NCBI RefSeq assembly: GCF_012912105.1
Contig: NZ_QMEA01000022.1
Span: 1-64,000, forward strand
DNA: 64,000 nucleotides
DNA from: Brasilonema sp. UFV-L1
GTDB taxonomy: Bacteria > Cyanobacteriota > Cyanobacteriia > Cyanobacteriales > Nostocaceae
Direction: 5' to 3'
Shown here: one piece after another, positions 1 to 64,000 of the stretch
Layout of the letters: each line of letters begins with the position of its first letter
How positions within the stretch are numbered: position 1 is the first letter of the stretch
The notes under the pieces: generated by a model
Database searches by the model: none
The model's input: only the letters and a program-made list of their open reading frames with translations
Told to the model about the DNA's origin: nothing
Position numbers and translations under genes: made by a program

Positions 1-48
1 GTAATTAGAGACATTTCTGGGTATTGCATAGCTTTACACAGATTTAGT

Positions 49-1005
49 TTACCCCAAACCAACTCCGGTTCCTATCAACCCTAACGTTTGAATGACTTGC
101 CGTCGCAGTATTGGCGTTGGCTGTAGTGTTGACTGGGATGCTGGTTGTGATTTTAGCTGCGGTGTCGGTTGTGGTTTTGGTTTTGGTGGTGCTGGAAGCG
201 CTTCCAACGCTTCTGCGGCTGATGGATAGCGTTCACTGAAGCGGTAGCGCACCATCTTCGTTAAAATATCCGCGAGTTTCTCGCTAACATTTGCCCAATT
301 CCGCCAAATGACTTCACCATTTGTGGGATCTCTTGGCAATTCGTGAGGCTGTATACCAGTAAGGGCAAAAATAGCCAGCATTCCTACAGCATAAACATCA
401 CTTGATGGCTTTGGATATCCGCTAGCTTGTTCGCTAGGCATATAACCTGCACTACCAATAACAACTGAAGCGCTAGTTTGTCCTTGAATATTGACTAAAG
501 TGCTAATTTCTTTGACTGCACCAAAGTCAATCAATATGATCTTGCTATCTTCGCGACGACGCATGAGATTTTGCGGCTTGATATCTCGGTGGATAATATT
601 GTGCTTGTGAACAACTGTTAGAACTTCCAAAATCTCTCGCAAAAGTTGAGTGACTTCCTGTTCACTCCACCTCTTACCAACTGTGACTTCACTACTTAAA
701 TCATTTCCTTCCACATATTCCTGCACCAGATAGAATTCACCTTTTTCCTCAAAGTGAGCAAACAGTCTCGGAATCTGGTTGTTTTCATGACCTAATCTAT
801 ATAAAACCTGTGCTTCACTCTCAAACAGTCGTCTAGCAACTTGTAAAACAACTGGATTCGGATCTTTTGGTTTGAGATGTTTGACAACACATAATGGGTG
901 TCCTGGTAAATCCAAGTTTTCTGCGAGATAAGTATCACCAAAACCACCACTTCCCAACAATCTGACAATTTTGTAGCAATTACGGAGAACAGTGCCCACA
1001 AACAT
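49..1005 (-). CDS. Ser/Thr protein kinase, C-terminally short
   Basis: Cytoplasmic eukaryotic-type Ser/Thr kinase. All core motifs are visible: glycine loop LGSGGFGDTYLAE near residue 18, catalytic lysine in VVKHL, HRDIKPQNLM as catalytic loop, DFG in LIDFGAVKE, and an APE-like PSEQ after GSAGYM. The kinase domain ends near residue 270 and is followed by a Pro/Gln-rich linker. The last residues (RRQVIQTLGLIGTGVGLG) resemble the linker that, in related cyanobacterial kinases, leads into a further C-terminal domain. Here a TAA stops translation, so the protein is probably truncated, although the kinase part should be active. The start codon at 1005 gives an N-terminus of normal length. The family is secure; the truncation is inference. 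Confidence 0.9.
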   Translation of the reverse strand: MFVGTVLRNCYKIVRLLGSGGFGDTYLAENLDLPGHPLCVVKHLKPKDPNPVVLQVARRLFESEAQVLYRLGHENNQIPRLFAHFEEKGEFYLVQEYVEGNDLSSEVTVGKRWSEQEVTQLLREILEVLTVVHKHNIIHRDIKPQNLMRRREDSKIILIDFGAVKEISTLVNIQGQTSASVVIGSAGYMPSEQASGYPKPSSDVYAVGMLAIFALTGIQPHELPRDPTNGEVIWRNWANVSEKLADILTKMVRYRFSERYPSAAEALEALPAPPKPKPQPTPQLKSQPASQSTLQPTPILRRQVIQTLGLIGTGVGLG

Positions 1006-1129
1006 CAGGTTTTTTCAATATGCGATGGTCTTATTTTGCCAAATTGCTTACTGAACAAGTTTAGCGAGTAATAAAAGTGTACATTTTCTGGCCTGGCTTG
1101 GGAACCTCACCCTGCCCTGTCGGGCATCC

Positions 1130-1290
1130 CTCTGCTTATAAAGGAGAGGGAAAGTGCAATAGTTCCGTTCTCGTTCCTTGCCTCTGGCAGGGAATGCATA
1201 ACTTGAGGCTCTGCCTCAATATAATAATTGGGAGGCTCTGCCTCCGATAGTGCATTCCCATGCTGAGCATGGGAACGAGAGAACTGATAA
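1130..1290. repeat. Dispersed palindromic repeat, family D
   Basis: Intergenic copy of a repeat containing GAGGCTCTGCCTC-type palindromes, a TATAATAATTGGGAGGC core and flanking GTTCCC/GGGAACG arms. The same core occurs twice in tandem at 56861-57114. The stretch downstream of the kinase start otherwise holds only short tandem TTCACTGATAACTG units near 1280-1315. ORFs through it translate the repeat and are not genes. Confidence 0.75.
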
Positions 1291-1322
1291 CTGTTCACTG
1301 ATAACTGTTCACTGATTTGATA

Positions 1323-3008
<1,686 letters not shown>

Positions 3009-3161
3009 TTAAGCACGATGTTGCGGCAACAACCTCTAGTTGAATTTTAATTTCCTTCTTATGGTTGAATTTCTTATAGCTTGAATCTTACCTAGGCTGT
3101 CTTCCAAGAGAGTGTCAACTAGCGATATGTTTAGATATCTCGCCTAATAAAGAGATTTACA

Positions 3162-3560
3162 ATGACTAATAATAAACTTTTTCAACTAAATCTTTCTATC
3201 TCCCTGTCAAAAGGTATACATAAATTATTGACCACAGGGATATTGCTAGTTGCAATCGCCTATCCATCTTTATCCACCGAAGCGTCTGAGTTAAACAAGA
3301 ACTATTTCAACAATGCTTCTGAACAGCAAGGTTTAGAACCAGAGATAAACCCAGTTAAAGAACAACCTTTAGTCATTGCTCAAAGATACAACAGACGACC
3401 CCGAGTTCGCAGAACAATCATAATAGGACCTCGGCGATCTCGTGTTCGACGAATTCGGCGATCTCGTGTTCGACCAGTCTATCGACCAGTTCGGCGAGTT
3501 CGCGTTCGACCAGTCAGGCGATACAATAGATATAGAGGTCAACGGGTGTACATACGTTGA
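3162..3560 (+). CDS. Small exported Arg-rich protein
   Basis: Hypothetical protein of 132 residues. An N-terminal basic segment followed by a hydrophobic stretch (LLTTGILLVAIAYPSLS, residues 22-38) looks like a signal peptide. The mature C-terminal half (residues 75-132) is extremely basic, built of RRSRVRR and RPVRRVRVRPVRR near-repeats with tyrosines. The DNA under it is correspondingly repetitive (CGATCTCGTGTTCGAC units around 3435-3475). A nucleic-acid, polyanion or cell-wall binding role is plausible but is inference only. It stands alone and diverges from pgm. Confidence 0.6.
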   Translation: MTNNKLFQLNLSISLSKGIHKLLTTGILLVAIAYPSLSTEASELNKNYFNNASEQQGLEPEINPVKEQPLVIAQRYNRRPRVRRTIIIGPRRSRVRRIRRSRVRPVYRPVRRVRVRPVRRYNRYRGQRVYIR

Positions 3561-3684
3561 TGCTTCCACCGCTTCGTGTTTCTATGGTCGGGGTTTAAAT
3601 CCCCGTCTATCTTAATCAATTTTGAATGCGTGTTAGCGCAGCGGGACGCAGCGCTACTAAGCTTCACCCACCCATTCCAATGAA

Positions 3685-3790
3685 GGCTTTCGCTGCGATT
3701 TTACACAGTCGTGTAAATATAAATTAATCAAGCTTTGGTAAGAAATCCCTGTTTCCTCAGCTAAAACCTTAAAGTAGTCAACTGAACTCC
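3685..3790 (-). pseudogene. Remnant of a BrnA/CopG-like antitoxin C-terminus
   Basis: On the minus strand this stretch reads YFKVLAEETGISYQSLINLY followed by LHDCVKSQRK, resembling the C-terminal ribbon-helix-helix part of BrnA-type antitoxins, where EYFK-LAEETG-PYQ-LIN-YL is typical. No start codon or toxin partner is visible and the flanking reading frame does not match the family. The rest of 3561-4062 holds no recognisable gene. Confidence 0.4.
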
Positions 3791-4062
3791 GGTGTTGATG
3801 ATTGACACTAAAACAGCGCAGACGCCGGCATGCGTATTGCAGAGTGTCAAATACGGGTTCAATGCCTGAAACCCATGTCAGAGTTGGTTTATAGAAAATA
3901 CCAAGATTTTCAAACTAACCTGCGGAATATGGGTTATAACTTTTCAATTTCCTTGTCCCAGTTTTGGGTTGCTTGCTATTTGCTTGCTACATAAGGATTT
4001 TACGAATTCGCCAACAGTGTCTAGGCTATATTTGCCCCATTTACGCGTAGACGCTACGCGTC

Positions 4063-5499
4063 TTACCGCAAAGCGTCACCAAAGTACCGTCGATATAAGT
4101 CACAACTGAGCATAACCTGATTCCCTCGTAAGGTGACCAGTCCCATACTATGTAGCTTAAATGCTAAGAACTGTTCTAACTCCACAGGTTTTGATGACTT
4201 CAGCACCTCGTCATAAGCTGCTGCTAATTGAGGGTGTTCTTGTAGATTTCGTAAATGCCGATGCAGATGATTGCGATAAATACCCGCATCTGTAGCAGCC
4301 ATTTGCATAAGCTGATTCAGAGTTAGGTCATGCCGTGCTAGGTGATACAGAGCTTGTTGGACTAAATAAGGATGTCCTGCAATAAGTTGCATTAACTCAG
4401 ATATTTCACTCTCCGATAGGTGCAATCCATAACGCTCTTGTAAATCAAGCACCTGCTCTGCTGTAAACGCCTGCAACTCTATTGCTAATCCTACATTAAA
4501 AGGGGACTTATTAATATCCAAAGGAATGTAGACTTCTGTGGAATGGACGATAATCAGGCCCAGATTTTGCCATAGAGGATTGCCACTATCTCCATAAGCT
4601 GCTTCTTCGTACCATGAGCGTAACAAGGTAAAGAAATCATCGGCAATCTCTGGATGTAAAAATACCTCGTCAACTTGATCCAAAGCTAAGACTAAAAAAC
4701 CATTAATATCTGGTAACAAACAGTCTTCAAAGTAAGCAGTACAGTTGCTCTTGCTGCCAAAGGTTTCACTCCAATAATCCTCTACTCGGTGTGGCAGGTG
4801 AAGCTTCCGAGTCATAGAAGCACAAAACCAGCGCAAGAACCTATCCAAGTCAGTGAAAACTGCTCGATCTGCTTGCTGTAAACTGAGTGCCACAGTGCGT
4901 ACTTTCAGCCCATCCGCAGTATCAAAATTCTGTTTTTTGGCATGAGCTAGAACTCTAACCATCAGAGAGGTTTTACCCATTTGACTGGGCGCTTTAATGC
5001 GAATGAGCGCCCCTGATCTAGTAATCTCTTCATAACAGCGTGACTCCGCAGGAGGACGCTCTACATAAAAAGCAGAGTCCAATGGTACCAGTCCAACTGG
5101 TGGCTCTAATTCAGGGGGTTCAGAAGAAGATATGGGGATGACTTGGGGACGGGGGAACGCAGACAACTTCTCCGTGTCTTCCCCTCTCCTTATCTCCGCG
5201 TCCTCCTCCTGACGAGCTCGTTGTGCCAAAACTGCCATCAAATTAGTTTTGCTGACTTTTTCTCCAAGACTAGATGAAAGAACCTGCCACAGTTTCGGAC
5301 CGACATCATGCTTTATATATTCAGGAGCATAATCACTTTCTACCGCAATCTGGTCATATGTCTGACCTAGCAAAGCTCCTCGCAAAACAGTAACTTCAAT
5401 GTTTCTCAAGTGTCTAGAGGTCTTGGCAAAAACTGCAGCATCTGCCAGCTTCAGTGCTAGTTCAAAAGGTATAATTTGCTGTCCACTGCTATTGGTCAT
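4063..5499 (-). CDS. vMAP N-terminal domain plus AAA-like ATPase
   Basis: Residues 10-95 match the helix-turn-helix-like N-terminal domain of vWA/MoxR-associated proteins (LRGALLGQTYDQIAVESDY). Residues 140-470 match the cyanobacterial AAA-like (AAA_35) ATPase module, with FYVERPPAE at its start, P-loop IKAPSQMGKTSLMVRVL and Walker B LVLALDQVDEVF. Residues 100-130 form a charged low-complexity linker. It lies 5 bases downstream of the ParA-like gene on the same strand and is almost certainly cotranscribed. Such N-domain/ATPase proteins are thought to act in signalling or conflict systems with modular effectors; no effector domain is fused here. Family secure, role unknown. Confidence 0.85.
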   Translation of the reverse strand: MTNSSGQQIIPFELALKLADAAVFAKTSRHLRNIEVTVLRGALLGQTYDQIAVESDYAPEYIKHDVGPKLWQVLSSSLGEKVSKTNLMAVLAQRARQEEDAEIRRGEDTEKLSAFPRPQVIPISSSEPPELEPPVGLVPLDSAFYVERPPAESRCYEEITRSGALIRIKAPSQMGKTSLMVRVLAHAKKQNFDTADGLKVRTVALSLQQADRAVFTDLDRFLRWFCASMTRKLHLPHRVEDYWSETFGSKSNCTAYFEDCLLPDINGFLVLALDQVDEVFLHPEIADDFFTLLRSWYEEAAYGDSGNPLWQNLGLIIVHSTEVYIPLDINKSPFNVGLAIELQAFTAEQVLDLQERYGLHLSESEISELMQLIAGHPYLVQQALYHLARHDLTLNQLMQMAATDAGIYRNHLHRHLRNLQEHPQLAAAYDEVLKSSKPVELEQFLAFKLHSMGLVTLRGNQVMLSCDLYRRYFGDALR

Positions 5500-5504
5500 T
5501 TTTC

Positions 5505-6311
5505 TTACTTAATGACTTGACAAGTTTCCAGAATTGCTTTTTCTGCAATATGTTTAAGCATCACAGTCAAGGGATGATCGGGGTATTGCAAGCAAAACAG
5601 ACCACAGCTGCCCAATTGCACCATATCTTCTGACAGTGGTAAGATACCAGCGACTGGAATTTTATAAGTTTTCTCTACTTTCTGTTGTAATGCTGAAAAG
5701 TCCATTTTTATTGGTGTCTTATTAATGACCAGCATCATGTTACGGACTTTAAGCTGGCGGGCAACATCAACTGTAACTGCTGTTCCCTGAAAGTCTTGGC
5801 GGTCTGGGCGCAGAATCACAATCAGCAAGTCGCAAATAGCGATAGATAATAAAGTTTCTCGACTCAGACCAGGGTGAGTATCAATGAATAGATAGTCTAA
5901 ATCCAGTTCTTCGATCAAGCGTCGAAATCCACTATTAAGTAGATTAACGTTGTAGCCTTCGTACTCGATCCTGGCAATTTCATCAGCGTTTATACTGGAG
6001 GGTATGAGGAAAACTCTGCCTTTGCTCTCTATTCCCAAGTGAGAACTGACATCGCAGGCAATGTCACTTATTGAATTGCGATTCCACAAATAGTCATTTA
6101 AGGTATTATTTGTGATACTTTCATCTGTGCTAAACAGAGCATGAATACCGGGAGATTGAAGGTCAGTATCCACTACTGCAACTCGGTTTCCCTTTTGTGC
6201 GTTCTGCCCGGAGGGCTGCTGTAGTGAGGCGATCGCCACCGCTAAATTTGCTGTCAAGTTAGATTTACCAGTTCCACCCCGAAACGAATGAATAGCAATA
6301 ATTTTACACAT
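5505..6311 (-). CDS. ParA/MinD-like ATPase
   Basis: P-loop ATPase of the ParA/MinD superfamily. It has a deviant Walker A motif (HSFRGGTGKSNLTANLA, residues 8-24), switch I VVDTDLQSPGIH and Walker B-like YLFIDTHPGLSRETL. Length (about 268 aa) fits the family. The ATG at 6311 begins MCKIIAIHSF, the usual compact N-terminus; an upstream TTG at 6323 with a weak AGAGG would add four residues. It is followed within 5 bases by the vMAP-AAA gene and preceded by a coiled-coil gene, forming a three-gene operon. Absence of a ParB and of parS-like repeats nearby argues against a partition locus; positioning or signalling is more likely (inference). Confidence 0.85.
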   Translation of the reverse strand: MCKIIAIHSFRGGTGKSNLTANLAVAIASLQQPSGQNAQKGNRVAVVDTDLQSPGIHALFSTDESITNNTLNDYLWNRNSISDIACDVSSHLGIESKGRVFLIPSSINADEIARIEYEGYNVNLLNSGFRRLIEELDLDYLFIDTHPGLSRETLLSIAICDLLIVILRPDRQDFQGTAVTVDVARQLKVRNMMLVINKTPIKMDFSALQQKVEKTYKIPVAGILPLSEDMVQLGSCGLFCLQYPDHPLTVMLKHIAEKAILETCQVIK

Positions 6312-6343
6312 AATCAATTTCAATACGCCTCTAACAACTATCG

Positions 6344-6802
6344 TCAGCTGCTTGGTGAATTCCGGAGGCCTTCAACCTCTGTTTGCAACTGCTGAAAATA
6401 GTCAGTCTTGGTAATCTGAGCTACCTGGCGTGCTACTTTATTTAGATCGATCTCAATTTGCATCTCCTGCATTTGATGTCTTAACACTTCTTCGCTTTGC
6501 CACAGTGCTTCTACCGCTTTGTTTTGGAGTTCAGCCTTTTCCTGCTTTAAAGTTGCCAATTCCTGCTTTAGTGTCGCAATTTCTGCCCGTAATCTCTTTT
6601 CAGTCTCAGTCATACAAGACTGAGCCTTTTGTTTCACCCGATTCCTCCGCAACTGAATTTGCCTGGAGGGAAAAGGCATAAGCAGATTATTCGTCGCATG
6701 AATAAAAGCAGTAAACCCGATAATACTGGCATTTGCAGTTGCGCTTGCTTGTATCGTCGAGGGGACAGCTTCGGTACCTATATCAACAGGATATTTGGGC
6801 AT
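6344..6802 (-). CDS. Coiled-coil protein of unknown function
   Basis: First gene of the operon with the ParA-like and vMAP-AAA genes. Residues 64-110 form a strong coiled coil (RLRAEIATLKQELATLKQEK), followed by a short conserved-looking tail (VARQVAQITKTDYFQQLQ). The first 63 residues are of different character, weakly hydrophobic and not coiled. An internal ATG at 6613 (MTETEKRLRAEI) would give a compact 89-residue coiled-coil protein, and that may be the true start. Function unrecognised; it may be a partner of the adjacent ATPases. Confidence 0.55.
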   Translation of the reverse strand: MPKYPVDIGTEAVPSTIQASATANASIIGFTAFIHATNNLLMPFPSRQIQLRRNRVKQKAQSCMTETEKRLRAEIATLKQELATLKQEKAELQNKAVEALWQSEEVLRHQMQEMQIEIDLNKVARQVAQITKTDYFQQLQTEVEGLRNSPSS

Positions 6803-7005
6803 GATTCACTCCATAATCATTAACGCCAGTCTGGGAGGATGGTGAGTAAGGGACTTGATTTTGTAATCCTTCAATCTTTTCTAGAATCGCTCTATTAACC
6901 GACCTGTGAAAGATCAGTTTGGAGTGGAGACGAGGGGTGAAAAACTGGTCTTGACAAATATTTATTTTTAAGGTAAGCGTAAAAGCATGACTCGATATTC
7001 TAAAA

Positions 7006-7423
7006 ATGCCCGCAAAAGACATTTATCATGATGCAGTAAAAAACGCCTTAATCAAAGATGGCTGGGTGATCACAGCTGATCCTTACTTTATCAAATATGA
7101 AGATGCCGAACTCTACGCCGATTTAGCAGCAGAAAAACCTATCGCCGCCGAACGCCAGGGACAGAGAATAGTTGTAGAAATCAAAAGCTTTGTTGGACGT
7201 TCTCTGATGTATGACTTCCACGGCGGTCATTGGTCAATATATCGTCTATCGAAACCTGATTCAACTTACTGAGCCAGAATATACACTGTATTTAGCTATT
7301 AACGATATTGTCTATGAAGATTTCTTTCAAAGGAAATCCGTACAAGCAGTCATTACTCAAAACAACCTTCTGTTAATGGTTGTGGATACAGAAAAAGAGG
7401 AAATTCGGCAATGGATAAACTAG
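7006..7423 (+). pseudogene. xisH: xisH, frameshifted
   Basis: XisH-family protein (fdxN element excision controlling factor; PD-(D/E)XK nuclease-like fold), split in two frames. The first part (MPAKDIYHDAVKNALIKDGW to about residue 73) continues in the +1 frame from about 7215 (IGQYIVYRNLIQ to EEIRQWIN). Reading CACGCGGTC in place of the observed CACGGCGGTC near 7219-7228 restores DFHAVIGQY and the whole protein, so a single inserted G explains the break. The intact paralogue at 13258-13674 has FHTALGQYLNY at the same point. The 13-base overlap with xisI is retained. Sequencing error is possible. Confidence 0.85.
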
Positions 7424-7767
7424 AACAATACCGTAGTGCAATAAAAAAAATCTTAACTGAATACTACGAAATGGCTATTGCTCAACCTACCCCAACAGAA
7501 GAAATTGAGGCAAGCGATAGACTCGCTTTTGACGAAAAACGCGATCAATATCTTTGGTTCCGTTTTGGCTGGGACAACAAAAAGCAAATACAGCACATCA
7601 TTATATATCTCTGCATAAAAAACGGCAAAATTTGGGTTGAAGAAGATGCAACAAATTTGTGTATTGTTGATGATTTGCTCTCTGCTGGAATACCTCAAAG
7701 TGATATAGTTTTAGGCTTCCATCATCCCAGCAGGCGACATTTGACCGAATTTATAACTGTTAAGTAG
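7411..7767 (+). CDS. xisI: XisI-family protein
   Basis: 118-residue XisI family member (fdxN element excision controlling factor partner). It shows the typical MDKLEQYR start, a central WDNKKQIQHIIIYLCIKNGKIW sheet region, and the C-terminal IPQSDIVLGFHHPSRR motif. It overlaps xisH by 13 bases, as does the second xisHI pair. No xisF-type recombinase or element border is visible, so a role in heterocyst DNA excision cannot be inferred from context; these pairs are widespread in cyanobacteria without the excision element. The gene is intact although its upstream partner is frameshifted. Confidence 0.9.
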   Translation: MDKLEQYRSAIKKILTEYYEMAIAQPTPTEEIEASDRLAFDEKRDQYLWFRFGWDNKKQIQHIIIYLCIKNGKIWVEEDATNLCIVDDLLSAGIPQSDIVLGFHHPSRRHLTEFITVK

Positions 7768-7826
7768 AACAACCAAATTAAACGTAAAATGTCATTGCGA
7801 CCGAATAAACTCTAAATCTCTACTTT

Positions 7827-8726
7827 TTATCCAGGATTTGCAGGAGAGTACTCCCCAAACCGCCAACGCAAACACGTAGCATTCTTAGTTTCCAATACTT
7901 GCTCAATATTAAACTCCACCAGTCGTTGTGCTCCAGCAAAGTTACTTAAACGTTCTGCGTCCCAAATGACTTTTGCTTTTCCAGCAAGTTGCAGCGTGTG
8001 ACCTCCTTCAAAATCGATAAACAACAAACCTGCATTAGGATTTACAACCAGGTTACCGAAGGTCTGAAACATATTGTTACCCGTGTAGTCAGGAAACACT
8101 ATCTTTTTGCTGTTCAAAACTTGCACAAACCCCGGAAATCCTCCTCGGTGGGAAGCATCTGCCCCACTTTCCGGATGGGAACTGGCGATGAAAAAGGTAT
8201 CGGCTTGGGCAATCCAAAGTTGATTTGCATCACTTAAAGTATCTGTGGTAAAAGTTTCAGGCTGTACAAGCGACTCAGTTATGCCTTTTTCTAAGTGACG
8301 CACCTGGATGTATTTGGGACAGTTAAAAAACGCTTGCTGAATCTGTATTTTTATATTTTCTCCTTGGTGTATCTCTGCTTTGCCATTGAGACGTAAACGT
8401 CTGCGGGTTGTCAAATCAATTACCAACAGACCAATTGCATCATTGCTGTACAGGTTTTGGTGTAGGGGATCGCTAGGTACGGGGGTAGTATCAATCTCTA
8501 CTGTTTGTTTGTTCAAAACTTGCACAAAACCAGGTTGCCCCGTTAATAAAAATGTCCAGACTCTGTCGTTTGCATCCACTGTACTAGCAACTGCTAATTG
8601 TTGCGTGCAGAGGAACTCTTGGGCAGCTGGCTTGATGACGCTGCTGATGACATGACCCAGACGTTGTGCCTCTTCTCGCACTCCCGCTTGGGTTTGGATT
8701 GCGATTTCTCCAGAATGAAAAGTCAT
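7827..8726 (-). CDS. Pyridoxamine-phosphate oxidase-like tandem split-barrel protein
   Basis: 299-residue protein with two related FMN-binding split-barrel modules. Each contains an F-(I/L)-x-x-S/T...GFVQVLN strand pair (QPGFVQVLNKQTVEID near residue 66; GFPGFVQVLNSKKIVFPD near residue 200), followed by GLLVIDL or GLLFIDF and a core LNGKAEI or LAGKAKV strand. This is the pattern of the pyridoxamine 5'-phosphate oxidase/HugZ-like superfamily. It probably acts on small oxidised molecules in the cytoplasm; the substrate is not predictable. Its promoter region carries a perfect dyad at 8766-8789, and a second inverted repeat lies toward the divergent WD40 gene. Confidence 0.8.
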   Translation of the reverse strand: MTFHSGEIAIQTQAGVREEAQRLGHVISSVIKPAAQEFLCTQQLAVASTVDANDRVWTFLLTGQPGFVQVLNKQTVEIDTTPVPSDPLHQNLYSNDAIGLLVIDLTTRRRLRLNGKAEIHQGENIKIQIQQAFFNCPKYIQVRHLEKGITESLVQPETFTTDTLSDANQLWIAQADTFFIASSHPESGADASHRGGFPGFVQVLNSKKIVFPDYTGNNMFQTFGNLVVNPNAGLLFIDFEGGHTLQLAGKAKVIWDAERLSNFAGAQRLVEFNIEQVLETKNATCLRWRFGEYSPANPG

Positions 8727-8765
8727 TGCTCATTAGTGATTAAGGAAGTTCACTCTCACCACCCC

Positions 8766-8789
8766 ACTTTTCTACATGTGTAGAAAAGT
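8766..8789. promoter_or_regulatory. Perfect 11-bp dyad, candidate operator
   Basis: ACTTTTCTACA and its exact complement TGTAGAAAAGT are separated by two bases, centred about 50 bases upstream of the minus-strand start at 8726. Size and compact symmetry resemble an operator for a dimeric repressor (TetR/MarR-like), inference only. There is no T-tract and the flanking genes diverge, so it is not a terminator. Confidence 0.5.
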
Positions 8790-8841
8790 TTCGTATAAAA
8801 TCTCTATATTAATTAAATATTTGTGATGTAGTCTGAACTTT

Positions 8842-8887
8842 CCAAGATCAGTTTTAGACTGATGAGGGCAAGAAGAACTGATCTTGG
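8842..8887. promoter_or_regulatory. 12-bp inverted repeat upstream of the NB-ARC/WD40 gene
   Basis: CCAAGATCAGTT (8842-8853) is exactly inverted as AACTGATCTTGG (8876-8887), with a 22-base spacer. It lies between divergent genes, about 100 bases before the start at 8990. It could be a regulatory stem or a paired operator; no T-run follows it on either strand. Confidence 0.45.
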
Positions 8888-8989
8888 CGATCGCATAATT
8901 TTATGGTATTGCGAAAAACATTTTAGTTCTGCAACAATATTCATACATGAAAAACTAAATTCATACTAGGAGGGACGCACTGAAAAATC

Positions 8990-11900
8990 ATGGCTACTCT
9001 CAAAGCTTCTCAACAGGGACTCGGAAGAATTAAACAAGCTAGAAGTGAAAAGGGATGGTCTGTTGATGATTTTAGATGGATAGAATCAGCTAGTGAAGTT
9101 TTAGGTGTTTGTTGGAAACAAGATGGCGTTCTTGCTGTAGGCATTTCAGAAGGAACTTGGAAACGCTTCTTAGCAGGAAAGTACTCAATTAACGCTGAGG
9201 CGTTTCAAGCATACTGCCAAGTTTTGGGGTTGAATTGGGAAGAAGTGGTAGAGAAGTCAGAAGTCAAGAGTCAAGAGTCAAGAGTCAAGAGTCAAAAGTC
9301 AAAAGTCCAGAGTCAAGAGTTATTTTCTGTGTCTGTGCGTCCGTATGTTCCTGCGTCCTCCTCCTATGCTTATATGGACTGGGGTGAAGCACCTGATGTT
9401 TCCATTTTTTACGGGCGTGGTGAAGAACTGGATACTGTTAAGCGCTGGATTGTCCAGGAAAAATGCCGCTTGGTGACGCTGCTAGGGATGGGTGGAATTG
9501 GCAAAACGACTTTGGTTGTCAAGCTGGCGCAACAAATTGTTGTAGATACGCAAGATATCACGTCTCTAGAGTATGTCATTTGGCGGAGTCTTCGCAATGC
9601 TCCCCCTGCTGAAGATATTTTGGCTGAGTTGATTCAGTTTTTATCCCGACAGCAGGAAACAAGTTTACCAGTTCACTTAGAAGGCAGAATTTCGTTATTA
9701 CTAAAATATTTACGTTCGTTGCGTTGTCTGCTGATTTTAGATAATGCTGAGTCCATTTTACAGGCGGGCGATCGCATGGGTCGTTATCGGTCTGAATACG
9801 AAGGTTATGGTCAACTTTTCCGATGCATTGCTGAAACTTCACACCAAAGTTGTTTGATTCTGACTTCGCGGGAAAAACCCAAAGGACTATCTCAATTCGA
9901 GGGTGAACTTTTACCTGTGCGTTCTCTCCAACTTTCAGGTTTACCAGAAACAGAAGGACGGGAACTGTTCAACGTCAAAGGTCAGTTTACGGCAACACCA
10001 AACCAATGGCAAACCCTCATTTCCCGCTATGGCGGAAATCCCCTTGCTCTTAAAATTGTGGCATCTTCCATCCGAGACTTTTTTGATGGTAGTGTTTCAC
10101 AATTTCTCGAAGTTTCCCAACAAAGTGCATTTATCTTCGATGATATCCGTGACCTGCTCAACCAACAGTTCCATCGTCTCACGGATTTGGAACGGGAGAT
10201 TATGTACTGGTTAGCAATCAACCGCGAACCAATTTCATTGCAGGAGTTGCAAGCAGATTTTGTGACTCATGTTCCATCTCGTGAAATATTGGAATCACTC
10301 AGTTCTTTGCAAAGACGATCTCTCATTGAGAAGGTTACGCCTACGCTAATTGCAAAAAGTACCAGTCACTTTACTCAGCAACCTGTGGTGATGGAGTATG
10401 TCATCAGCCAGTTAATTGAGAGGGTTTGTGAGGAAATAGTCACTCAAGAAATTTTTTTGTTCGCAACTCATGCATTAACTAAAGCCTTAGCCAAAGATTA
10501 TGTGCGGGAGACTCAAATCAATCTGATTTTGCAACCTTTGATCAACACACTGATTGCACAACTTGGCAGCCAGGAAGCGATCGCTAGTCATCTCAATCAA
10601 ATTCTCTCAAATTTACGCGGGAAAACACCCAAAGATACAGGATACGCAGCAGGTAATGCTCTGAATTTGCTACATCAAGCACAGATTGATTTGAGTGGCT
10701 ATGACTTTTCCCGTTTAACTGTTTGGCAAGCTTACCTTCAGGGAGTCGATTTACATAACGTCAATTTTGCCGGCTCAGATTTATCTCGCTGTGTTTTTAC
10801 GGAAACTCTAGGTAATATTTTATCAGCTACTTTTAGTCCAGATGGTGAGTTATTGGCGACCTGTGACACTGATTGTCATGTCCGTTTGTGGGAGGTGAAA
10901 TCAGGAAAACTATTATTGATTTGCCAAGGTCACACCAACTGGGTACGCTCGGTTGCGTTTAGTCCCAATGGGGAAATTCTAGCAAGTTGTGGTGCCGATA
11001 AGACTGTAAGGTTATGGAGTGTTCGGGATGGTGTGTGTATCAAAACCTTGATTGGGCACACTCATGAGACATTTTCTATGGCATTTACTCCCGATGGTCA
11101 AACTTTAGCGAGTGCGAGTGGCGATCGCACCATAAAAATTTGGGATATACGTGATGGTATTTGCCTGAAAACGCTTTGCGAACATACTGATTGGGTGCGT
11201 TGTGTAGCATTTAGTCCAGATGGACAAACTTTGGCAAGTGGTAGTGCTGACCATACAATTAAACTGTGGGATATTAATCAGGGGAAATGCAGGAAAACTT
11301 TGAGTGAACATCAAGGTTGGGTACGTTCGGTAGCATTTAGTGCGGATGGACAAACTTTAGCGAGTGGGAGTGGCGATCGCACAATCAAACTCTGGAATTA
11401 TCGCACGGGTCATTGCATTCAAACTTACACCGGACACACTAACGGAGTTTACTCGGTAGCATTTAATCCCCAAGGTGAGATACTTGTTAGTGGTAGTGGC
11501 GACTACACGGTGAAACTTTGGGACTGCAATACCCATAGTTGTGTAAAAACATTGCATGGACATAACAATGAGGTTTGTTGCGTTGGTCTGAGTTGCGATG
11601 GGCAAACTTTAGTTTGTGTGAGTTTAGACCAAACAGTTAAGCTATGGGATACTCAAACTGGACAATGCTTGAAAACGTGGTATGGAAATACAGATTGGGC
11701 GTTTCCAGTTGCGTTTAGTTCCTTTTCTCAGGAAGGCAAAGGAAACATCCTGGCGAGTGGTAGTAACGACAAAACAGTGAAACTATGGGATTGGCAAACT
11801 GGAGATTGTGTGAGAACATTGCAGGGACATACAGACTTTATTTATGGAATAGCCTTTAGTCCGGATGGAAAAACTTTAGCAAGTGGCAGTACAGATTCTT

Positions 11901-12676
11901 CAATAAGATTATGGAACGCGTTAACGGGTCAATGCTTTCAGATTTTACACGGGCATACAGATTGGATTGATGCAGTTGCCTTTCATCCCCAAGGTAAGAT
12001 TGTTGCTAGTGGTAGTGCTGACTGTACAGCCAAGCTGTGGGAGAAAAGTACAGGTCAATGTCTCAAAACCTTTACTGGACATACTGAGAAAATACTGGGA
12101 ATTGCGTTTAGTCCAGATGGAGAAATTTTAGCTAGTGCTGGTGCTGACCAATCTGTAAGACTATGGGATTGTCAAACAGGTCATTGTATAAGAATAATAC
12201 ATGCACATGAGGCTCGCTGTTACGCCGCAATCTTTAGTCCCGATGAGCAAATATTAGCTACTTGCAGTACCGATCAAACCATAAAGCTTTGGGATTGGCA
12301 GACAGGAAAATGTCTCAGAACTCTTACAGGACATACCAACTGGGTGTTTGCTGTTGCTTTTAGTCCCAATGGGCAGATCCTCGCCAGTGCTTCCCACGAC
12401 CAAACAGTAAGAATTTGGGATGTGAAAACGGGCGAATGTTATCATATCTGCGTTGGACATACTCATTTGGTGTCTGCTGTTGCTTTTAGTCCAGATGGGC
12501 AAGTTGTTGCCAGTGGTTCTCAAGACCAAACCGTGAGGATTTGGGATGTGAAGACAGGGGAGTGCCTAAGAATGTTGAGGGCAAAAAGACTTTACGAGGG
12601 GATGAATATTACTGGTGTCAAAGGGTTAACGGATGCGACGATTTTGACTTTGCAAGCGCTGGGTGCGGTGATATAA
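8990..12676 (+). CDS. NB-ARC ATPase with 14 WD40 repeats (STAND protein)
   Basis: 1228-residue STAND-type protein. Residues 1-90 form a small helical N-terminal domain (EGTWKRFLAGKYSINAEAF). Residues 91-115 are a charged linker encoded by tandem AGTCAAG heptamers. An NB-ARC ATPase begins near residue 135 (VSIFYGRGEEL) with P-loop LLGMGGIGKTTL and Walker B CLLILDNAES. A winged-helix/helical arm and a pentapeptide-like turn (LSGYDFSRL) precede 14 WD40 repeats (about 605-1200), enough for two seven-bladed propellers. Each repeat ends in a LWD/LWN-type strand. STAND proteins switch on after a ligand binds the sensor repeats; a stress or phage sensor is plausible but no toxic effector domain is recognised at the N-terminus. 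AGGAGGG lies about 15 bases before the ATG. Confidence 0.9.
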   Translation: MATLKASQQGLGRIKQARSEKGWSVDDFRWIESASEVLGVCWKQDGVLAVGISEGTWKRFLAGKYSINAEAFQAYCQVLGLNWEEVVEKSEVKSQESRVKSQKSKVQSQELFSVSVRPYVPASSSYAYMDWGEAPDVSIFYGRGEELDTVKRWIVQEKCRLVTLLGMGGIGKTTLVVKLAQQIVVDTQDITSLEYVIWRSLRNAPPAEDILAELIQFLSRQQETSLPVHLEGRISLLLKYLRSLRCLLILDNAESILQAGDRMGRYRSEYEGYGQLFRCIAETSHQSCLILTSREKPKGLSQFEGELLPVRSLQLSGLPETEGRELFNVKGQFTATPNQWQTLISRYGGNPLALKIVASSIRDFFDGSVSQFLEVSQQSAFIFDDIRDLLNQQFHRLTDLEREIMYWLAINREPISLQELQADFVTHVPSREILESLSSLQRRSLIEKVTPTLIAKSTSHFTQQPVVMEYVISQLIERVCEEIVTQEIFLFATHALTKALAKDYVRETQINLILQPLINTLIAQLGSQEAIASHLNQILSNLRGKTPKDTGYAAGNALNLLHQAQIDLSGYDFSRLTVWQAYLQGVDLHNVNFAGSDLSRCVFTETLGNILSATFSPDGELLATCDTDCHVRLWEVKSGKLLLICQGHTNWVRSVAFSPNGEILASCGADKTVRLWSVRDGVCIKTLIGHTHETFSMAFTPDGQTLASASGDRTIKIWDIRDGICLKTLCEHTDWVRCVAFSPDGQTLASGSADHTIKLWDINQGKCRKTLSEHQGWVRSVAFSADGQTLASGSGDRTIKLWNYRTGHCIQTYTGHTNGVYSVAFNPQGEILVSGSGDYTVKLWDCNTHSCVKTLHGHNNEVCCVGLSCDGQTLVCVSLDQTVKLWDTQTGQCLKTWYGNTDWAFPVAFSSFSQEGKGNILASGSNDKTVKLWDWQTGDCVRTLQGHTDFIYGIAFSPDGKTLASGSTDSSIRLWNALTGQCFQILHGHTDWIDAVAFHPQGKIVASGSADCTAKLWEKSTGQCLKTFTGHTEKILGIAFSPDGEILASAGADQSVRLWDCQTGHCIRIIHAHEARCYAAIFSPDEQILATCSTDQTIKLWDWQTGKCLRTLTGHTNWVFAVAFSPNGQILASASHDQTVRIWDVKTGECYHICVGHTHLVSAVAFSPDGQVVASGSQDQTVRIWDVKTGECLRMLRAKRLYEGMNITGVKGLTDATILTLQALGAVI

Positions 12677-12775
12677 CTCACTTTCCGCACTCTCAAGTAT
12701 CACACTACGGGTTTTTACGGAACAGGGAACTCTTGACAGTACAGGGTGAGGAATGTGGGATACAAGTATTTATCC

Positions 12776-12890
12776 CAATACCGTTCAGATAAGACCAAAA
12801 CCCTTATCAAAACGTCAATGTAGAGACGTTGCATGCAACGTCTCTACACGTGTGCAATGTTCACCAACAATCCTTAACTGAACCGTATTG
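12776..12890. mobile_element. 115-bp MITE with 10-bp target duplication
   Basis: The element has 18-bp terminal inverted repeats differing at two positions (left CAATACCGTTCAGATAAG; inverted right CAATACGGTTCAGTTAAG). It is flanked on both sides by the 10-base direct repeat GTATTTATCC (12766-12775 and 12891-12900). Its interior carries a perfect 28-base palindrome centred on TTGCATGCAA near 12831. It has no coding capacity and the palindrome may terminate the WD40 transcript. Partial copies lie at 44028-44099 and 57120-57228, and a lone end at 20178-20195. Confidence 0.85.
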
Positions 12891-12934
12891 GTATTTATCC
12901 TACCTGCACTGGGGGATATGATAGCGATTGCATC

Positions 12935-13270
12935 TTAACCGACTGCATAACGGGTAAATTGGCGTTTAAAAGAGGAATGAAAACCCAAAACAATATCTGA
13001 AGTGGGTACGCCCATTTCAACCAATCTTTCGGCAATAGATTCTTCTGTACCGTTATATTGAATCCAAATTTTACCGTCTTGAATATCAAAGTGCATAACA
13101 GGACCAAATACCCGCTTATCTCCTTGCCAGCCGACATAAGCGAGTTGATAATGGTCATGTTCGTTGTCAAATATTAGCTCTGCCTTCACTGTTTCAGTAG
13201 TGGTAGCAATTTGGGCGTGTTCGGTCAAAATTTGCTTGACAAATTGTCGATAGCGTTCTAGTTTATCCAT
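12935..13270 (-). CDS. xisI: XisI-family protein
   Basis: 111-residue XisI homologue with MDKLERYRQ start, HYQLAYVGWQGDKR core and the C-terminal VPTSDIVLGFHSSFKR motif shared with the copy at 7411. Its start overlaps the xisH stop by 13 bases, indicating translational coupling. With its partner it forms an intact xisH-xisI pair on the strand opposite to the damaged first pair, with the giant WD40 gene between them. The excision-controlling role is known only for the fdxN element; no such element is visible here. Confidence 0.9.
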   Translation of the reverse strand: MDKLERYRQFVKQILTEHAQIATTTETVKAELIFDNEHDHYQLAYVGWQGDKRVFGPVMHFDIQDGKIWIQYNGTEESIAERLVEMGVPTSDIVLGFHSSFKRQFTRYAVG

Positions 13271-13674
13271 TGCTTAATCTCCTCCTGTTGAGGATCGTAA
13301 GTTATCAGCTTAACTTGATAGCGTTTAAGAGCGCGTTGGATGAAAGGAAGCTGAAAAAAATCCTGATAAGTTTCAACGGGAATGGCTAAGTAAACACTTC
13401 TATCTGGTTCTTGTTCTTCAAGTGCTTGGCAATAGTTAAGATATTGACCCAATGCGGTATGAAATGCACTAATATCTGAGTCCCCAATAAAGCTTTTTAT
13501 TTCTACAGCAATTTTTTCTGAATCCCGTTCTGCGGCAAGCGCAGTATCTGCTGCCAAATCAATTTGTAATTTGACAGCTTCGCTAATGCGAATAGTGAGA
13601 GGATCATGGGTGATATTCCATCCGTCTTTGATTAATGCATTTTTAACCTGTTGATGGAAAACATCTTTAGCCAT
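13258..13674 (-). CDS. xisH: XisH-family protein
   Basis: 138-residue XisH homologue, intact. Conserved motifs are MAKDVFHQQVKNALIKDGW, DLAAD-x-ALAAER and KIAVEIKSFIGDSDISAFH, which contains the (D/E)XK-type VEIKSF strand of the nuclease-like fold, and a C-terminal EEIKQWIN. It serves as the reference that shows the copy at 7006-7423 carries a frameshift. It precedes xisI in a two-gene operon. Function beyond the family name is not established from this context. Confidence 0.92.
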   Translation of the reverse strand: MAKDVFHQQVKNALIKDGWNITHDPLTIRISEAVKLQIDLAADTALAAERDSEKIAVEIKSFIGDSDISAFHTALGQYLNYCQALEEQEPDRSVYLAIPVETYQDFFQLPFIQRALKRYQVKLITYDPQQEEIKQWIN

Positions 13675-13734
13675 TGTGGATGTTTGTCATCCTGATTGTG
13701 GTTAACTTTATTTTATCGGAAAGCTCAGATCTGA

Positions 13735-13805
13735 AGAAACACAAAGAACTCTTAACAGGGAACTCTTAACAGGGAACAGGGAACTCTTAACAGGGAACAG
13801 TGAGC
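13735..13805. repeat. Tandem short repeat (AACTCTTAACAGGG)
   Basis: Several head-to-tail copies of AACTCTTAACAGGGAAC and shorter AACAGGG units lie upstream of xisH, an STRR-like tract. Related AACAGGGAACTCTTGACAG sequence occurs at 12721-12740. It is non-coding. Confidence 0.7.
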
Positions 13806-13986
13806 ATTAACTGATACTGCGCTTCCTTGATAACTGTTTTAGTTGAACACTCTAAAACTAAGTCAGCCAGTGCTTGAAGTCGGTTTTTGAATATCAATCT
13901 CTGGTCAACACAAGAAATTATTCGTACAATTCGCAACCAAATATTGAGTGAGAACTGAGAAACAGACTCAGTCCTCACCAATATTA

Positions 13987-16900
13987 TTAAGCAGGCAACA
14001 GCAATCGAGCTAAGGCTCTAGCACTGTTGAGCGGGTTATTGAAGTCGAACGCTAAATTGACGTTGCGACTTTGATTCAGATACACCAGGCTAAGGCTAAG
14101 AGAAATGCTTCCACCTGCTGCCGAGTTGAGACTGGTGTCGAAACTGGCAGAACGCACATCCAGCAGGCTATTCAATCCGTTGCGTCGGATGAAGTCACTT
14201 ACCGATGCAAATGCGCCCACCGAGGCTCTGATAGTTTCCAGAGTGCCTTGCAAAGCTATCAGACTTCCATTGGCGGATTCCCGCGCCGTGAGCAGAGTTG
14301 CTACGCGGGGGTCAGCATCAATGGGAAATGTGACAACTCCCTGTTGGAGTAATCTCAACGTTTCCTGGCTACCCCGCAAAGCTGCTTCTGCCAAAGGTAG
14401 CCCTGCCTGACGGATCCGCAGTTCCCCTTCCAGACGGATGATCTCGTCTGGTCGGCGTGGAACACAAACATTGGGTCCAATCACAGGTGGAATGCGGGTG
14501 CAAACTTGGTTATTGCGTTCGCGGTTAAGATCATTTTGCAAACGCTGGATATCTCTCGTGATATTATCCAGATTTTGTTGATCCCTGTTGACAGCGGCGC
14601 TTGCATCCCTGAGACGGGTGTTTGCTGTCTCCCGTTCCTGTCTCACCACATTACGTTGAGCGTTAATTTGCGTGTCGAGTTGATTAACTCGATTTTGAGC
14701 ATTCTGGACATCCATTTCTGCTCGTCTGAGACCCGCCGTTGCTGTATCCACTGCAGCTTGAATTGCTCGGGAAGTTTCCCGATTGAGGTACCCAAACAAG
14801 TCATTTTGCATTCTACCTACAACTCGGAAGTTGGCGGCATTGTTGAGCTGTTGTCCCTGAACTTCTAATACAGACTGGAAGGTATTGAAGAGGCGACCTT
14901 CGCTTCGGAAGGAGAACTGGTTCTGCGCCACAGCAATCTGAGTTTCACTCGCGATGCCTAACAGCCGAATGGCACCGGAAATAATTGCTCTTAAGGGTTG
15001 TTGCGGACTGACCCGGAGCAGAATCGCGGGGTTTGGTTGCCCACCAGCACCACTGAGTTGGAATGCACCATTCAGCACGCTTAAGCCCTGGATTGTGCCC
15101 TGAACCATTGCACCACGGTTACTGTCAATTTCCACTGACAGATTTGCTTGTAGTCCCCAGAGATTAACACCTACAGTTCCTTGCAACAATAGCAACTGAT
15201 TCCTAGTGTTTACGTTGAGGGTGGTCATCACTCCCAACCAGTTACCCTGGACAAAGAGCCGATTGTTATCAACGATCGCCCTTGCGTTGACCAAATCAAA
15301 CCCCGCTAGGGAAGTATTCACATTGCCTGCTAGGTGGAAATTTGAGTTGCTGAGGAGTCCCTCTAGATGACCGTTTACCTGTAAGGGAAATCCCTGTGGG
15401 AAGAGGCTCAACTCACCTCGATACCTAAATTGGTCATTGACGATTTGGATATCACCGTTAAATATCTGGCGATTGAGAATTGACAGGGAGCTGCGCCCCA
15501 TTAATTGGAATACCGTGGAGGATGCATCGTCTGGTAAAGGAGTCAGTATGGATGCTGGGAGTCTCTGCCATTGGGCACCTTGAATAGTGCCAGCATTCCC
15601 ATTCCCGGTTAGATCATTAGCAACAGTCCCCTGTCCTTCGTTCAGCTGCCAGTAGCCCACCAGTCCAGGCTCATCTCCCCGGAGGCGACCAGACATGTTC
15701 ATCCGAATCTCTCCATTGGAGAGGGCGCGGTTCCAAATGCGGACATCCTGGATTTGTCCCTGGAAGAAACGCTCAGTTCCAGTACCGCGAGCACCAATTG
15801 CCCAGTTTTCGCCCAGAGCGATCGCTCCCCTGGCTGCTTGATTCGCACTGACTTCCACCCCATTGCGATAAAGCCGCCAACTCATGCCATCATACAGTCC
15901 CGCCAGGTGTACCCAGTTGCCAATATCCTCAGCAGAAATTGCTACCGATGTCAAGTATTCTTGTCCATCCCAGGAGCCAATTTGATAACTGCCGTTGCCG
16001 ATTCTCAAAAATACCTCACCATTGGGGGAGCGGGTATACCCGTGAGCGATAATGTTACGTAAGCCGTCCGTGGCTTGAGGTCTAACCCAGGCTTCAATCG
16101 TAATTTGACCCGTGAAATTCAAACTAGCAGGGTTGTTGAGCGTGATGTAATTATTTTGTCCATTAAATGCTAGAGCGTAAGTAGTGGATGCAGTTTGGGA
16201 TGATGTGGGTGCTGTCGGCAGAGTTGATGATGCTCTGGGAGTGTTGATGCTAACGCTGCCAGCCATTTCCCAATCGAGAATGTTAGAAATGGCACCCGCA
16301 ATCCGGAATCCGGTGGCAAAACCCTGAGAGTCAGATGCTGCTAAACCAAATACGGCATCCAGCATAGCAACATTTGTCACATTCCAGTTGCCGCGCATGA
16401 GCGCCACTAATCCCTCGTCGTTGCGGCTACCTGTGGGTGTGGGGATGACAGCCAAAGCGGCGTTTGCCTGTTGATCGTTGACAAAACCCAACTGATTGTA
16501 AACCATTTGCCGAGACGCTGATTTCGTCGCAATTTGCCGGAACTCATTCGGGGTCGTCATTAACCAGCCTGCATTAATGGCAGCGGGACCAAAGTCAAGA
16601 CCAACACTGTTCACGCGGTACTCCAGGGGCATCGCCTGAATCAACCGATTGACTGATAAGGTTTTCAAGCCATTCAGCAAGTTGGCAAGGTTGCGGTAAG
16701 CATCAATTTCAATGCCGCTAGCTGTGGAACCCAACCGTTGACTGCCCAGGTATTCGGGGAGTTGTAAGAAGTTACCACTCAGGGGTAAGGTAAATCTTAG
16801 ATTGACATCTGTGGGGGCATCGTCAGGATTGAGCAGGAAGTTGCGATCGCTGAAGAACTGCCGGAAGTTCGAGAGGATTTGCCCGACCTCTGCCAGGTTG

Positions 16901-19464
16901 AAGCTGGGCATGGGGAACTGGGCATGGGTTTCAAAGTTCACCCCTTCCAGTCCTAGGTACTCGATCCCAATTTCGTCGTAGAACATGGGGATGGGAATGG
17001 GAATCCCTGTCTGGTAAACGATCAACATGAACAGCTTCCGCAAAATCAGGCGACGGTGTAGCTCACGGCTATTAGGTAGCGGTATGCTGTCGTTGTCAGG
17101 CAGTAGCAGAGCACCCGCTAGCGTTAGTAAGTCAAACTGATCTACATTGGCATCGACTTCTAGCAAGAACAGGCTACCTCCAGAGAGGGTGCCAAAAGAT
17201 AGACTGCGTAGCTCAATCCCACTGATAGAGGGGATGGGGTTGGGAGTCGGGAAGGTGGGATCCCAAAACAAGAACCGGATTGGGCCATCACCTTCGTTGA
17301 CTCGCGCTTCTAACCGCACCTCACCTGTGGGTGTAACGGCAATATCAAAGAAGAAGCTGTCGGGAATCTGGATGTTGAGATATTGGCGGAAACTCTCAGG
17401 AAGTTGATCCAGGCGATCGCCAATCACCTTAAGCGCCTGCGTAACTTCATCCGGCAGTTCAGCACCGCTAACGCGATTGAGAATGGACACCAGTTCATCC
17501 ACCCGGAAGTTACCCTGGTCATCTAAAATCTGAATGGGTTGCAAAGGCACTCCATCAGGTAACGTATCGGCAAGGGCATTTAATCCCGTGGCATTCAGCA
17601 GCAGTTTAGCGGGAGTTAGGGGCAAGCTGAGGTCTTGGACAACTTCAAAGCCACCACTCGCCCGGAAGCTGGAAGTTGTACTGTCGTAGCTGAAGACAGG
17701 GACGCGGAACTTAACTTCACCAAAACTACCCAGATCCAAATACCAGAAGGTTTCACCATTTTCCTCTTGCAGGCGCACTCCTGTAATAATGGCAGTGCGG
17801 GGTGTCAGCCGGATACCGCTCACTGCGTTAATTGCCAGTTCCAGCTCAACAACTGTGTCTTCTGGATGCATTGGATCAAAAGTATTAAAAAATCTGACCG
17901 CAGGTGTGCCATCTGCCTCCCTGCCAAACAGATTGTTAAGATTTTCTGGTAAACCGACCCCAATACGGGCAGACAGTTTTATATCATTACCAAACAAGAT
18001 TGTCAAGTCAGAGACATCAATCCGGGCAGTACCAAGGGGAATGCGAGTGTTGTTATCGATTTTGATATCGGGGATCGCAAAGTCGAAAGGAGCAACCACG
18101 CGTTCAGCACTCAGGCGAACGGAATTGTTGTCTGCTGTGAAGGTCGCATTAATCTGGTCTGGCAACACCCGTTGTACTGAAGGATGCCAGCCACTAAATG
18201 CCAAACTCACTGAAGCTGCAAACATCCATGCTGTGCGACTTGGTGTACTTGGAGCAGGGCTACGTCTGACAATGGAAATGCCACCAAACTCTAGATTCAT
18301 GGACGACCGTTGATCCGGTGGTAACAGAATGGTAACTGTTGCTTGGTCAGGCATAAACACCAGACGGGTCGTCTCGTCTTCACGAGCGAGGGTCAGGTTT
18401 GCTTGGAAGTCAAATACGGAGTCCACACGCATGACTCCATCTGCTGAGACTTCCCATGCGAAAGTTGCTGTGGTTTGTCCTTCAGTGAATTGCCGAGTCA
18501 GGGCGATCGCCAGCCCTGTCATGCTGAAGCTACCCACGCCAGCCAAATTTACCAGTTGGGCAGTGGTTGTTGTCGTCAGCATCAATGTTCTGGTATCGTT
18601 CATCTGGTGGTAGGCAGCAGATAAAGTCAACATCTGCTCAAACAACTCTGCTGCAACTTCTCCGGATAGGTTCCAATCCCCACCTTCTAAGGTGAAATTT
18701 AAACTGAAGTTCGAGAGTGCTAGTTCATTGGCGATTCCCAAAGGTCCTTCACCAATAATGCTGAGAGAGGCATTGATTTCCTGACCGGTTCGATTCACCG
18801 TCAACGCCACCTGAACTCCCAGCTCGTCACCTCCGGTACCAAAATCCCATTGAGTAGACGTTGTTGCTTGGAGAGCAAACATCTCAGTTGCCGGGGTAAC
18901 GCTGATGCCGATCATTGTCAGTTCAAAGTCTGGTAACTCGGCGGGACGAGAAACCCCAGCGAGGAATGCTTGGGCGATCGCAGATAAACCAAGTCGAGAA
19001 ATTTCCGTTTGCCAAGTCGTCTCGGTGGCTGCATCAATTGTTAGGGTGACATCAATGGCGTCAATATTTTCACTACGCAGTATACCAGCGATTGTCCCTG
19101 TAACCTGATTTGTCGCAGCACTCAAGCTCAATTCAAGTTGCACATTCTCCAGTGAGAGCCAAGTTGCCCCCGGAATGTGAGCGATCGGCAGCATGGCACT
19201 CAGGCTGGAGGTTACCCCACTGTCAGTCTCGGTAAACAAGATGGCAAGTCTAGCATTCTCGACACCGAGTAAAGATGTTTTGCCAGTCAGAGAAGCACTA
19301 TTTGCAGAGATGTTAATTTCAGCATCTCTTAAGGCAAACTGTTCTATGTTTAGAATAGTCAGAAACTTGTTAAAAGGAATAAATTCTAGCGTTGAGCTTG
19401 TCAGGACGATCTGACCATTTTGAATATGATTCTCAAGCGTAGTTACAATGTCTTGAAGTGTCAT
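13987..19464 (-). CDS. Giant beta-rich protein with LamG domain and coiled coil
   Basis: 1825-residue protein, unrecognised as a whole. Residues 1-1090 are repetitive beta-rich sequence with many LSLSxTxxxV-type strands and no signal peptide or membrane segment. A concanavalin A-like LamG jelly-roll follows near residues 1098-1310 (ALAFNGQNNYITLNN, ITIEAWVRP, GRLRGDEPGLVGYWQLNEG), then more beta repeats. A coiled coil lies at about 1566-1652 (VNQLDTQINAQRNVV), and a short beta tail ends LLLPA. Base composition is more G+C-rich than neighbouring genes, which may indicate transfer. It could be a very large surface, matrix or assembly protein; the lack of a Sec signal is odd for such a role. It is transcribed alone. 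Confidence 0.85.
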   Translation of the reverse strand: MTLQDIVTTLENHIQNGQIVLTSSTLEFIPFNKFLTILNIEQFALRDAEINISANSASLTGKTSLLGVENARLAILFTETDSGVTSSLSAMLPIAHIPGATWLSLENVQLELSLSAATNQVTGTIAGILRSENIDAIDVTLTIDAATETTWQTEISRLGLSAIAQAFLAGVSRPAELPDFELTMIGISVTPATEMFALQATTSTQWDFGTGGDELGVQVALTVNRTGQEINASLSIIGEGPLGIANELALSNFSLNFTLEGGDWNLSGEVAAELFEQMLTLSAAYHQMNDTRTLMLTTTTTAQLVNLAGVGSFSMTGLAIALTRQFTEGQTTATFAWEVSADGVMRVDSVFDFQANLTLAREDETTRLVFMPDQATVTILLPPDQRSSMNLEFGGISIVRRSPAPSTPSRTAWMFAASVSLAFSGWHPSVQRVLPDQINATFTADNNSVRLSAERVVAPFDFAIPDIKIDNNTRIPLGTARIDVSDLTILFGNDIKLSARIGVGLPENLNNLFGREADGTPAVRFFNTFDPMHPEDTVVELELAINAVSGIRLTPRTAIITGVRLQEENGETFWYLDLGSFGEVKFRVPVFSYDSTTSSFRASGGFEVVQDLSLPLTPAKLLLNATGLNALADTLPDGVPLQPIQILDDQGNFRVDELVSILNRVSGAELPDEVTQALKVIGDRLDQLPESFRQYLNIQIPDSFFFDIAVTPTGEVRLEARVNEGDGPIRFLFWDPTFPTPNPIPSISGIELRSLSFGTLSGGSLFLLEVDANVDQFDLLTLAGALLLPDNDSIPLPNSRELHRRLILRKLFMLIVYQTGIPIPIPMFYDEIGIEYLGLEGVNFETHAQFPMPSFNLAEVGQILSNFRQFFSDRNFLLNPDDAPTDVNLRFTLPLSGNFLQLPEYLGSQRLGSTASGIEIDAYRNLANLLNGLKTLSVNRLIQAMPLEYRVNSVGLDFGPAAINAGWLMTTPNEFRQIATKSASRQMVYNQLGFVNDQQANAALAVIPTPTGSRNDEGLVALMRGNWNVTNVAMLDAVFGLAASDSQGFATGFRIAGAISNILDWEMAGSVSINTPRASSTLPTAPTSSQTASTTYALAFNGQNNYITLNNPASLNFTGQITIEAWVRPQATDGLRNIIAHGYTRSPNGEVFLRIGNGSYQIGSWDGQEYLTSVAISAEDIGNWVHLAGLYDGMSWRLYRNGVEVSANQAARGAIALGENWAIGARGTGTERFFQGQIQDVRIWNRALSNGEIRMNMSGRLRGDEPGLVGYWQLNEGQGTVANDLTGNGNAGTIQGAQWQRLPASILTPLPDDASSTVFQLMGRSSLSILNRQIFNGDIQIVNDQFRYRGELSLFPQGFPLQVNGHLEGLLSNSNFHLAGNVNTSLAGFDLVNARAIVDNNRLFVQGNWLGVMTTLNVNTRNQLLLLQGTVGVNLWGLQANLSVEIDSNRGAMVQGTIQGLSVLNGAFQLSGAGGQPNPAILLRVSPQQPLRAIISGAIRLLGIASETQIAVAQNQFSFRSEGRLFNTFQSVLEVQGQQLNNAANFRVVGRMQNDLFGYLNRETSRAIQAAVDTATAGLRRAEMDVQNAQNRVNQLDTQINAQRNVVRQERETANTRLRDASAAVNRDQQNLDNITRDIQRLQNDLNRERNNQVCTRIPPVIGPNVCVPRRPDEIIRLEGELRIRQAGLPLAEAALRGSQETLRLLQQGVVTFPIDADPRVATLLTARESANGSLIALQGTLETIRASVGAFASVSDFIRRNGLNSLLDVRSASFDTSLNSAAGGSISLSLSLVYLNQSRNVNLAFDFNNPLNSARALARLLLPA

Positions 19465-19534
19465 GATGTTTGCTTATAATTGTTAATTTGTTGAGTGTTT
19501 TGAGCAATTAGTCATAAATGGAAGTCATTTCATC

Positions 19535-19774
19535 TATAGCAGTCCTAAATCATTCGTGTAAGTCCTACGGACAGGCTCCGCCAACGTGGAGCGTGCGCCT
19601 TAGCGCTCAACTCTCTCTTTTCCTTCTCTGCGCTCTCTGTCTTGGAAAGCTCTGAGCCTCGCTCCTTTGAGGAGCTTACGCGCTCCGGAGGAAACCTCCG
19701 CTCAGACTTTCCGCTGCGTCCTCTGCGGTTAATTCAATCAAAACCTTTTTCACAAATCATCTAAGATTGCTATA
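19535..19774. mobile_element. Non-autonomous palindromic element, family A
   Basis: The left end TATAGCAGTCCTAAATCATT is answered at the right end by an inverted equivalent (AATCATCTAAGATTGCTATA), giving imperfect inverted termini of about 25 bp. Further copies lie at 24436-24785, 39799-39998 and, more diverged, 21114-21253. It fills the gap between the LamG gene and the DUF4278 gene; no ORF. Confidence 0.65.
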
Positions 19775-19777
19775 TAA

Positions 19778-20047
19778 TCAGGCAATTGCTTCTGGCGCGA
19801 GCGCTGGCTGAAACAGATTTTTATTGTCTGCTTGATACAACTTCATGCCAGTGCCGGTCAGATAAGAAACACCTCGATATTTCAACTCAAGTATGGATTG
19901 AAATGTCTCCTGTGCGACCCGCTGACGTTGGTAAGTAGCTCCTCGGTACTTTGCATCATGGATTCTGTTGTCAACAACTTCACCAGGAGTGATTGCAATA
20001 TGAGAAGCATTGATTGTGTAGTGGATACCGCGATAAAGCAGTTGCAT
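19778..20047 (-). CDS. DUF4278 domain protein
   Basis: 89-residue cyanobacterial protein with two YRG motifs typical of DUF4278: MQLLYRGIHY at the N-terminus and LKYRGVSY near residue 55, with a middle copy KYRGATYQR. An AAGGA lies 7 bases before the ATG. Its upstream region carries the long motif at 20114-20134 also found before three neighbouring genes, and the CTTAAC direct repeats. Function of the family is unknown; coregulation with the peptide gene and exporter is inferred from the shared promoter motif. Confidence 0.75.
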   Translation of the reverse strand: MQLLYRGIHYTINASHIAITPGEVVDNRIHDAKYRGATYQRQRVAQETFQSILELKYRGVSYLTGTGMKLYQADNKNLFQPALAPEAIA

Positions 20048-20113
20048 AAGTCTGTCCTTGTTTGGAATAGCGTAACATTTGATAATCTCTTTATAGAGTT
20101 TGATTCTGTAGAG

Positions 20114-20134
20114 GTCGATATAGGAAAGTTATGG
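20114..20134 (-). promoter_or_regulatory. Shared promoter motif, copy 1
   Basis: On the minus strand this reads CCATAACTTTCCTATATCGAC, followed 18 bases later by TATAAAG, and lies 66 bases before the DUF4278 start. It is one of four related sites (others at 21035-21055, 22707-22727, 24867-24887), all in the same orientation relative to the downstream gene. Two upstream CTTAAC hexamers (20165-20170, 20178-20183) have a 13-base period. Confidence 0.65.
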
Positions 20135-20205
20135 ACTTTATCTCCTTAACCTTCGTTCTGTCTACTTAACTTTGCAGCTTAACTGAACCGTATTAAAGAA
20201 AAATA

Positions 20206-20242
20206 AAAGAACTTACACCTAGGAATTTTGTGTAAGTTCTTT
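20206..20242 (-). terminator. Strong hairpin with T-rich flank
   Basis: AAAGAACTTACAC (20206-20218) pairs perfectly with GTGTAAGTTCTTT (20230-20242) around an 11-base loop. On the minus strand the stem is followed by TTTTATTTTTC, fitting a rho-independent terminator for leftward transcription, perhaps of the small gene at 20799-20975. Confidence 0.55.
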
Positions 20243-20324
20243 GAAATTTAAATAATTAAATCAGGAGATTCAAAGCTTTGAAACATTTTAATATAGCGGT
20301 TTTCATCCGGATGAAGTACAGATT

Positions 20325-20480
20325 TATCTGCTATAGGCTGCACGGCAGATGCTCCACTTGGGGAGCCAGTGCGTTGCGGGGGTTCCCGAGGCAGTGCGTT
20401 GGGCGGCTTCGCCGACTTGTAGCACCTGCCGTCCCGTTGTAGCACCTGGCGTGAAACCCCAAGACCGCACTGCCTCGTCC
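20325..20480. repeat. G+C-rich interspersed repeat cluster
   Basis: Contains repeated GGCAGTGCGTTG, TTGTAGCACCTG and GGTTCCCGAGG units common in cyanobacterial intergenic DNA. The open frame through it (20248-20514) is composed of this repeat. The following stretch to 20798 contains a triplicated CATTCGCT tract and no gene. Confidence 0.6.
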
Positions 20481-20798
20481 GTCTGCAGTTTCTTAACTCT
20501 TTAATGTACCTCACACTTATTGAAACCCGCTGTCACTCGCTAGCCCCTAAGAGGGGCGCTACGCAAACGCTCAAATTCGCTCATTCGCTCATTCGCTCAT
20601 TCAAAATTAAGAACCACCAAAATAAATTTAGGGGCTTGAAACAAGGACGCCGTTTTCCGCACTTCGTGCCGCTCCGCTAACGCGCTATGCGTCTTTTGAA
20701 AACATTTTTTACATTCTCCATACCATAAGTTGGGGGCTTGTATCCTTTTCTTTTTCGGTCACACATTAACCTTGCTGATTCCAAAAGCTTAGACAAAT

Positions 20799-20975
20799 TT
20801 AATTTCCACTATGTTTGAGTGGATAGTTAACAGGACTGTCTACATTAGACTGGGTAGAAGAAATTAATCTTCTAGGGGCGCAAGCTTGTGCAAATAACAA
20901 AATGCTGATTGGTAAAGCAAGGGTGAAAATTCTGTTCCAGTGCATATTATTCATAGAATTTATTGAACTCTTCAT
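20799..20975 (-). CDS. 58-residue signal-peptide-bearing small protein
   Basis: Short gene below usual ORF cut-offs. The ATG at 20975 is preceded by a perfect AAGGAG eight bases upstream, and a shared promoter motif lies 60 bases upstream. The product starts basic and polar (MKSSINSMNN), has a hydrophobic core (IFTLALPISILLFAQA, residues 16-31) ending at a cysteine, and a short polar tail (about 26 residues) ending YPLKHSGN. The AQAC junction resembles a lipobox weakly, so a lipoprotein or exported peptide is possible. Neighbours are a flavin monooxygenase and a cyclic-peptide-type exporter, suggesting, as inference, a role in an exported peptide or its handling. No family is recognised. Confidence 0.6.
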   Translation of the reverse strand: MKSSINSMNNMHWNRIFTLALPISILLFAQACAPRRLISSTQSNVDSPVNYPLKHSGN

Positions 20976-21034
20976 CAGTTCGACTCCTTGATTTCAGGTG
21001 TTCTGTTATTTTTATATAATTTGCCAAGATAAAA

Positions 21035-21055
21035 GTCGATACAGAAAAGTTAAGG
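21035..21055 (-). promoter_or_regulatory. Shared promoter motif, copy 2
   Basis: On the minus strand this reads CCTTAACTTTTCTGTATCGAC, identical to copy 3 before the ABC transporter, and is followed 16 bases later by TATATAA. CTTAAC hexamers upstream (21075-21080, 21087-21092) have a 12-base period and a third lies at 21108-21113. It drives the 58-residue gene. Confidence 0.7.
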
Positions 21056-21113
21056 AATTAAATCTATAAGCTAACTTAACTTGAGACTTAACTTTTACAG
21101 CATCATTCTTAAC

Positions 21114-21253
21114 TATAGGAATCCTCCGCAGATTTTTGAAACACACGTAGGTGGGCACTGCCACTAAAACCCGAATATAGTGGGCAGGATCTGATTAGCA
21201 GTGCCCACCCTACACTACTCAAGATTTTTCATAAATTATTTAGGATTCCTATA
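21114..21253. repeat. Palindromic element with TATAGGAATCCT ends
   Basis: TATAGGAATCCT at the left is exactly inverted at the right end. Inside, GTGGGCACTGCC pairs with GGCAGTGCCCAC-type sequence (21150-21210), the same hairpin family found at 55112-55180 and 55615-55680. It sits between the monooxygenase stop and the promoter of the small peptide gene and may act as a terminator for the former. Confidence 0.6.
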
Positions 21254-21256
21254 GAG

Positions 21257-22534
21257 TTAAATCTTCAATTCTTGACGCGATAAAAATTCTCTTTCCAGCA
21301 ATTGAAAGGCAATTCTTTTACCTGTACACCAGCCGTAATATCCATAAGTTGCGGATCTAGCAACAGTTTTCTCGAAACCTACAAAGTAAAGTGTAGGGTC
21401 AACAATAGATTGGCATTTACCATCTGTTTTTGGTAATAACCTATCGTTCACATGAAGATACAATTCAGGCTGTCTCAATATTTTATTGATGCCAGGACGA
21501 AAGCCAGTACCTAAAATAATTGCATCGTCATCTTGTGATACACCATTGGCAAAGATTACGCCTGTTTTTGTGAGTTGCTGAATACGACTAGAAATGACTT
21601 GAATGTTTCCTTTTTTGATTTGTTTGACAGTACCTCTATCTACCCACGCCACACGTCCCTGATTAACTTCCATATCCATTGCTCCTTTATCTTCTGGATA
21701 GATAGAGTATGCACTCAAATCTAAAGCAAAACGCTGAATAAATTTATCAGTTTCCTTGATCTCTGCTTGCAATTCTTCTGGAGAGAAGTCTATGGCTCTC
21801 TCCATAGCTTCTATTCTGTTATCTGTTGTATTTTGATTGAACAACCGTTTAAAGTATGACTTGCTTCGCCATAACCAATATTGTAGCGCTCGCAGTCTCG
21901 GATAAAGAGGAAATACCCAACGTTTACCGCGAATTAACATATCTACACGAGCAGCACCGTGTTCATATAAATCAAGTGCTATTTCTGCTGCTGAATTTCC
22001 CGAACCAACGACTAAAACTTTCTGATTTCGATAAGGGATACCGTTTTTATAGGCACTACTATGAATAATCTTACCTGAAAAATCTTCTTGTCCAACAAAA
22101 TTTGGTATCACAGGTTCATTAGTTAATCCGGTACAGATAACCAGGATTTTGCATTTTAGCATATCTTTAGTTGTTTGTATCTGCCAGTTATAATCAGTTT
22201 GGTTTTGATTATCAACCTTGGTAATACTTTGTACTTCCTCAGCAAAACGAATATGTGAATCAACTTGGAAATGATGTGCATATTCTGTTAAATACTGCAC
22301 CATTTCATCTTTGGTCTTAAACGTGGAATATTTTCCGTTACCTTCAAAGAAAGGTAGGGTAAAATAGGGGTTTTGACTAACTAATCGCTGATATGCGTTT
22401 TTCCATATAGTCGCAACAGTCTCGCCTTTCTCGATGACGACAAAATTATTAATGCCAAATTTTTTTAAACTCGCAGCTACAGTAATACCGCAAAAACCAG
22501 CCCCAATTATGATAACGTCTAGTTTAGCATTCAT
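21257..22534 (-). CDS. Flavin-containing monooxygenase
   Basis: 425-residue FAD/NADPH monooxygenase of the FMO/YUCCA-like class. It has FAD-binding IIIGAGFCGITVA at residues 9-21, the FMO fingerprint FSGKIIHSSAY near residue 150, and NADPH-binding VLVVGSGNSAAEIALDL near 170. A C-terminal ILGTGFRPGI completes the family pattern. It would oxygenate a nucleophilic or carbonyl group of a small substrate in the cytoplasm. It is divergent from the ABC exporter, with a 268-base shared regulatory region that includes paired GTTAAG repeats. Linkage to an exporter suggests tailoring of an exported metabolite or peptide (inference). Confidence 0.9.
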   Translation of the reverse strand: MNAKLDVIIIGAGFCGITVAASLKKFGINNFVVIEKGETVATIWKNAYQRLVSQNPYFTLPFFEGNGKYSTFKTKDEMVQYLTEYAHHFQVDSHIRFAEEVQSITKVDNQNQTDYNWQIQTTKDMLKCKILVICTGLTNEPVIPNFVGQEDFSGKIIHSSAYKNGIPYRNQKVLVVGSGNSAAEIALDLYEHGAARVDMLIRGKRWVFPLYPRLRALQYWLWRSKSYFKRLFNQNTTDNRIEAMERAIDFSPEELQAEIKETDKFIQRFALDLSAYSIYPEDKGAMDMEVNQGRVAWVDRGTVKQIKKGNIQVISSRIQQLTKTGVIFANGVSQDDDAIILGTGFRPGINKILRQPELYLHVNDRLLPKTDGKCQSIVDPTLYFVGFEKTVARSATYGYYGWCTGKRIAFQLLEREFLSRQELKI

Positions 22535-22706
22535 AAAATTGGCTTTGATTGCAAATCTTAACTATTCTCTTTATAAAATTTGGCGCTTCAATAGTCAATA
22601 TAGATTAGTTAGGGAATTTGAGGGGATGAAAACTTACTTAAATCTCCTTCTTGCTTCCTCCATTCATGAGTTAAGTTTACAAGTTAAGTCACTTCCTTTC
22701 CCAGTT

Positions 22707-22727
22707 CCTTAACTTTTCTGTATCGAC
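22707..22727 (+). promoter_or_regulatory. Shared promoter motif, copy 3
   Basis: CCTTAACTTTTCTGTATCGAC, 75 bases before the exporter start, followed by a TATATATAAA box about 18-20 bases downstream. Upstream GTTAAG hexamers at 22670-22675 and 22683-22688 have a 13-base period. The arrangement matches copies 1 and 2; the intergenic space also serves the divergent monooxygenase gene. Confidence 0.7.
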
Positions 22728-22802
22728 AAGGGAATTGTTACCTTCTATATATAAACAGCAAGACTACTTATCTATTACGGAATCTATTACCGAAGAGTTT
22801 AT

Positions 22803-24416
22803 ATGAACTTGATGAGTCTATTGTTACGCTCTTCTTGGAAAACCCTGGCTCTTGCTGCTTTCATCGGTTTATTAAGTGGGGTTAGTACAGCCGGATTGAT
22901 TGTTACAATAAACACTCAAGTTAATCACTCTTCACTAACAACCACACTCATTTGGAGTTTTATCGGTCTTTGTTTTCTAAGATTGCTTACTAATATCATT
23001 TCTAAATATTTATTAATAAATCTTGCAGAAAAAGCAATTTTAGAATTACGGCTCATCTTGAGTGAGAAAATTTTAGCTGCACCACTATATCATTTAGAGC
23101 GCTTAGGAAAGCATCGCATCTTAGCTACACTAACGGATGATGTTGTAGCAATTTCTAAGACAGTTTACGTTATTCCTACGTTGTGTATTGATATTGCCAT
23201 TGTTGTGAGTTGCCTTTTTTATTTGTTTTGGTTGTCTCCAATAGTATTTATTCTAGTGGTGATTTCCTTGTTTCTAGGAATATTCAGCTATCAACAGGTA
23301 GCACACAAGGCAACGTTATTTTTTACATTAGCTCGTCAGCAAGAAGATAGATTATTTAACCATTTTCGGAGCATAACTGAAGGAACGAAAGAACTTAAGC
23401 TTCACTATCAGCGACGACAAACATTTCTGAAGAAAGAACTGAAAGAAACTGCACAATTATGTCGGCGTAAAAATGTAGTTGGGACGACTATATTTGCGGC
23501 TGCTGCTAGTTGGGGTAATATTTTATTCTTTGTGGTTGTTGGGCTAGTCATTTTTGCCTTTCCTAATTTTAAAGCTATTCCTACCAATGTTTTGTCTGGC
23601 TATGCACTGACTATCCTCTACCTGCTTTCTCCTTTAGATTACATTATGAGTGCTATTCCTACCTTCAGCAAAGCAACTGTTGCTTTGGAGAATATTGACT
23701 CTCTTAAGCTATCATTGTCAAATCACTCACATGAGAGTAATTTGATAAGTTGGGATGAAGCAGATAATCTCTGTAAGCGTCTAGAACTTTTAGGTGTGAC
23801 TCATACTTATCATCAAGACTATGAAGATACACCTTTTACTCTTGGTCCGATTGATTTGACTTTTTCTGATGGTGAAATTGTTTTTATCGTTGGTGGTAAT
23901 GGTAGTGGGAAATCTACTCTTGTTAAGCTAATCACTGGATTGTACCTTCCTGAGAGTGGAAAAATCTATCTCAACGGCAAATTAGTAACTACAGAAAATC
24001 AAGAGTGGTTTCGCCAATATTTCTCAGTGGTCTTCTCTGACTTTTATTTGTTCGATAAGTTTTTGAGTGTAGGTGAAAATTTTGCTGACAAGCAAATTTA
24101 TGACTATCTGGTTAAGTTAAAACTTGAGAAAAAAGTTCAAGTGAAAAATGGTTTACTTTCTACTACCTCATTGTCTCAAGGACAGCGAAAACGCCTAGCT
24201 CTATTGACTGCTTATTTAGAAGATCGACCTATTTATGTATTTGATGAATGGGCTTCTGATCAAGATCCTGAATTTAAGAAGATTTTTTATATGCAGTTAT
24301 TACCTGAATTAAAGAATAAAGGTAAAACTGTGATAGTTGTTAGCCATGACGACCAATATTTCTATTTATCAGACCGGATAGTGAAGCTAGATTATGGCAA
24401 GGTAAACAATGTTTAA
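22803..24416 (+). CDS. Cyclic-peptide-type ABC exporter (fused TMD-NBD)
   Basis: 537-residue half-transporter of the PvdE/SyrD/YojI-like class. Six hydrophobic segments occupy residues 10-285 and a nucleotide-binding domain residues 330-535. Walker A is IVGGNGSGKSTLVKL, the signature is the short SQGQRKRLALL, Walker B is IYVFDEW, and the family-typical DEWASDQDPEF follows. The H-loop is VVSHDD. Relatives export cyclic or modified peptides and siderophore precursors across the inner membrane. No NRPS or RiPP enzyme is adjacent, but a flavin monooxygenase and a small exported ORF are, so the cargo is open. Expression probably depends on the motif at 22707-22727. Confidence 0.9.
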   Translation: MNLMSLLLRSSWKTLALAAFIGLLSGVSTAGLIVTINTQVNHSSLTTTLIWSFIGLCFLRLLTNIISKYLLINLAEKAILELRLILSEKILAAPLYHLERLGKHRILATLTDDVVAISKTVYVIPTLCIDIAIVVSCLFYLFWLSPIVFILVVISLFLGIFSYQQVAHKATLFFTLARQQEDRLFNHFRSITEGTKELKLHYQRRQTFLKKELKETAQLCRRKNVVGTTIFAAAASWGNILFFVVVGLVIFAFPNFKAIPTNVLSGYALTILYLLSPLDYIMSAIPTFSKATVALENIDSLKLSLSNHSHESNLISWDEADNLCKRLELLGVTHTYHQDYEDTPFTLGPIDLTFSDGEIVFIVGGNGSGKSTLVKLITGLYLPESGKIYLNGKLVTTENQEWFRQYFSVVFSDFYLFDKFLSVGENFADKQIYDYLVKLKLEKKVQVKNGLLSTTSLSQGQRKRLALLTAYLEDRPIYVFDEWASDQDPEFKKIFYMQLLPELKNKGKTVIVVSHDDQYFYLSDRIVKLDYGKVNNV

Positions 24417-24435
24417 AATTGTGTAAAATTTGAAA

Positions 24436-24785
24436 TATAGCAGTCCTAAATCCTGAGCCGCTGCGGGCACGCTGCTTTGTTGGCTGCGCCTGCGCTTTGC
24501 GCTTACGTGAAAACCTCTCTTTATTCTTCTCTGGTGTGTACTCTGCGAAGGCGTGCGGTAGCCTACGGCAAGCCGCTCCGCGTCTACATTTAAAAAATAA
24601 TTTTCACAAATTAAGTAAGTCGGCACAAATAAACCGAAGCATGTAACAGAATGTAAAGTACGCCAAATCCTTGTGATTGCTACCCGGAGGGAAGCCCCCT
24701 CCGGGGTCTACGTTTCACTGCGTTCCACTCGCTGCGGACATACCTTGAAATTTTTACGCCGACTTACTTAGATAGAATTGCTATA
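24436..24785. mobile_element. Family A element split by a nested MITE
   Basis: The left end TATAGCAGTCCTAAATCC resembles other family A copies. The right end (CACAAAT ... GATAGAATTGCTATAT) is interrupted by the element at 24614-24768. Removing that insert with one TA restores a right end like the copy at 19535. The interior has degenerate CGCTGCGGGCACGCTGC-type sequence and no gene. Confidence 0.65.
24614..24768. mobile_element. 155-bp MITE with TA duplication, family B
   Basis: Perfect 11-bp inverted ends AGTAAGTCGGC and GCCGACTTACT, each flanked by TA (24612-24613, 24769-24770), as expected for an IS630/Tc1-like transposition. It is inserted in the right arm of a family A element. A diverged copy with the same AATAAACC and TGTAACAGAATGTAAA interior lies at 37426-37553. 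Non-coding. Confidence 0.8.
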
Positions 24786-24866
24786 TTAAGCTTTACGATA
24801 TATAGCTACGAAAAATTTGATGTATGACAAGTGAAGAATTTTAATCAAAACTTAAGTCAATAAAAT

Positions 24867-24887
24867 CCTTAACTTTTCTACATCTAC
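24867..24887 (+). promoter_or_regulatory. Shared promoter motif, copy 4
   Basis: CCTTAACTTTTCTACATCTAC, 66 bases before the AAA-WD40 start and followed 18 bases later by TAAAAAT. It is less conserved in its second half than copies 2 and 3, and only one CTTAAG lies upstream, so membership of the group is less certain. Confidence 0.5.
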
Positions 24888-24952
24888 AACTGACGCCTCA
24901 AACCCTAAAAATAAAGTCAGTCAACCTTTGATCAATAACGCAGGCAACTAGA

Positions 24953-27900
24953 ATGCACGAACTGTTGTCACCTTATGAATATCAAGTTGGTGGTCGCCTC
25001 CCAGTAGATGCACCTAGCTATGTCATGCGACAGGCGGATAAGGAACTCTACCAGGCTTTGAAATCAGGTGCTTTTTGCTACGTCCTCAACTGTCGCCAAA
25101 TGGGGAAGTCTAGCCTGCGTGTACAGGTGGCTAAGCAACTGCAAGAAGATGGCTTTGCTTGTGCAACGGTTGACTTGTCCGGTATTGGGAACAAGAACAT
25201 TACACCAGACCAATGGTATGCCGATATTATTATGCGTCTAGTGCGGAGTTTCCGTTTATCTGGCCAGATAAACGTCCGCAATTGGCTAGCAGAACGGCAA
25301 GACTTATCGCCTGTAGGTCGCTTGGGCGAGTTGCTGCAAAACGTACTGCCAGAATTAATAGTCCAACCAATTGTGATTTTTTTCGATGAAATCGACAGTA
25401 CTCTCAGCTTACCATTTAATACAGATGACTTTTTCGCTCTGATTCGCTCTTGCCACGAATACAAACGCCTGACCTTTGCTTTGTTGGGAGTAGCAACACC
25501 CTCAGATTTAATTGCAGATAAAACTCGCACACCTTTTAATATTGGTCGGGCGATTGAGTTGAATGGTTTCTGCTTGCATGAAGTTAAACCATTAGAAGGA
25601 GGATTGGCTTCTCAGATAGACAATCCCAAGTCTGTACTCAAAGAGATACTTGCTTGGACGGGAGGACAGCCATTTCTGACTCAAAAACTATGTCAGTTGG
25701 TAGCACAGAAGGAAGATAACCAGAGAAAGAAAGAATTTCCAACTCCCCAATACCCATTCTTGCAAAAGTTGATGGAAGAGATATTAACGCAGCATGAGGA
25801 GATTGCTGACCAAGTCTGTGCGATTGTGCGATCGCGCATCATTGAAAATTGGGCAGCCCAAGATGAACCACCTCATTTAAGAACGATACGCGATCGCATA
25901 CTGAGTAACGAACAACGCGCTAGCAGATTACTGGGACTGTATCAGCAAATTCTACAAGATGGTGGTGTCCCTGCTGATGATTCTCCAGAAAAAATTGAGT
26001 TACTCCTGTCAGGGTTAGTTGTCAAACAACAGGGTGTATTACAGGTTTACAACCGCATATATCAAGAAGTTTTCAACTCCGAATGGGTGGAAAAGCAATT
26101 AAAGAAGTTGCGACCCTACGCAGATTTACTGAACGGTTGGGTAGCATCTGATTTTCAAGATGAAACATATCTCCTACGAGGAGAAGCGCTCAAAGAAGCT
26201 CAAGCTTGGGCAAAAGGAAAAAGTTTGAGCAACCAAGATTATCGTTTTTTAGCTGCTAGCGAGGAACTCGATAAACAACAAGTGCAGAATGCACTGACTA
26301 CATCCGAACAAGCAAATCAAATTCTGCTTAACGCCCAACAGCAAGCGAAGAAAACCATTCGGCGTGGACTGATGGGTTTATCAGTGCTTTCGGTAGTCGC
26401 TGTGACTCTAGTGGGACTCTCAGGATTGCTGACATGGCAAACTACGCAACAAAAACGACAGGTAACTGTTGGTGAAATTAAAGCGCTCATCCTTTCATCA
26501 GAAGCGGCTTTTGAGTCTCATCATAACTTGGATGCCTTGCTTGCAAGCATAAAAGCAAGTATTAAATTAAACAAAATTATTCAGGATAATGCGGTTAAAG
26601 ACTTAAAAGTGCGGGTAGAAAAAGCACTACGGCAATCTATCTACTGGGTACGCGAAAGTAATCGTTTAGTAGGGCATACAGATGTCGTTACACGGGTGAA
26701 ATTTAGCCCGGATGGACAGAAGCTTGCCTCTGCTAGTTGGGACAAGACAGTAAAAATTTGGCAGCGTGACGGTAAGCTACTTCACACCCTCCGAGGACAT
26801 ACTGATGGGGTTTGGAGTGTCAATTTTAGCCCAAATGGTAAGATGCTAGTGAGTGCCAGTCGGGATAAAACTGTAAAGGTTTGGCGTGTTGAAGATGGTC
26901 GAGAACTTCTTAGTTTACCTCACAAGGATTGGGTGGCATGCGTAGGCTTTAGCCCCGATAGTAAGATGGTAGCAGGGATGGAGTGGGGTGGCACAATGCG
27001 GTTATGGAATTTGGAAGGTCAAGAGTTGCGATCGTTCTATACCCACAATGCACCTACTGTTGCTATTAGTTTTAGCCCCAAGGGAGGAATGATTGCTACC
27101 GCCAGTCGGGATGGTACCGCAAAAGTTTGGAGTTTGGATGGTCAAGAACTATTGACACTCAGAGGACATCGCGATTGGGTGATGTATGTTAATTTCAGTC
27201 GAGATGGCAAAACAATCGCTACTGCCAGTAAGGACAAAACTGCAAAACTCTGGAATTTAGAAGGAAAGGAACTAGTAACCCTGCATGGACATACTGATAC
27301 TGTTGGTAGTGTAGTGTTCAATCGTGATGGTCAGACTATTGCGACTGCTGGTTGGGATAAAACTGTCCGACTTTGGAACCGCCAAGGAAAGCAACTGCAA
27401 GTTTTCCAAGGTCATACAGATGCCGTTTGGGGTGTCAACTTTAGCAAGGATGGTCAGCTTCTTGCGAGTAGTGGTGAAGATGGGATGGTAAGACTATGGA
27501 ACTTGGGCAATAAATCCAACTCCTCCATACTCAATCTTGGTGAAGCCGCAGCAGCCAATGTCAGTTTTAGCCCGGATGGTCAGATCCTTGGTACTGCTGG
27601 TCGCTATACGATCGCTAAATTGTGGAACCTACAAGGACAACAAATAGCAACATTAAGTGGTCATGACGATACATTGAGAAGTTTAAAATTCAGTCCCAAT
27701 GGCAAATTCATTGCGACCACTAGCCGAGACAAAACTATTAAACTGTGGAATCTAGCTGGTCAAGAAGTGGTGACACTGCGAGGGCATCAGGCAGATGTTA
27801 GAAGCGTTAGTTTTAGCCCTGATAGTCAGACCATTGCCAGTGCTAGTTGGGATACAACCACTAAGTTGTGGAATCTCAGAGGTCAAGAATTGTTAACTCT

Positions 27901-28528
27901 ACGGGGACATAAAGCAGGTGTTAGGAGTGTGAGTTTCAGCCCCAAGGGAGGAATGATTGTTACTGGCAGCGAAGATGGCACAGCCAAACTTTGGAGTTGG
28001 CAGGGTAAAGAACTGTTAACTCTGCGGGGGCATCAAGCAGGAATAGACTCAGTGAGTTTCAGTCCTATTCGCGTAGCGTCCCCGCAGGGGTTTAGCCAGA
28101 CTATTGCAACTGCCAGCAAAGATAAAACGGTTAAGCTTTGGAACCGACATGGTAAAGAACTGTTAACTCTTCAAGGACATGAAGGTGAGGTAAACGCTGT
28201 CATTTTCAGTCCTAATGGACAGAGTATTGCAACTGCCAGCGAAGATATGACCGTCAAGCTTTGGAACCACAGGGGAGAAGTGCTGCAAACTCTTGGTGGT
28301 CATACTGCTGGGGTCAAAAGTTTGAGTTTTAGTCCTAATGGTCAAGTGTTGGTTTCATCAGATTCAATTGGTCACGTCATTCTCTGGAATTTAGATTTTG
28401 ATTCCAGTCCGGAGAAATTATTGGTGCAAGGGTGCAATTGGGCAAAGGACTATTTGAAAAATAGTGCAAATGTCAAAGAGGAAGACCGTCATCTGTGCGA
28501 TCTGGGTGTGGTCAAAATTGGTGTTTAG
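24953..28528 (+). CDS. AAA-like ATPase, membrane segment and 14 WD40 repeats
   Basis: 1191-residue protein. Residues 5-380 form an AAA-like (AAA_35) ATPase: [18 protein letters not shown]-loop [15 protein letters not shown] and Walker [11 protein letters not shown]. One transmembrane segment lies near residues 477-497 ([21 protein letters not shown]). Fourteen WD40 repeats (575-1160) with LWN/VW strand ends could form two seven-bladed propellers. Repeat 12 carries an extra nine-residue insertion (IRVASPQGF) encoded by GCGTAGCGTCCCCGCAGGGG, a sequence that looks like an intergenic repeat. The membrane topology suggests a sensor anchored at the membrane with cytoplasmic ATPase; role unknown. 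It resembles the NB-ARC/WD40 protein at 8990 in layout but not in ATPase type. Confidence 0.9.
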
Positions 28529-28539
28529 ACTAGTAGTCT

Positions 28540-29085
28540 GTCACACCAACTTTGCGGGGTATTAGCAATTTTTGGTAAGCTATCTCAAGGCGGGTTGAGG
28601 ATGGCATGATGGCAAAAAAATATACTGTGTGTTTGACACCGGAAGAAGTCGAAAAGCTGCAAACAGTGATCAGGTCAGGAAAGACCAAAGCGCGAAGTAT
28701 AACCCGTGCCCGTATTATCCTGATGAGCTTTGAGGGGAAAACAGATAAAGCGATCGCACACAACCTTGGGGTCAATGTTTCAACAGTGGAACGTGCTCGA
28801 CAAAGACTAGCAACCGGAGGTATAGATTTAGTGCTAAACGAGCGTCCACACCCACCTAAGACACGCAAAATTGATGATGAAAAAGAAGCTTTCTTAATTG
28901 CGACAGCATGTTCAAAAGCACCTGAAGGAAACACACGCTGGACATTAAGATTGTTAGCAGGGCGATTAGTACATTTAGGCATTGTGAACTCAGTTAGTTA
29001 TGAAACGATACGTAGGACTTTAAAAAAAACGAAATTAAACCGTGGCTAAAGCAACAGTGGTGTATCCCCTGAGATTCTTCACTCC
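28540..29085 (+). mobile_element. IS630-type transposase remnant
   Basis: The ORF at 28606-29049 encodes the N-terminal helix-turn-helix half of an IS630-family transposase (LTPEEVEKLQTVIRSGK, IAHNLGVNVSTVERARQRL, VSYETIRRTLKKTKL). After this the frame breaks: one extra A near 29037 would continue as KPWLKQQWCIP, the usual family sequence, then a stop follows. The catalytic DDE half is absent, so the element is dead. A possible left end (GTCTGTCACACCAACTTTGC) lies near 28545. It abuts the AAA-WD40 stop. Confidence 0.85.
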
Positions 29086-29230
29086 GCTTCGCTACATTCA
29101 GAATGACACTTTAGAACGCGAATTGGTATAAGCACGCGAACTACCCTTATAATTCTCCTTTAGCGCCACCAAACTTGCATTCTCTTTACTTTGCGTTCTA
29201 CTGTTCAAAAACCCTGCAGGAGTAACGGAT

Positions 29231-30337
29231 TTAAATCTTTATGAGTACCCGTTGAACAAGCTGGGAGTAGACTGCCAGTGCTTGAGCCACAACTTGATCC
29301 ATATTGTAATACTTATAGGTTGCCAACCGTCCCACGAAACTTACGCTTGGGGTTGCGTCAGCTAGTGCTTTGTATTTTTTGTAAATTTCAGCGTTTTCTG
29401 GACGCGGTATGGGGTAGTAGGGATCTCCTTCTGCTTGCGGGTACTCGTAGACAATACTAGTTTTAGGATGTTCTTGTCCCGTCAGGTACTTGAACTCGGT
29501 GACGCGGGTGTATGGATGTTCGTTCGGGTAATTTATGACTGGTGCAGGCTGATGCACAGGTTTGTTTAGCGTTTCATGCTTGAACTCTAGAGAACGGTAG
29601 GGAAGTTTCCCATAGCAGTAATCGAAAAACTCGTCGATGGGACCAGTGTAGATCATCTCGCGGTAGGCGATCGCCTCTTGAATCTCCCGATAATCGGTGT
29701 TAAGCATAATCTTGATGTTGGGGTGAGACAACATCTTCTCAAACATTCGCGTATAACCATATAGAGGCATTGCTTGATAAGTGTCTGTGAAATAGCGATC
29801 GTCGCGGTTTGTGCGGGTAGGTACACGGGCGGTGACTGATCTGTCGAGTTCCGATGGATCGAGTCCCCATTGCTTACGGGTGTAACCACGGAAAAATTTC
29901 TCGTACAATTCTCGACCAACTTTGCTCACCACCACGTCTTCTGAAGTGCGGATGTACTCTTTTTGTTCAGCGACTGAAGCAAAGAACTCCTCTACTTGGA
30001 ACGAAGTGAGATTCAATCCGTATAATCGATTAACGGTATCAAGATTGATTGGGATGGGTACAAGTTGACCATCTACGCTAGCCTTAACGCGATGTTCGTA
30101 AGGTCGCCACTCGGTGAAGAATGAAAGATACTCAAAGACTTCGCGGGAGTTGGTGTGAAAGATATGCGGACCGTATTTGTGTACGAGTAAGCCTGAATCA
30201 TCGTAGTGATCGTAGGCGTTACCGCCAATATGAGGACGTTTGTCAACAATCAGAACTTTTTTTCCAGACTGACTCGCTAGTCTTTCAGCAAGGACGCTTC
30301 CAGCGAATCCTGCGCCAACAATTAAGTAATCGAACAT
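29231..30337 (-). CDS. glf: UDP-galactopyranose mutase
   Basis: Flavoenzyme converting UDP-galactopyranose to UDP-galactofuranose in the cytoplasm for surface glycans. It has FAD-binding YLIVGAGFAGSVLAERLA at residues 4-21, IGGNAYDHYDDSGLLVHKYG, the FHTNSREVFEYL helix, RGYTRKQWGLDPSELD and a C-terminal RLATYKYYNMDQVV flavin-binding segment. Length (368 aa) is full. It is the first enzyme of the polysaccharide region and indicates that the glycan contains galactofuranose. It is followed only by spaced, separately started genes, so it may be transcribed alone. Confidence 0.95.
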   Translation of the reverse strand: MFDYLIVGAGFAGSVLAERLASQSGKKVLIVDKRPHIGGNAYDHYDDSGLLVHKYGPHIFHTNSREVFEYLSFFTEWRPYEHRVKASVDGQLVPIPINLDTVNRLYGLNLTSFQVEEFFASVAEQKEYIRTSEDVVVSKVGRELYEKFFRGYTRKQWGLDPSELDRSVTARVPTRTNRDDRYFTDTYQAMPLYGYTRMFEKMLSHPNIKIMLNTDYREIQEAIAYREMIYTGPIDEFFDYCYGKLPYRSLEFKHETLNKPVHQPAPVINYPNEHPYTRVTEFKYLTGQEHPKTSIVYEYPQAEGDPYYPIPRPENAEIYKKYKALADATPSVSFVGRLATYKYYNMDQVVAQALAVYSQLVQRVLIKI

Positions 30338-30581
30338 TTAAGTATTCCACCTTTTAAATATTTGGATATCTACAAGCAGAAGCAATGATTTGCAGGTTCA
30401 GGTCATAAGCGCGTCGTGTTCAGAGAGAATAAAAAACCGCACGAGGCAAGAGAGGACACAGAGAAACAGAGGGAGGGAGAAGATTTTCTGTTTGAATGCA
30501 ACGCGCGTATCAACTTTTATTTGCAAATCATGAGTTACGGTAAACTCATGAAAATGCCCATTTCTCTTTCTTTTGAAAAAG

Positions 30582-31862
30582 TCAGTTACCGATTGGAGGT
30601 GCTAGGGAAACTCGTGGAGTTCCACCACCACCGATATTCTTCGGTCCGTTGTTATCGACAATATGAAGTGCTTTAAATAACTTCATAAAGTCGTCGTAAA
30701 ATTTCCCATTAGCAGTTTGGAAATCATAACCATAAGTAGCCCGAAACTCTTCAACAACTCCTTTCTCGACACATAAGTAATGTGCGTCCCAACCTGCATC
30801 ATCAACAACATAAGCACCATAATTTTGTAATGCCTGAAATAACTTTTTAGCAGCTGGTGTTTGCAGTTTTAATCTTGCTGCAGTCACATTGCGAGGAATT
30901 GCCAGAAGTGTTCCTTGTACTAACTTAGGATTAGTACCGTGATATTGATTGGCGGCGTTACTATCAGCAATGTAGGCAGGCCAACGATATCCTGGAACAG
31001 TACGAGAGTAGTAAAGGTATTTTTCCCCCCAAATAACAACTTTTAATGCATGGCGGATCGGTTGATTGTTTGTGAGTTCACCTTTGCGAATAGATCCACC
31101 AATAGAAGAGAGACCAGAACCGAGGTGTCCGCCTTTGATACCGTCACCATAAATATCAACGCCGCCCCAAGGATTACGCCACCCATGAACAGATCCTCCT
31201 GCTGTACAGCGTGCTAGTGGTTCAAATTGCTCAAGGGTTTTACCATCGGGCATGAGAAAGGCTGAGGCGTTGTTGGGTGTATAATATGGCTGACTTGTGG
31301 CATCTGGAACAATCAAGTTGTCTGGCACAGGTAGCGAAATTCCCATAGATTGGGTTCCTGTACAGCGTCCAGGTCCAAAATTGCCAGGACTGTAAACCGG
31401 ACGTTGGGGATCGTTGCTGTTGAGTTTGTAGAAGTATTCTTCATCTCCAGAAGCATATTTTGCCTGTTGAATCTTTGCTGGTCGATAAACTGCGCGAGAG
31501 CCAATCGGCATATTCCATATAGAATTGGATGCGAAAGGCCACAGCCATTTGTCGCGTTTGCCCTGAGTGGTGGTAGATTTGGCAATGTGGTTGGTGTTCT
31601 GGCTCATGGTAACGCCGGTAGAAGCATAACTTAAGAACAAGAGCAAGCTAACCAAAAATATTGTTAATAAAACCCGCGTCACATTGCTTAACTGACCTCT
31701 TTTGAATTCAAAGTATGCCCTGCGGGCACGCTGCGCTATCAAAATGAGGAATAATTTTGAATTTTGAATTTTGAATTTTGAATTTGAGCGGAGCGAGTGA
31801 CGCTTCTTCTGCCCTAGTTGCCGTAAAAATGCCGTATATTTACGAGCTTTGTTGGTCGTCAT
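30582..31862 (-). CDS. Exported protein of unknown function in the glycan cluster
   Basis: 426-residue protein if started at the ATG at 31862, which has AAAGGAG nine bases upstream; a start at 31892 would overlap that site. The first 45 residues are basic and include SNSKFKIQNSKLF, which is a translated TTTTGAA tandem repeat. One hydrophobic signal-anchor follows (VLLTIFLVSLLLFLSYAS), then an exported domain rich in Trp/Gly/Pro: KWLWPFASNSIWNMPIG, STGSVHGW-type turns and GWDAHYLCVE near the C-terminus. The family is not recognised; a carbohydrate-active or wall-associated role is suggested only by its neighbours. The repeat-derived segment makes the N-terminus unusual. Confidence 0.75.
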   Translation of the reverse strand: MTTNKARKYTAFLRQLGQKKRHSLRSNSKFKIQNSKLFLILIAQRARRAYFEFKRGQLSNVTRVLLTIFLVSLLLFLSYASTGVTMSQNTNHIAKSTTTQGKRDKWLWPFASNSIWNMPIGSRAVYRPAKIQQAKYASGDEEYFYKLNSNDPQRPVYSPGNFGPGRCTGTQSMGISLPVPDNLIVPDATSQPYYTPNNASAFLMPDGKTLEQFEPLARCTAGGSVHGWRNPWGGVDIYGDGIKGGHLGSGLSSIGGSIRKGELTNNQPIRHALKVVIWGEKYLYYSRTVPGYRWPAYIADSNAANQYHGTNPKLVQGTLLAIPRNVTAARLKLQTPAAKKLFQALQNYGAYVVDDAGWDAHYLCVEKGVVEEFRATYGYDFQTANGKFYDDFMKLFKALHIVDNNGPKNIGGGGTPRVSLAPPIGN

Positions 31863-31983
31863 GTTAGTATGCTCCTTTACGCCTAACAACAACTAGGATA
31901 GTTTGTCAGATAATAGGCAGCTCAAGCCACAAAGACCAGTGTTCGATATTCTGTAATCACTTAGTGCAAAAACTGCGATGTTG

Positions 31984-32940
31984 TTAGGTCACACTTAATA
32001 TGCGTCGGCGCAGAGCGTAAAACAGCGACAGTATTCTAGTGTAACCATTAGAGCCGAACCATTGCAGCATGGCGATCGCCAAACTCAAGCGCAAGTACTC
32101 CCGCGAGTAACGTAGTTTAGGAAAGTGAGCAATGGCTTGTTGCCGAAAATGAATTGCCTTGTTGTAGTCTCTATTACCACTTTGCACGGCTTTCCAAGCT
32201 AAAAATATGTTGGCATGACCATAGCTTCGGCTTTTTAAATACAATAGTTCGGGCGGTGCAGTGCAGAATGCTTTCTCAATAATGATCTCAAAAGCTTCTT
32301 CCACCACTTGCCAGTTTTTAGTCATATTATTAAGGTGCATTCGATAGCGCATTAAAGGTTCTTTGAGCACTGCAAAGGGATAACGAGCAGCAATCCGAAT
32401 CCACATATCCCAATCGTCAATGTTGCGTAAATTTGGGTCAAATCCCCCAACCGTGTCAAAACAACAGCGACGAACCATGACTGAAGAGGAAGGTACTGTA
32501 TTTTGCACCACGAGTTGTTTCCAAACGTCACCCTCAGCATTTGAGATCATGACTCTACCTGTGGGCTGACTTTGTGCATCAATAACAGCCATCCAAGTAT
32601 GCACCAAGCCTACTGCAGGATTATTTTCCAGACAACGCACTTGCTTTTCTAGCATTGTCGGTTCCCACAGATCATCAGCGTCCAAGAATGCTATATACTC
32701 TCCTTGAGCATTAGCAATACCTGTGTTGCGTGCTTTGGGTACGCCCTGATTTGTTTGGGAAATCAGTTTCACTCGTGGATCGACTAGCTGAGAAACCCAT
32801 TCGACAATATTGTCTGAGCTACCATCATTAATAATTAATGCTTCAAAATCAGTAAAAGTCTGCCTCAGAATACTCTCCACAGTTTCAGGGAGATAAACCA
32901 TAGCATTATAGGCTGGAATAACAACAGAAACCTTGGGCAT
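31984..32940 (-). CDS. Family 2 glycosyltransferase
   Basis: 318-residue GT-A fold transferase. It has the N-terminal VSVVIPAYNA strand, TDFEALIINDGSSD nucleotide-binding loop, and the metal-binding DxD in EYIAFLDADDLWEP. A catalytic-region WDMWIRIA follows (residues about 178-185). It adds a sugar from an activated donor to the growing surface polysaccharide on the cytoplasmic face. No membrane segments. Its start is immediately after the glycan-type exported gene's upstream region; both run leftwards with about 120 bases between them. Confidence 0.92.
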   Translation of the reverse strand: MPKVSVVIPAYNAMVYLPETVESILRQTFTDFEALIINDGSSDNIVEWVSQLVDPRVKLISQTNQGVPKARNTGIANAQGEYIAFLDADDLWEPTMLEKQVRCLENNPAVGLVHTWMAVIDAQSQPTGRVMISNAEGDVWKQLVVQNTVPSSSVMVRRCCFDTVGGFDPNLRNIDDWDMWIRIAARYPFAVLKEPLMRYRMHLNNMTKNWQVVEEAFEIIIEKAFCTAPPELLYLKSRSYGHANIFLAWKAVQSGNRDYNKAIHFRQQAIAHFPKLRYSREYLRLSLAIAMLQWFGSNGYTRILSLFYALRRRILSVT

Positions 32941-33022
32941 TGTCGGTCTTCCTCAGCATTTGGCTAATCAGAAACACTACATTATCCATACAGACTATCG
33001 GCATTAGAGTGACCAATTCCCT

Positions 33023-33250
<228 letters not shown>

Positions 33251-33265
33251 TTCCCTGTTCATTGT

Positions 33266-33853
33266 TCATTGATGTTGACTTGATACTGATGCTAGTTCCT
33301 CAGCTTGCTGTGATTCGTTGTTAATAAAAGACAAAGTAGTATTGAGTGTGCGAATAACTCTTGCTGGATTTCCTACAACTACGGAGCAACTAGGAACGTC
33401 TTTCACTACAACAGAACCAGCTCCAATCACAGCATGATCCCCAACAGTAATCGGTCCAATAATCACAACATTGGAACCGATTTCTACATTATTTCCAATT
33501 TTTGGAGACCCACTGGCTGTACCATCTGGTAGTATCTTATTGCCAATAGTGGTTGAATGTCTTAAGGTACAATTCATACCTATTATTGTTTCATGATTGA
33601 CGACCAAAGCGTGACAATGAAGTAGCTTAAGATTTGCTCCTATCTGTGTATTCCAAGGTAATTCAACCCCTAATATCCACTCAATTAATAGTTGGTAAAA
33701 TCCTCTATAAAAACTTGAAAATAAAGAAAAAGGACCAGGTAAAAGTCCAAATATTTTTGTCGAACGAAACATCAATAATATGAAACGTGATTTGGAGCTT
33801 GTTTCTTTATTTACTTGCCAATCTTGCAGTATATAATTAAGATAATTAATCAT
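33266..33853 (-). CDS. Hexapeptide-repeat acetyltransferase (serine O-acetyltransferase-like)
   Basis: 195-residue left-handed beta-helix acyltransferase. Residues 90-165 contain the imperfect hexapeptide repeats (IGMNCTLRHSTTIGNK, IGNNVEIGSNVVIIGPITVG, HAVIGAGSVVVKDVP), ending in SVVVGNPARVIR, typical of CysE/WcaB/NodL-like enzymes. The short N-terminal domain is helical and lacks a full CysE serine-binding region, so sugar O-acetylation of the polysaccharide is more likely than cysteine synthesis (inference). It is transcribed leftward between the methyltransferase and GT2 genes. Confidence 0.85.
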   Translation of the reverse strand: MINYLNYILQDWQVNKETSSKSRFILLMFRSTKIFGLLPGPFSLFSSFYRGFYQLLIEWILGVELPWNTQIGANLKLLHCHALVVNHETIIGMNCTLRHSTTIGNKILPDGTASGSPKIGNNVEIGSNVVIIGPITVGDHAVIGAGSVVVKDVPSCSVVVGNPARVIRTLNTTLSFINNESQQAEELASVSSQHQ

Positions 33854-34011
33854 TTTTATGACATCTCCTTACTCCAATAATAGGGAATTAAACTGTCTGT
33901 TTAGACTGAAAATACATAGTTTTCAAAAATGAAAATTCCATGAACTGACATCACAAGGTTTTCAAGCCTCCTTTTTTATAATATCTTCATAGCCAGCGTT
34001 TGGACAATTTT

Positions 34012-34992
34012 TCACTTTCTTATTTTTCTCAAGAACTTGCCTAATGGCTTATCTTTGATTTTTTGCCAAATACCTACCTTTGTCAGCTGACCTCGCAATA
34101 AAAGTGTTCTGTCTTCAGCCAATTTGCGAATAACAGCTATACCGTAGTTAATTGGATTGGTTTTAATTTCGAGTAAATCAAAATGAGGAGACTTTTTGAT
34201 TAATTTATCAATCACATATCTTGGACCGTACCAACCACAATATTTAGGGTTAATATCATGCAAAATGATATATCCACCAACTGATACATGCGGATAAAAA
34301 AGCATAAAATCATTCAAACATCCTTCTACGGTGTGGTCTCCATCGATGAAAAGAAAATCAATAGGCTCACTGAGGAATTCATGAATTTTTGCTCCCACTT
34401 CTTGAGAATTCTTTTTATAAAACTTGACTCGATGTGAAAGTTGAGCTGCATCTACAGATTTCTGGGCGTATTCAAGGGGATTAGTTAAATACCCACGATG
34501 ATAAGGTAGGACTGGAATAATATCATTAAATAAATCAACCGAGTGAACAGTGCCTTGACTTCTTATTTGCTCTAAACCAGCAGCCAACCAAATTGTAGAC
34601 ACACCAGTAAAACAACCAATCTCTAAAATATTCTTTGGTGCAACATTGCAAACTAAAGCTCTGAGAAAATCTCCTTGCTCTGGTGATATGGAGTCAGGGT
34701 AAGTAAATTTATCTTGATACATTTTGATTAATGTAACAGCCCAAGGAGATGTGCAGTTTTTTAAATGTTCTGGAATTTCATAATATTGATGTGAAATACC
34801 TAAAGATAACCAAAGTTCATTGATCAAATTCTCAAGTTCATCTTTTTTGATATGCACTTCACCATTTATGTTTTGTTGAGCAATATGTTTTTCTGTTATA
34901 ACTTTTATGATGTCCTCCTGTCCTAATTGAAACAATTGAGATAGCTCTTTTGTAGAAAAAACTTCTTTTTCATTAAGGATAGTCATTATCAA
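34012..34992 (-). CDS. Class I SAM-dependent methyltransferase with N-terminal helical domain
   Basis: 326-residue protein. Residues 1-65 form a helical segment with an excisionase-like KELSQLFQLGQEDIIKVI pattern. Residues 100-290 form a Rossmann methyltransferase: motif I NILEIGCFTGVSTIWLA, VHSVDLFN, and LFIDGDHTVEGCLNDFMLF of the Methyltransf_24/CmcI-like group. It probably methylates a sugar or other glycan component. The gene lies between an acetyltransferase and a ParB-like gene on the same strand but with gaps of 150-230 bases, so independent promoters are likely. Confidence 0.85.
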   Translation of the reverse strand: MIMTILNEKEVFSTKELSQLFQLGQEDIIKVITEKHIAQQNINGEVHIKKDELENLINELWLSLGISHQYYEIPEHLKNCTSPWAVTLIKMYQDKFTYPDSISPEQGDFLRALVCNVAPKNILEIGCFTGVSTIWLAAGLEQIRSQGTVHSVDLFNDIIPVLPYHRGYLTNPLEYAQKSVDAAQLSHRVKFYKKNSQEVGAKIHEFLSEPIDFLFIDGDHTVEGCLNDFMLFYPHVSVGGYIILHDINPKYCGWYGPRYVIDKLIKKSPHFDLLEIKTNPINYGIAVIRKLAEDRTLLLRGQLTKVGIWQKIKDKPLGKFLRKIRK

Positions 34993-35221
34993 TTCCTTTT
35001 GATTTCTTAAAGTGCAAACAATCAGTTTTAATTATTTCAGCTAACAACAATAGTTTACCTGTTATTTACTTAACCTCCGCTCAAACTATTCAAGTGAAGG
35101 TTTGGGTTAGAGAGTTGCTCAATCAATAGGTGAAAAGTGCTCATAAATTCCACACTCATTAAGTAAGTTTGTTCGGCTGTGGGTATAGCTGTCAATCTGC
35201 ACGGACATATCTTACCGTTCC

Positions 35222-36244
35222 CTATGACTCCATACCTGGAAGTGCGTAAAACTTGTGAAGGTATTGCTGTTGGTTTCCGTCATTGAGCGCTTGTTTAGCC
35301 GCTTCAATGATGGTGTTAAGATGAAATTTACTCAGTCCATTGTTGGCAGATGTAAAGATGATTTTGCTCAACTGCTCCGGAGACAAATGTATGATTTCCA
35401 TTGCAATCTTATCAATTATTATGTCTTGAAGATTAATTGTTTCTGTTGAGGCCGTAGGGTAAGACTGATGTTCAAGTTCTTGATGTACATTGCTCAACGG
35501 TTGTCTATTGAAAAGCTGTACCTCGGACTCTTGAAAGCTGGGAGTTTGTGTACCATTAGCAACGTACGTGTTAGTATCAATCTGCTGTACTAACACGCCA
35601 ATTTGGTCATCACACTGACTTTGTTGAGGGTTATCTGTACACAGCACCTGTTCGCATCCATCTTCTGGATGTTGCTTTGAAGATTCTGCAATGTTTGTCG
35701 ATATCATTGCCTCACCAATGTGAGTCGTGTCAACTGTATAAGTTTTTCCTTGACGTTGTACAGTGCGTTTTTTGGTATCTGCGTTTTTATCGCAGATAGA
35801 TTGACGCATTTGACGAACCATAAATTCAGAAACACCACAACGTTTGGCAATCTCTCGATTACTCCAATGACTCCACTCCTCATCCTGTAGCATTATATCC
35901 ACCGCACGGCGTTTATCTGCATTGGTACGTCGTAGACCATGATTGGCATTTGCTCCCACCGAGTACAGCAAAGCGTCGCGGCGGCTACCCTGGTGTATTT
36001 CTACGGTAATCTCTTGACGGCCAGCTTTTTTAGTTGCATGCAGCCGATGGAAACCGTCTGCCAGCCAGTAGTTTTTGCCGTCGTAAAACACCAGGATTGG
36101 TGGGAAGACAGCATCCAACGTTATGGCTTCGGCATACTCTGCAATGACATCCCAATTGAGTTTGACGCGTGACTGAGTGCCGCCATTGATGAGAATGCCT
36201 GCAATCGGAAGATACTCAACACTCGAGGTAAATGTAGTCGTCAT
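35222..36244 (-). CDS. ParB/Srx-domain DNA-binding protein
   Basis: 340-residue protein with an N-terminal ParB/sulfiredoxin-like domain: YLPIAGILINGGTQSR, a PPILVFYDGKNYWLADGFHR core carrying the D-G-x-H-R signature, and a helix-turn-helix at about 130-155 (SNREIAKRCGVSEFMVRQM). The rest is low-complexity and Gln/Thr-rich with a helical tail. No ParA-like gene adjoins it, so it is not a standard partition operon. It is likely a stand-alone regulator or a plasmid-derived gene stranded in the glycan cluster. The pgm-distal ParA-like gene at 5505 is too far to be assumed a partner. Confidence 0.8.
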   Translation of the reverse strand: MTTTFTSSVEYLPIAGILINGGTQSRVKLNWDVIAEYAEAITLDAVFPPILVFYDGKNYWLADGFHRLHATKKAGRQEITVEIHQGSRRDALLYSVGANANHGLRRTNADKRRAVDIMLQDEEWSHWSNREIAKRCGVSEFMVRQMRQSICDKNADTKKRTVQRQGKTYTVDTTHIGEAMISTNIAESSKQHPEDGCEQVLCTDNPQQSQCDDQIGVLVQQIDTNTYVANGTQTPSFQESEVQLFNRQPLSNVHQELEHQSYPTASTETINLQDIIIDKIAMEIIHLSPEQLSKIIFTSANNGLSKFHLNTIIEAAKQALNDGNQQQYLHKFYALPGMES

Positions 36245-36639
36245 AACTATATAATCTTTCAGGAACTTTAACAGACATGGGTGAGTTCTGGAGATGCCGA
36301 TGAGAGCTAAAACTGAAATTTCTATGCACTAGAGGAGATCTTTTTTCAGCAATTCCTTGGAATCCACACATGACTTTAAGTAATACTTACTTTAATATTG
36401 AAGATTTCTAAATCTTCCTATTTATACAGTTTATATAAATTTAAGTAAATTTTTATAGTTAGAGCAGATACTTGTGAATTTTCAGTTTTGAATTTTTAAA
36501 TTGATTTGAATAAAAATCCTTTGAATACTTTCAATACACTGACTTTTGTTTTCCTGTGAAATTGATTTTTTTTACAAAACTTGTGTGTTGAAAGTTTAAT
36601 TATGGTATATACTCTGAACTAAGAGCTTTCACTCTAGCT

Positions 36640-36990
36640 AAGTATGTCATCAACGAGCGGGCTAAAGCCACGCTCGCTTGTCCGAAACAAGTCGGGTGAC
36701 GTAAGTGATGACTAGCCCATAAGACACAACTTGGTACACACTTGCGAATACCTCTCCAGTTCGGATTATCTGTAAGACCTCTTGTTGGGTTGTGGTTAAA
36801 GACCAGTCATCTTAGTTGTGTTGGGCGAGGAGACTTAAACAGGTTTACTAGTTCCTGGGATTATATCCAATCAAAAAACTAGTCCTTTTTAGGAGGACGC
36901 GCATTCCCTTGTGTTGTCTTTCCTCCTGTGCCGCGCATGCGACGAGTTTCTACATTTCTTCCCGCAAGGTTTTATGAATAACCCCACCCA
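36640..36990 (+). ncRNA. Candidate structured RNA (HEARO/omega-RNA-like hypothesis)
   Basis: A 350-base stretch in a 1.36-kb gene-free region carries four nested or consecutive inverted repeats: GGGCTA/TAGCCC (36659-36664 with 36713-36718), ACACAACT/AGTTGTGT (36724-36731 with 36814-36821), ACTAGTT/AACTAGT (36847-36853 with 36877-36883) and AGGAGGA/TCCTCCT (36891-36897 with 36921-36927). No ORF crosses it. Size, multi-helix layout and absence of protein coding suggest a large non-coding RNA; an orphan IscB-type omega RNA is one possibility, with no IscB gene seen. The + orientation is a guess. The remainder of 36245-37605 is A+T-rich and shows nothing else except the MITE at 37426-37553. Confidence 0.4.
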
Positions 36991-37425
36991 ATCCTGCTGC
37001 GCTTGTAGATACTTAAATTCACACAACTAGCCAACTGAGGCAATCTCGAAAATTTTTATCTGATACAGACTTTTATTATTTCTCTAGACTTGATATCTGT
37101 AAACTGACTGGTGTAACAAGCCATAATACTATTCCTTAAAGGAATGACTCAAGGAAAGAGGATTAGCCGAAATCAGCCATATTAACAAAATAGGTCATGT
37201 CGAATAGGGATTTAACTTCTAGTGGTTCAATATCCCTCAGGTTAAAACTAGCTTTTTCATAACGCTGTTGCATTCGGCTTTAAATGAAAAGTGTAAATGT
37301 CGTGCCTGCGACAAACACCTATTTAATTGTTAGTTTGAATCATGATTTGATTATCCAACGTCAAATCGGAAGTATCGTGATGGCGTATATAAACCATGTC
37401 GTCAGCCATTTTTCCGTTTTGCATA

Positions 37426-37553
37426 AGTAAGTCGGTGAGAATAAACCTAACTATGTAACAGAATGTAAAATCAGTGAAACCCTAGCGATTGCTTCATTAC
37501 ACCTTCGTTTCATTCGCTGCGGAGATAACGTGAATTATTTAAGTCGTTCTACT
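37426..37553. mobile_element. Diverged family B MITE
   Basis: The left end AGTAAGTCGGTGAGAATAA after TA (37424-37425) and the inverted right end AGTAGAACGACTTAAATAA before TA (37554-37555) are degenerate versions of the family B ends. The interior shares TATGTAACAGAATGTAAA and ATTCGCTGCGGAGATAA-like sequence with the copy at 24614. Lies just before the polysaccharide permease gene. Confidence 0.6.
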
Positions 37554-37605
37554 TAAGTCTAAAGAGTGTTTACTAAGCTTGCATGAAAAAGTTATTTATT
37601 TGTAA

Positions 37606-38430
37606 ATGAATACTACAAGAATTCTTATCAAAGCCGGTCGAACTGAAAGCCAGTATTGGAAAGATTTATGGCGTTATCGAGAACTGTTTTACTTCCTAGC
37701 TTGGCGCGATATTTTGGTGCGGTATAAGCAGACTGTGATTGGAATTGCCTGGGCTTTGCTTCGACCATTTTTAGCAATGATTGTTTCCACAGTAGTGTTT
37801 GGCAATCTCGCAAAGTTACCCTCCGAGGGTGTGCCATATCCAATTTTAGTATTTGCAGCAATGCTACCGTGGCAGTTTTTTGCGAGTTCTTTAACAGAGT
37901 GTAGCCTCAGCTTGATTAATAGTAGTCACCTCATTTCTAAAGTTTATTTTCCTCGCTTGATTGTGCCAGTCAGTTCAGTCATTGTTAGCTTTGTAGATTT
38001 TCTCATTTCCGGCATCATCCTGTTAGGATTGATGGCTTGGTATGACTTTGTGCCCGATTGGCGTATCTTAACGCTACCGTTTTTTATTCTGATTGCCTTT
38101 GCAGTGGCGATTGGAGGGGGGCTTTGGTTAGGGGCGCTGAATGTAAAGTACCGTGATTTCCGCCATATTGTGCCGTTTCTTGTGCAGTTTGGCTTTTATA
38201 TATCTCCGGTTGCTTATAGTAGCAGCGTGATATCCCCAAAGTGGCGCTTACTCTACTCTTTGAATCCAATGGTAGGGGTGATTGATGGCTTTCGTTGGGC
38301 AATTTTGAGTGGGCAGTCAAAACTCTACTTGCCGGGATTCATTCTATCTACGGGATTGGCTTCTCTGCTTCTTGCCAGTGGTATTTGGTACTTCCGTAAA
38401 ACCGAACGCACGTTTGCAGATGTTATTTAA
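37606..38430 (+). CDS. Polysaccharide ABC exporter permease (Wzm-like)
   Basis: 274-residue ABC-2 type permease of the inner membrane, exporting lipid-linked O-antigen, capsule or teichoic-like polymer. It has about six transmembrane segments and the family-typical LAWRDILVRYKQTVIGIAW near residues 33-51, NSSHLISKVYFPRLIVPV and NVKYRDFRHIVPF. Twenty-seven bases separate it from the ATPase gene, forming a two-gene exporter operon. Start ATG at 37606; a weak AAA-rich leader precedes it. Confidence 0.93.
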   Translation: MNTTRILIKAGRTESQYWKDLWRYRELFYFLAWRDILVRYKQTVIGIAWALLRPFLAMIVSTVVFGNLAKLPSEGVPYPILVFAAMLPWQFFASSLTECSLSLINSSHLISKVYFPRLIVPVSSVIVSFVDFLISGIILLGLMAWYDFVPDWRILTLPFFILIAFAVAIGGGLWLGALNVKYRDFRHIVPFLVQFGFYISPVAYSSSVISPKWRLLYSLNPMVGVIDGFRWAILSGQSKLYLPGFILSTGLASLLLASGIWYFRKTERTFADVI

Positions 38431-38457
38431 CTTGTTATTTAACTAGGGAGTGAAAGT

Positions 38458-39759
38458 GTGTCTGATAATGTAGTCCAGGTTGAAAATTTAGGCAAGAAAT
38501 ATACAATTAGCCACCAAAAGCGGGGAGCAAACGCAACTTTACGGGATGCGATCGCCACTAGCGCCAAAGCCATCAGTCGTAACTTCCTAACACCATTTGG
38601 CAAAAAAATGCCCAACCCAACTCATGAGGAATTTTGGGCGTTGAAAAATGTTTCTTTTGATATTAAGCAGGGGGAAGTTGTTGGTATTATCGGTCGCAAT
38701 GGCGCAGGAAAATCAACTCTTTTAAAGATTTTAAGCCGAATTACTGAACCTACACAAGGACAGATTTTAATTAACGGAAGAGTCGCAAGTTTGTTGGAAG
38801 TGGGAACAGGTTTTCACCCAGAATTAACAGGACGAGAAAACATTTTTCTCAACGGTGCTATTTTGGGTATGAGCAAGGCTGAGATTAAAAAGAAGTTTGA
38901 TGAAATTGTGTCTTTTGCAGAAGTGGAGAAGTTTTTAGATACTCCTGTGAAGCATTATTCATCTGGGATGTATGTACGTCTTGCTTTTGCCATAGCAGCA
39001 CATCTAGAACCAGAAATCTTGATTGTGGACGAAGTATTAGCAGTGGGGGATGTGCAATTTCAAAAGAAATGTCTGGGAAAAATGGGCAACGTGGCTAAGG
39101 AAGGGCGAACTATTTTATTCGTGACTCATAACATGAGTATGGTGGAATCTTTATGCGATCGCGGAATTCTCCTTGAAGAAGGCACACTATGTGTAGATGG
39201 TACTTCAGAAGAAGCTGTTAGGGTTTATCTAGAAAAGTCTTACAGTCTGGCTCAAGAGTTGCCTTTAAGCCAAAGAAAAGACCGTACTGGTTCTGGAAGA
39301 GTCAGAATTTCTAGTTTTAGAATCTTAAATCAAAAAGGTCATGAAGAACAAGTTTTACAATCTGGAAAAAACTACTATTTTGAAATAGGATACTCAAACT
39401 ACATAGGAAAACGTCTGAGTAATGTCGTTGTAAGTCTTGCTGTTGCCGATGAGAGAGGTACTTTTGACCTCTTATTAAGGAGTAATTTTACTAACGATTA
39501 TCTAACTCTTAATTCTGAGCAAGGCTATATTCTCTGTGGTATAGAAAATTTGCCTTTAGTAAATGGCTTGTATCAAGTTTCGATATATCTGTCACATGCA
39601 GATAGCGAAACTCTAGATGATCTTCAAGAAGCTGTATCTGTGGTTGTAGATGGAGGTGATTTTTTTGGTACTGGTAATCCTGGTTTGCCAAACTTCTGTA
39701 AGTTTTTAGTTAAGGCAGAGTGGTCTACATCAGACGCTCATTTATTCTCCCATATGTAA
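38458..39759 (+). CDS. Polysaccharide ABC exporter ATPase with C-terminal glycan-binding domain (Wzt-like)
   Basis: 433-residue ATPase subunit, GTG start preceded by AGGGAG. The nucleotide-binding domain occupies residues 1-260: Walker A IIGRNGAGKSTLLKIL, signature YSSGMYVRLAFAIA, Walker B EILIVDEVLAVGD, and H-loop VTHNMS. Residues 285-425 form a beta-sandwich like that of Wzt, which binds modified glycan ends. It acts with the upstream permease at the inner membrane. The presence of the C-terminal domain suggests that the polymer's non-reducing end is capped, consistent with the methyltransferase and acetyltransferase nearby (inference). Confidence 0.93.
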   Translation: MSDNVVQVENLGKKYTISHQKRGANATLRDAIATSAKAISRNFLTPFGKKMPNPTHEEFWALKNVSFDIKQGEVVGIIGRNGAGKSTLLKILSRITEPTQGQILINGRVASLLEVGTGFHPELTGRENIFLNGAILGMSKAEIKKKFDEIVSFAEVEKFLDTPVKHYSSGMYVRLAFAIAAHLEPEILIVDEVLAVGDVQFQKKCLGKMGNVAKEGRTILFVTHNMSMVESLCDRGILLEEGTLCVDGTSEEAVRVYLEKSYSLAQELPLSQRKDRTGSGRVRISSFRILNQKGHEEQVLQSGKNYYFEIGYSNYIGKRLSNVVVSLAVADERGTFDLLLRSNFTNDYLTLNSEQGYILCGIENLPLVNGLYQVSIYLSHADSETLDDLQEAVSVVVDGGDFFGTGNPGLPNFCKFLVKAEWSTSDAHLFSHM

Positions 39760-39798
39760 TTAATTTGATTTTCAAAAACTAAAGATTCTGTTTATAGC

Positions 39799-39998
39799 TA
39801 TAGCAATCCTATATGAGTTGTGAGAATTTATCGAACCGCCAAGACGCCAAGGACGCCAAGAAAGAGAGGAGAAAATCTTACGTAAGCGCAAGCGCACGCC
39901 CAGAGGGCTAACGCGCAGCGTGCGCCTTTGGCGCTTAGCGTCTGGTGGAGGAGATACGCGTAGCGTGCCCGTAGCGGCTCAGGATTTAGGACTGCTAT
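39799..39998. repeat. Family A palindromic element
   Basis: The left end TATAGCAATCCTATATGAG and the inverted right end TATAGCAGTCCTAAATCCTG match the termini at 19535 and 24436. The interior carries ACGCCAAGGACGCCAAG and GCGCAGCGTGCGCC palindromic pieces. It occupies most of the 328-base gap between the exporter ATPase and the next glycosyltransferase. Confidence 0.65.
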
Positions 39999-40087
39999 AT
40001 GAAACAGAATCAAGTGATAGTGAAATTATTTTTTATGTAATTTCAAGATGATCTTTATCAGGGTTACTCTCATTACTGGAGGCTAAG

Positions 40088-41632
40088 ATGTCATACAAAA
40101 TTCTTTATTACAACTGGGATCCTTACTTTGAAAAATCATCGTTGGGGGGAGGTGTATCTATATACTGCCGGAGTTTAATAGACTATTTTAGTCAACAAAC
40201 TGACTATCAAGTTAATTTTCTTTATAGTGGGGTTGACTACACCTTTTTCAGTAAACAACCCTACATTAAACAGGTTCGTAACAATCGTCATCCTAGTGTA
40301 CCGACCTTTTCAATAGTTAACTCTCCTGTTTTCTCCCCTTCTCACTTTTATTTTCACAACCCTATAGGAAATGTTAAAAATCCTGAGCTAGAAAAATATT
40401 TTCAACAGTTTTTAGCAGAACATGGACCTTTTCAAATTATTCACTTTCACAACTTGGAAGGATTAACTGCTAGTTGCCTTAAGATAGCTAAAGAGAGCGG
40501 CGCGAGAGTCGTATTTAGCTTGCACAACTATTGGTCAGTTTGCCCTCAAGTCAATTTATGGAAATTAGAAAGTAGCCCATGCTCAAATTATCTTGAAGGA
40601 AGAGCTTGTGTTTCCTGCCTAGACACAAAAATACATGTAGATTTAGAACTGACTCTTAGAAAACTGAATCATTTAGGAAGCTTGCTAGGTCAAGATCAGC
40701 AATCACTTCCTGTGGCTGTAGCTAAAAAAATTTACAGGGGGATCTACAGCCAAATTTGGTATCAAGTGATAACTCGTACAAAATCTCCCCTGCAGAAACC
40801 TCTAGAGATGACGAGTACAGATTTGCCTCGGCAAGCTGATTTGTATCGCTATCGGCGAGAGGAAATCGTTTCTCTTATAAACCACTATGTTGATGTAGCG
40901 CTGTCTGTTTCTGAGCGTACCACTGCTATTTATAAGCAATACGGAGTGAACCCAGCTCTATTGACAACAAAATATATAGGCAGTCAAGCGACTCAGTTCC
41001 AAGTACCACCCAATAACCCAGCAGCCTACACTCCAGAGCAGCCCTTTAAATTAATTTACATGGGACCAGCAAGAAAAGATAAGGGATTTTACTTTTTGTT
41101 AGAAGAACTACGTTCTTTACCACAGGAAGAATTGAGTTCGCTTGAGCTGGTTGTCGCAAGCCGAATTTATGATGCGGTCGAGTTGGGAATGTCAATTGAA
41201 CAGAAAGGACGGTTGTTATCTCTAGCTCAATCTCTTCACCGTTTCCGTTTCTACCCTGGCTACAAATACGAGAATATTCCCAATATGTTGGATGGAATCC
41301 ACTTGGGAGTTGTCCCATCCCAATGGGAAGATAATCTACCACAAGTCACTTTTGAGCTCATAGCATGTCGCGTGCCAGTACTTTGTTCAAATCGAGGAGG
41401 CGCACAAGAGTTTGTTCGCCATCCTGCTTTCATTTTTGACCCTTCAAAACAAGGAGACTTCGAGTACAAACTCCGTACTATTCGAGAGAACCCATATTTA
41501 CTCACCGAGTTTTGGCAAGAGGCGCGACCAGTCAAAACAGTAGAACAGCATTTTCATGAGTTAAACGAAGTTTATCAGACCGACATCGGAAAATCACTTT
41601 CCCTTGTTGGCGCGAGTTCCAGTACTGATTAA
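40088..41632 (+). CDS. Glycosyltransferase (GT-B, family 4-like)
   Basis: 514-residue putative GT-B transferase. The N-terminal domain starts with ILYYNWDPYFEKSSLGGGVS, a glycine-rich donor or acceptor loop, with FHNLEGLTA and SLHNYWSVCP. The C-terminal domain contains FKLIYMGPARKDKGF, PNMLDGIHLGVVPSQWEDNLPQ and the E-x7-E-like ELIACRVPVLCSNRGGAQEF segment that binds the nucleotide sugar. Residues 185-275 contain an insertion relative to typical GT4 members. It adds a sugar to the surface polysaccharide in the cytoplasm. Preceded by GGAGGCTAAG 7 bases before the ATG. Confidence 0.88.
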   Translation: MSYKILYYNWDPYFEKSSLGGGVSIYCRSLIDYFSQQTDYQVNFLYSGVDYTFFSKQPYIKQVRNNRHPSVPTFSIVNSPVFSPSHFYFHNPIGNVKNPELEKYFQQFLAEHGPFQIIHFHNLEGLTASCLKIAKESGARVVFSLHNYWSVCPQVNLWKLESSPCSNYLEGRACVSCLDTKIHVDLELTLRKLNHLGSLLGQDQQSLPVAVAKKIYRGIYSQIWYQVITRTKSPLQKPLEMTSTDLPRQADLYRYRREEIVSLINHYVDVALSVSERTTAIYKQYGVNPALLTTKYIGSQATQFQVPPNNPAAYTPEQPFKLIYMGPARKDKGFYFLLEELRSLPQEELSSLELVVASRIYDAVELGMSIEQKGRLLSLAQSLHRFRFYPGYKYENIPNMLDGIHLGVVPSQWEDNLPQVTFELIACRVPVLCSNRGGAQEFVRHPAFIFDPSKQGDFEYKLRTIRENPYLLTEFWQEARPVKTVEQHFHELNEVYQTDIGKSLSLVGASSSTD

Positions 41633-41699
41633 GCTGTTATGCACTTAAATTGCACATTGACGAGTGAGGGTTGTCAACAGCCGCTTCATTTTTCATAGA

Positions 41700-41832
41700 C
41701 AAAAATGGACAACCACTAACAATGTCTACTCGTAAAACTCAAGATCTGGGTGTATTTTTGCGGCCCTACCCAAGAACTTGGGTAAAACGAGTTGACTTCT
41801 GGCCGCAAAAATACAAGGGTTGTCCATTTTTG
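41700..41832. mobile_element. 133-bp nested palindromic element
   Basis: Outer ends CAAAAATGGACAACC (41700-41714) and GGTTGTCCATTTTTG (41818-41832) are perfect 15-bp inverted repeats. Inner arms GTATTTTTGCGGCC (41752-41765) and GGCCGCAAAAATAC (41801-41814) are a second perfect 14-bp pair, and CCCAAGAACTTGGG (41769-41782) forms the centre. The DNA could fold into a long cruciform or hairpin. It has no gene and no clear target duplication. Confidence 0.75.
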
Positions 41833-41930
41833 CCCTTGGGTTTGCCCAACCCAGCCCCAGACTCCAAAGCAGGGCGTCAAGAGTCAATAGTCTTGATAAC
41901 TAGGGGTGTAGGGGAATAGGGGCAAAACAA

Positions 41931-41997
41931 GTCAAAAGTATTAAGTCAAAAGTCAAAATTAATACTTTTGATTTTTGATTTTTGATTTTTGACTTCC
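41931..41997. repeat. STRR tract (AGTCAAA/TTTTGAT)
   Basis: AGTCAAAAGT and AAGTCAAAAGTC units at 41931-41958 are answered by inverted TTTTGATTTTTGATTTTTGAC at about 41965-41990, making a palindromic STRR. It lies in the 760-base gap between two glycosyltransferase genes that holds no ORF worth calling. Confidence 0.75.
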
Positions 41998-42410
41998 CTG
42001 AAAGGGCGGGGGTGTAGGGGACTCCACCAGGCGCGAGATGGAGTTTTAACAAAATCGGCGTAAGTCCCCAACTATACCGCAAGGTTAGTTGGGGATATAA
42101 GCCGGACAAAATTAGGGGAAACAGCGCTTGTAGTAAATATCTTCAAGCTTGCTTTTTATGGTTTGAGTCAAAATTAATAGTTGGTTATTGCCGTTTCTTT
42201 CTTCTATCACCAGAGATATGTCTTAGGTATAAGTTTAATGTCTAAACTTTTCCTCTAAATTATTAGTTAATTCTGCTCATTTTGCTGACAAAGTACTTAC
42301 AAACCTAAATAGTTACACTTTAGACTTAAGCTCTCTCTTTGCTAACTGAAAATACAGATAATTTTTTTATTTAGAATCACCATTTATGTAAGGATTTGAA
42401 GGTCAAACTG

Positions 42411-44027
42411 ATGCATAACAAGGTCCTTCCTCCTACTTGGTTACGGTTTTTACTCGTCGTCCTATTGATACTGGGTGTGTTTTTTCGCTTCGTCAATCTT
42501 GACCGAAAAATCTACTGGTATGATGAGACTTTTACCTCATTACGAATTTTTGGCTACACAATGTCAGAAGTGGTCGGGCAAGTTTGCAATGGTAAAGAAA
42601 TTGGCATTGAAGATTTACAGAAGTATCAGCATCCCACTCCTGAGAAAACCTTAACAGATACTCTTAAATCTTTAGCAGTAGAAGACCCTCAGCATCCACC
42701 ACTATATTACGTGCTCACGCGATTTTGGGTGCAATGGTTTGGCAGTTCAGTGGCGGTAATAAGAAGTTTCTCTGCCCTGAGTAGCTTGCTGGCGTTCCCC
42801 TGCATCTACTGGTTATGTCTGGAATTATTTGATTCGTCGCTCGTGGGATGGGTAGCAATTGCACTGATAGCTGTGTCGCCATTCCATGTGCTATACGCAC
42901 AGGAAGCGCGAGAGTATAGTTTGTGGACTTCGACAATTTTGCTATCAAGCGCAACACTATTACGAGCAATGCGACTAAAAACAAAGCTCAGTTGGGTAAT
43001 GTATGCAGTCACTGTGGTATTAGGGCTGTATACATTTCTGTTTTCTGGGTTGGTGATAATTGCTCATGGTATCTATGTAGTTGCAACTGAAAGCTTTCGA
43101 TTAACTAAGACGGTTATTGCTTATTTGCTTGCGTCTCTATTAGGGTTTTTAGCTTTGACACCTTGGCTTGTGGTTCTTGTGATTAATTTTGGACAAGCTC
43201 AGAATACAACACGCTGGACATCTGATACAGTTTCTAAGTTAACTTTCATTAAAAACTGGATTATTAACCTTAGTTATTTCTTCTTAGATTTTGGCTACGA
43301 TTTAGGTAATTACGAACATGAACCTAGATTGAAAATCATAACAAAATTGTTGATTCCTTTTATCTTAATTTTGGTAGGATATTCGATTTATTTTCTTTGT
43401 CTTAAAGCTCCAAAGCGAGTTTGGTTGTTTGTCTTAACATTGATTAGTGTGACAGCGCTATCTCTAGCAATACCAGATTTCATTTTTGGAGGAATGCGAT
43501 CCCTAATTCCTCGATATTTAATCCCTTTCTATTTAGGTATTCAGCTAGCTGTTGCTTACCTCCTAGCCACTCAAATTATCCCCATCTCTGTTAACATCTG
43601 GAGACTAAAGCTTTGGCAGGTTGTTATGGTTATGCTGCTTACATCTGGAGTCCTATCGTGTGTAAGCAGTTCTCAAGCAAAAACTTGGTGGCTTAAGTAT
43701 CAAAACATTTATACTCCGCAAGTGGTTGAGATCATCAACAAAGCTACCCAGCCACTTGTGATCAGTTCCTGTCAAGGAAGTTGGTCTCTTCTTGCTGATG
43801 AATTCTCTCTAATTGATCAAATTGATCCAAAAGTACGCTTTGAGTTAATCAATGAGTCAAATGTACCGCAAATTCCTAATAATTTCAAGGATGTGTTTTT
43901 ATACAATCCTTCCCACAATTATTTCCTCCAAGCAGTGCGATATAAGCTTGAGAAGGAACAGAATTACAAAATTGAGGAGAATATTTACCCTAAAAAGCTA
44001 GGGCTTTGGAAATTAGTAAAAAAATAG
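42411..44027 (+). CDS. Polytopic membrane glycosyltransferase (GT39/ArnT-like)
   Basis: 538-residue inner-membrane transferase with about ten hydrophobic segments. The N-terminal YWYDETFTSLRIFG contains the conserved Asp-Glu of the first extracytoplasmic loop in GT39/GT83 enzymes, which use lipid-linked sugars. SPFHVLYAQEAREYSLW near residue 165 is also typical. The C-terminal 90 residues form a soluble domain. ATG at 42411 (AAGG nine bases upstream) is preferred over the in-frame TTG at 42396. It likely transfers a sugar from a polyprenyl carrier to an exported glycan or protein. Confidence 0.85.
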   Translation: MHNKVLPPTWLRFLLVVLLILGVFFRFVNLDRKIYWYDETFTSLRIFGYTMSEVVGQVCNGKEIGIEDLQKYQHPTPEKTLTDTLKSLAVEDPQHPPLYYVLTRFWVQWFGSSVAVIRSFSALSSLLAFPCIYWLCLELFDSSLVGWVAIALIAVSPFHVLYAQEAREYSLWTSTILLSSATLLRAMRLKTKLSWVMYAVTVVLGLYTFLFSGLVIIAHGIYVVATESFRLTKTVIAYLLASLLGFLALTPWLVVLVINFGQAQNTTRWTSDTVSKLTFIKNWIINLSYFFLDFGYDLGNYEHEPRLKIITKLLIPFILILVGYSIYFLCLKAPKRVWLFVLTLISVTALSLAIPDFIFGGMRSLIPRYLIPFYLGIQLAVAYLLATQIIPISVNIWRLKLWQVVMVMLLTSGVLSCVSSSQAKTWWLKYQNIYTPQVVEIINKATQPLVISSCQGSWSLLADEFSLIDQIDPKVRFELINESNVPQIPNNFKDVFLYNPSHNYFLQAVRYKLEKEQNYKIEENIYPKKLGLWKLVKK

Positions 44028-44099
44028 ACAATGTAGAGACGTTGCATGCAACGTCTCTACACATCATCAAATCTCACTAAAAATCCTTAACAGCAACCG
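44028..44099. repeat. Partial MITE with perfect 28-bp palindrome
   Basis: The palindrome GTAGAGACGTTGCATGCAAC... (44033-44060) equals that in the 12776-12890 element, and a right-end-like CTTAACAGCAACCGTATTG follows; the left terminus is missing. It lies between the converging GT39 and gap genes and can act as a bidirectional terminator. Confidence 0.7.
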
Positions 44100-44115
44100 T
44101 ATTGACTGATAACTG

Positions 44116-45189
<1,074 letters not shown>

Positions 45190-45468
45190 CTAAACAAAGG
45201 GAGAAAGTCAAAAGAGATTATCTTTTACTCTTTACTTCCCAATCCTGACAGTCCCGGTACGAATCGGCGTATTTACTTGGCATATTTTAAGATTTTTCCT
45301 ATTTACACAGCTTTGTTGTGTCTTTTTTGGTAAGCATTACAACAATCGGTTTTTGGTTCAAAGTCAAGACAGCCAATCGCTTCTAAAGAACATGCTTTGA
45401 CTGGATGAAACCCTGAAGGAGATAGTTTTGAGTCTTGCATGATGATGGAAATAGAAATTTCCAGATGG

Positions 45469-47220
45469 CTATTTGGGTTCTTGTCCCCAAGATAACTGCA
45501 GCCCTTCTGATTCTTTTTTGAGACTATTGATGAAATTTTGCAGTTGGTCTCCTCTTTCCTGATGTCGCCATTGTGAGCGATCGCCATGAAATACCGTAAC
45601 AATTTCTAAATATTGATTGTTGTCTATTGGTAGCATGCGGTGCCAGATGGAACTGACAGATGTTGGACGATTATCTCTTTCTTCTCTACCATTTTTAATA
45701 TTTATCCCCCGTCCGCCAACAGCAGGAGTATATTTGAAAATCTCTTCTTTGTCGTGGAAAAGATTGATCACCTGTGATTTATCTGTTTCTAAAGCATAAA
45801 CAGTAACATTGTTAGGATGCCATGCTTCTCGCCAAGCAGTCATATAATCTGGTGACTCTTGATGGTTGTTTGGTTGCCTTGAATTTAATTGGGATCGAAA
45901 TTGCTGAGTCTTTACATACAAGTTTGATAGAAAATTTTCTAAATCTCGTTTATTTTTAATTCCAACAAAATTTGGCTCGTGACATTCCCAATGACAACCG
46001 ATCGCCCTGGTTTGATAACTAGGCATAAAGCCAGGATGCCAATCACGAAGATCGCACTTGTGCCAAACTCGCCGCCAAGATTTGCCAAACCCACCCATAA
46101 TATAAGCAAATCGGAATACTGATCGCAACCAATCAGCCTCACGTTCAGGTAAAGAAACTAATAACTTCCCTTGCACCTTAAAAATAGGTGTGTTTTCATG
46201 TCCCTGTGTTCGGTCCTGACCAAGAAATGCTTGGGTTTGCCAGTACATATCTAACTTACCAGTAGCGCGATCGTGACCAAAGAAATAGTTAAGTTGCTTG
46301 TTAATTAAATTGTGATCACCACACACACCACCTAACAATCGGGTGACATGACCGCGTATAGATGCTTTAAACTGATTGGGTCTAAATTCTGGGACATCAC
46401 TTCTCAATAAAGAACTAACCCCCGTACCCAATAGTGGAATAATCAGGTTGTATTCCTGCTGTGGGCGTGGTGGTTGCCCAATTAAACCGTATCCCGTACT
46501 TGTTTTCCCACCAATTCCTGCTGTCAGTGCTAACCTTACCCATTCCTCTATCCGTTGCCATTGTTCGAGTGTCAGTTTTTGACGGCAACTTAACTCAAAC
46601 ACTAAGGTAGGTTTATAAAGGGCGATCGCCGCAAACGCATGGGGAGAAGTTCTTTTAATTCCTATTTGGCGTTCTTGTTGGGGATGAATAACATCTACCA
46701 TCCGTCCTCTGCCTGTCCAATCACCAATCGGATATGCCCGATGGAATCTTAGTTTTTCAGCTATTTTGAGTTCTATTGGTGTTAATGTATTTCGTCGTAG
46801 CCAGCGTTTAAATAACCCCTTAATTCCACTACCTGGAATCATAGGAATGCCTTCACTATCGAGAACTGGGCGGATGATATTATCTTGACCGCTATTACTA
46901 CTCAATCGTCCCGGTAGTTTTAGTAAAAAGCGGTATATGGTATCATCTAAACCAAGAGATGGTTGTGAGTGTTGATAAGTAGGGTTGAGATTGGAGTCAG
47001 GCTGTACCCACTCATCTACCCATCTTGTGAGATGAGGGTTTTGTCCTGCGTTTTGTAGACTACAACGTTCTGTAATTTGCGCCCGATACATCATCCGAAT
47101 TTCTTCGGGAGTGATGTCACTTCGTGGCTGAAACTCTGCAGATCGATCCTCCGATTCAGAGGTTTCCACGGTTATCCCTTTCTTTTGGTATGCCTTAGCA
47201 AAGGCATCTTTTAAACTCAT
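45469..47220 (-). CDS. cmr6: Cmr6-type RAMP fused to Cmr1-like RAMP (type III-B)
   Basis: 583-residue RAMP protein, last gene of the minus-strand cmr operon. Residues 110-270 show Cmr6 features: IPMIPGSGIKGLFKRWLRR and the glycine-rich loop LTAGIGGKTSTGYGLIG. Residues 285-480 form a second RAMP-like region (FKASIRGHVTRLLGG, YIMGGFGKSWRRVWHK) resembling Cmr1. No separate Cmr1 gene lies in the window, so the fused protein may supply both backbone-cap functions of the Cmr complex. The C-terminal 100 residues are unassigned. It starts 51 bases downstream of cmr5. Confidence 0.8.
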   Translation of the reverse strand: MSLKDAFAKAYQKKGITVETSESEDRSAEFQPRSDITPEEIRMMYRAQITERCSLQNAGQNPHLTRWVDEWVQPDSNLNPTYQHSQPSLGLDDTIYRFLLKLPGRLSSNSGQDNIIRPVLDSEGIPMIPGSGIKGLFKRWLRRNTLTPIELKIAEKLRFHRAYPIGDWTGRGRMVDVIHPQQERQIGIKRTSPHAFAAIALYKPTLVFELSCRQKLTLEQWQRIEEWVRLALTAGIGGKTSTGYGLIGQPPRPQQEYNLIIPLLGTGVSSLLRSDVPEFRPNQFKASIRGHVTRLLGGVCGDHNLINKQLNYFFGHDRATGKLDMYWQTQAFLGQDRTQGHENTPIFKVQGKLLVSLPEREADWLRSVFRFAYIMGGFGKSWRRVWHKCDLRDWHPGFMPSYQTRAIGCHWECHEPNFVGIKNKRDLENFLSNLYVKTQQFRSQLNSRQPNNHQESPDYMTAWREAWHPNNVTVYALETDKSQVINLFHDKEEIFKYTPAVGGRGINIKNGREERDNRPTSVSSIWHRMLPIDNNQYLEIVTVFHGDRSQWRHQERGDQLQNFINSLKKESEGLQLSWGQEPK

Positions 47221-47271
47221 AATTTATGACTCACTGAATTCTTTTTAATTTTTAGAACGATGCGGAAGCCG

Positions 47272-47805
47272 CTACCTTCGGCGATCGCGTTGTTTGAGTC
47301 GTTGAGTCCACCACACCAGTGAATCGCACAACTGGGTTAATACCGCTAAAGTTGCGCGAGTATCGGCTAAGGACATCTGACATAATTTAGTTGTCACTTC
47401 TCTAATTCCTGCGACATTGTCACTTGAATTGTTACTTGAAACAGTACAATCTCGATCAGGTAACTCAATTCCCGCATTAAGCATAATCTTCGCTAATTCT
47501 TTCCAGACATCGCGCCAATAATTTCTTTTGCCTCGATCCGTGGGGTTGTTGCTATCATCCCGCAAATGTTCTCCCCAAAATCTTTCCAGTCCATAAGCTA
47601 CGGCAATTCGCATTTTATGGGATTCGTTAATGACTTGCGAATCTTGACAATATCTTAATACTAAATCGTAGGCGTAGCGATCAAGTGAGTAAGCATGAAA
47701 TCCAACTCCTAGAGGTTCTGGGGCAGGGGTTTGTGTCTGTTGAGTTGGAACATTGCTGCGAGCATTAGGTCGTCTTGGTGGATTTAAAGGTGTATTTCCA
47801 GTCAT
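47272..47805 (-). CDS. cmr5: Cmr5 small subunit (type III-B)
   Basis: 177-residue small-subunit protein of the Cmr complex. A Pro/Asn-rich N-terminal extension precedes a helical bundle (residues 40-170: YSLDRYAYDLVLRYCQDSQ, AYGLERFWGEHLRDD, LADTRATLAVLTQL). Start at 47805 has an ideal AAGGAGG seven bases upstream, whereas an upstream ATG at 47823 overlaps cmr4. In the complex this subunit bridges the backbone along the crRNA-target duplex. It is longer than typical 120-160-residue Cmr5, but its position between cmr4 and cmr6 supports the call. Confidence 0.75.
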   Translation of the reverse strand: MTGNTPLNPPRRPNARSNVPTQQTQTPAPEPLGVGFHAYSLDRYAYDLVLRYCQDSQVINESHKMRIAVAYGLERFWGEHLRDDSNNPTDRGKRNYWRDVWKELAKIMLNAGIELPDRDCTVSSNNSSDNVAGIREVTTKLCQMSLADTRATLAVLTQLCDSLVWWTQRLKQRDRRR

Positions 47806-47819
47806 AATTATGCCTCCTT

Positions 47820-48761
47820 TCAATCAGGTAAATTGTGTAAAGTTATTTCTGTTCGTCCAAATCCTATTGATTCTAATCCACCAAAATAGAATTCTTTTGG
47901 TTTAAGATTGTGAGTCTTTGAAGGAGAATTATCATTGGTAACTTGCCAGCCAGAATCTTGAATATAATCGTTCCATTTAACATCTTTTTTAATTTTTTCT
48001 TTTTCATTATTTGGTCCTTGCTCATTAGAATGACGGCGCAGAGCAAGAGGAAATACTAAAATAGTCTTTTCTGGTAATGCTTCGACATTGAAGAAAGCTT
48101 TATCATCCACTATTTTCTCATCTTCCTTTAGTTTAACTCGACTCTGACGGTACAGAGACATATCATGAATTAGAGGCATATCAGCATCATTGACCACAAC
48201 AAATCCATATTTTTGGGCTAATGCTCCCGCACACTTTTTATAAGGTAATAATTGGCTATCGGCTTTTTCTCCTAAGTTAATAAAACCCAAATTAAAAAAT
48301 AGTTTTTGGGCGTTAATCCCACTGTGCATATATGGCTGAATATTTGAGCTATCTTTTCCCCCAGTAATACGATGATATCTTTTTAAGAGCAGTGGACAAG
48401 AAACCATGACCACAGGTTGATTAGGGCAATAAACAGGCAACCAGACAACTGATGCATACTCGAATTTAACGAGTGCTTCTGTCGTCGAAATTGGCTGATC
48501 TTTTTCATCGCGATCGCTCTTTGGACGTCTCCCTCCTGGAGTATCGCCACCTTCACGTCCATACCATAAATCACATTTTTCAGGGTTATACTCTCGCATA
48601 TCCGCCCTAAATCTACCGCGAATCGAACTCCCAGGAATAATCCCTGTTTGGGTAAATTGGTCGCGGAAAATCAAGTTTAAGTTACCTGTTTCTTCCCCTG
48701 CACTCGCTCCAACATGCAGAGGTGCTAAAGTTTCAATAATGCCGTAAGCTTTTTGGTACAT
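47820..48761 (-). CDS. cmr4: Cmr4 backbone RAMP (type III-B)
   Basis: 313-residue RAMP forming the multi-copy Cmr backbone that carries target-RNA cleavage activity. It shows the Cmr4 N-terminus YGIIETLAPLHVGASAGEE, an early IPGSSIRGRFRADM glycine-rich region and a C-terminal GGLESIGFGRTEITL loop. Acidic residues expected for RNA cutting cannot be assigned with certainty, though a D in IFRDQFT near residue 33 fits. It ends 15 bases before the cmr5 start. Separated from cmr3 by a 159-base STRR tract, yet on the same strand. Confidence 0.85.
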   Translation of the reverse strand: MYQKAYGIIETLAPLHVGASAGEETGNLNLIFRDQFTQTGIIPGSSIRGRFRADMREYNPEKCDLWYGREGGDTPGGRRPKSDRDEKDQPISTTEALVKFEYASVVWLPVYCPNQPVVMVSCPLLLKRYHRITGGKDSSNIQPYMHSGINAQKLFFNLGFINLGEKADSQLLPYKKCAGALAQKYGFVVVNDADMPLIHDMSLYRQSRVKLKEDEKIVDDKAFFNVEALPEKTILVFPLALRRHSNEQGPNNEKEKIKKDVKWNDYIQDSGWQVTNDNSPSKTHNLKPKEFYFGGLESIGFGRTEITLHNLPD

Positions 48762-48764
48762 TTA

Positions 48765-48880
48765 TATAACTCCAGTTAACAATTCAAAATTCAAAATGTG
48801 CTGCGCACCGCTGCGCTAACAAAATTCAAAATTAAAGACAGTTTCAATTGGAGATTTAAACCTCAGCTGAAACTGGGACT
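48765..48880. repeat. STRR tract between cmr3 and cmr4
   Basis: AATTCAAAATTCAAAATG units flank GTGCTGCGCACCGCTGCGC, then AAAATTCAAAATTAAAG, an STRR of the same family as in the N-terminal region of the gene at 30582-31862. It interrupts an otherwise tightly packed operon and shows no promoter or ORF. Confidence 0.7.
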
Positions 48881-48920
48881 GCGTGTAGACGTAGGGATCT
48901 AAGCCTTGCTTAATTTACGA

Positions 48921-51850
<2,930 letters not shown>

Positions 51851-51997
51851 CTTCAAATCAAAATAGTCCACACGAACACGCTGTGTCAAAAAGGTAAAAA
51901 AGCATAGCAGTAAATACCCAAACCTCAAAGAGTTCTTTTTATTACCTAAGTCTGGATACGCTACTTTAGGGATTTTTCCGCCTTAACGATAGAAACC

Positions 51998-52996
51998 TTA
52001 ACATTTCGTCAAATGAATCAACACATCAGCCAGTGCTTTTATCATTGGACGAGTAGATAAATCCTCTCCTCGTTCTAAGTGATGAACGCTACCTGTGAGT
52101 AATGGTGCTGTTTCTAGCAGTTCGTTAGTGTTGTCCTTCCAGTCGTCAGCGAGAATAACCTCGTCTTGAGTTGCATGTAACTGACTGTGAATCTTTGCAA
52201 CAATTTTGAGATTTAAATTTTGACAAAAACCTTCCCACTCTGCAAACTTGGTTGTATCACCTGCAAGGATAACTGCGTGGGATGCTGGCTGCATGATTGT
52301 CTCATTTTCTGGAGAGATTTTACCGCCAACATCAACAATGTTAATTAACTGATTCGCACTTTTGACCCATTTTGCTGCTTCTTGTGCAAATTCTGGGGTA
52401 ACATCTGTTTTATTGTTTCGCTTACAGTCTTTGGCTATTGCCTCATTATTTTCATAAGCTTGTTGATGCCAAGACCCTTCACCATCGGGACAAGCGGTAA
52501 TTACATAGGGATAAGGTGCGCCTAAAGTAAGCAAAATCGCTCTTTTTAAACCATCTCGCAAACATGATTTGCCTGATTGTGGTGGTCCGCATAAGACGAC
52601 TTTGATAATATTACGTTCTTGTTGCTTTTCTTCTGTTGCAATCACATCTCCCACTTTGGATGATGAACCGTGAGAAACGGTGACTATGTAGTTTTTGTAT
52701 CTTAGTGAACCAGTTGGTGTACTAATTTTACTACCCAATTTTGGGTCGAGAACGGCGACGACCTCGTATAAATGACCGAGTTTATGGGCGATAATATAAC
52801 TGACAGCAACAGATTGCGGTCCGTCAATTAAAATACGCTTCCCTCCAGTAATTTGCCCGGAATCAATCATTTGGTTTAAGACTTCTAGGGCATCTTTAGC
52901 GATGCGATCGCCCTGTGCAAATAAAGTCCGATTAAACCCTACTCGCAACACCTCACCTTCTAACGTCATCTGGTAGCTGTACATATTATTCTGCAT
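51998..52996 (-). CDS. csx3: Csx3 fused to an AAA-type ATPase domain
   Basis: About 332 residues. The N-terminal 100 residues match Csx3, a type III ancillary family with cyclic-tetra-adenylate ring nuclease activity (MYSYQMTLEGEVLRVGF, SVAVSYIIAHKLGHLYEVVA, VLDPKLGSK). Residues 125-320 form a P-loop ATPase (VVLCGPPQSGKSCLRDGL; NIVDVGGKIS as Walker B-like). Start at 52996 (MQNNMYSYQ) is preferred; a longer frame runs through an intergenic repeat. It lies between the JAB-E1 and cas10 genes on the same strand. The ATPase fusion may couple ring cleavage to ATP or change oligomerisation (inference). Confidence 0.88.
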   Translation of the reverse strand: MQNNMYSYQMTLEGEVLRVGFNRTLFAQGDRIAKDALEVLNQMIDSGQITGGKRILIDGPQSVAVSYIIAHKLGHLYEVVAVLDPKLGSKISTPTGSLRYKNYIVTVSHGSSSKVGDVIATEEKQQERNIIKVVLCGPPQSGKSCLRDGLKRAILLTLGAPYPYVITACPDGEGSWHQQAYENNEAIAKDCKRNNKTDVTPEFAQEAAKWVKSANQLINIVDVGGKISPENETIMQPASHAVILAGDTTKFAEWEGFCQNLNLKIVAKIHSQLHATQDEVILADDWKDNTNELLETAPLLTGSVHHLERGEDLSTRPMIKALADVLIHLTKC

Positions 52997-53049
52997 TGAC
53001 CGTGTTCCTTTAGCAACTGATTTAATATGGCATGGGAGTGGAAAAGGCG

Positions 53050-53112
53050 TATTCCAGTTTGGTTGTCCCCCCCTCTCCTTAATAAGGAGAGGGGATGGGG
53101 GTGAGGTATAAG
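53050..53112. repeat. G-rich palindromic repeat before csx3
   Basis: CCCCCCCTCTCCTTAATAAG followed by its near-inverse GAGAGGGGATGGGGGTGAGG forms a stem found also near 1130-1160 and 55505-55550. It translates to TSPPSPLLIKERGG, a common repeat-derived peptide, so upstream start codons for csx3 are discounted. Confidence 0.65.
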
Positions 53113-53144
53113 TCATGAATACAACACGCATAACCACCTTCTAC

Positions 53145-54485
53145 TTAACAACAAAAGTAACAATCATCCGTCCGGAAATACTCAATATTAGTCTTGCGCC
53201 AATCACTACCGGGAAACTCATAAATCCAGTCAATCCCGGAATCTACATTCAAAAAACCACTCACCATCCCGTGAATCACACCAACACCCGTACTTGCACA
53301 GATACTGTTTAGCCAAAAAACCGCTGGATCATTCACACCTTCCAAATAACCAGCACCCGCAGCCATTTGATGAATATCAGAAGGTGCAGACTCTAAAGCC
53401 GCGAGTTGCAGATTGATAATATTACCGCACATCAAACACCAACCACCTCCCAGAGGAGGAACAGTAATTCTGCAATACATTCGCGGTGTGTTGTCTGGTT
53501 TCACATCTATATGAGTCCCCAGACACACCAAAGGACGCATATATTCCAACGCCAATTCTTGGGCAGTTTTTCGAGAAAGGTGATTGTCAGTTGCAACCAC
53601 AATTAAATCGCAAGTTGCTATTTCTTGTTTGGCTAATTCACTTTCAATTGAGGTTGGTATTGTTTTAACACAAGAACCTTCACGGTAAATTCTTTTGATA
53701 AGATGCTTGACATAATACACTTTATGCCATTGTTGTTCTACCATTTCTTGTGTCGCACCAGGCATTCGGTTGAGATTAACAGTTTCCAATTTATCTGGGT
53801 CGATTAATACCCAATTCTTCACACCCAAACGCCCCAATAATTCTGCAAAAATTGAACCAATACCGCCACAACCAATTAATGCTACTTTGAGCTGATTCAG
53901 TTGCTTTTGATTCGCTTCACCAAAGATTTTCTGGCGGGCAAACATCAAATCTGTGTTATTCATCATATCTCTATTTTCCGAGACATCAAACAAGGAATGA
54001 CAGAATTTCACACTCTCAATTTTTTTTCCTTTTCTATCCCACATCCGGAATTGACAAGATTGTAAATCTTCGTCAAAGACACCCGAAATCAAGCGAGGTT
54101 TTTTGGGAAAACCAGAGGCGATAAACCGCGCATATTCCGACTCATAGCGGTCATCAATATAGGAAAAATCAGGGATACCTTGACCTGCATGAGTATGAAT
54201 GTGAACGACATCTAAACCTTCTAAGAGATGATTTTCCAGCAAATATGAATGAAAATGCTGTTTTAATACCAATCCATTCGTCGATTGATGTTCGTAGCAG
54301 TCAGAAGAAGGAACAACCCAAGTTTTCGGAATATAGCGGATTTTGTTTTTGAAAACTTGATGACGCTGACAAAATAAAAAACCAATGACTTCTTCATTCA
54401 ACATGCGAGACTTGAGCATAGAATCCCGAAACTCAGACCACATTTTGGGTGGTATATGCAGAGAAACCTGAGCAGATTTATTCAT
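53145..54485 (-). CDS. JAB/JAMM peptidase fused to E1-like ThiF adenylyltransferase
   Basis: 446-residue fusion of two ubiquitin-pathway domains. Residues 1-160 are a JAB (JAMM) peptidase: a catalytic Glu in LNEEVIGFLF and the metal/serine motif VVHIHTHAGQGIPDFSYIDD (H-T-H ... S-x2-D). Residues 195-440 are an E1/ThiF domain: LKVALIGCGGIGSIFAELLG, LIDPDKLETVNLNR, and CDLIVVATDNHLSRKTA. Two Cys pairs (CLMC near 350; CYFCC at the C-terminus) should bind zinc. Such a protein can mature a ubiquitin-like protein and activate its C-terminus. It lies directly after the E2 gene and before csx3, all on the same strand. Confidence 0.9.
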   Translation of the reverse strand: MNKSAQVSLHIPPKMWSEFRDSMLKSRMLNEEVIGFLFCQRHQVFKNKIRYIPKTWVVPSSDCYEHQSTNGLVLKQHFHSYLLENHLLEGLDVVHIHTHAGQGIPDFSYIDDRYESEYARFIASGFPKKPRLISGVFDEDLQSCQFRMWDRKGKKIESVKFCHSLFDVSENRDMMNNTDLMFARQKIFGEANQKQLNQLKVALIGCGGIGSIFAELLGRLGVKNWVLIDPDKLETVNLNRMPGATQEMVEQQWHKVYYVKHLIKRIYREGSCVKTIPTSIESELAKQEIATCDLIVVATDNHLSRKTAQELALEYMRPLVCLGTHIDVKPDNTPRMYCRITVPPLGGGWCLMCGNIINLQLAALESAPSDIHQMAAGAGYLEGVNDPAVFWLNSICASTGVGVIHGMVSGFLNVDSGIDWIYEFPGSDWRKTNIEYFRTDDCYFCC

Positions 54486-54534
54486 ATTTTGAAATTTGGA
54501 ATTTGGAATTTGGAATTTTTAAGCAGCGAGTCAA

Positions 54535-55020
54535 TCAATCTTCACTATTAATCGCGTGACGGGCTGTGACAAACAAAGTCGCAAGATTATGACCTTTCTC
54601 AGGATTATGACTAGGTCTCCAAGAATTCAACCAGACATCCTGATTAAATCCTCCCCCCAATCCCACACAATACCAATACCATCCTTGTGTACTTAAAAAC
54701 GGCGCACCATAATAACTTTGTCTGGTAAAGTGATGGTCTCCTTCTCCCACCGTATTCCACGGATAATTTAGATAGCAACCAATAGGAGGAAGTCGTGGAT
54801 AATCTGGTGGTAACAAAAACAAAACATCTGTGTTAGAAACGGTGAATTTTTTGGAAGACAAAGGCATTCCTTTGATAAGAATCGCTGTATATTTGATATC
54901 GCCAACTGTCTTACTACCAACAATGACTTTCTTGGCGACTTTTTCTAACAGCTTGAGTTCTTCTATGATTCTCGTACTCGGCTGAAAACCTGATTTCTCT
55001 TGGCTAATTGTAACTGTCAT
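54535..55020 (-). CDS. Prokaryotic E2 (ubiquitin-conjugating) family protein
   Basis: 161-residue protein resembling the prokaryotic E2 family E. Its core is VLFLLPPDYPRLPPIGCYLN (the E2-like PxYPxxPP turn), then HHFTRQSYYGAPF and GWYWYCVGLGGGFN, where the Cys near residue 118 is the candidate active-site residue. It would accept an activated ubiquitin-like protein from the E1 domain of the next gene. The spacing to the JAB-E1 gene is 49 bases and contains a TTTGGAA tandem repeat. Together with the 65-residue gene upstream it forms a complete conjugation cassette. No separate E3 is seen. Confidence 0.85.
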   Translation of the reverse strand: MTVTISQEKSGFQPSTRIIEELKLLEKVAKKVIVGSKTVGDIKYTAILIKGMPLSSKKFTVSNTDVLFLLPPDYPRLPPIGCYLNYPWNTVGEGDHHFTRQSYYGAPFLSTQGWYWYCVGLGGGFNQDVWLNSWRPSHNPEKGHNLATLFVTARHAINSED

Positions 55021-55111
55021 ACTTCACCTGAAAAATAGTTATCAGTTATCAGTTCAAGAAAGCTGCTTCTGCTTGATAACTGTTCACCTGAGTTGCACCA
55101 TTCTCACCAAA

Positions 55112-55180
55112 CGTAGGGTGGGCACTGCCTACCAACATTAAAATGAGAGTTTGCGATTTTGATGGGCAGTGCCCACCCGA
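55112..55180. repeat. Hairpin repeat family C
   Basis: GGTGGGCACTGCC and the opposite strand GGGCAGTGCCCACC enclose an A+T-rich loop. Equivalent hairpins lie at 21149-21213 and 55615-55680. It sits between the E2 and ubiquitin-like genes, where it might attenuate transcription; an STRR TTATCAG tract lies at 55037-55052. Confidence 0.7.
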
Positions 55181-55252
55181 AAAAAATAGCGTTATTGATA
55201 GTGATGCATTCCGGTGAGTCACTGTTTACTGTTCACTGCGGCTGGTACTGCA

Positions 55253-55450
55253 TTACCCTTTCACAATTTTGGGCACAGTCCAAACCTTTGAACCTTCTTT
55301 GAGCGCTTCGTTATTTTTGAGAGGACGAGTACCACCAAAACCCTCTTCCATCACATCATCTTGACCAATTTCTGGCAACTTTTTTCTTAATTCTTCAACA
55401 GTTGTACCTTCTGGTAAATCTACCAGTTTGCCATTAATAACTGCTCTCAT
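55253..55450 (-). CDS. Ubiquitin-like beta-grasp protein
   Basis: 65-residue protein predicted to form a beta-grasp fold: MRAVINGKLVDLPEGTTVEE, LRKKLPEIG, then RPLKNNEALKEGSKVWTVPK and a terminal glycine (KIVKG). A terminal Gly is the group activated by E1 enzymes; here it is a single Gly after Lys, not the classical Gly-Gly. Gene position directly upstream of the E2 and JAB-E1 genes identifies it as the conjugated modifier with fair confidence. ThiS/MoaD-like sulfur carriers are the alternative, but those normally lack E2 neighbours. It is a single, not duplicated, domain. Confidence 0.75.
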   Translation of the reverse strand: MRAVINGKLVDLPEGTTVEELRKKLPEIGQDDVMEEGFGGTRPLKNNEALKEGSKVWTVPKIVKG

Positions 55451-55614
55451 TTAATTTCCTCACTGTCTTCTCAAGAGTTTGATTGGCAGAAATATGACGT
55501 TGTAAGTTTTACCCCACCCTAACCCTCCCCTTATAAAGGGGAGGGAAAATATGATGTTGTTGAATTGAGTGCCCACTCAAAATGGATATCAGCAATTTTT
55601 GTAGCAATTTTTGT

Positions 55615-55680
55615 AGGGTGGGCACTGCTTAGCGATCGCACCAAATTCCTATTTTTAGGTTATGGACAGTGCCCACCGAC
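55615..55680. repeat. Hairpin repeat family C, second copy
   Basis: TAGGGTGGGCACTGC at the left and GCAGTGCCCACC-like inverse (GGACAGTGCCCACC) at the right enclose a GCGATCGC octamer. It lies with further repeat-like DNA between the ubiquitin-like gene and the gene at 55720; no promoter could be assigned. Confidence 0.65.
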
Positions 55681-55719
55681 GTGCCCTTCCCACTAGGGTT
55701 TTGAGAATGGTGCAAGTTC

Positions 55720-56133
55720 TCAGGCAGGGAAAATATCATGCTGTTGAATTGAGGCAAACTTTAACTCTGTAGATTCCGTATGTTGTTGAGGCTGATTGTT
55801 GTCATATTCAGGTAGATTCTTCATGCTAAACAGAAACGACAAGCCTACCAAACCTATCACACTGCTAATCTTGAGAAATAGCAACTGTTTAGCTTGCTTT
55901 GATGTCATCTCCTCCAAAAAGCCAATTCTTTTATCAAGCTTTTGCACATAGGATTTAGCACTAATTACCTCCTGGGTTACTTTTTGCAAATATTGTGTGT
56001 AGTCTTGTTTGCTAAGAACAGTCACCTGAGATTCTAAAGATTCACAACGTCCAATTATTTTCTCAGTCTTTTGTGTTAGTTCTTCTAGCTGATTGAATTC
56101 TTGATTAATTAACTTGCCATTCACTGTTTTCAT
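55720..56133 (-). CDS. Small coiled-coil membrane protein
   Basis: 137-residue hypothetical protein. Residues 10-95 form a coiled coil (KTEKIIGRCESLESQVTVLS; VQKLDKRIGFLEEM), followed by one transmembrane segment (LFLKISSVIGLVGLSFLFSM) and a short polar tail. The ATG at 56133 has an AAGGGAG six bases upstream; an earlier in-frame ATG at 56163 lacks a good site. It follows the NYN gene by 33 bases and is probably cotranscribed with it. Function unknown; it may anchor the NYN protein at the membrane (inference). Confidence 0.65.
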   Translation of the reverse strand: MKTVNGKLINQEFNQLEELTQKTEKIIGRCESLESQVTVLSKQDYTQYLQKVTQEVISAKSYVQKLDKRIGFLEEMTSKQAKQLLFLKISSVIGLVGLSFLFSMKNLPEYDNNQPQQHTESTELKFASIQQHDIFPA

Positions 56134-56166
56134 GAACAACTCCCTTGTTTTTTCTGACTGCATTTA

Positions 56167-56739
56167 TCAATCAAAAACATTAGAACTACCAATGCGGTGA
56201 AAGTTTTGGTTAGTATCATGTTGGTCAAATTTATCAAACACCTCAGTTAAATCCACCACACTATTAGCTGAATTTTTTAACTCACTTCCCAGAGATTGTT
56301 CGACAGAAGCGACTTCAACCCGCATTCCTCTTCTTCTGAGTTTTTCTGCTAAATAAGCAAAATCAGAATCTCCTGTCACCAAAACAACAATATCTGGTTT
56401 CACTTCTAAAGCCAATTCAATCGCATCCATCGCCATCACAACATCAACATTATTCTCGTATTCTTCTCCCTTAGCTTTACCTTCTTTAGTCACAACTAAA
56501 AAACCATTACTTCTTGCCCAGTAGATAAATTTTTCTTTACTTTTTCGCTGTTCTTCAAATCTTTCTTTTGCAGGGGGTAAACCAAGATAAATCACCATGT
56601 CTATGAGTTCTCTCCCCTCTTTTGGATCTGCTAAATAGTCCCGCACTTTATGCCAGTTTATTTTACGATTAAAATTTTGTGCAGCCATAAAGGTGTTATC
56701 ACCATCTGCAAGAATCATGACTCGACGAGGACTTATCAT
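56167..56739 (-). CDS. NYN-domain (LabA-like) nuclease-like protein
   Basis: 190-residue protein of the NYN/DUF88 PIN-like nuclease superfamily. The N-terminal VMILADGDNTFMAAQNFNR carries the first catalytic Asp, NNVDVVMAMDAIELAL the second, and VVLVTGDSDFAYLAEKLRRR the characteristic D-S-D-F loop. These acidic residues should bind Mg2+ for RNA cleavage. It opens the minus-strand block that contains the ubiquitin-like, csx3 and cmr genes, and diverges from a second NYN gene at 57313. It is a candidate RNase effector of the type III system in the absence of a CARF nuclease (inference). Confidence 0.88.
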   Translation of the reverse strand: MISPRRVMILADGDNTFMAAQNFNRKINWHKVRDYLADPKEGRELIDMVIYLGLPPAKERFEEQRKSKEKFIYWARSNGFLVVTKEGKAKGEEYENNVDVVMAMDAIELALEVKPDIVVLVTGDSDFAYLAEKLRRRGMRVEVASVEQSLGSELKNSANSVVDLTEVFDKFDQHDTNQNFHRIGSSNVFD

Positions 56740-56860
56740 ACACTTTCACCATTTCTTTTGGGTTTGTGTTTTCTTATTTCCGATTAAAACTCATGGGTGG
56801 AAAGTGCTCTTTCCTCTACTCAAATTCCCTCGTTCTTCAGATTCTCTCGTTCTTCAGATT

Positions 56861-57114
56861 CTCTCGTTCCTATGCTCTGCATAGGAATGCCTAAAACGAG
56901 GCTCCGCCTCCCAATTATTATATTGATATTGAGGCAGAGCCTCAAGTTATGCATTCCTAGCCTCTGGCTGGGAACGAGAAATTTCTCTCGTTTCTCTCGT
57001 TCCTATGCTCTGCATAGGAATGCCTAAAACGAGGCTCCGCCTCCCAATTATTATATTGATATTGAGGCAGAGCCTCAAGTTATGCATTCCTAGCCTCTGG
57101 CTGGGAACGAGAAA
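56861..57114. repeat. Tandem pair of family D repeats
   Basis: Two nearly identical units of about 120 bases (56861-56981 and 56995-57114) each read TCTCGTTCCTATGCTCTGCA, a GAGGCTCCGCCTCCC palindrome, an A+T core and GCCTCTGGCTGGGAACGAGA. The near-identity suggests recent duplication. ORFs on both strands through them share the same peptide and are artefacts. Confidence 0.85.
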
Positions 57115-57119
57115 TAGGA

Positions 57120-57228
57120 TTGTTTTTGGAAATTTCACACATGTAGAGACGTTGCATCCGAAAGTTCTACAAATGCATGCAACATCTCTACAAAGGTTAC
57201 CGTTCTTGCAAATTATCTTATCTGAACG
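57120..57228. repeat. Degenerate MITE with one terminal repeat
   Basis: GTAGAGACGTTGCATCC... and GGATGCATGCAACATCTCTAC-like arms give a damaged version of the MITE palindrome, and the right end CTTATCTGAACGGTATTG (57211-57228) is the exact inverse of the left end at 12776. The other terminus is missing. Confidence 0.6.
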
Positions 57229-57312
57229 GTATTGTCCCATAACTGGAAATATCACTTTCCACCTACTCACTACATTAAATACATGAAAGTCAAAGATTAG
57301 TGAGTCGTAGAA

Positions 57313-58272
57313 ATGAAACTTACTCAATTATTCCCAATCACATTAGTTTTATCTATGGGGTGCATCTTGACTGGAACAACTAGCAAACAACCTCTACTGC
57401 GAGTGTTGGGTGAAATCACTGCTTTGGGAGCTATTTCTAGAGAAATGCTAGTCAAACAGCACCAACTAGATGCCAATCACCAAAAGCAATTAACCCTCTT
57501 AACGAAAGAGAATACCTGCTTGCAAGCTAAACTCTCTGATGCACAGTGTGAATTTAATAAACTTGAGAAAAAAGTCAAAACTCAAAACACCTGTCAGCGT
57601 CTTTATCTTTCTAAAATCGATAAGTTGCAGCATCAACAAAAGGTAATTTTAGGAAATATCGCTCAACTACAAGAGAAGTTAGCTAAGAAAACGACTGCTA
57701 AATCTGAAATTGATCAACAAGTTTTTAAAAAACCATCAGTGAAATCTCTTCCCGAGACTCAAACATCGGTAACTCGTGTTTATATTGATGGCAATAATTT
57801 AAGTTTTGCTCTCGATAGCTTGCAGATTGAGGCAGATTATAATGCTTTGCGGGTAGAACTTTCTCAAAATGCAACTGTTACCACTTTTAAATATTACACT
57901 GGTGTTCATTCACCCATGAGTGAAGGACAAAAACGTTTTATTAGTTATTTAGAACATTTGCGTTATGAAGTCATTGGACTTCCTATTTTACCTCGACCTG
58001 ATAGCAAGAATGTCAAAACTGTTGGTGATGATGTCAAAATTGCTGTCGATATGTTGGGAGAAGTGAAACCGCAAGATAAGGTGATTCTTGTGAGTGGTGA
58101 TGGTGATTTTATTCCTGCTATTGAGGAACTTCAACGACGCGGTGCTCAAGTCACGGTTATTGCGAAGAAAACAATGCTGAGTGAGCAACTTTCCCAAATA
58201 GCTGATGATGTTGTTTTGTTAGATGATATCCAATATGAAATCGCTAAATACAGAAAGTTTAATGCGGCTTAA
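57313..58272 (+). CDS. NYN-domain protein with signal/anchor and coiled coil
   Basis: 319-residue protein. Residues 5-20 are hydrophobic (FPITLVLSMGCILTG, perhaps a lipobox or anchor), and residues 45-130 form a coiled coil. A NYN nuclease-like domain follows at 150-310: VYIDGNNLSFALDSL with the first Asp, VGDDVKIAVDML, and VILVSGDGDFIPAIEELQRR with the DGDF loop. It lies divergent from the shorter NYN gene at 56739 across 570 bases of repeats. Like that protein it has all the acidic residues of an active PIN-like RNase. Anchoring of a nuclease domain by an N-terminal hydrophobic segment is unusual. Confidence 0.85.
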   Translation: MKLTQLFPITLVLSMGCILTGTTSKQPLLRVLGEITALGAISREMLVKQHQLDANHQKQLTLLTKENTCLQAKLSDAQCEFNKLEKKVKTQNTCQRLYLSKIDKLQHQQKVILGNIAQLQEKLAKKTTAKSEIDQQVFKKPSVKSLPETQTSVTRVYIDGNNLSFALDSLQIEADYNALRVELSQNATVTTFKYYTGVHSPMSEGQKRFISYLEHLRYEVIGLPILPRPDSKNVKTVGDDVKIAVDMLGEVKPQDKVILVSGDGDFIPAIEELQRRGAQVTVIAKKTMLSEQLSQIADDVVLLDDIQYEIAKYRKFNAA

Positions 58273-58470
58273 GTAGGTGGGCGGGAAAATTTATCAGTAT
58301 GTCCGCAGCGTGCCCGGAGGGCATACGAAGCGACAGCGTAGTGTAGCAATCACAAGATATGGGATTGCTTTGCTCCACTACGTTGCGCTCGCAATGACAA
58401 TTCATAACCTGGATTTGATACAACTTACACATTTGGGATGCTCCCGTGCCTTGGTGCGTTCTGTTCTCAA

Positions 58471-58812
58471 CTAAATATTCCAAAATTCCTGCGCCATTGC
58501 TTCAATCGTTCTTTCTAAAGAAGGCAAATAGTTTTCAATGACATTCCAAACAATATCAAGGTCTACACTTAGATATTCGTGGGTTAATCTATTACGAAAG
58601 CCAGCAATATTACTCCATTCTGTCTCAGGGTATGCATTTTTCCAATCAGTTGGTAATTTTTGTACAGACTCACACATCACCTGAATATTTCTTCAAACTG
58701 CATCTTGGGTTTTAATATCATTAAAAAATACTTCTTTACCTTCAAATGTATATTGCTTAATTCTGTTGATACAATCCCGAATGTGAATAAGATAAATCCG
58801 ACTGTCTTTCAT
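58471..58812 (-). pseudogene. hepT: hepT toxin broken by an in-frame stop
   Basis: HEPN (DUF86/HepT) ribonuclease toxin. The frame starts at 58812 (MKDSRIYLIHIRDCINRIKQ), then reads DIKTQDAV, TGA, RNIQVMCESVQKL, and the catalytic motif region FRNRLTHEYLSVDLD. A TGA in place of a leucine or isoleucine codon near 58690 is the only defect visible. The start overlaps the mntA stop by four bases (ATGA), as in intact HEPN/MNT pairs. Loss of the toxin, with the antitoxin still intact, would be expected to be tolerated. Sequencing error or readthrough is possible. Confidence 0.82.
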
Positions 58813-59102
58813 AAAGGAATAGCCTCTTTTAAGACTTGATCTTGAATAAAATAATGTAAAGAATTAGTAGTTACCACATCAACCTTCCGATTCAACAAAG
58901 TTTCTAACTCTTGAACCAAGCCACCAGGAAACCAAGGTGTAATTTTATTCAAGTCATAATCAATCAAAAAATCAATATCACTGCTTGGTGTTTCTTCTCC
59001 TCTAGCTACACTACCAAAAATTCGGATATTATAAGCACCATGTTTAGCAGCAATACTGATAATTTCTGCTCGTTTTTCTTGGAGAAGTTCTTTTAATCCC
59101 AT
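58809..59102 (-). CDS. mntA: MNT nucleotidyltransferase antitoxin
   Basis: 97-residue minimal nucleotidyltransferase. It carries the GSVARGEETPSSDIDFLIDY motif (GSxxxG...DxD) at residues 31-50, and a further acidic D in VDVVTT. Members AMPylate a tyrosine near the HEPN active site of HepT and so neutralise it. It is translationally coupled to the broken hepT downstream. The pair lies immediately left of the CRISPR array, as a defence-island neighbour rather than a CRISPR gene. Confidence 0.9.
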   Translation of the reverse strand: MGLKELLQEKRAEIISIAAKHGAYNIRIFGSVARGEETPSSDIDFLIDYDLNKITPWFPGGLVQELETLLNRKVDVVTTNSLHYFIQDQVLKEAIPL

Positions 59103-59158
59103 TTTTTACTTTCTCTTATAAAACTACAGCTTATTTTAAAACATCATCTTTAATCACT

Positions 59159-62100
59159 GTTTCCAACTAATCCGATTTAACCCAATCGGTAGGGGAGATG
59201 GTGGGGACGAAGCAAAGCCTAGTCTTACTGGTTTCCAACTAATCCGATTTAACCCAATCGGTAGGGAATTGAGCTTGCATTATTGTCTCCTGTAAAACTT
59301 GAGAGTTTCCAACTAATCCGATTTAACCCAATCGGTAGGGCAGTAGTGAAGATCAGGGTAAAAGCTCTGAAAAGTTTCCAACTAATCCGATTTAACCCAA
59401 TCGGTAGGGGCAGATTGCTATAAAAAGGATAAAGATGGGAACATAACTCGTTTCCAACTAATCCGATTTAACCCAATCGGTAGGGTACAGCTTTCTCCCA
59501 TACAAACAGCGCTATCGCTAATCGTTTCCAACTAATCCGATTTAACCCAATCGGTAGGGCATTAAATGAAGCGGCAATCAGCCAGATGCTCTTTAATGTT
59601 TCCAACTAATCCGATTTAACCCAATCGGTAGGGGTCATTATGTCTAACTTCGCAAACGCTAATCCTGTTGTTTCCAACTAATCCGATTTAACCCAATCGG
59701 TAGGGAATGGAAAAAACGCAGCTGCCTTTGACCCTATAAACGTTTCCAACTAATCCGATTTAACCCAATCGGTAGGGCAGTTAATTAACTTCACTATACG
59801 AGAAAACTATACAGAGTTTCCAACTAATCCGATTTAACCCAATCGGTAGGGTTGCAGGAACAGATGATGCATTTACGCAAGATGAGCTTGTTTCCAACTA
59901 ATCCGATTTAACCCAATCGGTAGGGGCGGCATAATCGCTGTTACTCGTGAAGGAAAAGAAGTTTCCAACTAATCCGATTTAACCCAATCGGTAGGGAGGC
60001 AGTAATTTCCGCTTTTGTTTTGTGTATTTCTTTGTTTCCAACTAATCCGATTTAACCCAATCGGTAGGGCGGCAAAAAAAGAAGAAAAAACCGACACAAA
60101 AAGTTTCCAACTAATCCGATTTAACCCAATCGGTAGGGAATTGTTTTTTTTGCCGAACAGCCTGAAGAAAAAGTTTCCAACTAATCCGATTTAACCCAAT
60201 CGGTAGGGTACTATCATAAGTGTGTTAGCACTTGTGACAATTATAGGTTTCCAACTAATCCGATTTAACCCAATCGGTAGGGAGACAGTAAACCAAAACG
60301 ATCCTGACGTTCAAACACGTCAGGTTTCCAACTAATCCGATTTAACCCAATCGGTAGGGTGGTGCAAAAAAACAAAGATAGAATTCTTTTGGTAAAAACG
60401 TTTCCAACTAATCCGATTTAACCCAATCGGTAGGGTGGTAATGTGTTAGACAACAATTAGTTCATGTTGTAAGATTAAGGTTTCCAACTAATCCGATTTA
60501 ACCCAATCGGTAGGGGCAGGAGAAAAAATTATAGTTGAGACATGTACTAGCGTTTCCAACTAATCCGATTTAACCCAATCGGTAGGGAAATGAGCAAAAG
60601 AAAGAGATTATTGGAACCTACTTGTTTCCAACTAATCCGATTTAACCCAATCGGTAGGGAAGGGAGTCCTAGGCAAACGATTGCCTGAAGAGTTTCCAAC
60701 TAATCCGATTTAACCCAATCGGTAGGGGGGTATACCAATACAAAAGGAGAAACACCCATGTTAACGGTTTCCAACTAATCCGATTTAACCCAATCGGTAG
60801 GGAGTTTGAAAAAAGCTCTTTTTGCTACCTCTTTCATCGCTATGTTTCCAACTAATCCGATTTAACCCAATCGGTAGGGTCTTGCTGATCAAAAATCTAA
60901 ACCAGTATCGCAAGAGGTTTCCAACTAATCCGATTTAACCCAATCGGTAGGGTGTTTTCACTGGGCACGACCCCGTGCCTGAAGGAGACGGTTTCCAACT
61001 AATCCGATTTAACCCAATCGGTAGGGTACTTAAAGAAACCGGAGAAAAGTGGGAAGCGATTCACGTTCCCGTTTCCAACTAATCCGATTTAACCCAATCG
61101 GTAGGGCATCACTCCTCAGTATTGGGTAGGGGGTTATCCTAAAGTTTCCAACTAATCCGATTTAACCCAATCGGTAGGGTTGTAGTACAAGAAGTCGTCC
61201 GTATCGCTTAACTTCGTTTCCAACTAATCCGATTTAACCCAATCGGTAGGGAGAAGTTGAGTTTGATTCTAGTTTGCCTGGCTCAAGAGGTAGTTTCCAA
61301 CTAATCCGATTTAACCCAATCGGTAGGGGAGTTAACTAAGAATACTGGGGAAAAATGGGAAGCGATTCGTTTCCAACTAATCCGATTTAACCCAATCGGT
61401 AGGGTACCAATTAACTGCACACCATTCTGGGTTACTTTGAATGTTTCCAACTAATCCGATTTAACCCAATCGGTAGGGACTTTATCGTTGCAGCTGGTTC
61501 AGTTGACGGAGTTTTAGCCTGTTTCCAACTAATCCGATTTAACCCAATCGGTAGGGTTACTATTGCTACTTCTCTATTTACAGCTTTCTCCCATAGTTTC
61601 CAACTAATCCGATTTAACCCAATCGGTAGGGGTTACCGAGGAGTGGCTAAACAGGCATGATTTAAAGTTTCCAACTAATCCGATTTAACCCAATCGGTAG
61701 GGGACAGCAACGCTTGCTCAAACGTTAATGGGCTAACGTTTCCAACTAATCCGATTTAACCCAATCGGTAGGGTCAAACCGGCGAAATCGTTGAGTTAAT
61801 TTCTTTAAGTTTCCAACTAATCCGATTTAACCCAATCGGTAGGGTCGCGGTACAGTAGAGATTTGTCGGGGAGATAAGTGTAAGTTTCCAACTAATCCGA
61901 TTTAACCCAATCGGTAGGGCGCTTCTGGCACGCTATATACCCAAGTTCTTTAAACTGAGCGGTTTCCAACTAATCCGATTTAACCCAATCGGTAGGGTCT
62001 TTTGCCAATAGCCAAGAACTTTCTTCTTTGAATTCTGTTTCCAACTAATCCGATTTAACCCAATCGGTAGGGGCGAGAATGATCGTCGAGGTCGGAAACC

Positions 62101-63395
62101 GCTTCTAGAAGGTTTCCAACTAATCCGATTTAACCCAATCGGTAGGGATAACTCAAGTTCTTGCAGAGGAAACACCTCCAAAGTTTCCAACTAATCCGAT
62201 TTAACCCAATCGGTAGGGTTCTCCTAACGAAGTTGTAACTAAGTTACAAAATGAATTGTTTCCAACTAATCCGATTTAACCCAATCGGTAGGGAGGCAAT
62301 CAAGCCTAAAAAAAGCCGTAGGCATTTGGGATTCGTTTCCAACTAATCCGATTTAACCCAATCGGTAGGGGTTTTAAATCGTCGTTCTTCTATCCAGCAA
62401 CAGAAGTTTCCAACTAATCCGATTTAACCCAATCGGTAGGGCAAAAATGTCCCTACCAAAAAGGTCTTACTTTGGAGAACCGTTTCCAACTAATCCGATT
62501 TAACCCAATCGGTAGGGTGCTAGCGCTGAATCAGCATGGCAGTATACTGCTGAAAGGGAGTTTCCAACTAATCCGATTTAACCCAATCGGTAGGGGGGTA
62601 TTTAAACCTCGTGATGCCGAGAGTAAGGTTTCCAACTAATCCGATTTAACCCAATCGGTAGGGGTGACAAAACTGATAGCAACAGGCAGCGTAGTGATGA
62701 CGTTTCCAACTAATCCGATTTAACCCAATCGGTAGGGACTTGGGACAATAAGAAAGTAGAAGAGAGCCCTGAGGTTTCCAACTAATCCGATTTAACCCAA
62801 TCGGTAGGGTACCACGGAACAGCTGAACAACTACGACAACAGACAGTTTCCAACTAATCCGATTTAACCCAATCGGTAGGGAAGCAACTTCAGTGATGCT
62901 GATCAATCTTCTAGCGTGAGTGTTTCCAACTAATCCGATTTAACCCAATCGGTAGGGGCTGCTTCCTTGTTTATTTCCGGCGTTGTTCTCATTTCGTTTC
63001 CAACTAATCCGATTTAACCCAATCGGTAGGGAAATCAATTACAATTCGGTTTTTCTTGACCTGTAACGTTTCCAACTAATCCGATTTAACCCAATCGGTA
63101 GGGTAACCCAGAATGGTGCAACGGTAAGTGCAGGAATGTTTCCAACTAATCCGATTTAACCCAATCGGTAGGGTGGCAACTGTTGCTAACCAAGACCTAG
63201 CTACTGCTATGTTTCCAACTAATCCGATTTAACCCAATCGGTAGGGGTTAATTTAGGAATTGATTACTATGCCTCAATCTAGGTTTCCAACTAATCCGAT
63301 TTAACCCAATCGGTAGGGTTCTTCTGTCTTCGCACAGTCTGCTCCTAAAGCTACTACAAGTTTCCAACTAATCCGATTTAACCCAATCGGTAGGG
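59159..63395 (-). CRISPR. CRISPR array, 58 repeats and 57 spacers
   Basis: Thirty-six-base repeats start GTTTCCAACTAATCC and end CCCAATCGGTAGGG on the + strand; all 58 copies look identical. Spacers are about 33 to 44 bases. The repeat contains CCGATT/AATCGG, a six-base stem. On the minus strand the repeat ends GTTGGAAAC, the usual form of a 3' end leading to an eight-base crRNA handle. A promoter-containing leader and cas2 lie on the right, so transcription runs right to left and spacers near 63360 should be the newest. Two spacer pairs are related (see findings). The cmr operon is 12-18 kb to the left on the same strand; no cas6 or cas1 is in the window. Confidence 0.98.
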
Positions 63396-63613
63396 GGTTC
63401 GTCTAGCAGCCCTTACCCAGTAAGGGTTCCAGCCGCCAAATCGACACCACTCTCAAATACATTATATATGTTGTGCGAAATTGAGCAAAACACATACCTC
63501 AAATCCTTGCCCTACAAGCAATCGACACCACTCAACGAAAAATATAGGGTTTCGGCGATTTGGCGAGTGGTGTCGATGCACCATCTAAAAATCACCCCTA
63601 ATCTTCCCCAAAC
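63396..63613 (-). promoter_or_regulatory. CRISPR leader with promoter and inverted motif
   Basis: On the minus strand a TATAAT (63461-63466) and a 16-base-upstream TTGCTC (63483-63488) form a good promoter for the array. TCGACACCACTC occurs directly at 63441-63452 and 63522-63533 and inverted at 63565-63576. Next to the first repeat, CCCTTAC and GTAAGGG (63410-63416, 63420-63426) form a seven-base hairpin with a three-base loop. These may be adaptation or IHF-like bending sites (inference). Confidence 0.75.
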
Positions 63614-63889
63614 CTAGATGACATAATACTTTGGCGGTGGTTGGGGAGACTCACCACCAATTGTTAACACCCTGGAAACCGCCTCCTGCGATATCCAGTA
63701 AAACCGCACATTATCCTCCACAGGTTTAACTAACTTTTTTACCTTTTCATGAAGTTCTCGCATTTCCTCCAAACTGAGAAAACACTCAAACACAGAAAGT
63801 TGGACTCTTCGCCCATATCCCTCCAGGAAATTAGATAACTTCGTGCGCCTTTTATCATTAGGAATATCATACACAATAAGCACCAGCAT
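63614..63889 (-). CDS. cas2: Cas2 adaptation nuclease-fold protein
   Basis: 91-residue Cas2. The VLIVYDIPNDKRRTKLSNFL start (the acidic D in the first strand is conserved), GRRVQLSVFECFLS, and RFYWIS with a PPKYYVI C-terminus match the family. It forms with Cas1 the spacer integrase; Cas1 is expected upstream, beyond the right edge. It is transcribed leftwards into the leader. The last 110 bases of the window upstream of it contain no recognisable gene. Confidence 0.93.
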   Translation of the reverse strand: MLVLIVYDIPNDKRRTKLSNFLEGYGRRVQLSVFECFLSLEEMRELHEKVKKLVKPVEDNVRFYWISQEAVSRVLTIGGESPQPPPKYYVI

Positions 63890-64000
63890 GAAACAATTAG
63901 ATAATATAAATTCATGAAAATACCAGTTTTTTAGGATAATTCAAAACAAAGCAAGCATATTAAATGTGTAAGTTATATCAAACTTAGATAATGACTTGTC

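Follow-up and report, generated by a model that had tools for sequence, protein, structure and literature searches.

A five-gene ubiquitin-like module is linked to RT-Cas1-Cas2 in cyanobacterial CRISPR loci

Five genes, encoding in this order an NYN RNase, a coiled-coil-like protein (CC), a ubiquitin-like protein (Ubl), an E2-like protein and a JAB-E1 fusion, form a module that is linked to the RT-Cas1-Cas2 genes of cyanobacterial CRISPR loci. Its function we infer from the sequences: the module would be a dedicated accessory of RT-Cas1-Cas2, in which Bub-like conjugation and deconjugation regulate the acquisition of spacers from RNA, a reading to which we give about an even chance. This points to a part for protein tagging in the control of how cyanobacteria record RNA memories of their invaders.

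The window, a 64,000-nucleotide stretch of contig NZ_QMEA01000022.1 from Brasilonema sp. UFV-L1, holds most of an RT-containing type III-B locus, which comprises a Cas10 with a GGDD motif, Cmr3 to Cmr6, an array, Cas1, Cas2 and an RT with a YxDD motif. The array (59159..63395; 58 exact 36-base repeats and 57 spacers of 32-44 bases, by repeat count) and Cas2 (63614..63889, - strand, named by PADLOC) lie upstream of the module, while Cas1 and a stand-alone RT (YADD) occupy the stop-to-stop frames 64070-65440 and 65386-66357 of the same contig, just outside the window. All five module genes are on the - strand: NYN1 (56167..56739), CC (55720..56163 as an ORF, with a probable start at 56133), Ubl (55253..55450), E2 (54535..55020) and JAB-E1 (53145..54485). 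The same strand continues with Csx3-AAA (51998..52996; PADLOC Csx3-AAA 3.2e-112), Cas10/Cmr2 (50144..51928, GGDD at residue 369; PADLOC Cas10b 3.9e-194), Cmr3 (48921..50165) and Cmr4 (47820..48761), both recognized by Pfam and PADLOC, Cmr5 (47272..47823; PADLOC 8.2e-48) and a long Cmr6 of 583 aa (45469..47220; PADLOC 5.7e-125). Csx3 probably starts near 52996, judging by the PADLOC match, which sets in only at residue 52 of the ORF as listed (51998-53137). A second, divergent NYN-domain protein, NYN2 (57313..58272, + strand; Pfam NYN 5.5e-21), is present in only part of the loci.

The original prediction had recognized Ubl, E2 and JAB-E1 as a cassette embedded in a type III-B locus, on one strand with csx3-AAA, cas10, cmr3, cmr4, cmr5 and cmr6. 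The three reading frames are real, PADLOC names all six of the cas genes, and the arrangement recurs in many genomes; the NYN RNase and CC had been missed. As to a terminator that might separate the cassette from csx3, a pattern scan finds none on the cassette strand in this interval. Over 51800-57400 the scan returns one terminator-like site, on the + strand, versus 4.5 expected, and 11 promoter-like sites versus 14.3 expected; with counts near or below expectation, it says little either way.

The Ubl protein appears to be a single beta-grasp-like domain. Its sole Pfam match is ThiS-like (PF14453, E 8.8e-5), at 23 bits below the cut-off of 26. Conservation extends up to G65, with 32 of the 65 positions invariant among 25 sequences. 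Beyond this glycine, 24 of 45 distinct proteins stop and the other 21 carry a variable tail of 1-9 residues. In the window the protein ends in ...VPKIVKG, the terminal KG being conserved, and at one locus (L048) Ubl and E2 are fused in frame at KG. The E2-like protein matches Prok-E2_E (PF14462) over residues 38-85, barely above threshold (25.2 bits versus a cut-off of 25.0), and its C82, C118 and H144 are invariant in 30/30 homologues. AlphaFold gives it a weak model, with a mean pLDDT of 66 and values below 50 for residues 87-125. By fold, this model comes closest to Citrobacter BubB (probability 0.99) at E 0.02, all matches staying above E 0.001; of the 50 matches listed, almost all are E2/UEV folds. 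Because the model is poor in the relevant region, the catalytic residue, probably C118, is assigned by motif order.

JAB-E1 consists of a JAB metalloprotease followed by a ThiF/E1 adenylation domain (ThiF 8.3e-29). Residues 31-401 match Citrobacter BubCD by sequence (E 4e-15), and in the fold comparison the complete model does so too (TM 0.66, E 2.7e-27). Going by their PDB titles, we take Citrobacter BubA, BubB and BubCD to be the products of a Bub operon. In the window protein, Pfam leaves the JAB half without a call, and Prok-JAB is called in one of 34 homologues at E<=0.01. The JAB residues E32, H97, H99, S108 and D111 are invariant in all 34, as are residues of the E1 half, and C350, C353, C442 and C445 are probably zinc cysteines. 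The E1 half of the aligned homologues has no invariant cysteine to spare, so there is no evident E1 catalytic cysteine. Read from the alignments, the conserved JAB, E1 and E2 residues are of catalytic type.

NYN1, the first gene of the module, encodes an NYN/PIN-like RNase (PF01936, 1.1e-28) whose D12, D14, D99, D124 and D126 are invariant in 21/21 homologues. Behind a variable linker, it ends in a conserved peptide, mostly (R/P)IGxxNxFD. The protein is about as conserved as E2 (mean distance 0.21 vs 0.23) and is found in 27 of the 29 well-flanked loci described below. CC has a C-terminal hydrophobic, TM-like segment and coiled-coil character, both read by eye. An N-terminal NGK[LM] occurs in 46/46 of the distinct CC proteins listed, the candidate in each case being the longest reading frame lying between NYN1 and Ubl, picked without the motif. 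The codon versions of this motif differ. Using hhalign, TVNGKLINQE of CC is placed on VINGKLVDLP of Ubl (prob 32%, E 5e-4), and the NGK(L/M) peptide resembles the first hairpin of Ubl.

E2 is found in 31/388 Cyanobacteriales genomes, at 66-91% identity, and in 7/386 genomes sampled phylum-wide, all seven again in Cyanobacteriales. The module keeps its gene order in dozens of genomes, more than chance would allow. Twenty-nine non-redundant loci are flanked on either side by 6.5 kb or more (well-flanked loci). RT/Cas1/Cas2 genes are nearby in 26 of them, RT itself in 25. The remaining three are L016, which has Cas10/Cmr, L063, with a 45-residue Cas10-like piece only, and L075, a broken copy. A clear cas gene is therefore near 27 of the 29, L016 being added to the 26 with adaptation genes. 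The original prediction had tied the cassette to Csx3 and the Cmr complex. This tie holds insofar as relatives of the window Cas10/Cmr are nearby in 19/29 loci and Csx3-AAA in 12/29, but a specific partnership is not supported: RT-Cas1-Cas2 is the steadier CRISPR partner. In L083 the effector is of type III-D in place of Cas10/Cmr, and in eight loci with the module and RT-Cas1-Cas2 (L018, L019, L030, L065, L067, L068, L076 and L082) no effector genes were found nearby, PADLOC having covered 28 of the 62 ORFs of at least 130 aa that are unassigned there.

The same picture emerges from whole genomes. A CRISPR RT is present in 25 of the 31 E2 genomes (Fisher p 6e-24, 388 genomes). The anticipated co-occurrence with csx3-cmr loci in other cyanobacteria does recur, but within Cmr3-positive genomes E2 follows the RT, being found in 21/30 with a CRISPR RT vs 4/135 without. 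Fourteen of the 39 CRISPR-RT genomes have no detected E2 (several of those contigs are short), and the module is therefore not needed for RT adaptation. Among the stretches examined from these 14, NYN1 occurs only in L090, which retains Ubl and part of JAB-E1. JAB-E1 lies about 0.35 kb before the RT in L090 and about 0.1 kb before it in L078.

Cassette distances also track RT/Cas1 better than Cas10/Cmr. Over 15 loci, uncorrected for the host tree and with Cas10 evolving faster than Cas1, E2 distances correlate with those of RT (r 0.78), Cas1 (0.66), Cas10 (0.37) and Cmr4 (0.14). The partial correlation of E2 with Cas1 given Cas10 is 0.61, that of E2 with Cas10 given Cas1 is -0.18, and those with Cas10 or Cmr4 are zero or negative once Cas1 is controlled. 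With Cas1 uncontrolled, JAB-E1 distances correlate with those of Cas10 (r 0.57, p 0.007) and Cmr3 (0.48, p 0.023). Given these correlations and the Cmr relatives in 19/29 loci, the module may also have an effector-linked role.

How might such an accessory work? JAB would trim the Ubl tail, exposing Gly65, which the E1 half would adenylate. Activated Ubl would then go directly to E2, probably to C118, because the E1 half has no spare invariant cysteine. From E2 it would reach a spacer-acquisition protein, most likely NYN1 or a component of RT-Cas1-Cas2, and JAB would take it off again. NYN1 would cut or trim RNA, such RNA being turned into spacers by RT-Cas1-Cas2, and the Ubl tag would act as an on/off switch confining RNA capture to infection. 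CC would position the machinery at the membrane through its Ubl-hairpin-like NGKL peptide. For the chemistry we count the invariant JAB, E1 and E2 residues, the variable tails after KG and the L048 fusion; for the adaptation role, that the module goes with III-B mostly, with III-D in L083, or with no effector nearby. Excerpts of Chi and White (PMC11346440) state that a role of NYN in spacer making with RT-Cas1 cannot be ruled out. The narrower version, in which the cascade tags the NYN RNase or RT-Cas1-Cas2 and so licenses RNA spacer capture, with the membrane protein and its Ubl-hairpin mimic as docking platform or competitor, is put forward more tentatively, at somewhat under an even chance.

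The module might instead serve crRNA biogenesis, the effector receiving pre-crRNA or crRNA whose ends NYN1 has trimmed, and the Ubl cascade controlling the level, place or activity of NYN1. The module often lies between the array and the Cmr genes, and in the excerpts of PMC11346440 the Mn-dependent ssRNA cleavage of the Bacteroides fragilis III-B NYN is linked by the authors to crRNA trimming. We consider this unlikely, as the cassette tracks RT/Cas1 and not Cas10/Cmr, some RT-positive Cmr loci lack NYN1 (L088, L096, L097, L099), and the eight loci mentioned above have no effector found nearby, a point that is weaker if the effector lies elsewhere in the genome. Less likely again is the view of the original prediction, in which the cascade has Csx3, Cas10 or some other Cmr protein as its target, or obeys cyclic oligoadenylate signalling. 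It can draw on the 148 bp gap between JAB-E1 and the probable csx3 start, devoid of terminator-like sites on that strand, on the GGDD kept in Cas10, on the Cas10/Cmr and Csx3 relatives counted above, on the JAB-E1-Cas10 correlation and on the enrichment of E2 (odds ratio 6.5, p 8e-6) among genomes with Cmr3. That enrichment, however, goes with the RT, the partial correlations given Cas1 vanish or turn negative, Csx3 was not found near 17/29 loci, and the L083 effector is III-D.

A stand-alone anti-phage system of Bub/Bil type, merely located in a CRISPR island and tagging phage proteins, is improbable. The Bub proteins are the closest solved relatives, and CBASS provides an anti-phage precedent for Ubl-like conjugation (excerpts of PMC10097602); yet a cas gene is near 27/29 loci, even L063 keeps its Cas10-like piece, the Brasilonema genome holds one cassette copy only, and for the Bub-like operon on Synechocystis pSYSX, in this one comparison, the annotation lists no cas gene up to 10 kb away. 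Least probable is a sulfur-carrier or Atg8-like lipid-conjugation pathway, to which the ThiS-like match, the single terminal glycine with its variable tail, the E1 half lacking a spare cysteine and the membrane-like segment of CC could be fitted. The invariant cysteines of the E2-like protein and the fused JAB fit conjugation systems, and the annotation of three plasmid loci lists no gene for sulfur transfer up to 15 kb away.

If RT-linked regulation of spacer acquisition is the correct reading, this would be, as far as the open-access literature searched shows, the first case of ubiquitin-like conjugation with a tie to CRISPR-Cas, and the tie would be to adaptation rather than interference. 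Many cyanobacteria keep, within an RT-using CRISPR locus, a conserved gene set predicted to attach and remove Ubl together with a predicted RNA-cutting enzyme. The module offers a testable way into the question of how RNA is selected and processed for spacers by RT-Cas1 systems; for one cyanobacterium, the source of this RNA is called enigmatic in excerpts of Silas 2017 (PMC5513706). With the module, the Bub-like systems gain a branch with invariant E2 cysteines, and CC adds a partner protein whose short conserved peptide resembles a piece of the modifier.

No description of the NYN-CC-Ubl-E2-JABE1 module was found in the open-access literature searched. The linked RT stands beside Cas1 in a type III locus like those of the cyanobacterial RT-CRISPR clades, where RT is beside or fused to Cas1 (excerpts of Toro 2017, PMC5541045, and Silas 2017); the words 'ubiquitin', 'NYN' and 'ThiF' are absent from both main texts. 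An NYN RNase in a III-B locus is shared with the B. fragilis system of Chi and White 2024, whose main text lacks 'ubiquitin'. With CBASS Cap2/Cap3, where excerpts of PMC10097602 describe E1/E2-type conjugation via a C-terminal glycine plus a peptidase, the cassette shares a predicted conjugation set and peptidase in a defence locus. There, however, cGAS is conjugated and E1 and E2 are one protein, whereas here the two are separate, a small Ubl is present and the window genes scanned have no family match to a cGAS-like enzyme. BilABCD, the bacterial ISG15-like system, has the same four parts, Ubl, E2, E1 and JAB; its JAB exposes the terminal glycine of Ubl (excerpts of PMC11354881), and its E2 cysteine and downstream histidine may correspond to C118 and H144, the model being poor at 87-125. 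In Bil, unlike in the cassette with its fused JAB-E1 and single Ubl, E1 and JAB come from separate genes, and BilA carries two Ubl domains.

The closest likeness is to Bub/polyubiquitin-type operons, class 6e in excerpts of Iyer 2006, where the E2-like protein is described as an inactive E2/RWD. As in BubCD, JAB is fused to the N-terminus of E1; the E2 matches Prok-E2_E and has BubB as best fold match; and JAB-E1 aligns with that of Synechocystis 6803 pSYSX (hhalign 99.8%). The family-E part of E2 is common to cassette and Synechocystis, the two aligning over residues 47-89 only, but the Synechocystis E2 has no cysteine, whereas the cassette E2 has its invariant C82 and C118 and may be active. 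The window ORF list has no DUF6527-like ORF, the metal-binding partner in Synechocystis, between NYN1 and csx3. The cassette Ubl is single, with 65 residues, and matches neither PF14452 (the tandem-repeat Ubl) nor the Synechocystis multiubiquitin (hhalign prob 0.2%). What further sets the cassette apart from Bub is its company: the NYN and CC partners and the linkage to CRISPR.

All the open reading frames from which the original prediction had assembled a Ubl/E2/JAB-E1 cassette are present at exactly the positions it gave: a ubiquitin-like protein (Ubl, 55253-55450), an E2 (54535-55020) and a JAB-E1 fusion protein (JABE1, 53145-54485), all on the minus strand. In Pfam, Ubl is ThiS-like with a score under the cut-off, E2 scores just at the cut-off for Prok-E2_E, and the match of JAB-E1 is ThiF. 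Two more minus-strand genes are part of the same unit: NYN1 (56167-56739; Pfam PF01936), an NYN RNase, and CC (55720-56163), whose sequence suggests a coiled coil and, at the C-terminus, a hydrophobic stretch. PADLOC assigned Csx3-AAA, Cas10b, Cmr3, Cmr4, Cmr5, Cmr6 and Cas2; the start of csx3 is probably near 52996. Cas2 lies upstream of the module within the window, as does a CRISPR array with 58 exact repeats (59159-63395), and past the window end the same contig encodes Cas1, a reverse transcriptase (RT) carrying YADD and a TIGR03985-like protein. The array spacers gave no match to phages at megablast sensitivity, nor did Rfam at gathering thresholds match anything in 44000-64000.

Between NYN1 and NYN2, a second, divergently oriented NYN protein on the plus strand (57313-58272), there are two tandem copies, 97% identical, of a 133-base repeat (56850-57115). 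Near the array, the region 58471-59102 holds a HepT-like frame (NF047751, 43 bits, under the cut-off of 60) and an adjoining frame that reads like a nucleotidyltransferase; the two form a possible toxin-antitoxin pair.

The module is not confined to this Brasilonema genome. Co-occurrence of the trio with CRISPR genes recurs in other cyanobacteria, and its recurrence across many loci and genomes rules out chance adjacency in a single genome. Of 68 contig stretches matched by pattern, 27 were confirmed to contain E2, all of them cyanobacterial by title, with Calothrix, Scytonema and Planktothrix among the hosts (72-97% identity, two partial). E2 is also present in three of 72,556 plasmid records, and within the order Cyanobacteriales 31 genomes out of 388 have it once three of 34 matches are left out as weak (G281, G147 and G165; E 3e-6 to 9e-4). 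The seven positives among 386 phylum-wide genomes all belong to the same order. Viral contigs yielded a single match to E2, of 21 residues only. In total, 51 E2 loci were counted as non-redundant, including L057 and L043, which by origin duplicate L065 and L074, respectively. A subset of 29 non-redundant loci, to which neither L057 nor L043 belongs, is flanked by 6.5 kb or more on both sides. In these 29, NYN1 was found in 27, Ubl in 28 and JABE1 in all. Intact genes keep the order NYN1-CC-Ubl-E2-JABE1 across the loci examined. Broken copies also occur: an insertion of about 1.2 kb interrupts E2 in L065 (genome G274), and L075 (G167) has a fragmented JABE1, neither Ubl nor NYN1 having been found there.

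Which part of the CRISPR locus is the partner? Relatives of RT, Cas1 or Cas2 accompany the module in 26 of the 29 well-flanked loci (RT itself in 25), Cas10/Cmr relatives in 19 and Csx3-AAA in 12. Cas10/Cmr presence here means relatives of the proteins of the window locus or of locus L004. The ten loci devoid of such relatives are L083, the broken copy L075 and eight others. In L083 (G348, 1433-5759), PADLOC places the type III-D proteins Cas10d and Cas5/Cas7 beside JABE1, instead of Cmr. No effector was found in the eight RT-Cas1-Cas2 loci (L018, L019, L030, L065, L067, L068, L076 and L082), where PADLOC, run on 28 of their 62 unassigned frames of at least 130 amino acids (30 of 65 when nine loci are counted), returned no Cas effector subunit. 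A protein encoded upstream of NYN1 in L076 (14221-15435) matches a PADLOC type III accessory model of unknown function, C3a124 (E 1.9e-93). A block of four small unnamed proteins and a 'CRISPR-associated protein' recurs in L003 (16659-19624) and L030 (15594-18681).

Among the 388 genomes, 25 hold both E2 and the CRISPR RT, six E2 only and 14 RT only (Fisher p 6e-24). RT matches were counted down to E 8e-80, the cut being placed at the gap before the next match (2e-50); the weaker matches thus excluded are mostly long frames resembling group II intron RTs. E2 and Cmr3 coincide in 25 genomes, with E2 only in six and Cmr3 only in 140 (odds ratio 6.5, p 8e-6). The Cmr3 counts are underestimates: the Pfam model gave no Cmr3 hit in G361, but a Cmr3 relative is present in L009, the twin locus of that genome. 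When Cmr3-positive genomes are split by RT, E2 is present in 21 of 30 with RT versus 4 of 135 without it. E2 and RT share one contig in 17 of the 25 genomes, separated there by at most about 18 kb, and RT follows JABE1 after 0.1 kb in L078 and 0.35 kb in L090. Among stretches from the 14 RT-only genomes, several on short contigs, NYN1 was detected only in L090 (G362), a broken module in which NYN1, Ubl and a portion of JABE1 persist but E2 was not found. In the 15 loci holding all seven genes compared, and with host kinship ignored, cassette distances correlate with those of RT and Cas1 (r 0.63-0.82), less with Cas10 (0.37-0.57) and least with Cmr4 (0.12-0.27). Once Cas1 is controlled for, what is left of the correlation with Cas10 and Cmr4 is zero or below. 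Locus counts, distance correlations, the split of Cmr3 genomes by RT and the III-D effector of L083 together rule out Csx3/Cmr as the constant partner. The predicted cassette is real, conserved and CRISPR-linked; it is tied more closely to RT-Cas1-Cas2 and NYN than to Csx3 or Cmr.

C82, C118 and H144 of E2 are invariant in 30 of 30 sequences. C118 is likely the catalytic residue; we infer this from the order of the E2 motifs, because the structure model is poor there. The best PDB match of that model is BubB (Foldseek E 0.02, probability 0.99) of the Citrobacter Bub system; the Bub names of this and the following match come from PDB titles. The JAB-E1 model best matches Citrobacter BubCD over its length (TM 0.66, rmsd 9), the rmsd implying a closer fit within the domains than in how they are arranged. 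In the JAB half, E32, H97, H99, S108 and D111 are invariant in 34 of 34 homologues; the H99-to-S108 spacing exceeds that of the JAMM motif by one residue. Invariant in the E1 half are GCGGIG, D229, D231, N239, R240, K255 and D300. The invariant cysteines of the protein are C39, C63, C206, C350, C353, C442 and C445. Since C350, C353, C442 and C445 resemble a zinc knuckle, a catalytic cysteine is not evident.

Conservation of Ubl extends to G65, where 24 of 45 distinct proteins stop; the other 21 carry unlike tails of 1-9 residues. This count leaves out L048 (G198, contig C309), an in-frame Ubl-E2 fusion at the conserved KG that resembles ubiquitin fusion precursors. The tails and the fusion point to proteolytic maturation of Ubl, as judged from sequence.

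CC is divergent (mean column identity 24% over 27 aligned sequences), with N5, G6 and K7 invariant and L8 nearly so. NGK[LM] is present in 46 of 46 distinct CC proteins, the window's own included, when the longest frame of the NYN1-Ubl interval is taken irrespective of the motif; the homologues come from loci L002-L090. CC is not an anonymous spacer frame, for an NGK[LM] frame occurs in all 76 locus copies with NYN1 and Ubl (duplicates included). Nor is the motif a DNA or RNA signal: 39 different nucleotide sequences encode it, with synonymous substitutions among them. N6-G7-K8-L9 of Ubl is invariant too (25 sequences), and hhalign aligns the N-terminal segment of CC with VINGKLVDLP of Ubl (probability 32%, E 5e-4). 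True homology of CC to Ubl was rejected, as the match covers just 10 columns at that probability, and on such a match mimicry or a partial duplication is no more than suggested. The CC peptide may mimic the first hairpin of Ubl and dock on a shared binding partner. At the C-terminus of NYN1, a variable linker leads to a conserved peptide, in most cases (R/P)IGxxNxFD; this peptide is possibly another docking motif.

Among the matches listed from the open PMC literature, the parts available contain no report of a CRISPR-linked Ubl/E2/JAB-E1 cassette, which does not establish its absence from print. The same holds for the accessible parts of PMC1779556 (Iyer 2006), PMC4963859, PMC3710099, PMC5541045 (Toro 2017), PMC5513706 (Silas 2017), PMC10097602, PMC11354881 and PMC11346440 (Chi and White 2024). 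In what is available of Iyer 2006, NYN figures in a reference title only, and CRISPR in a comparison and references only.

The explanation that we favour, at even chances, is that the module is a Bub-like conjugation and deconjugation system that serves RNA-based spacer acquisition. It is predicted to work like the Bub, Bil and CBASS Ubl systems, yet it departs from each of them in at least one of the defining features tested.
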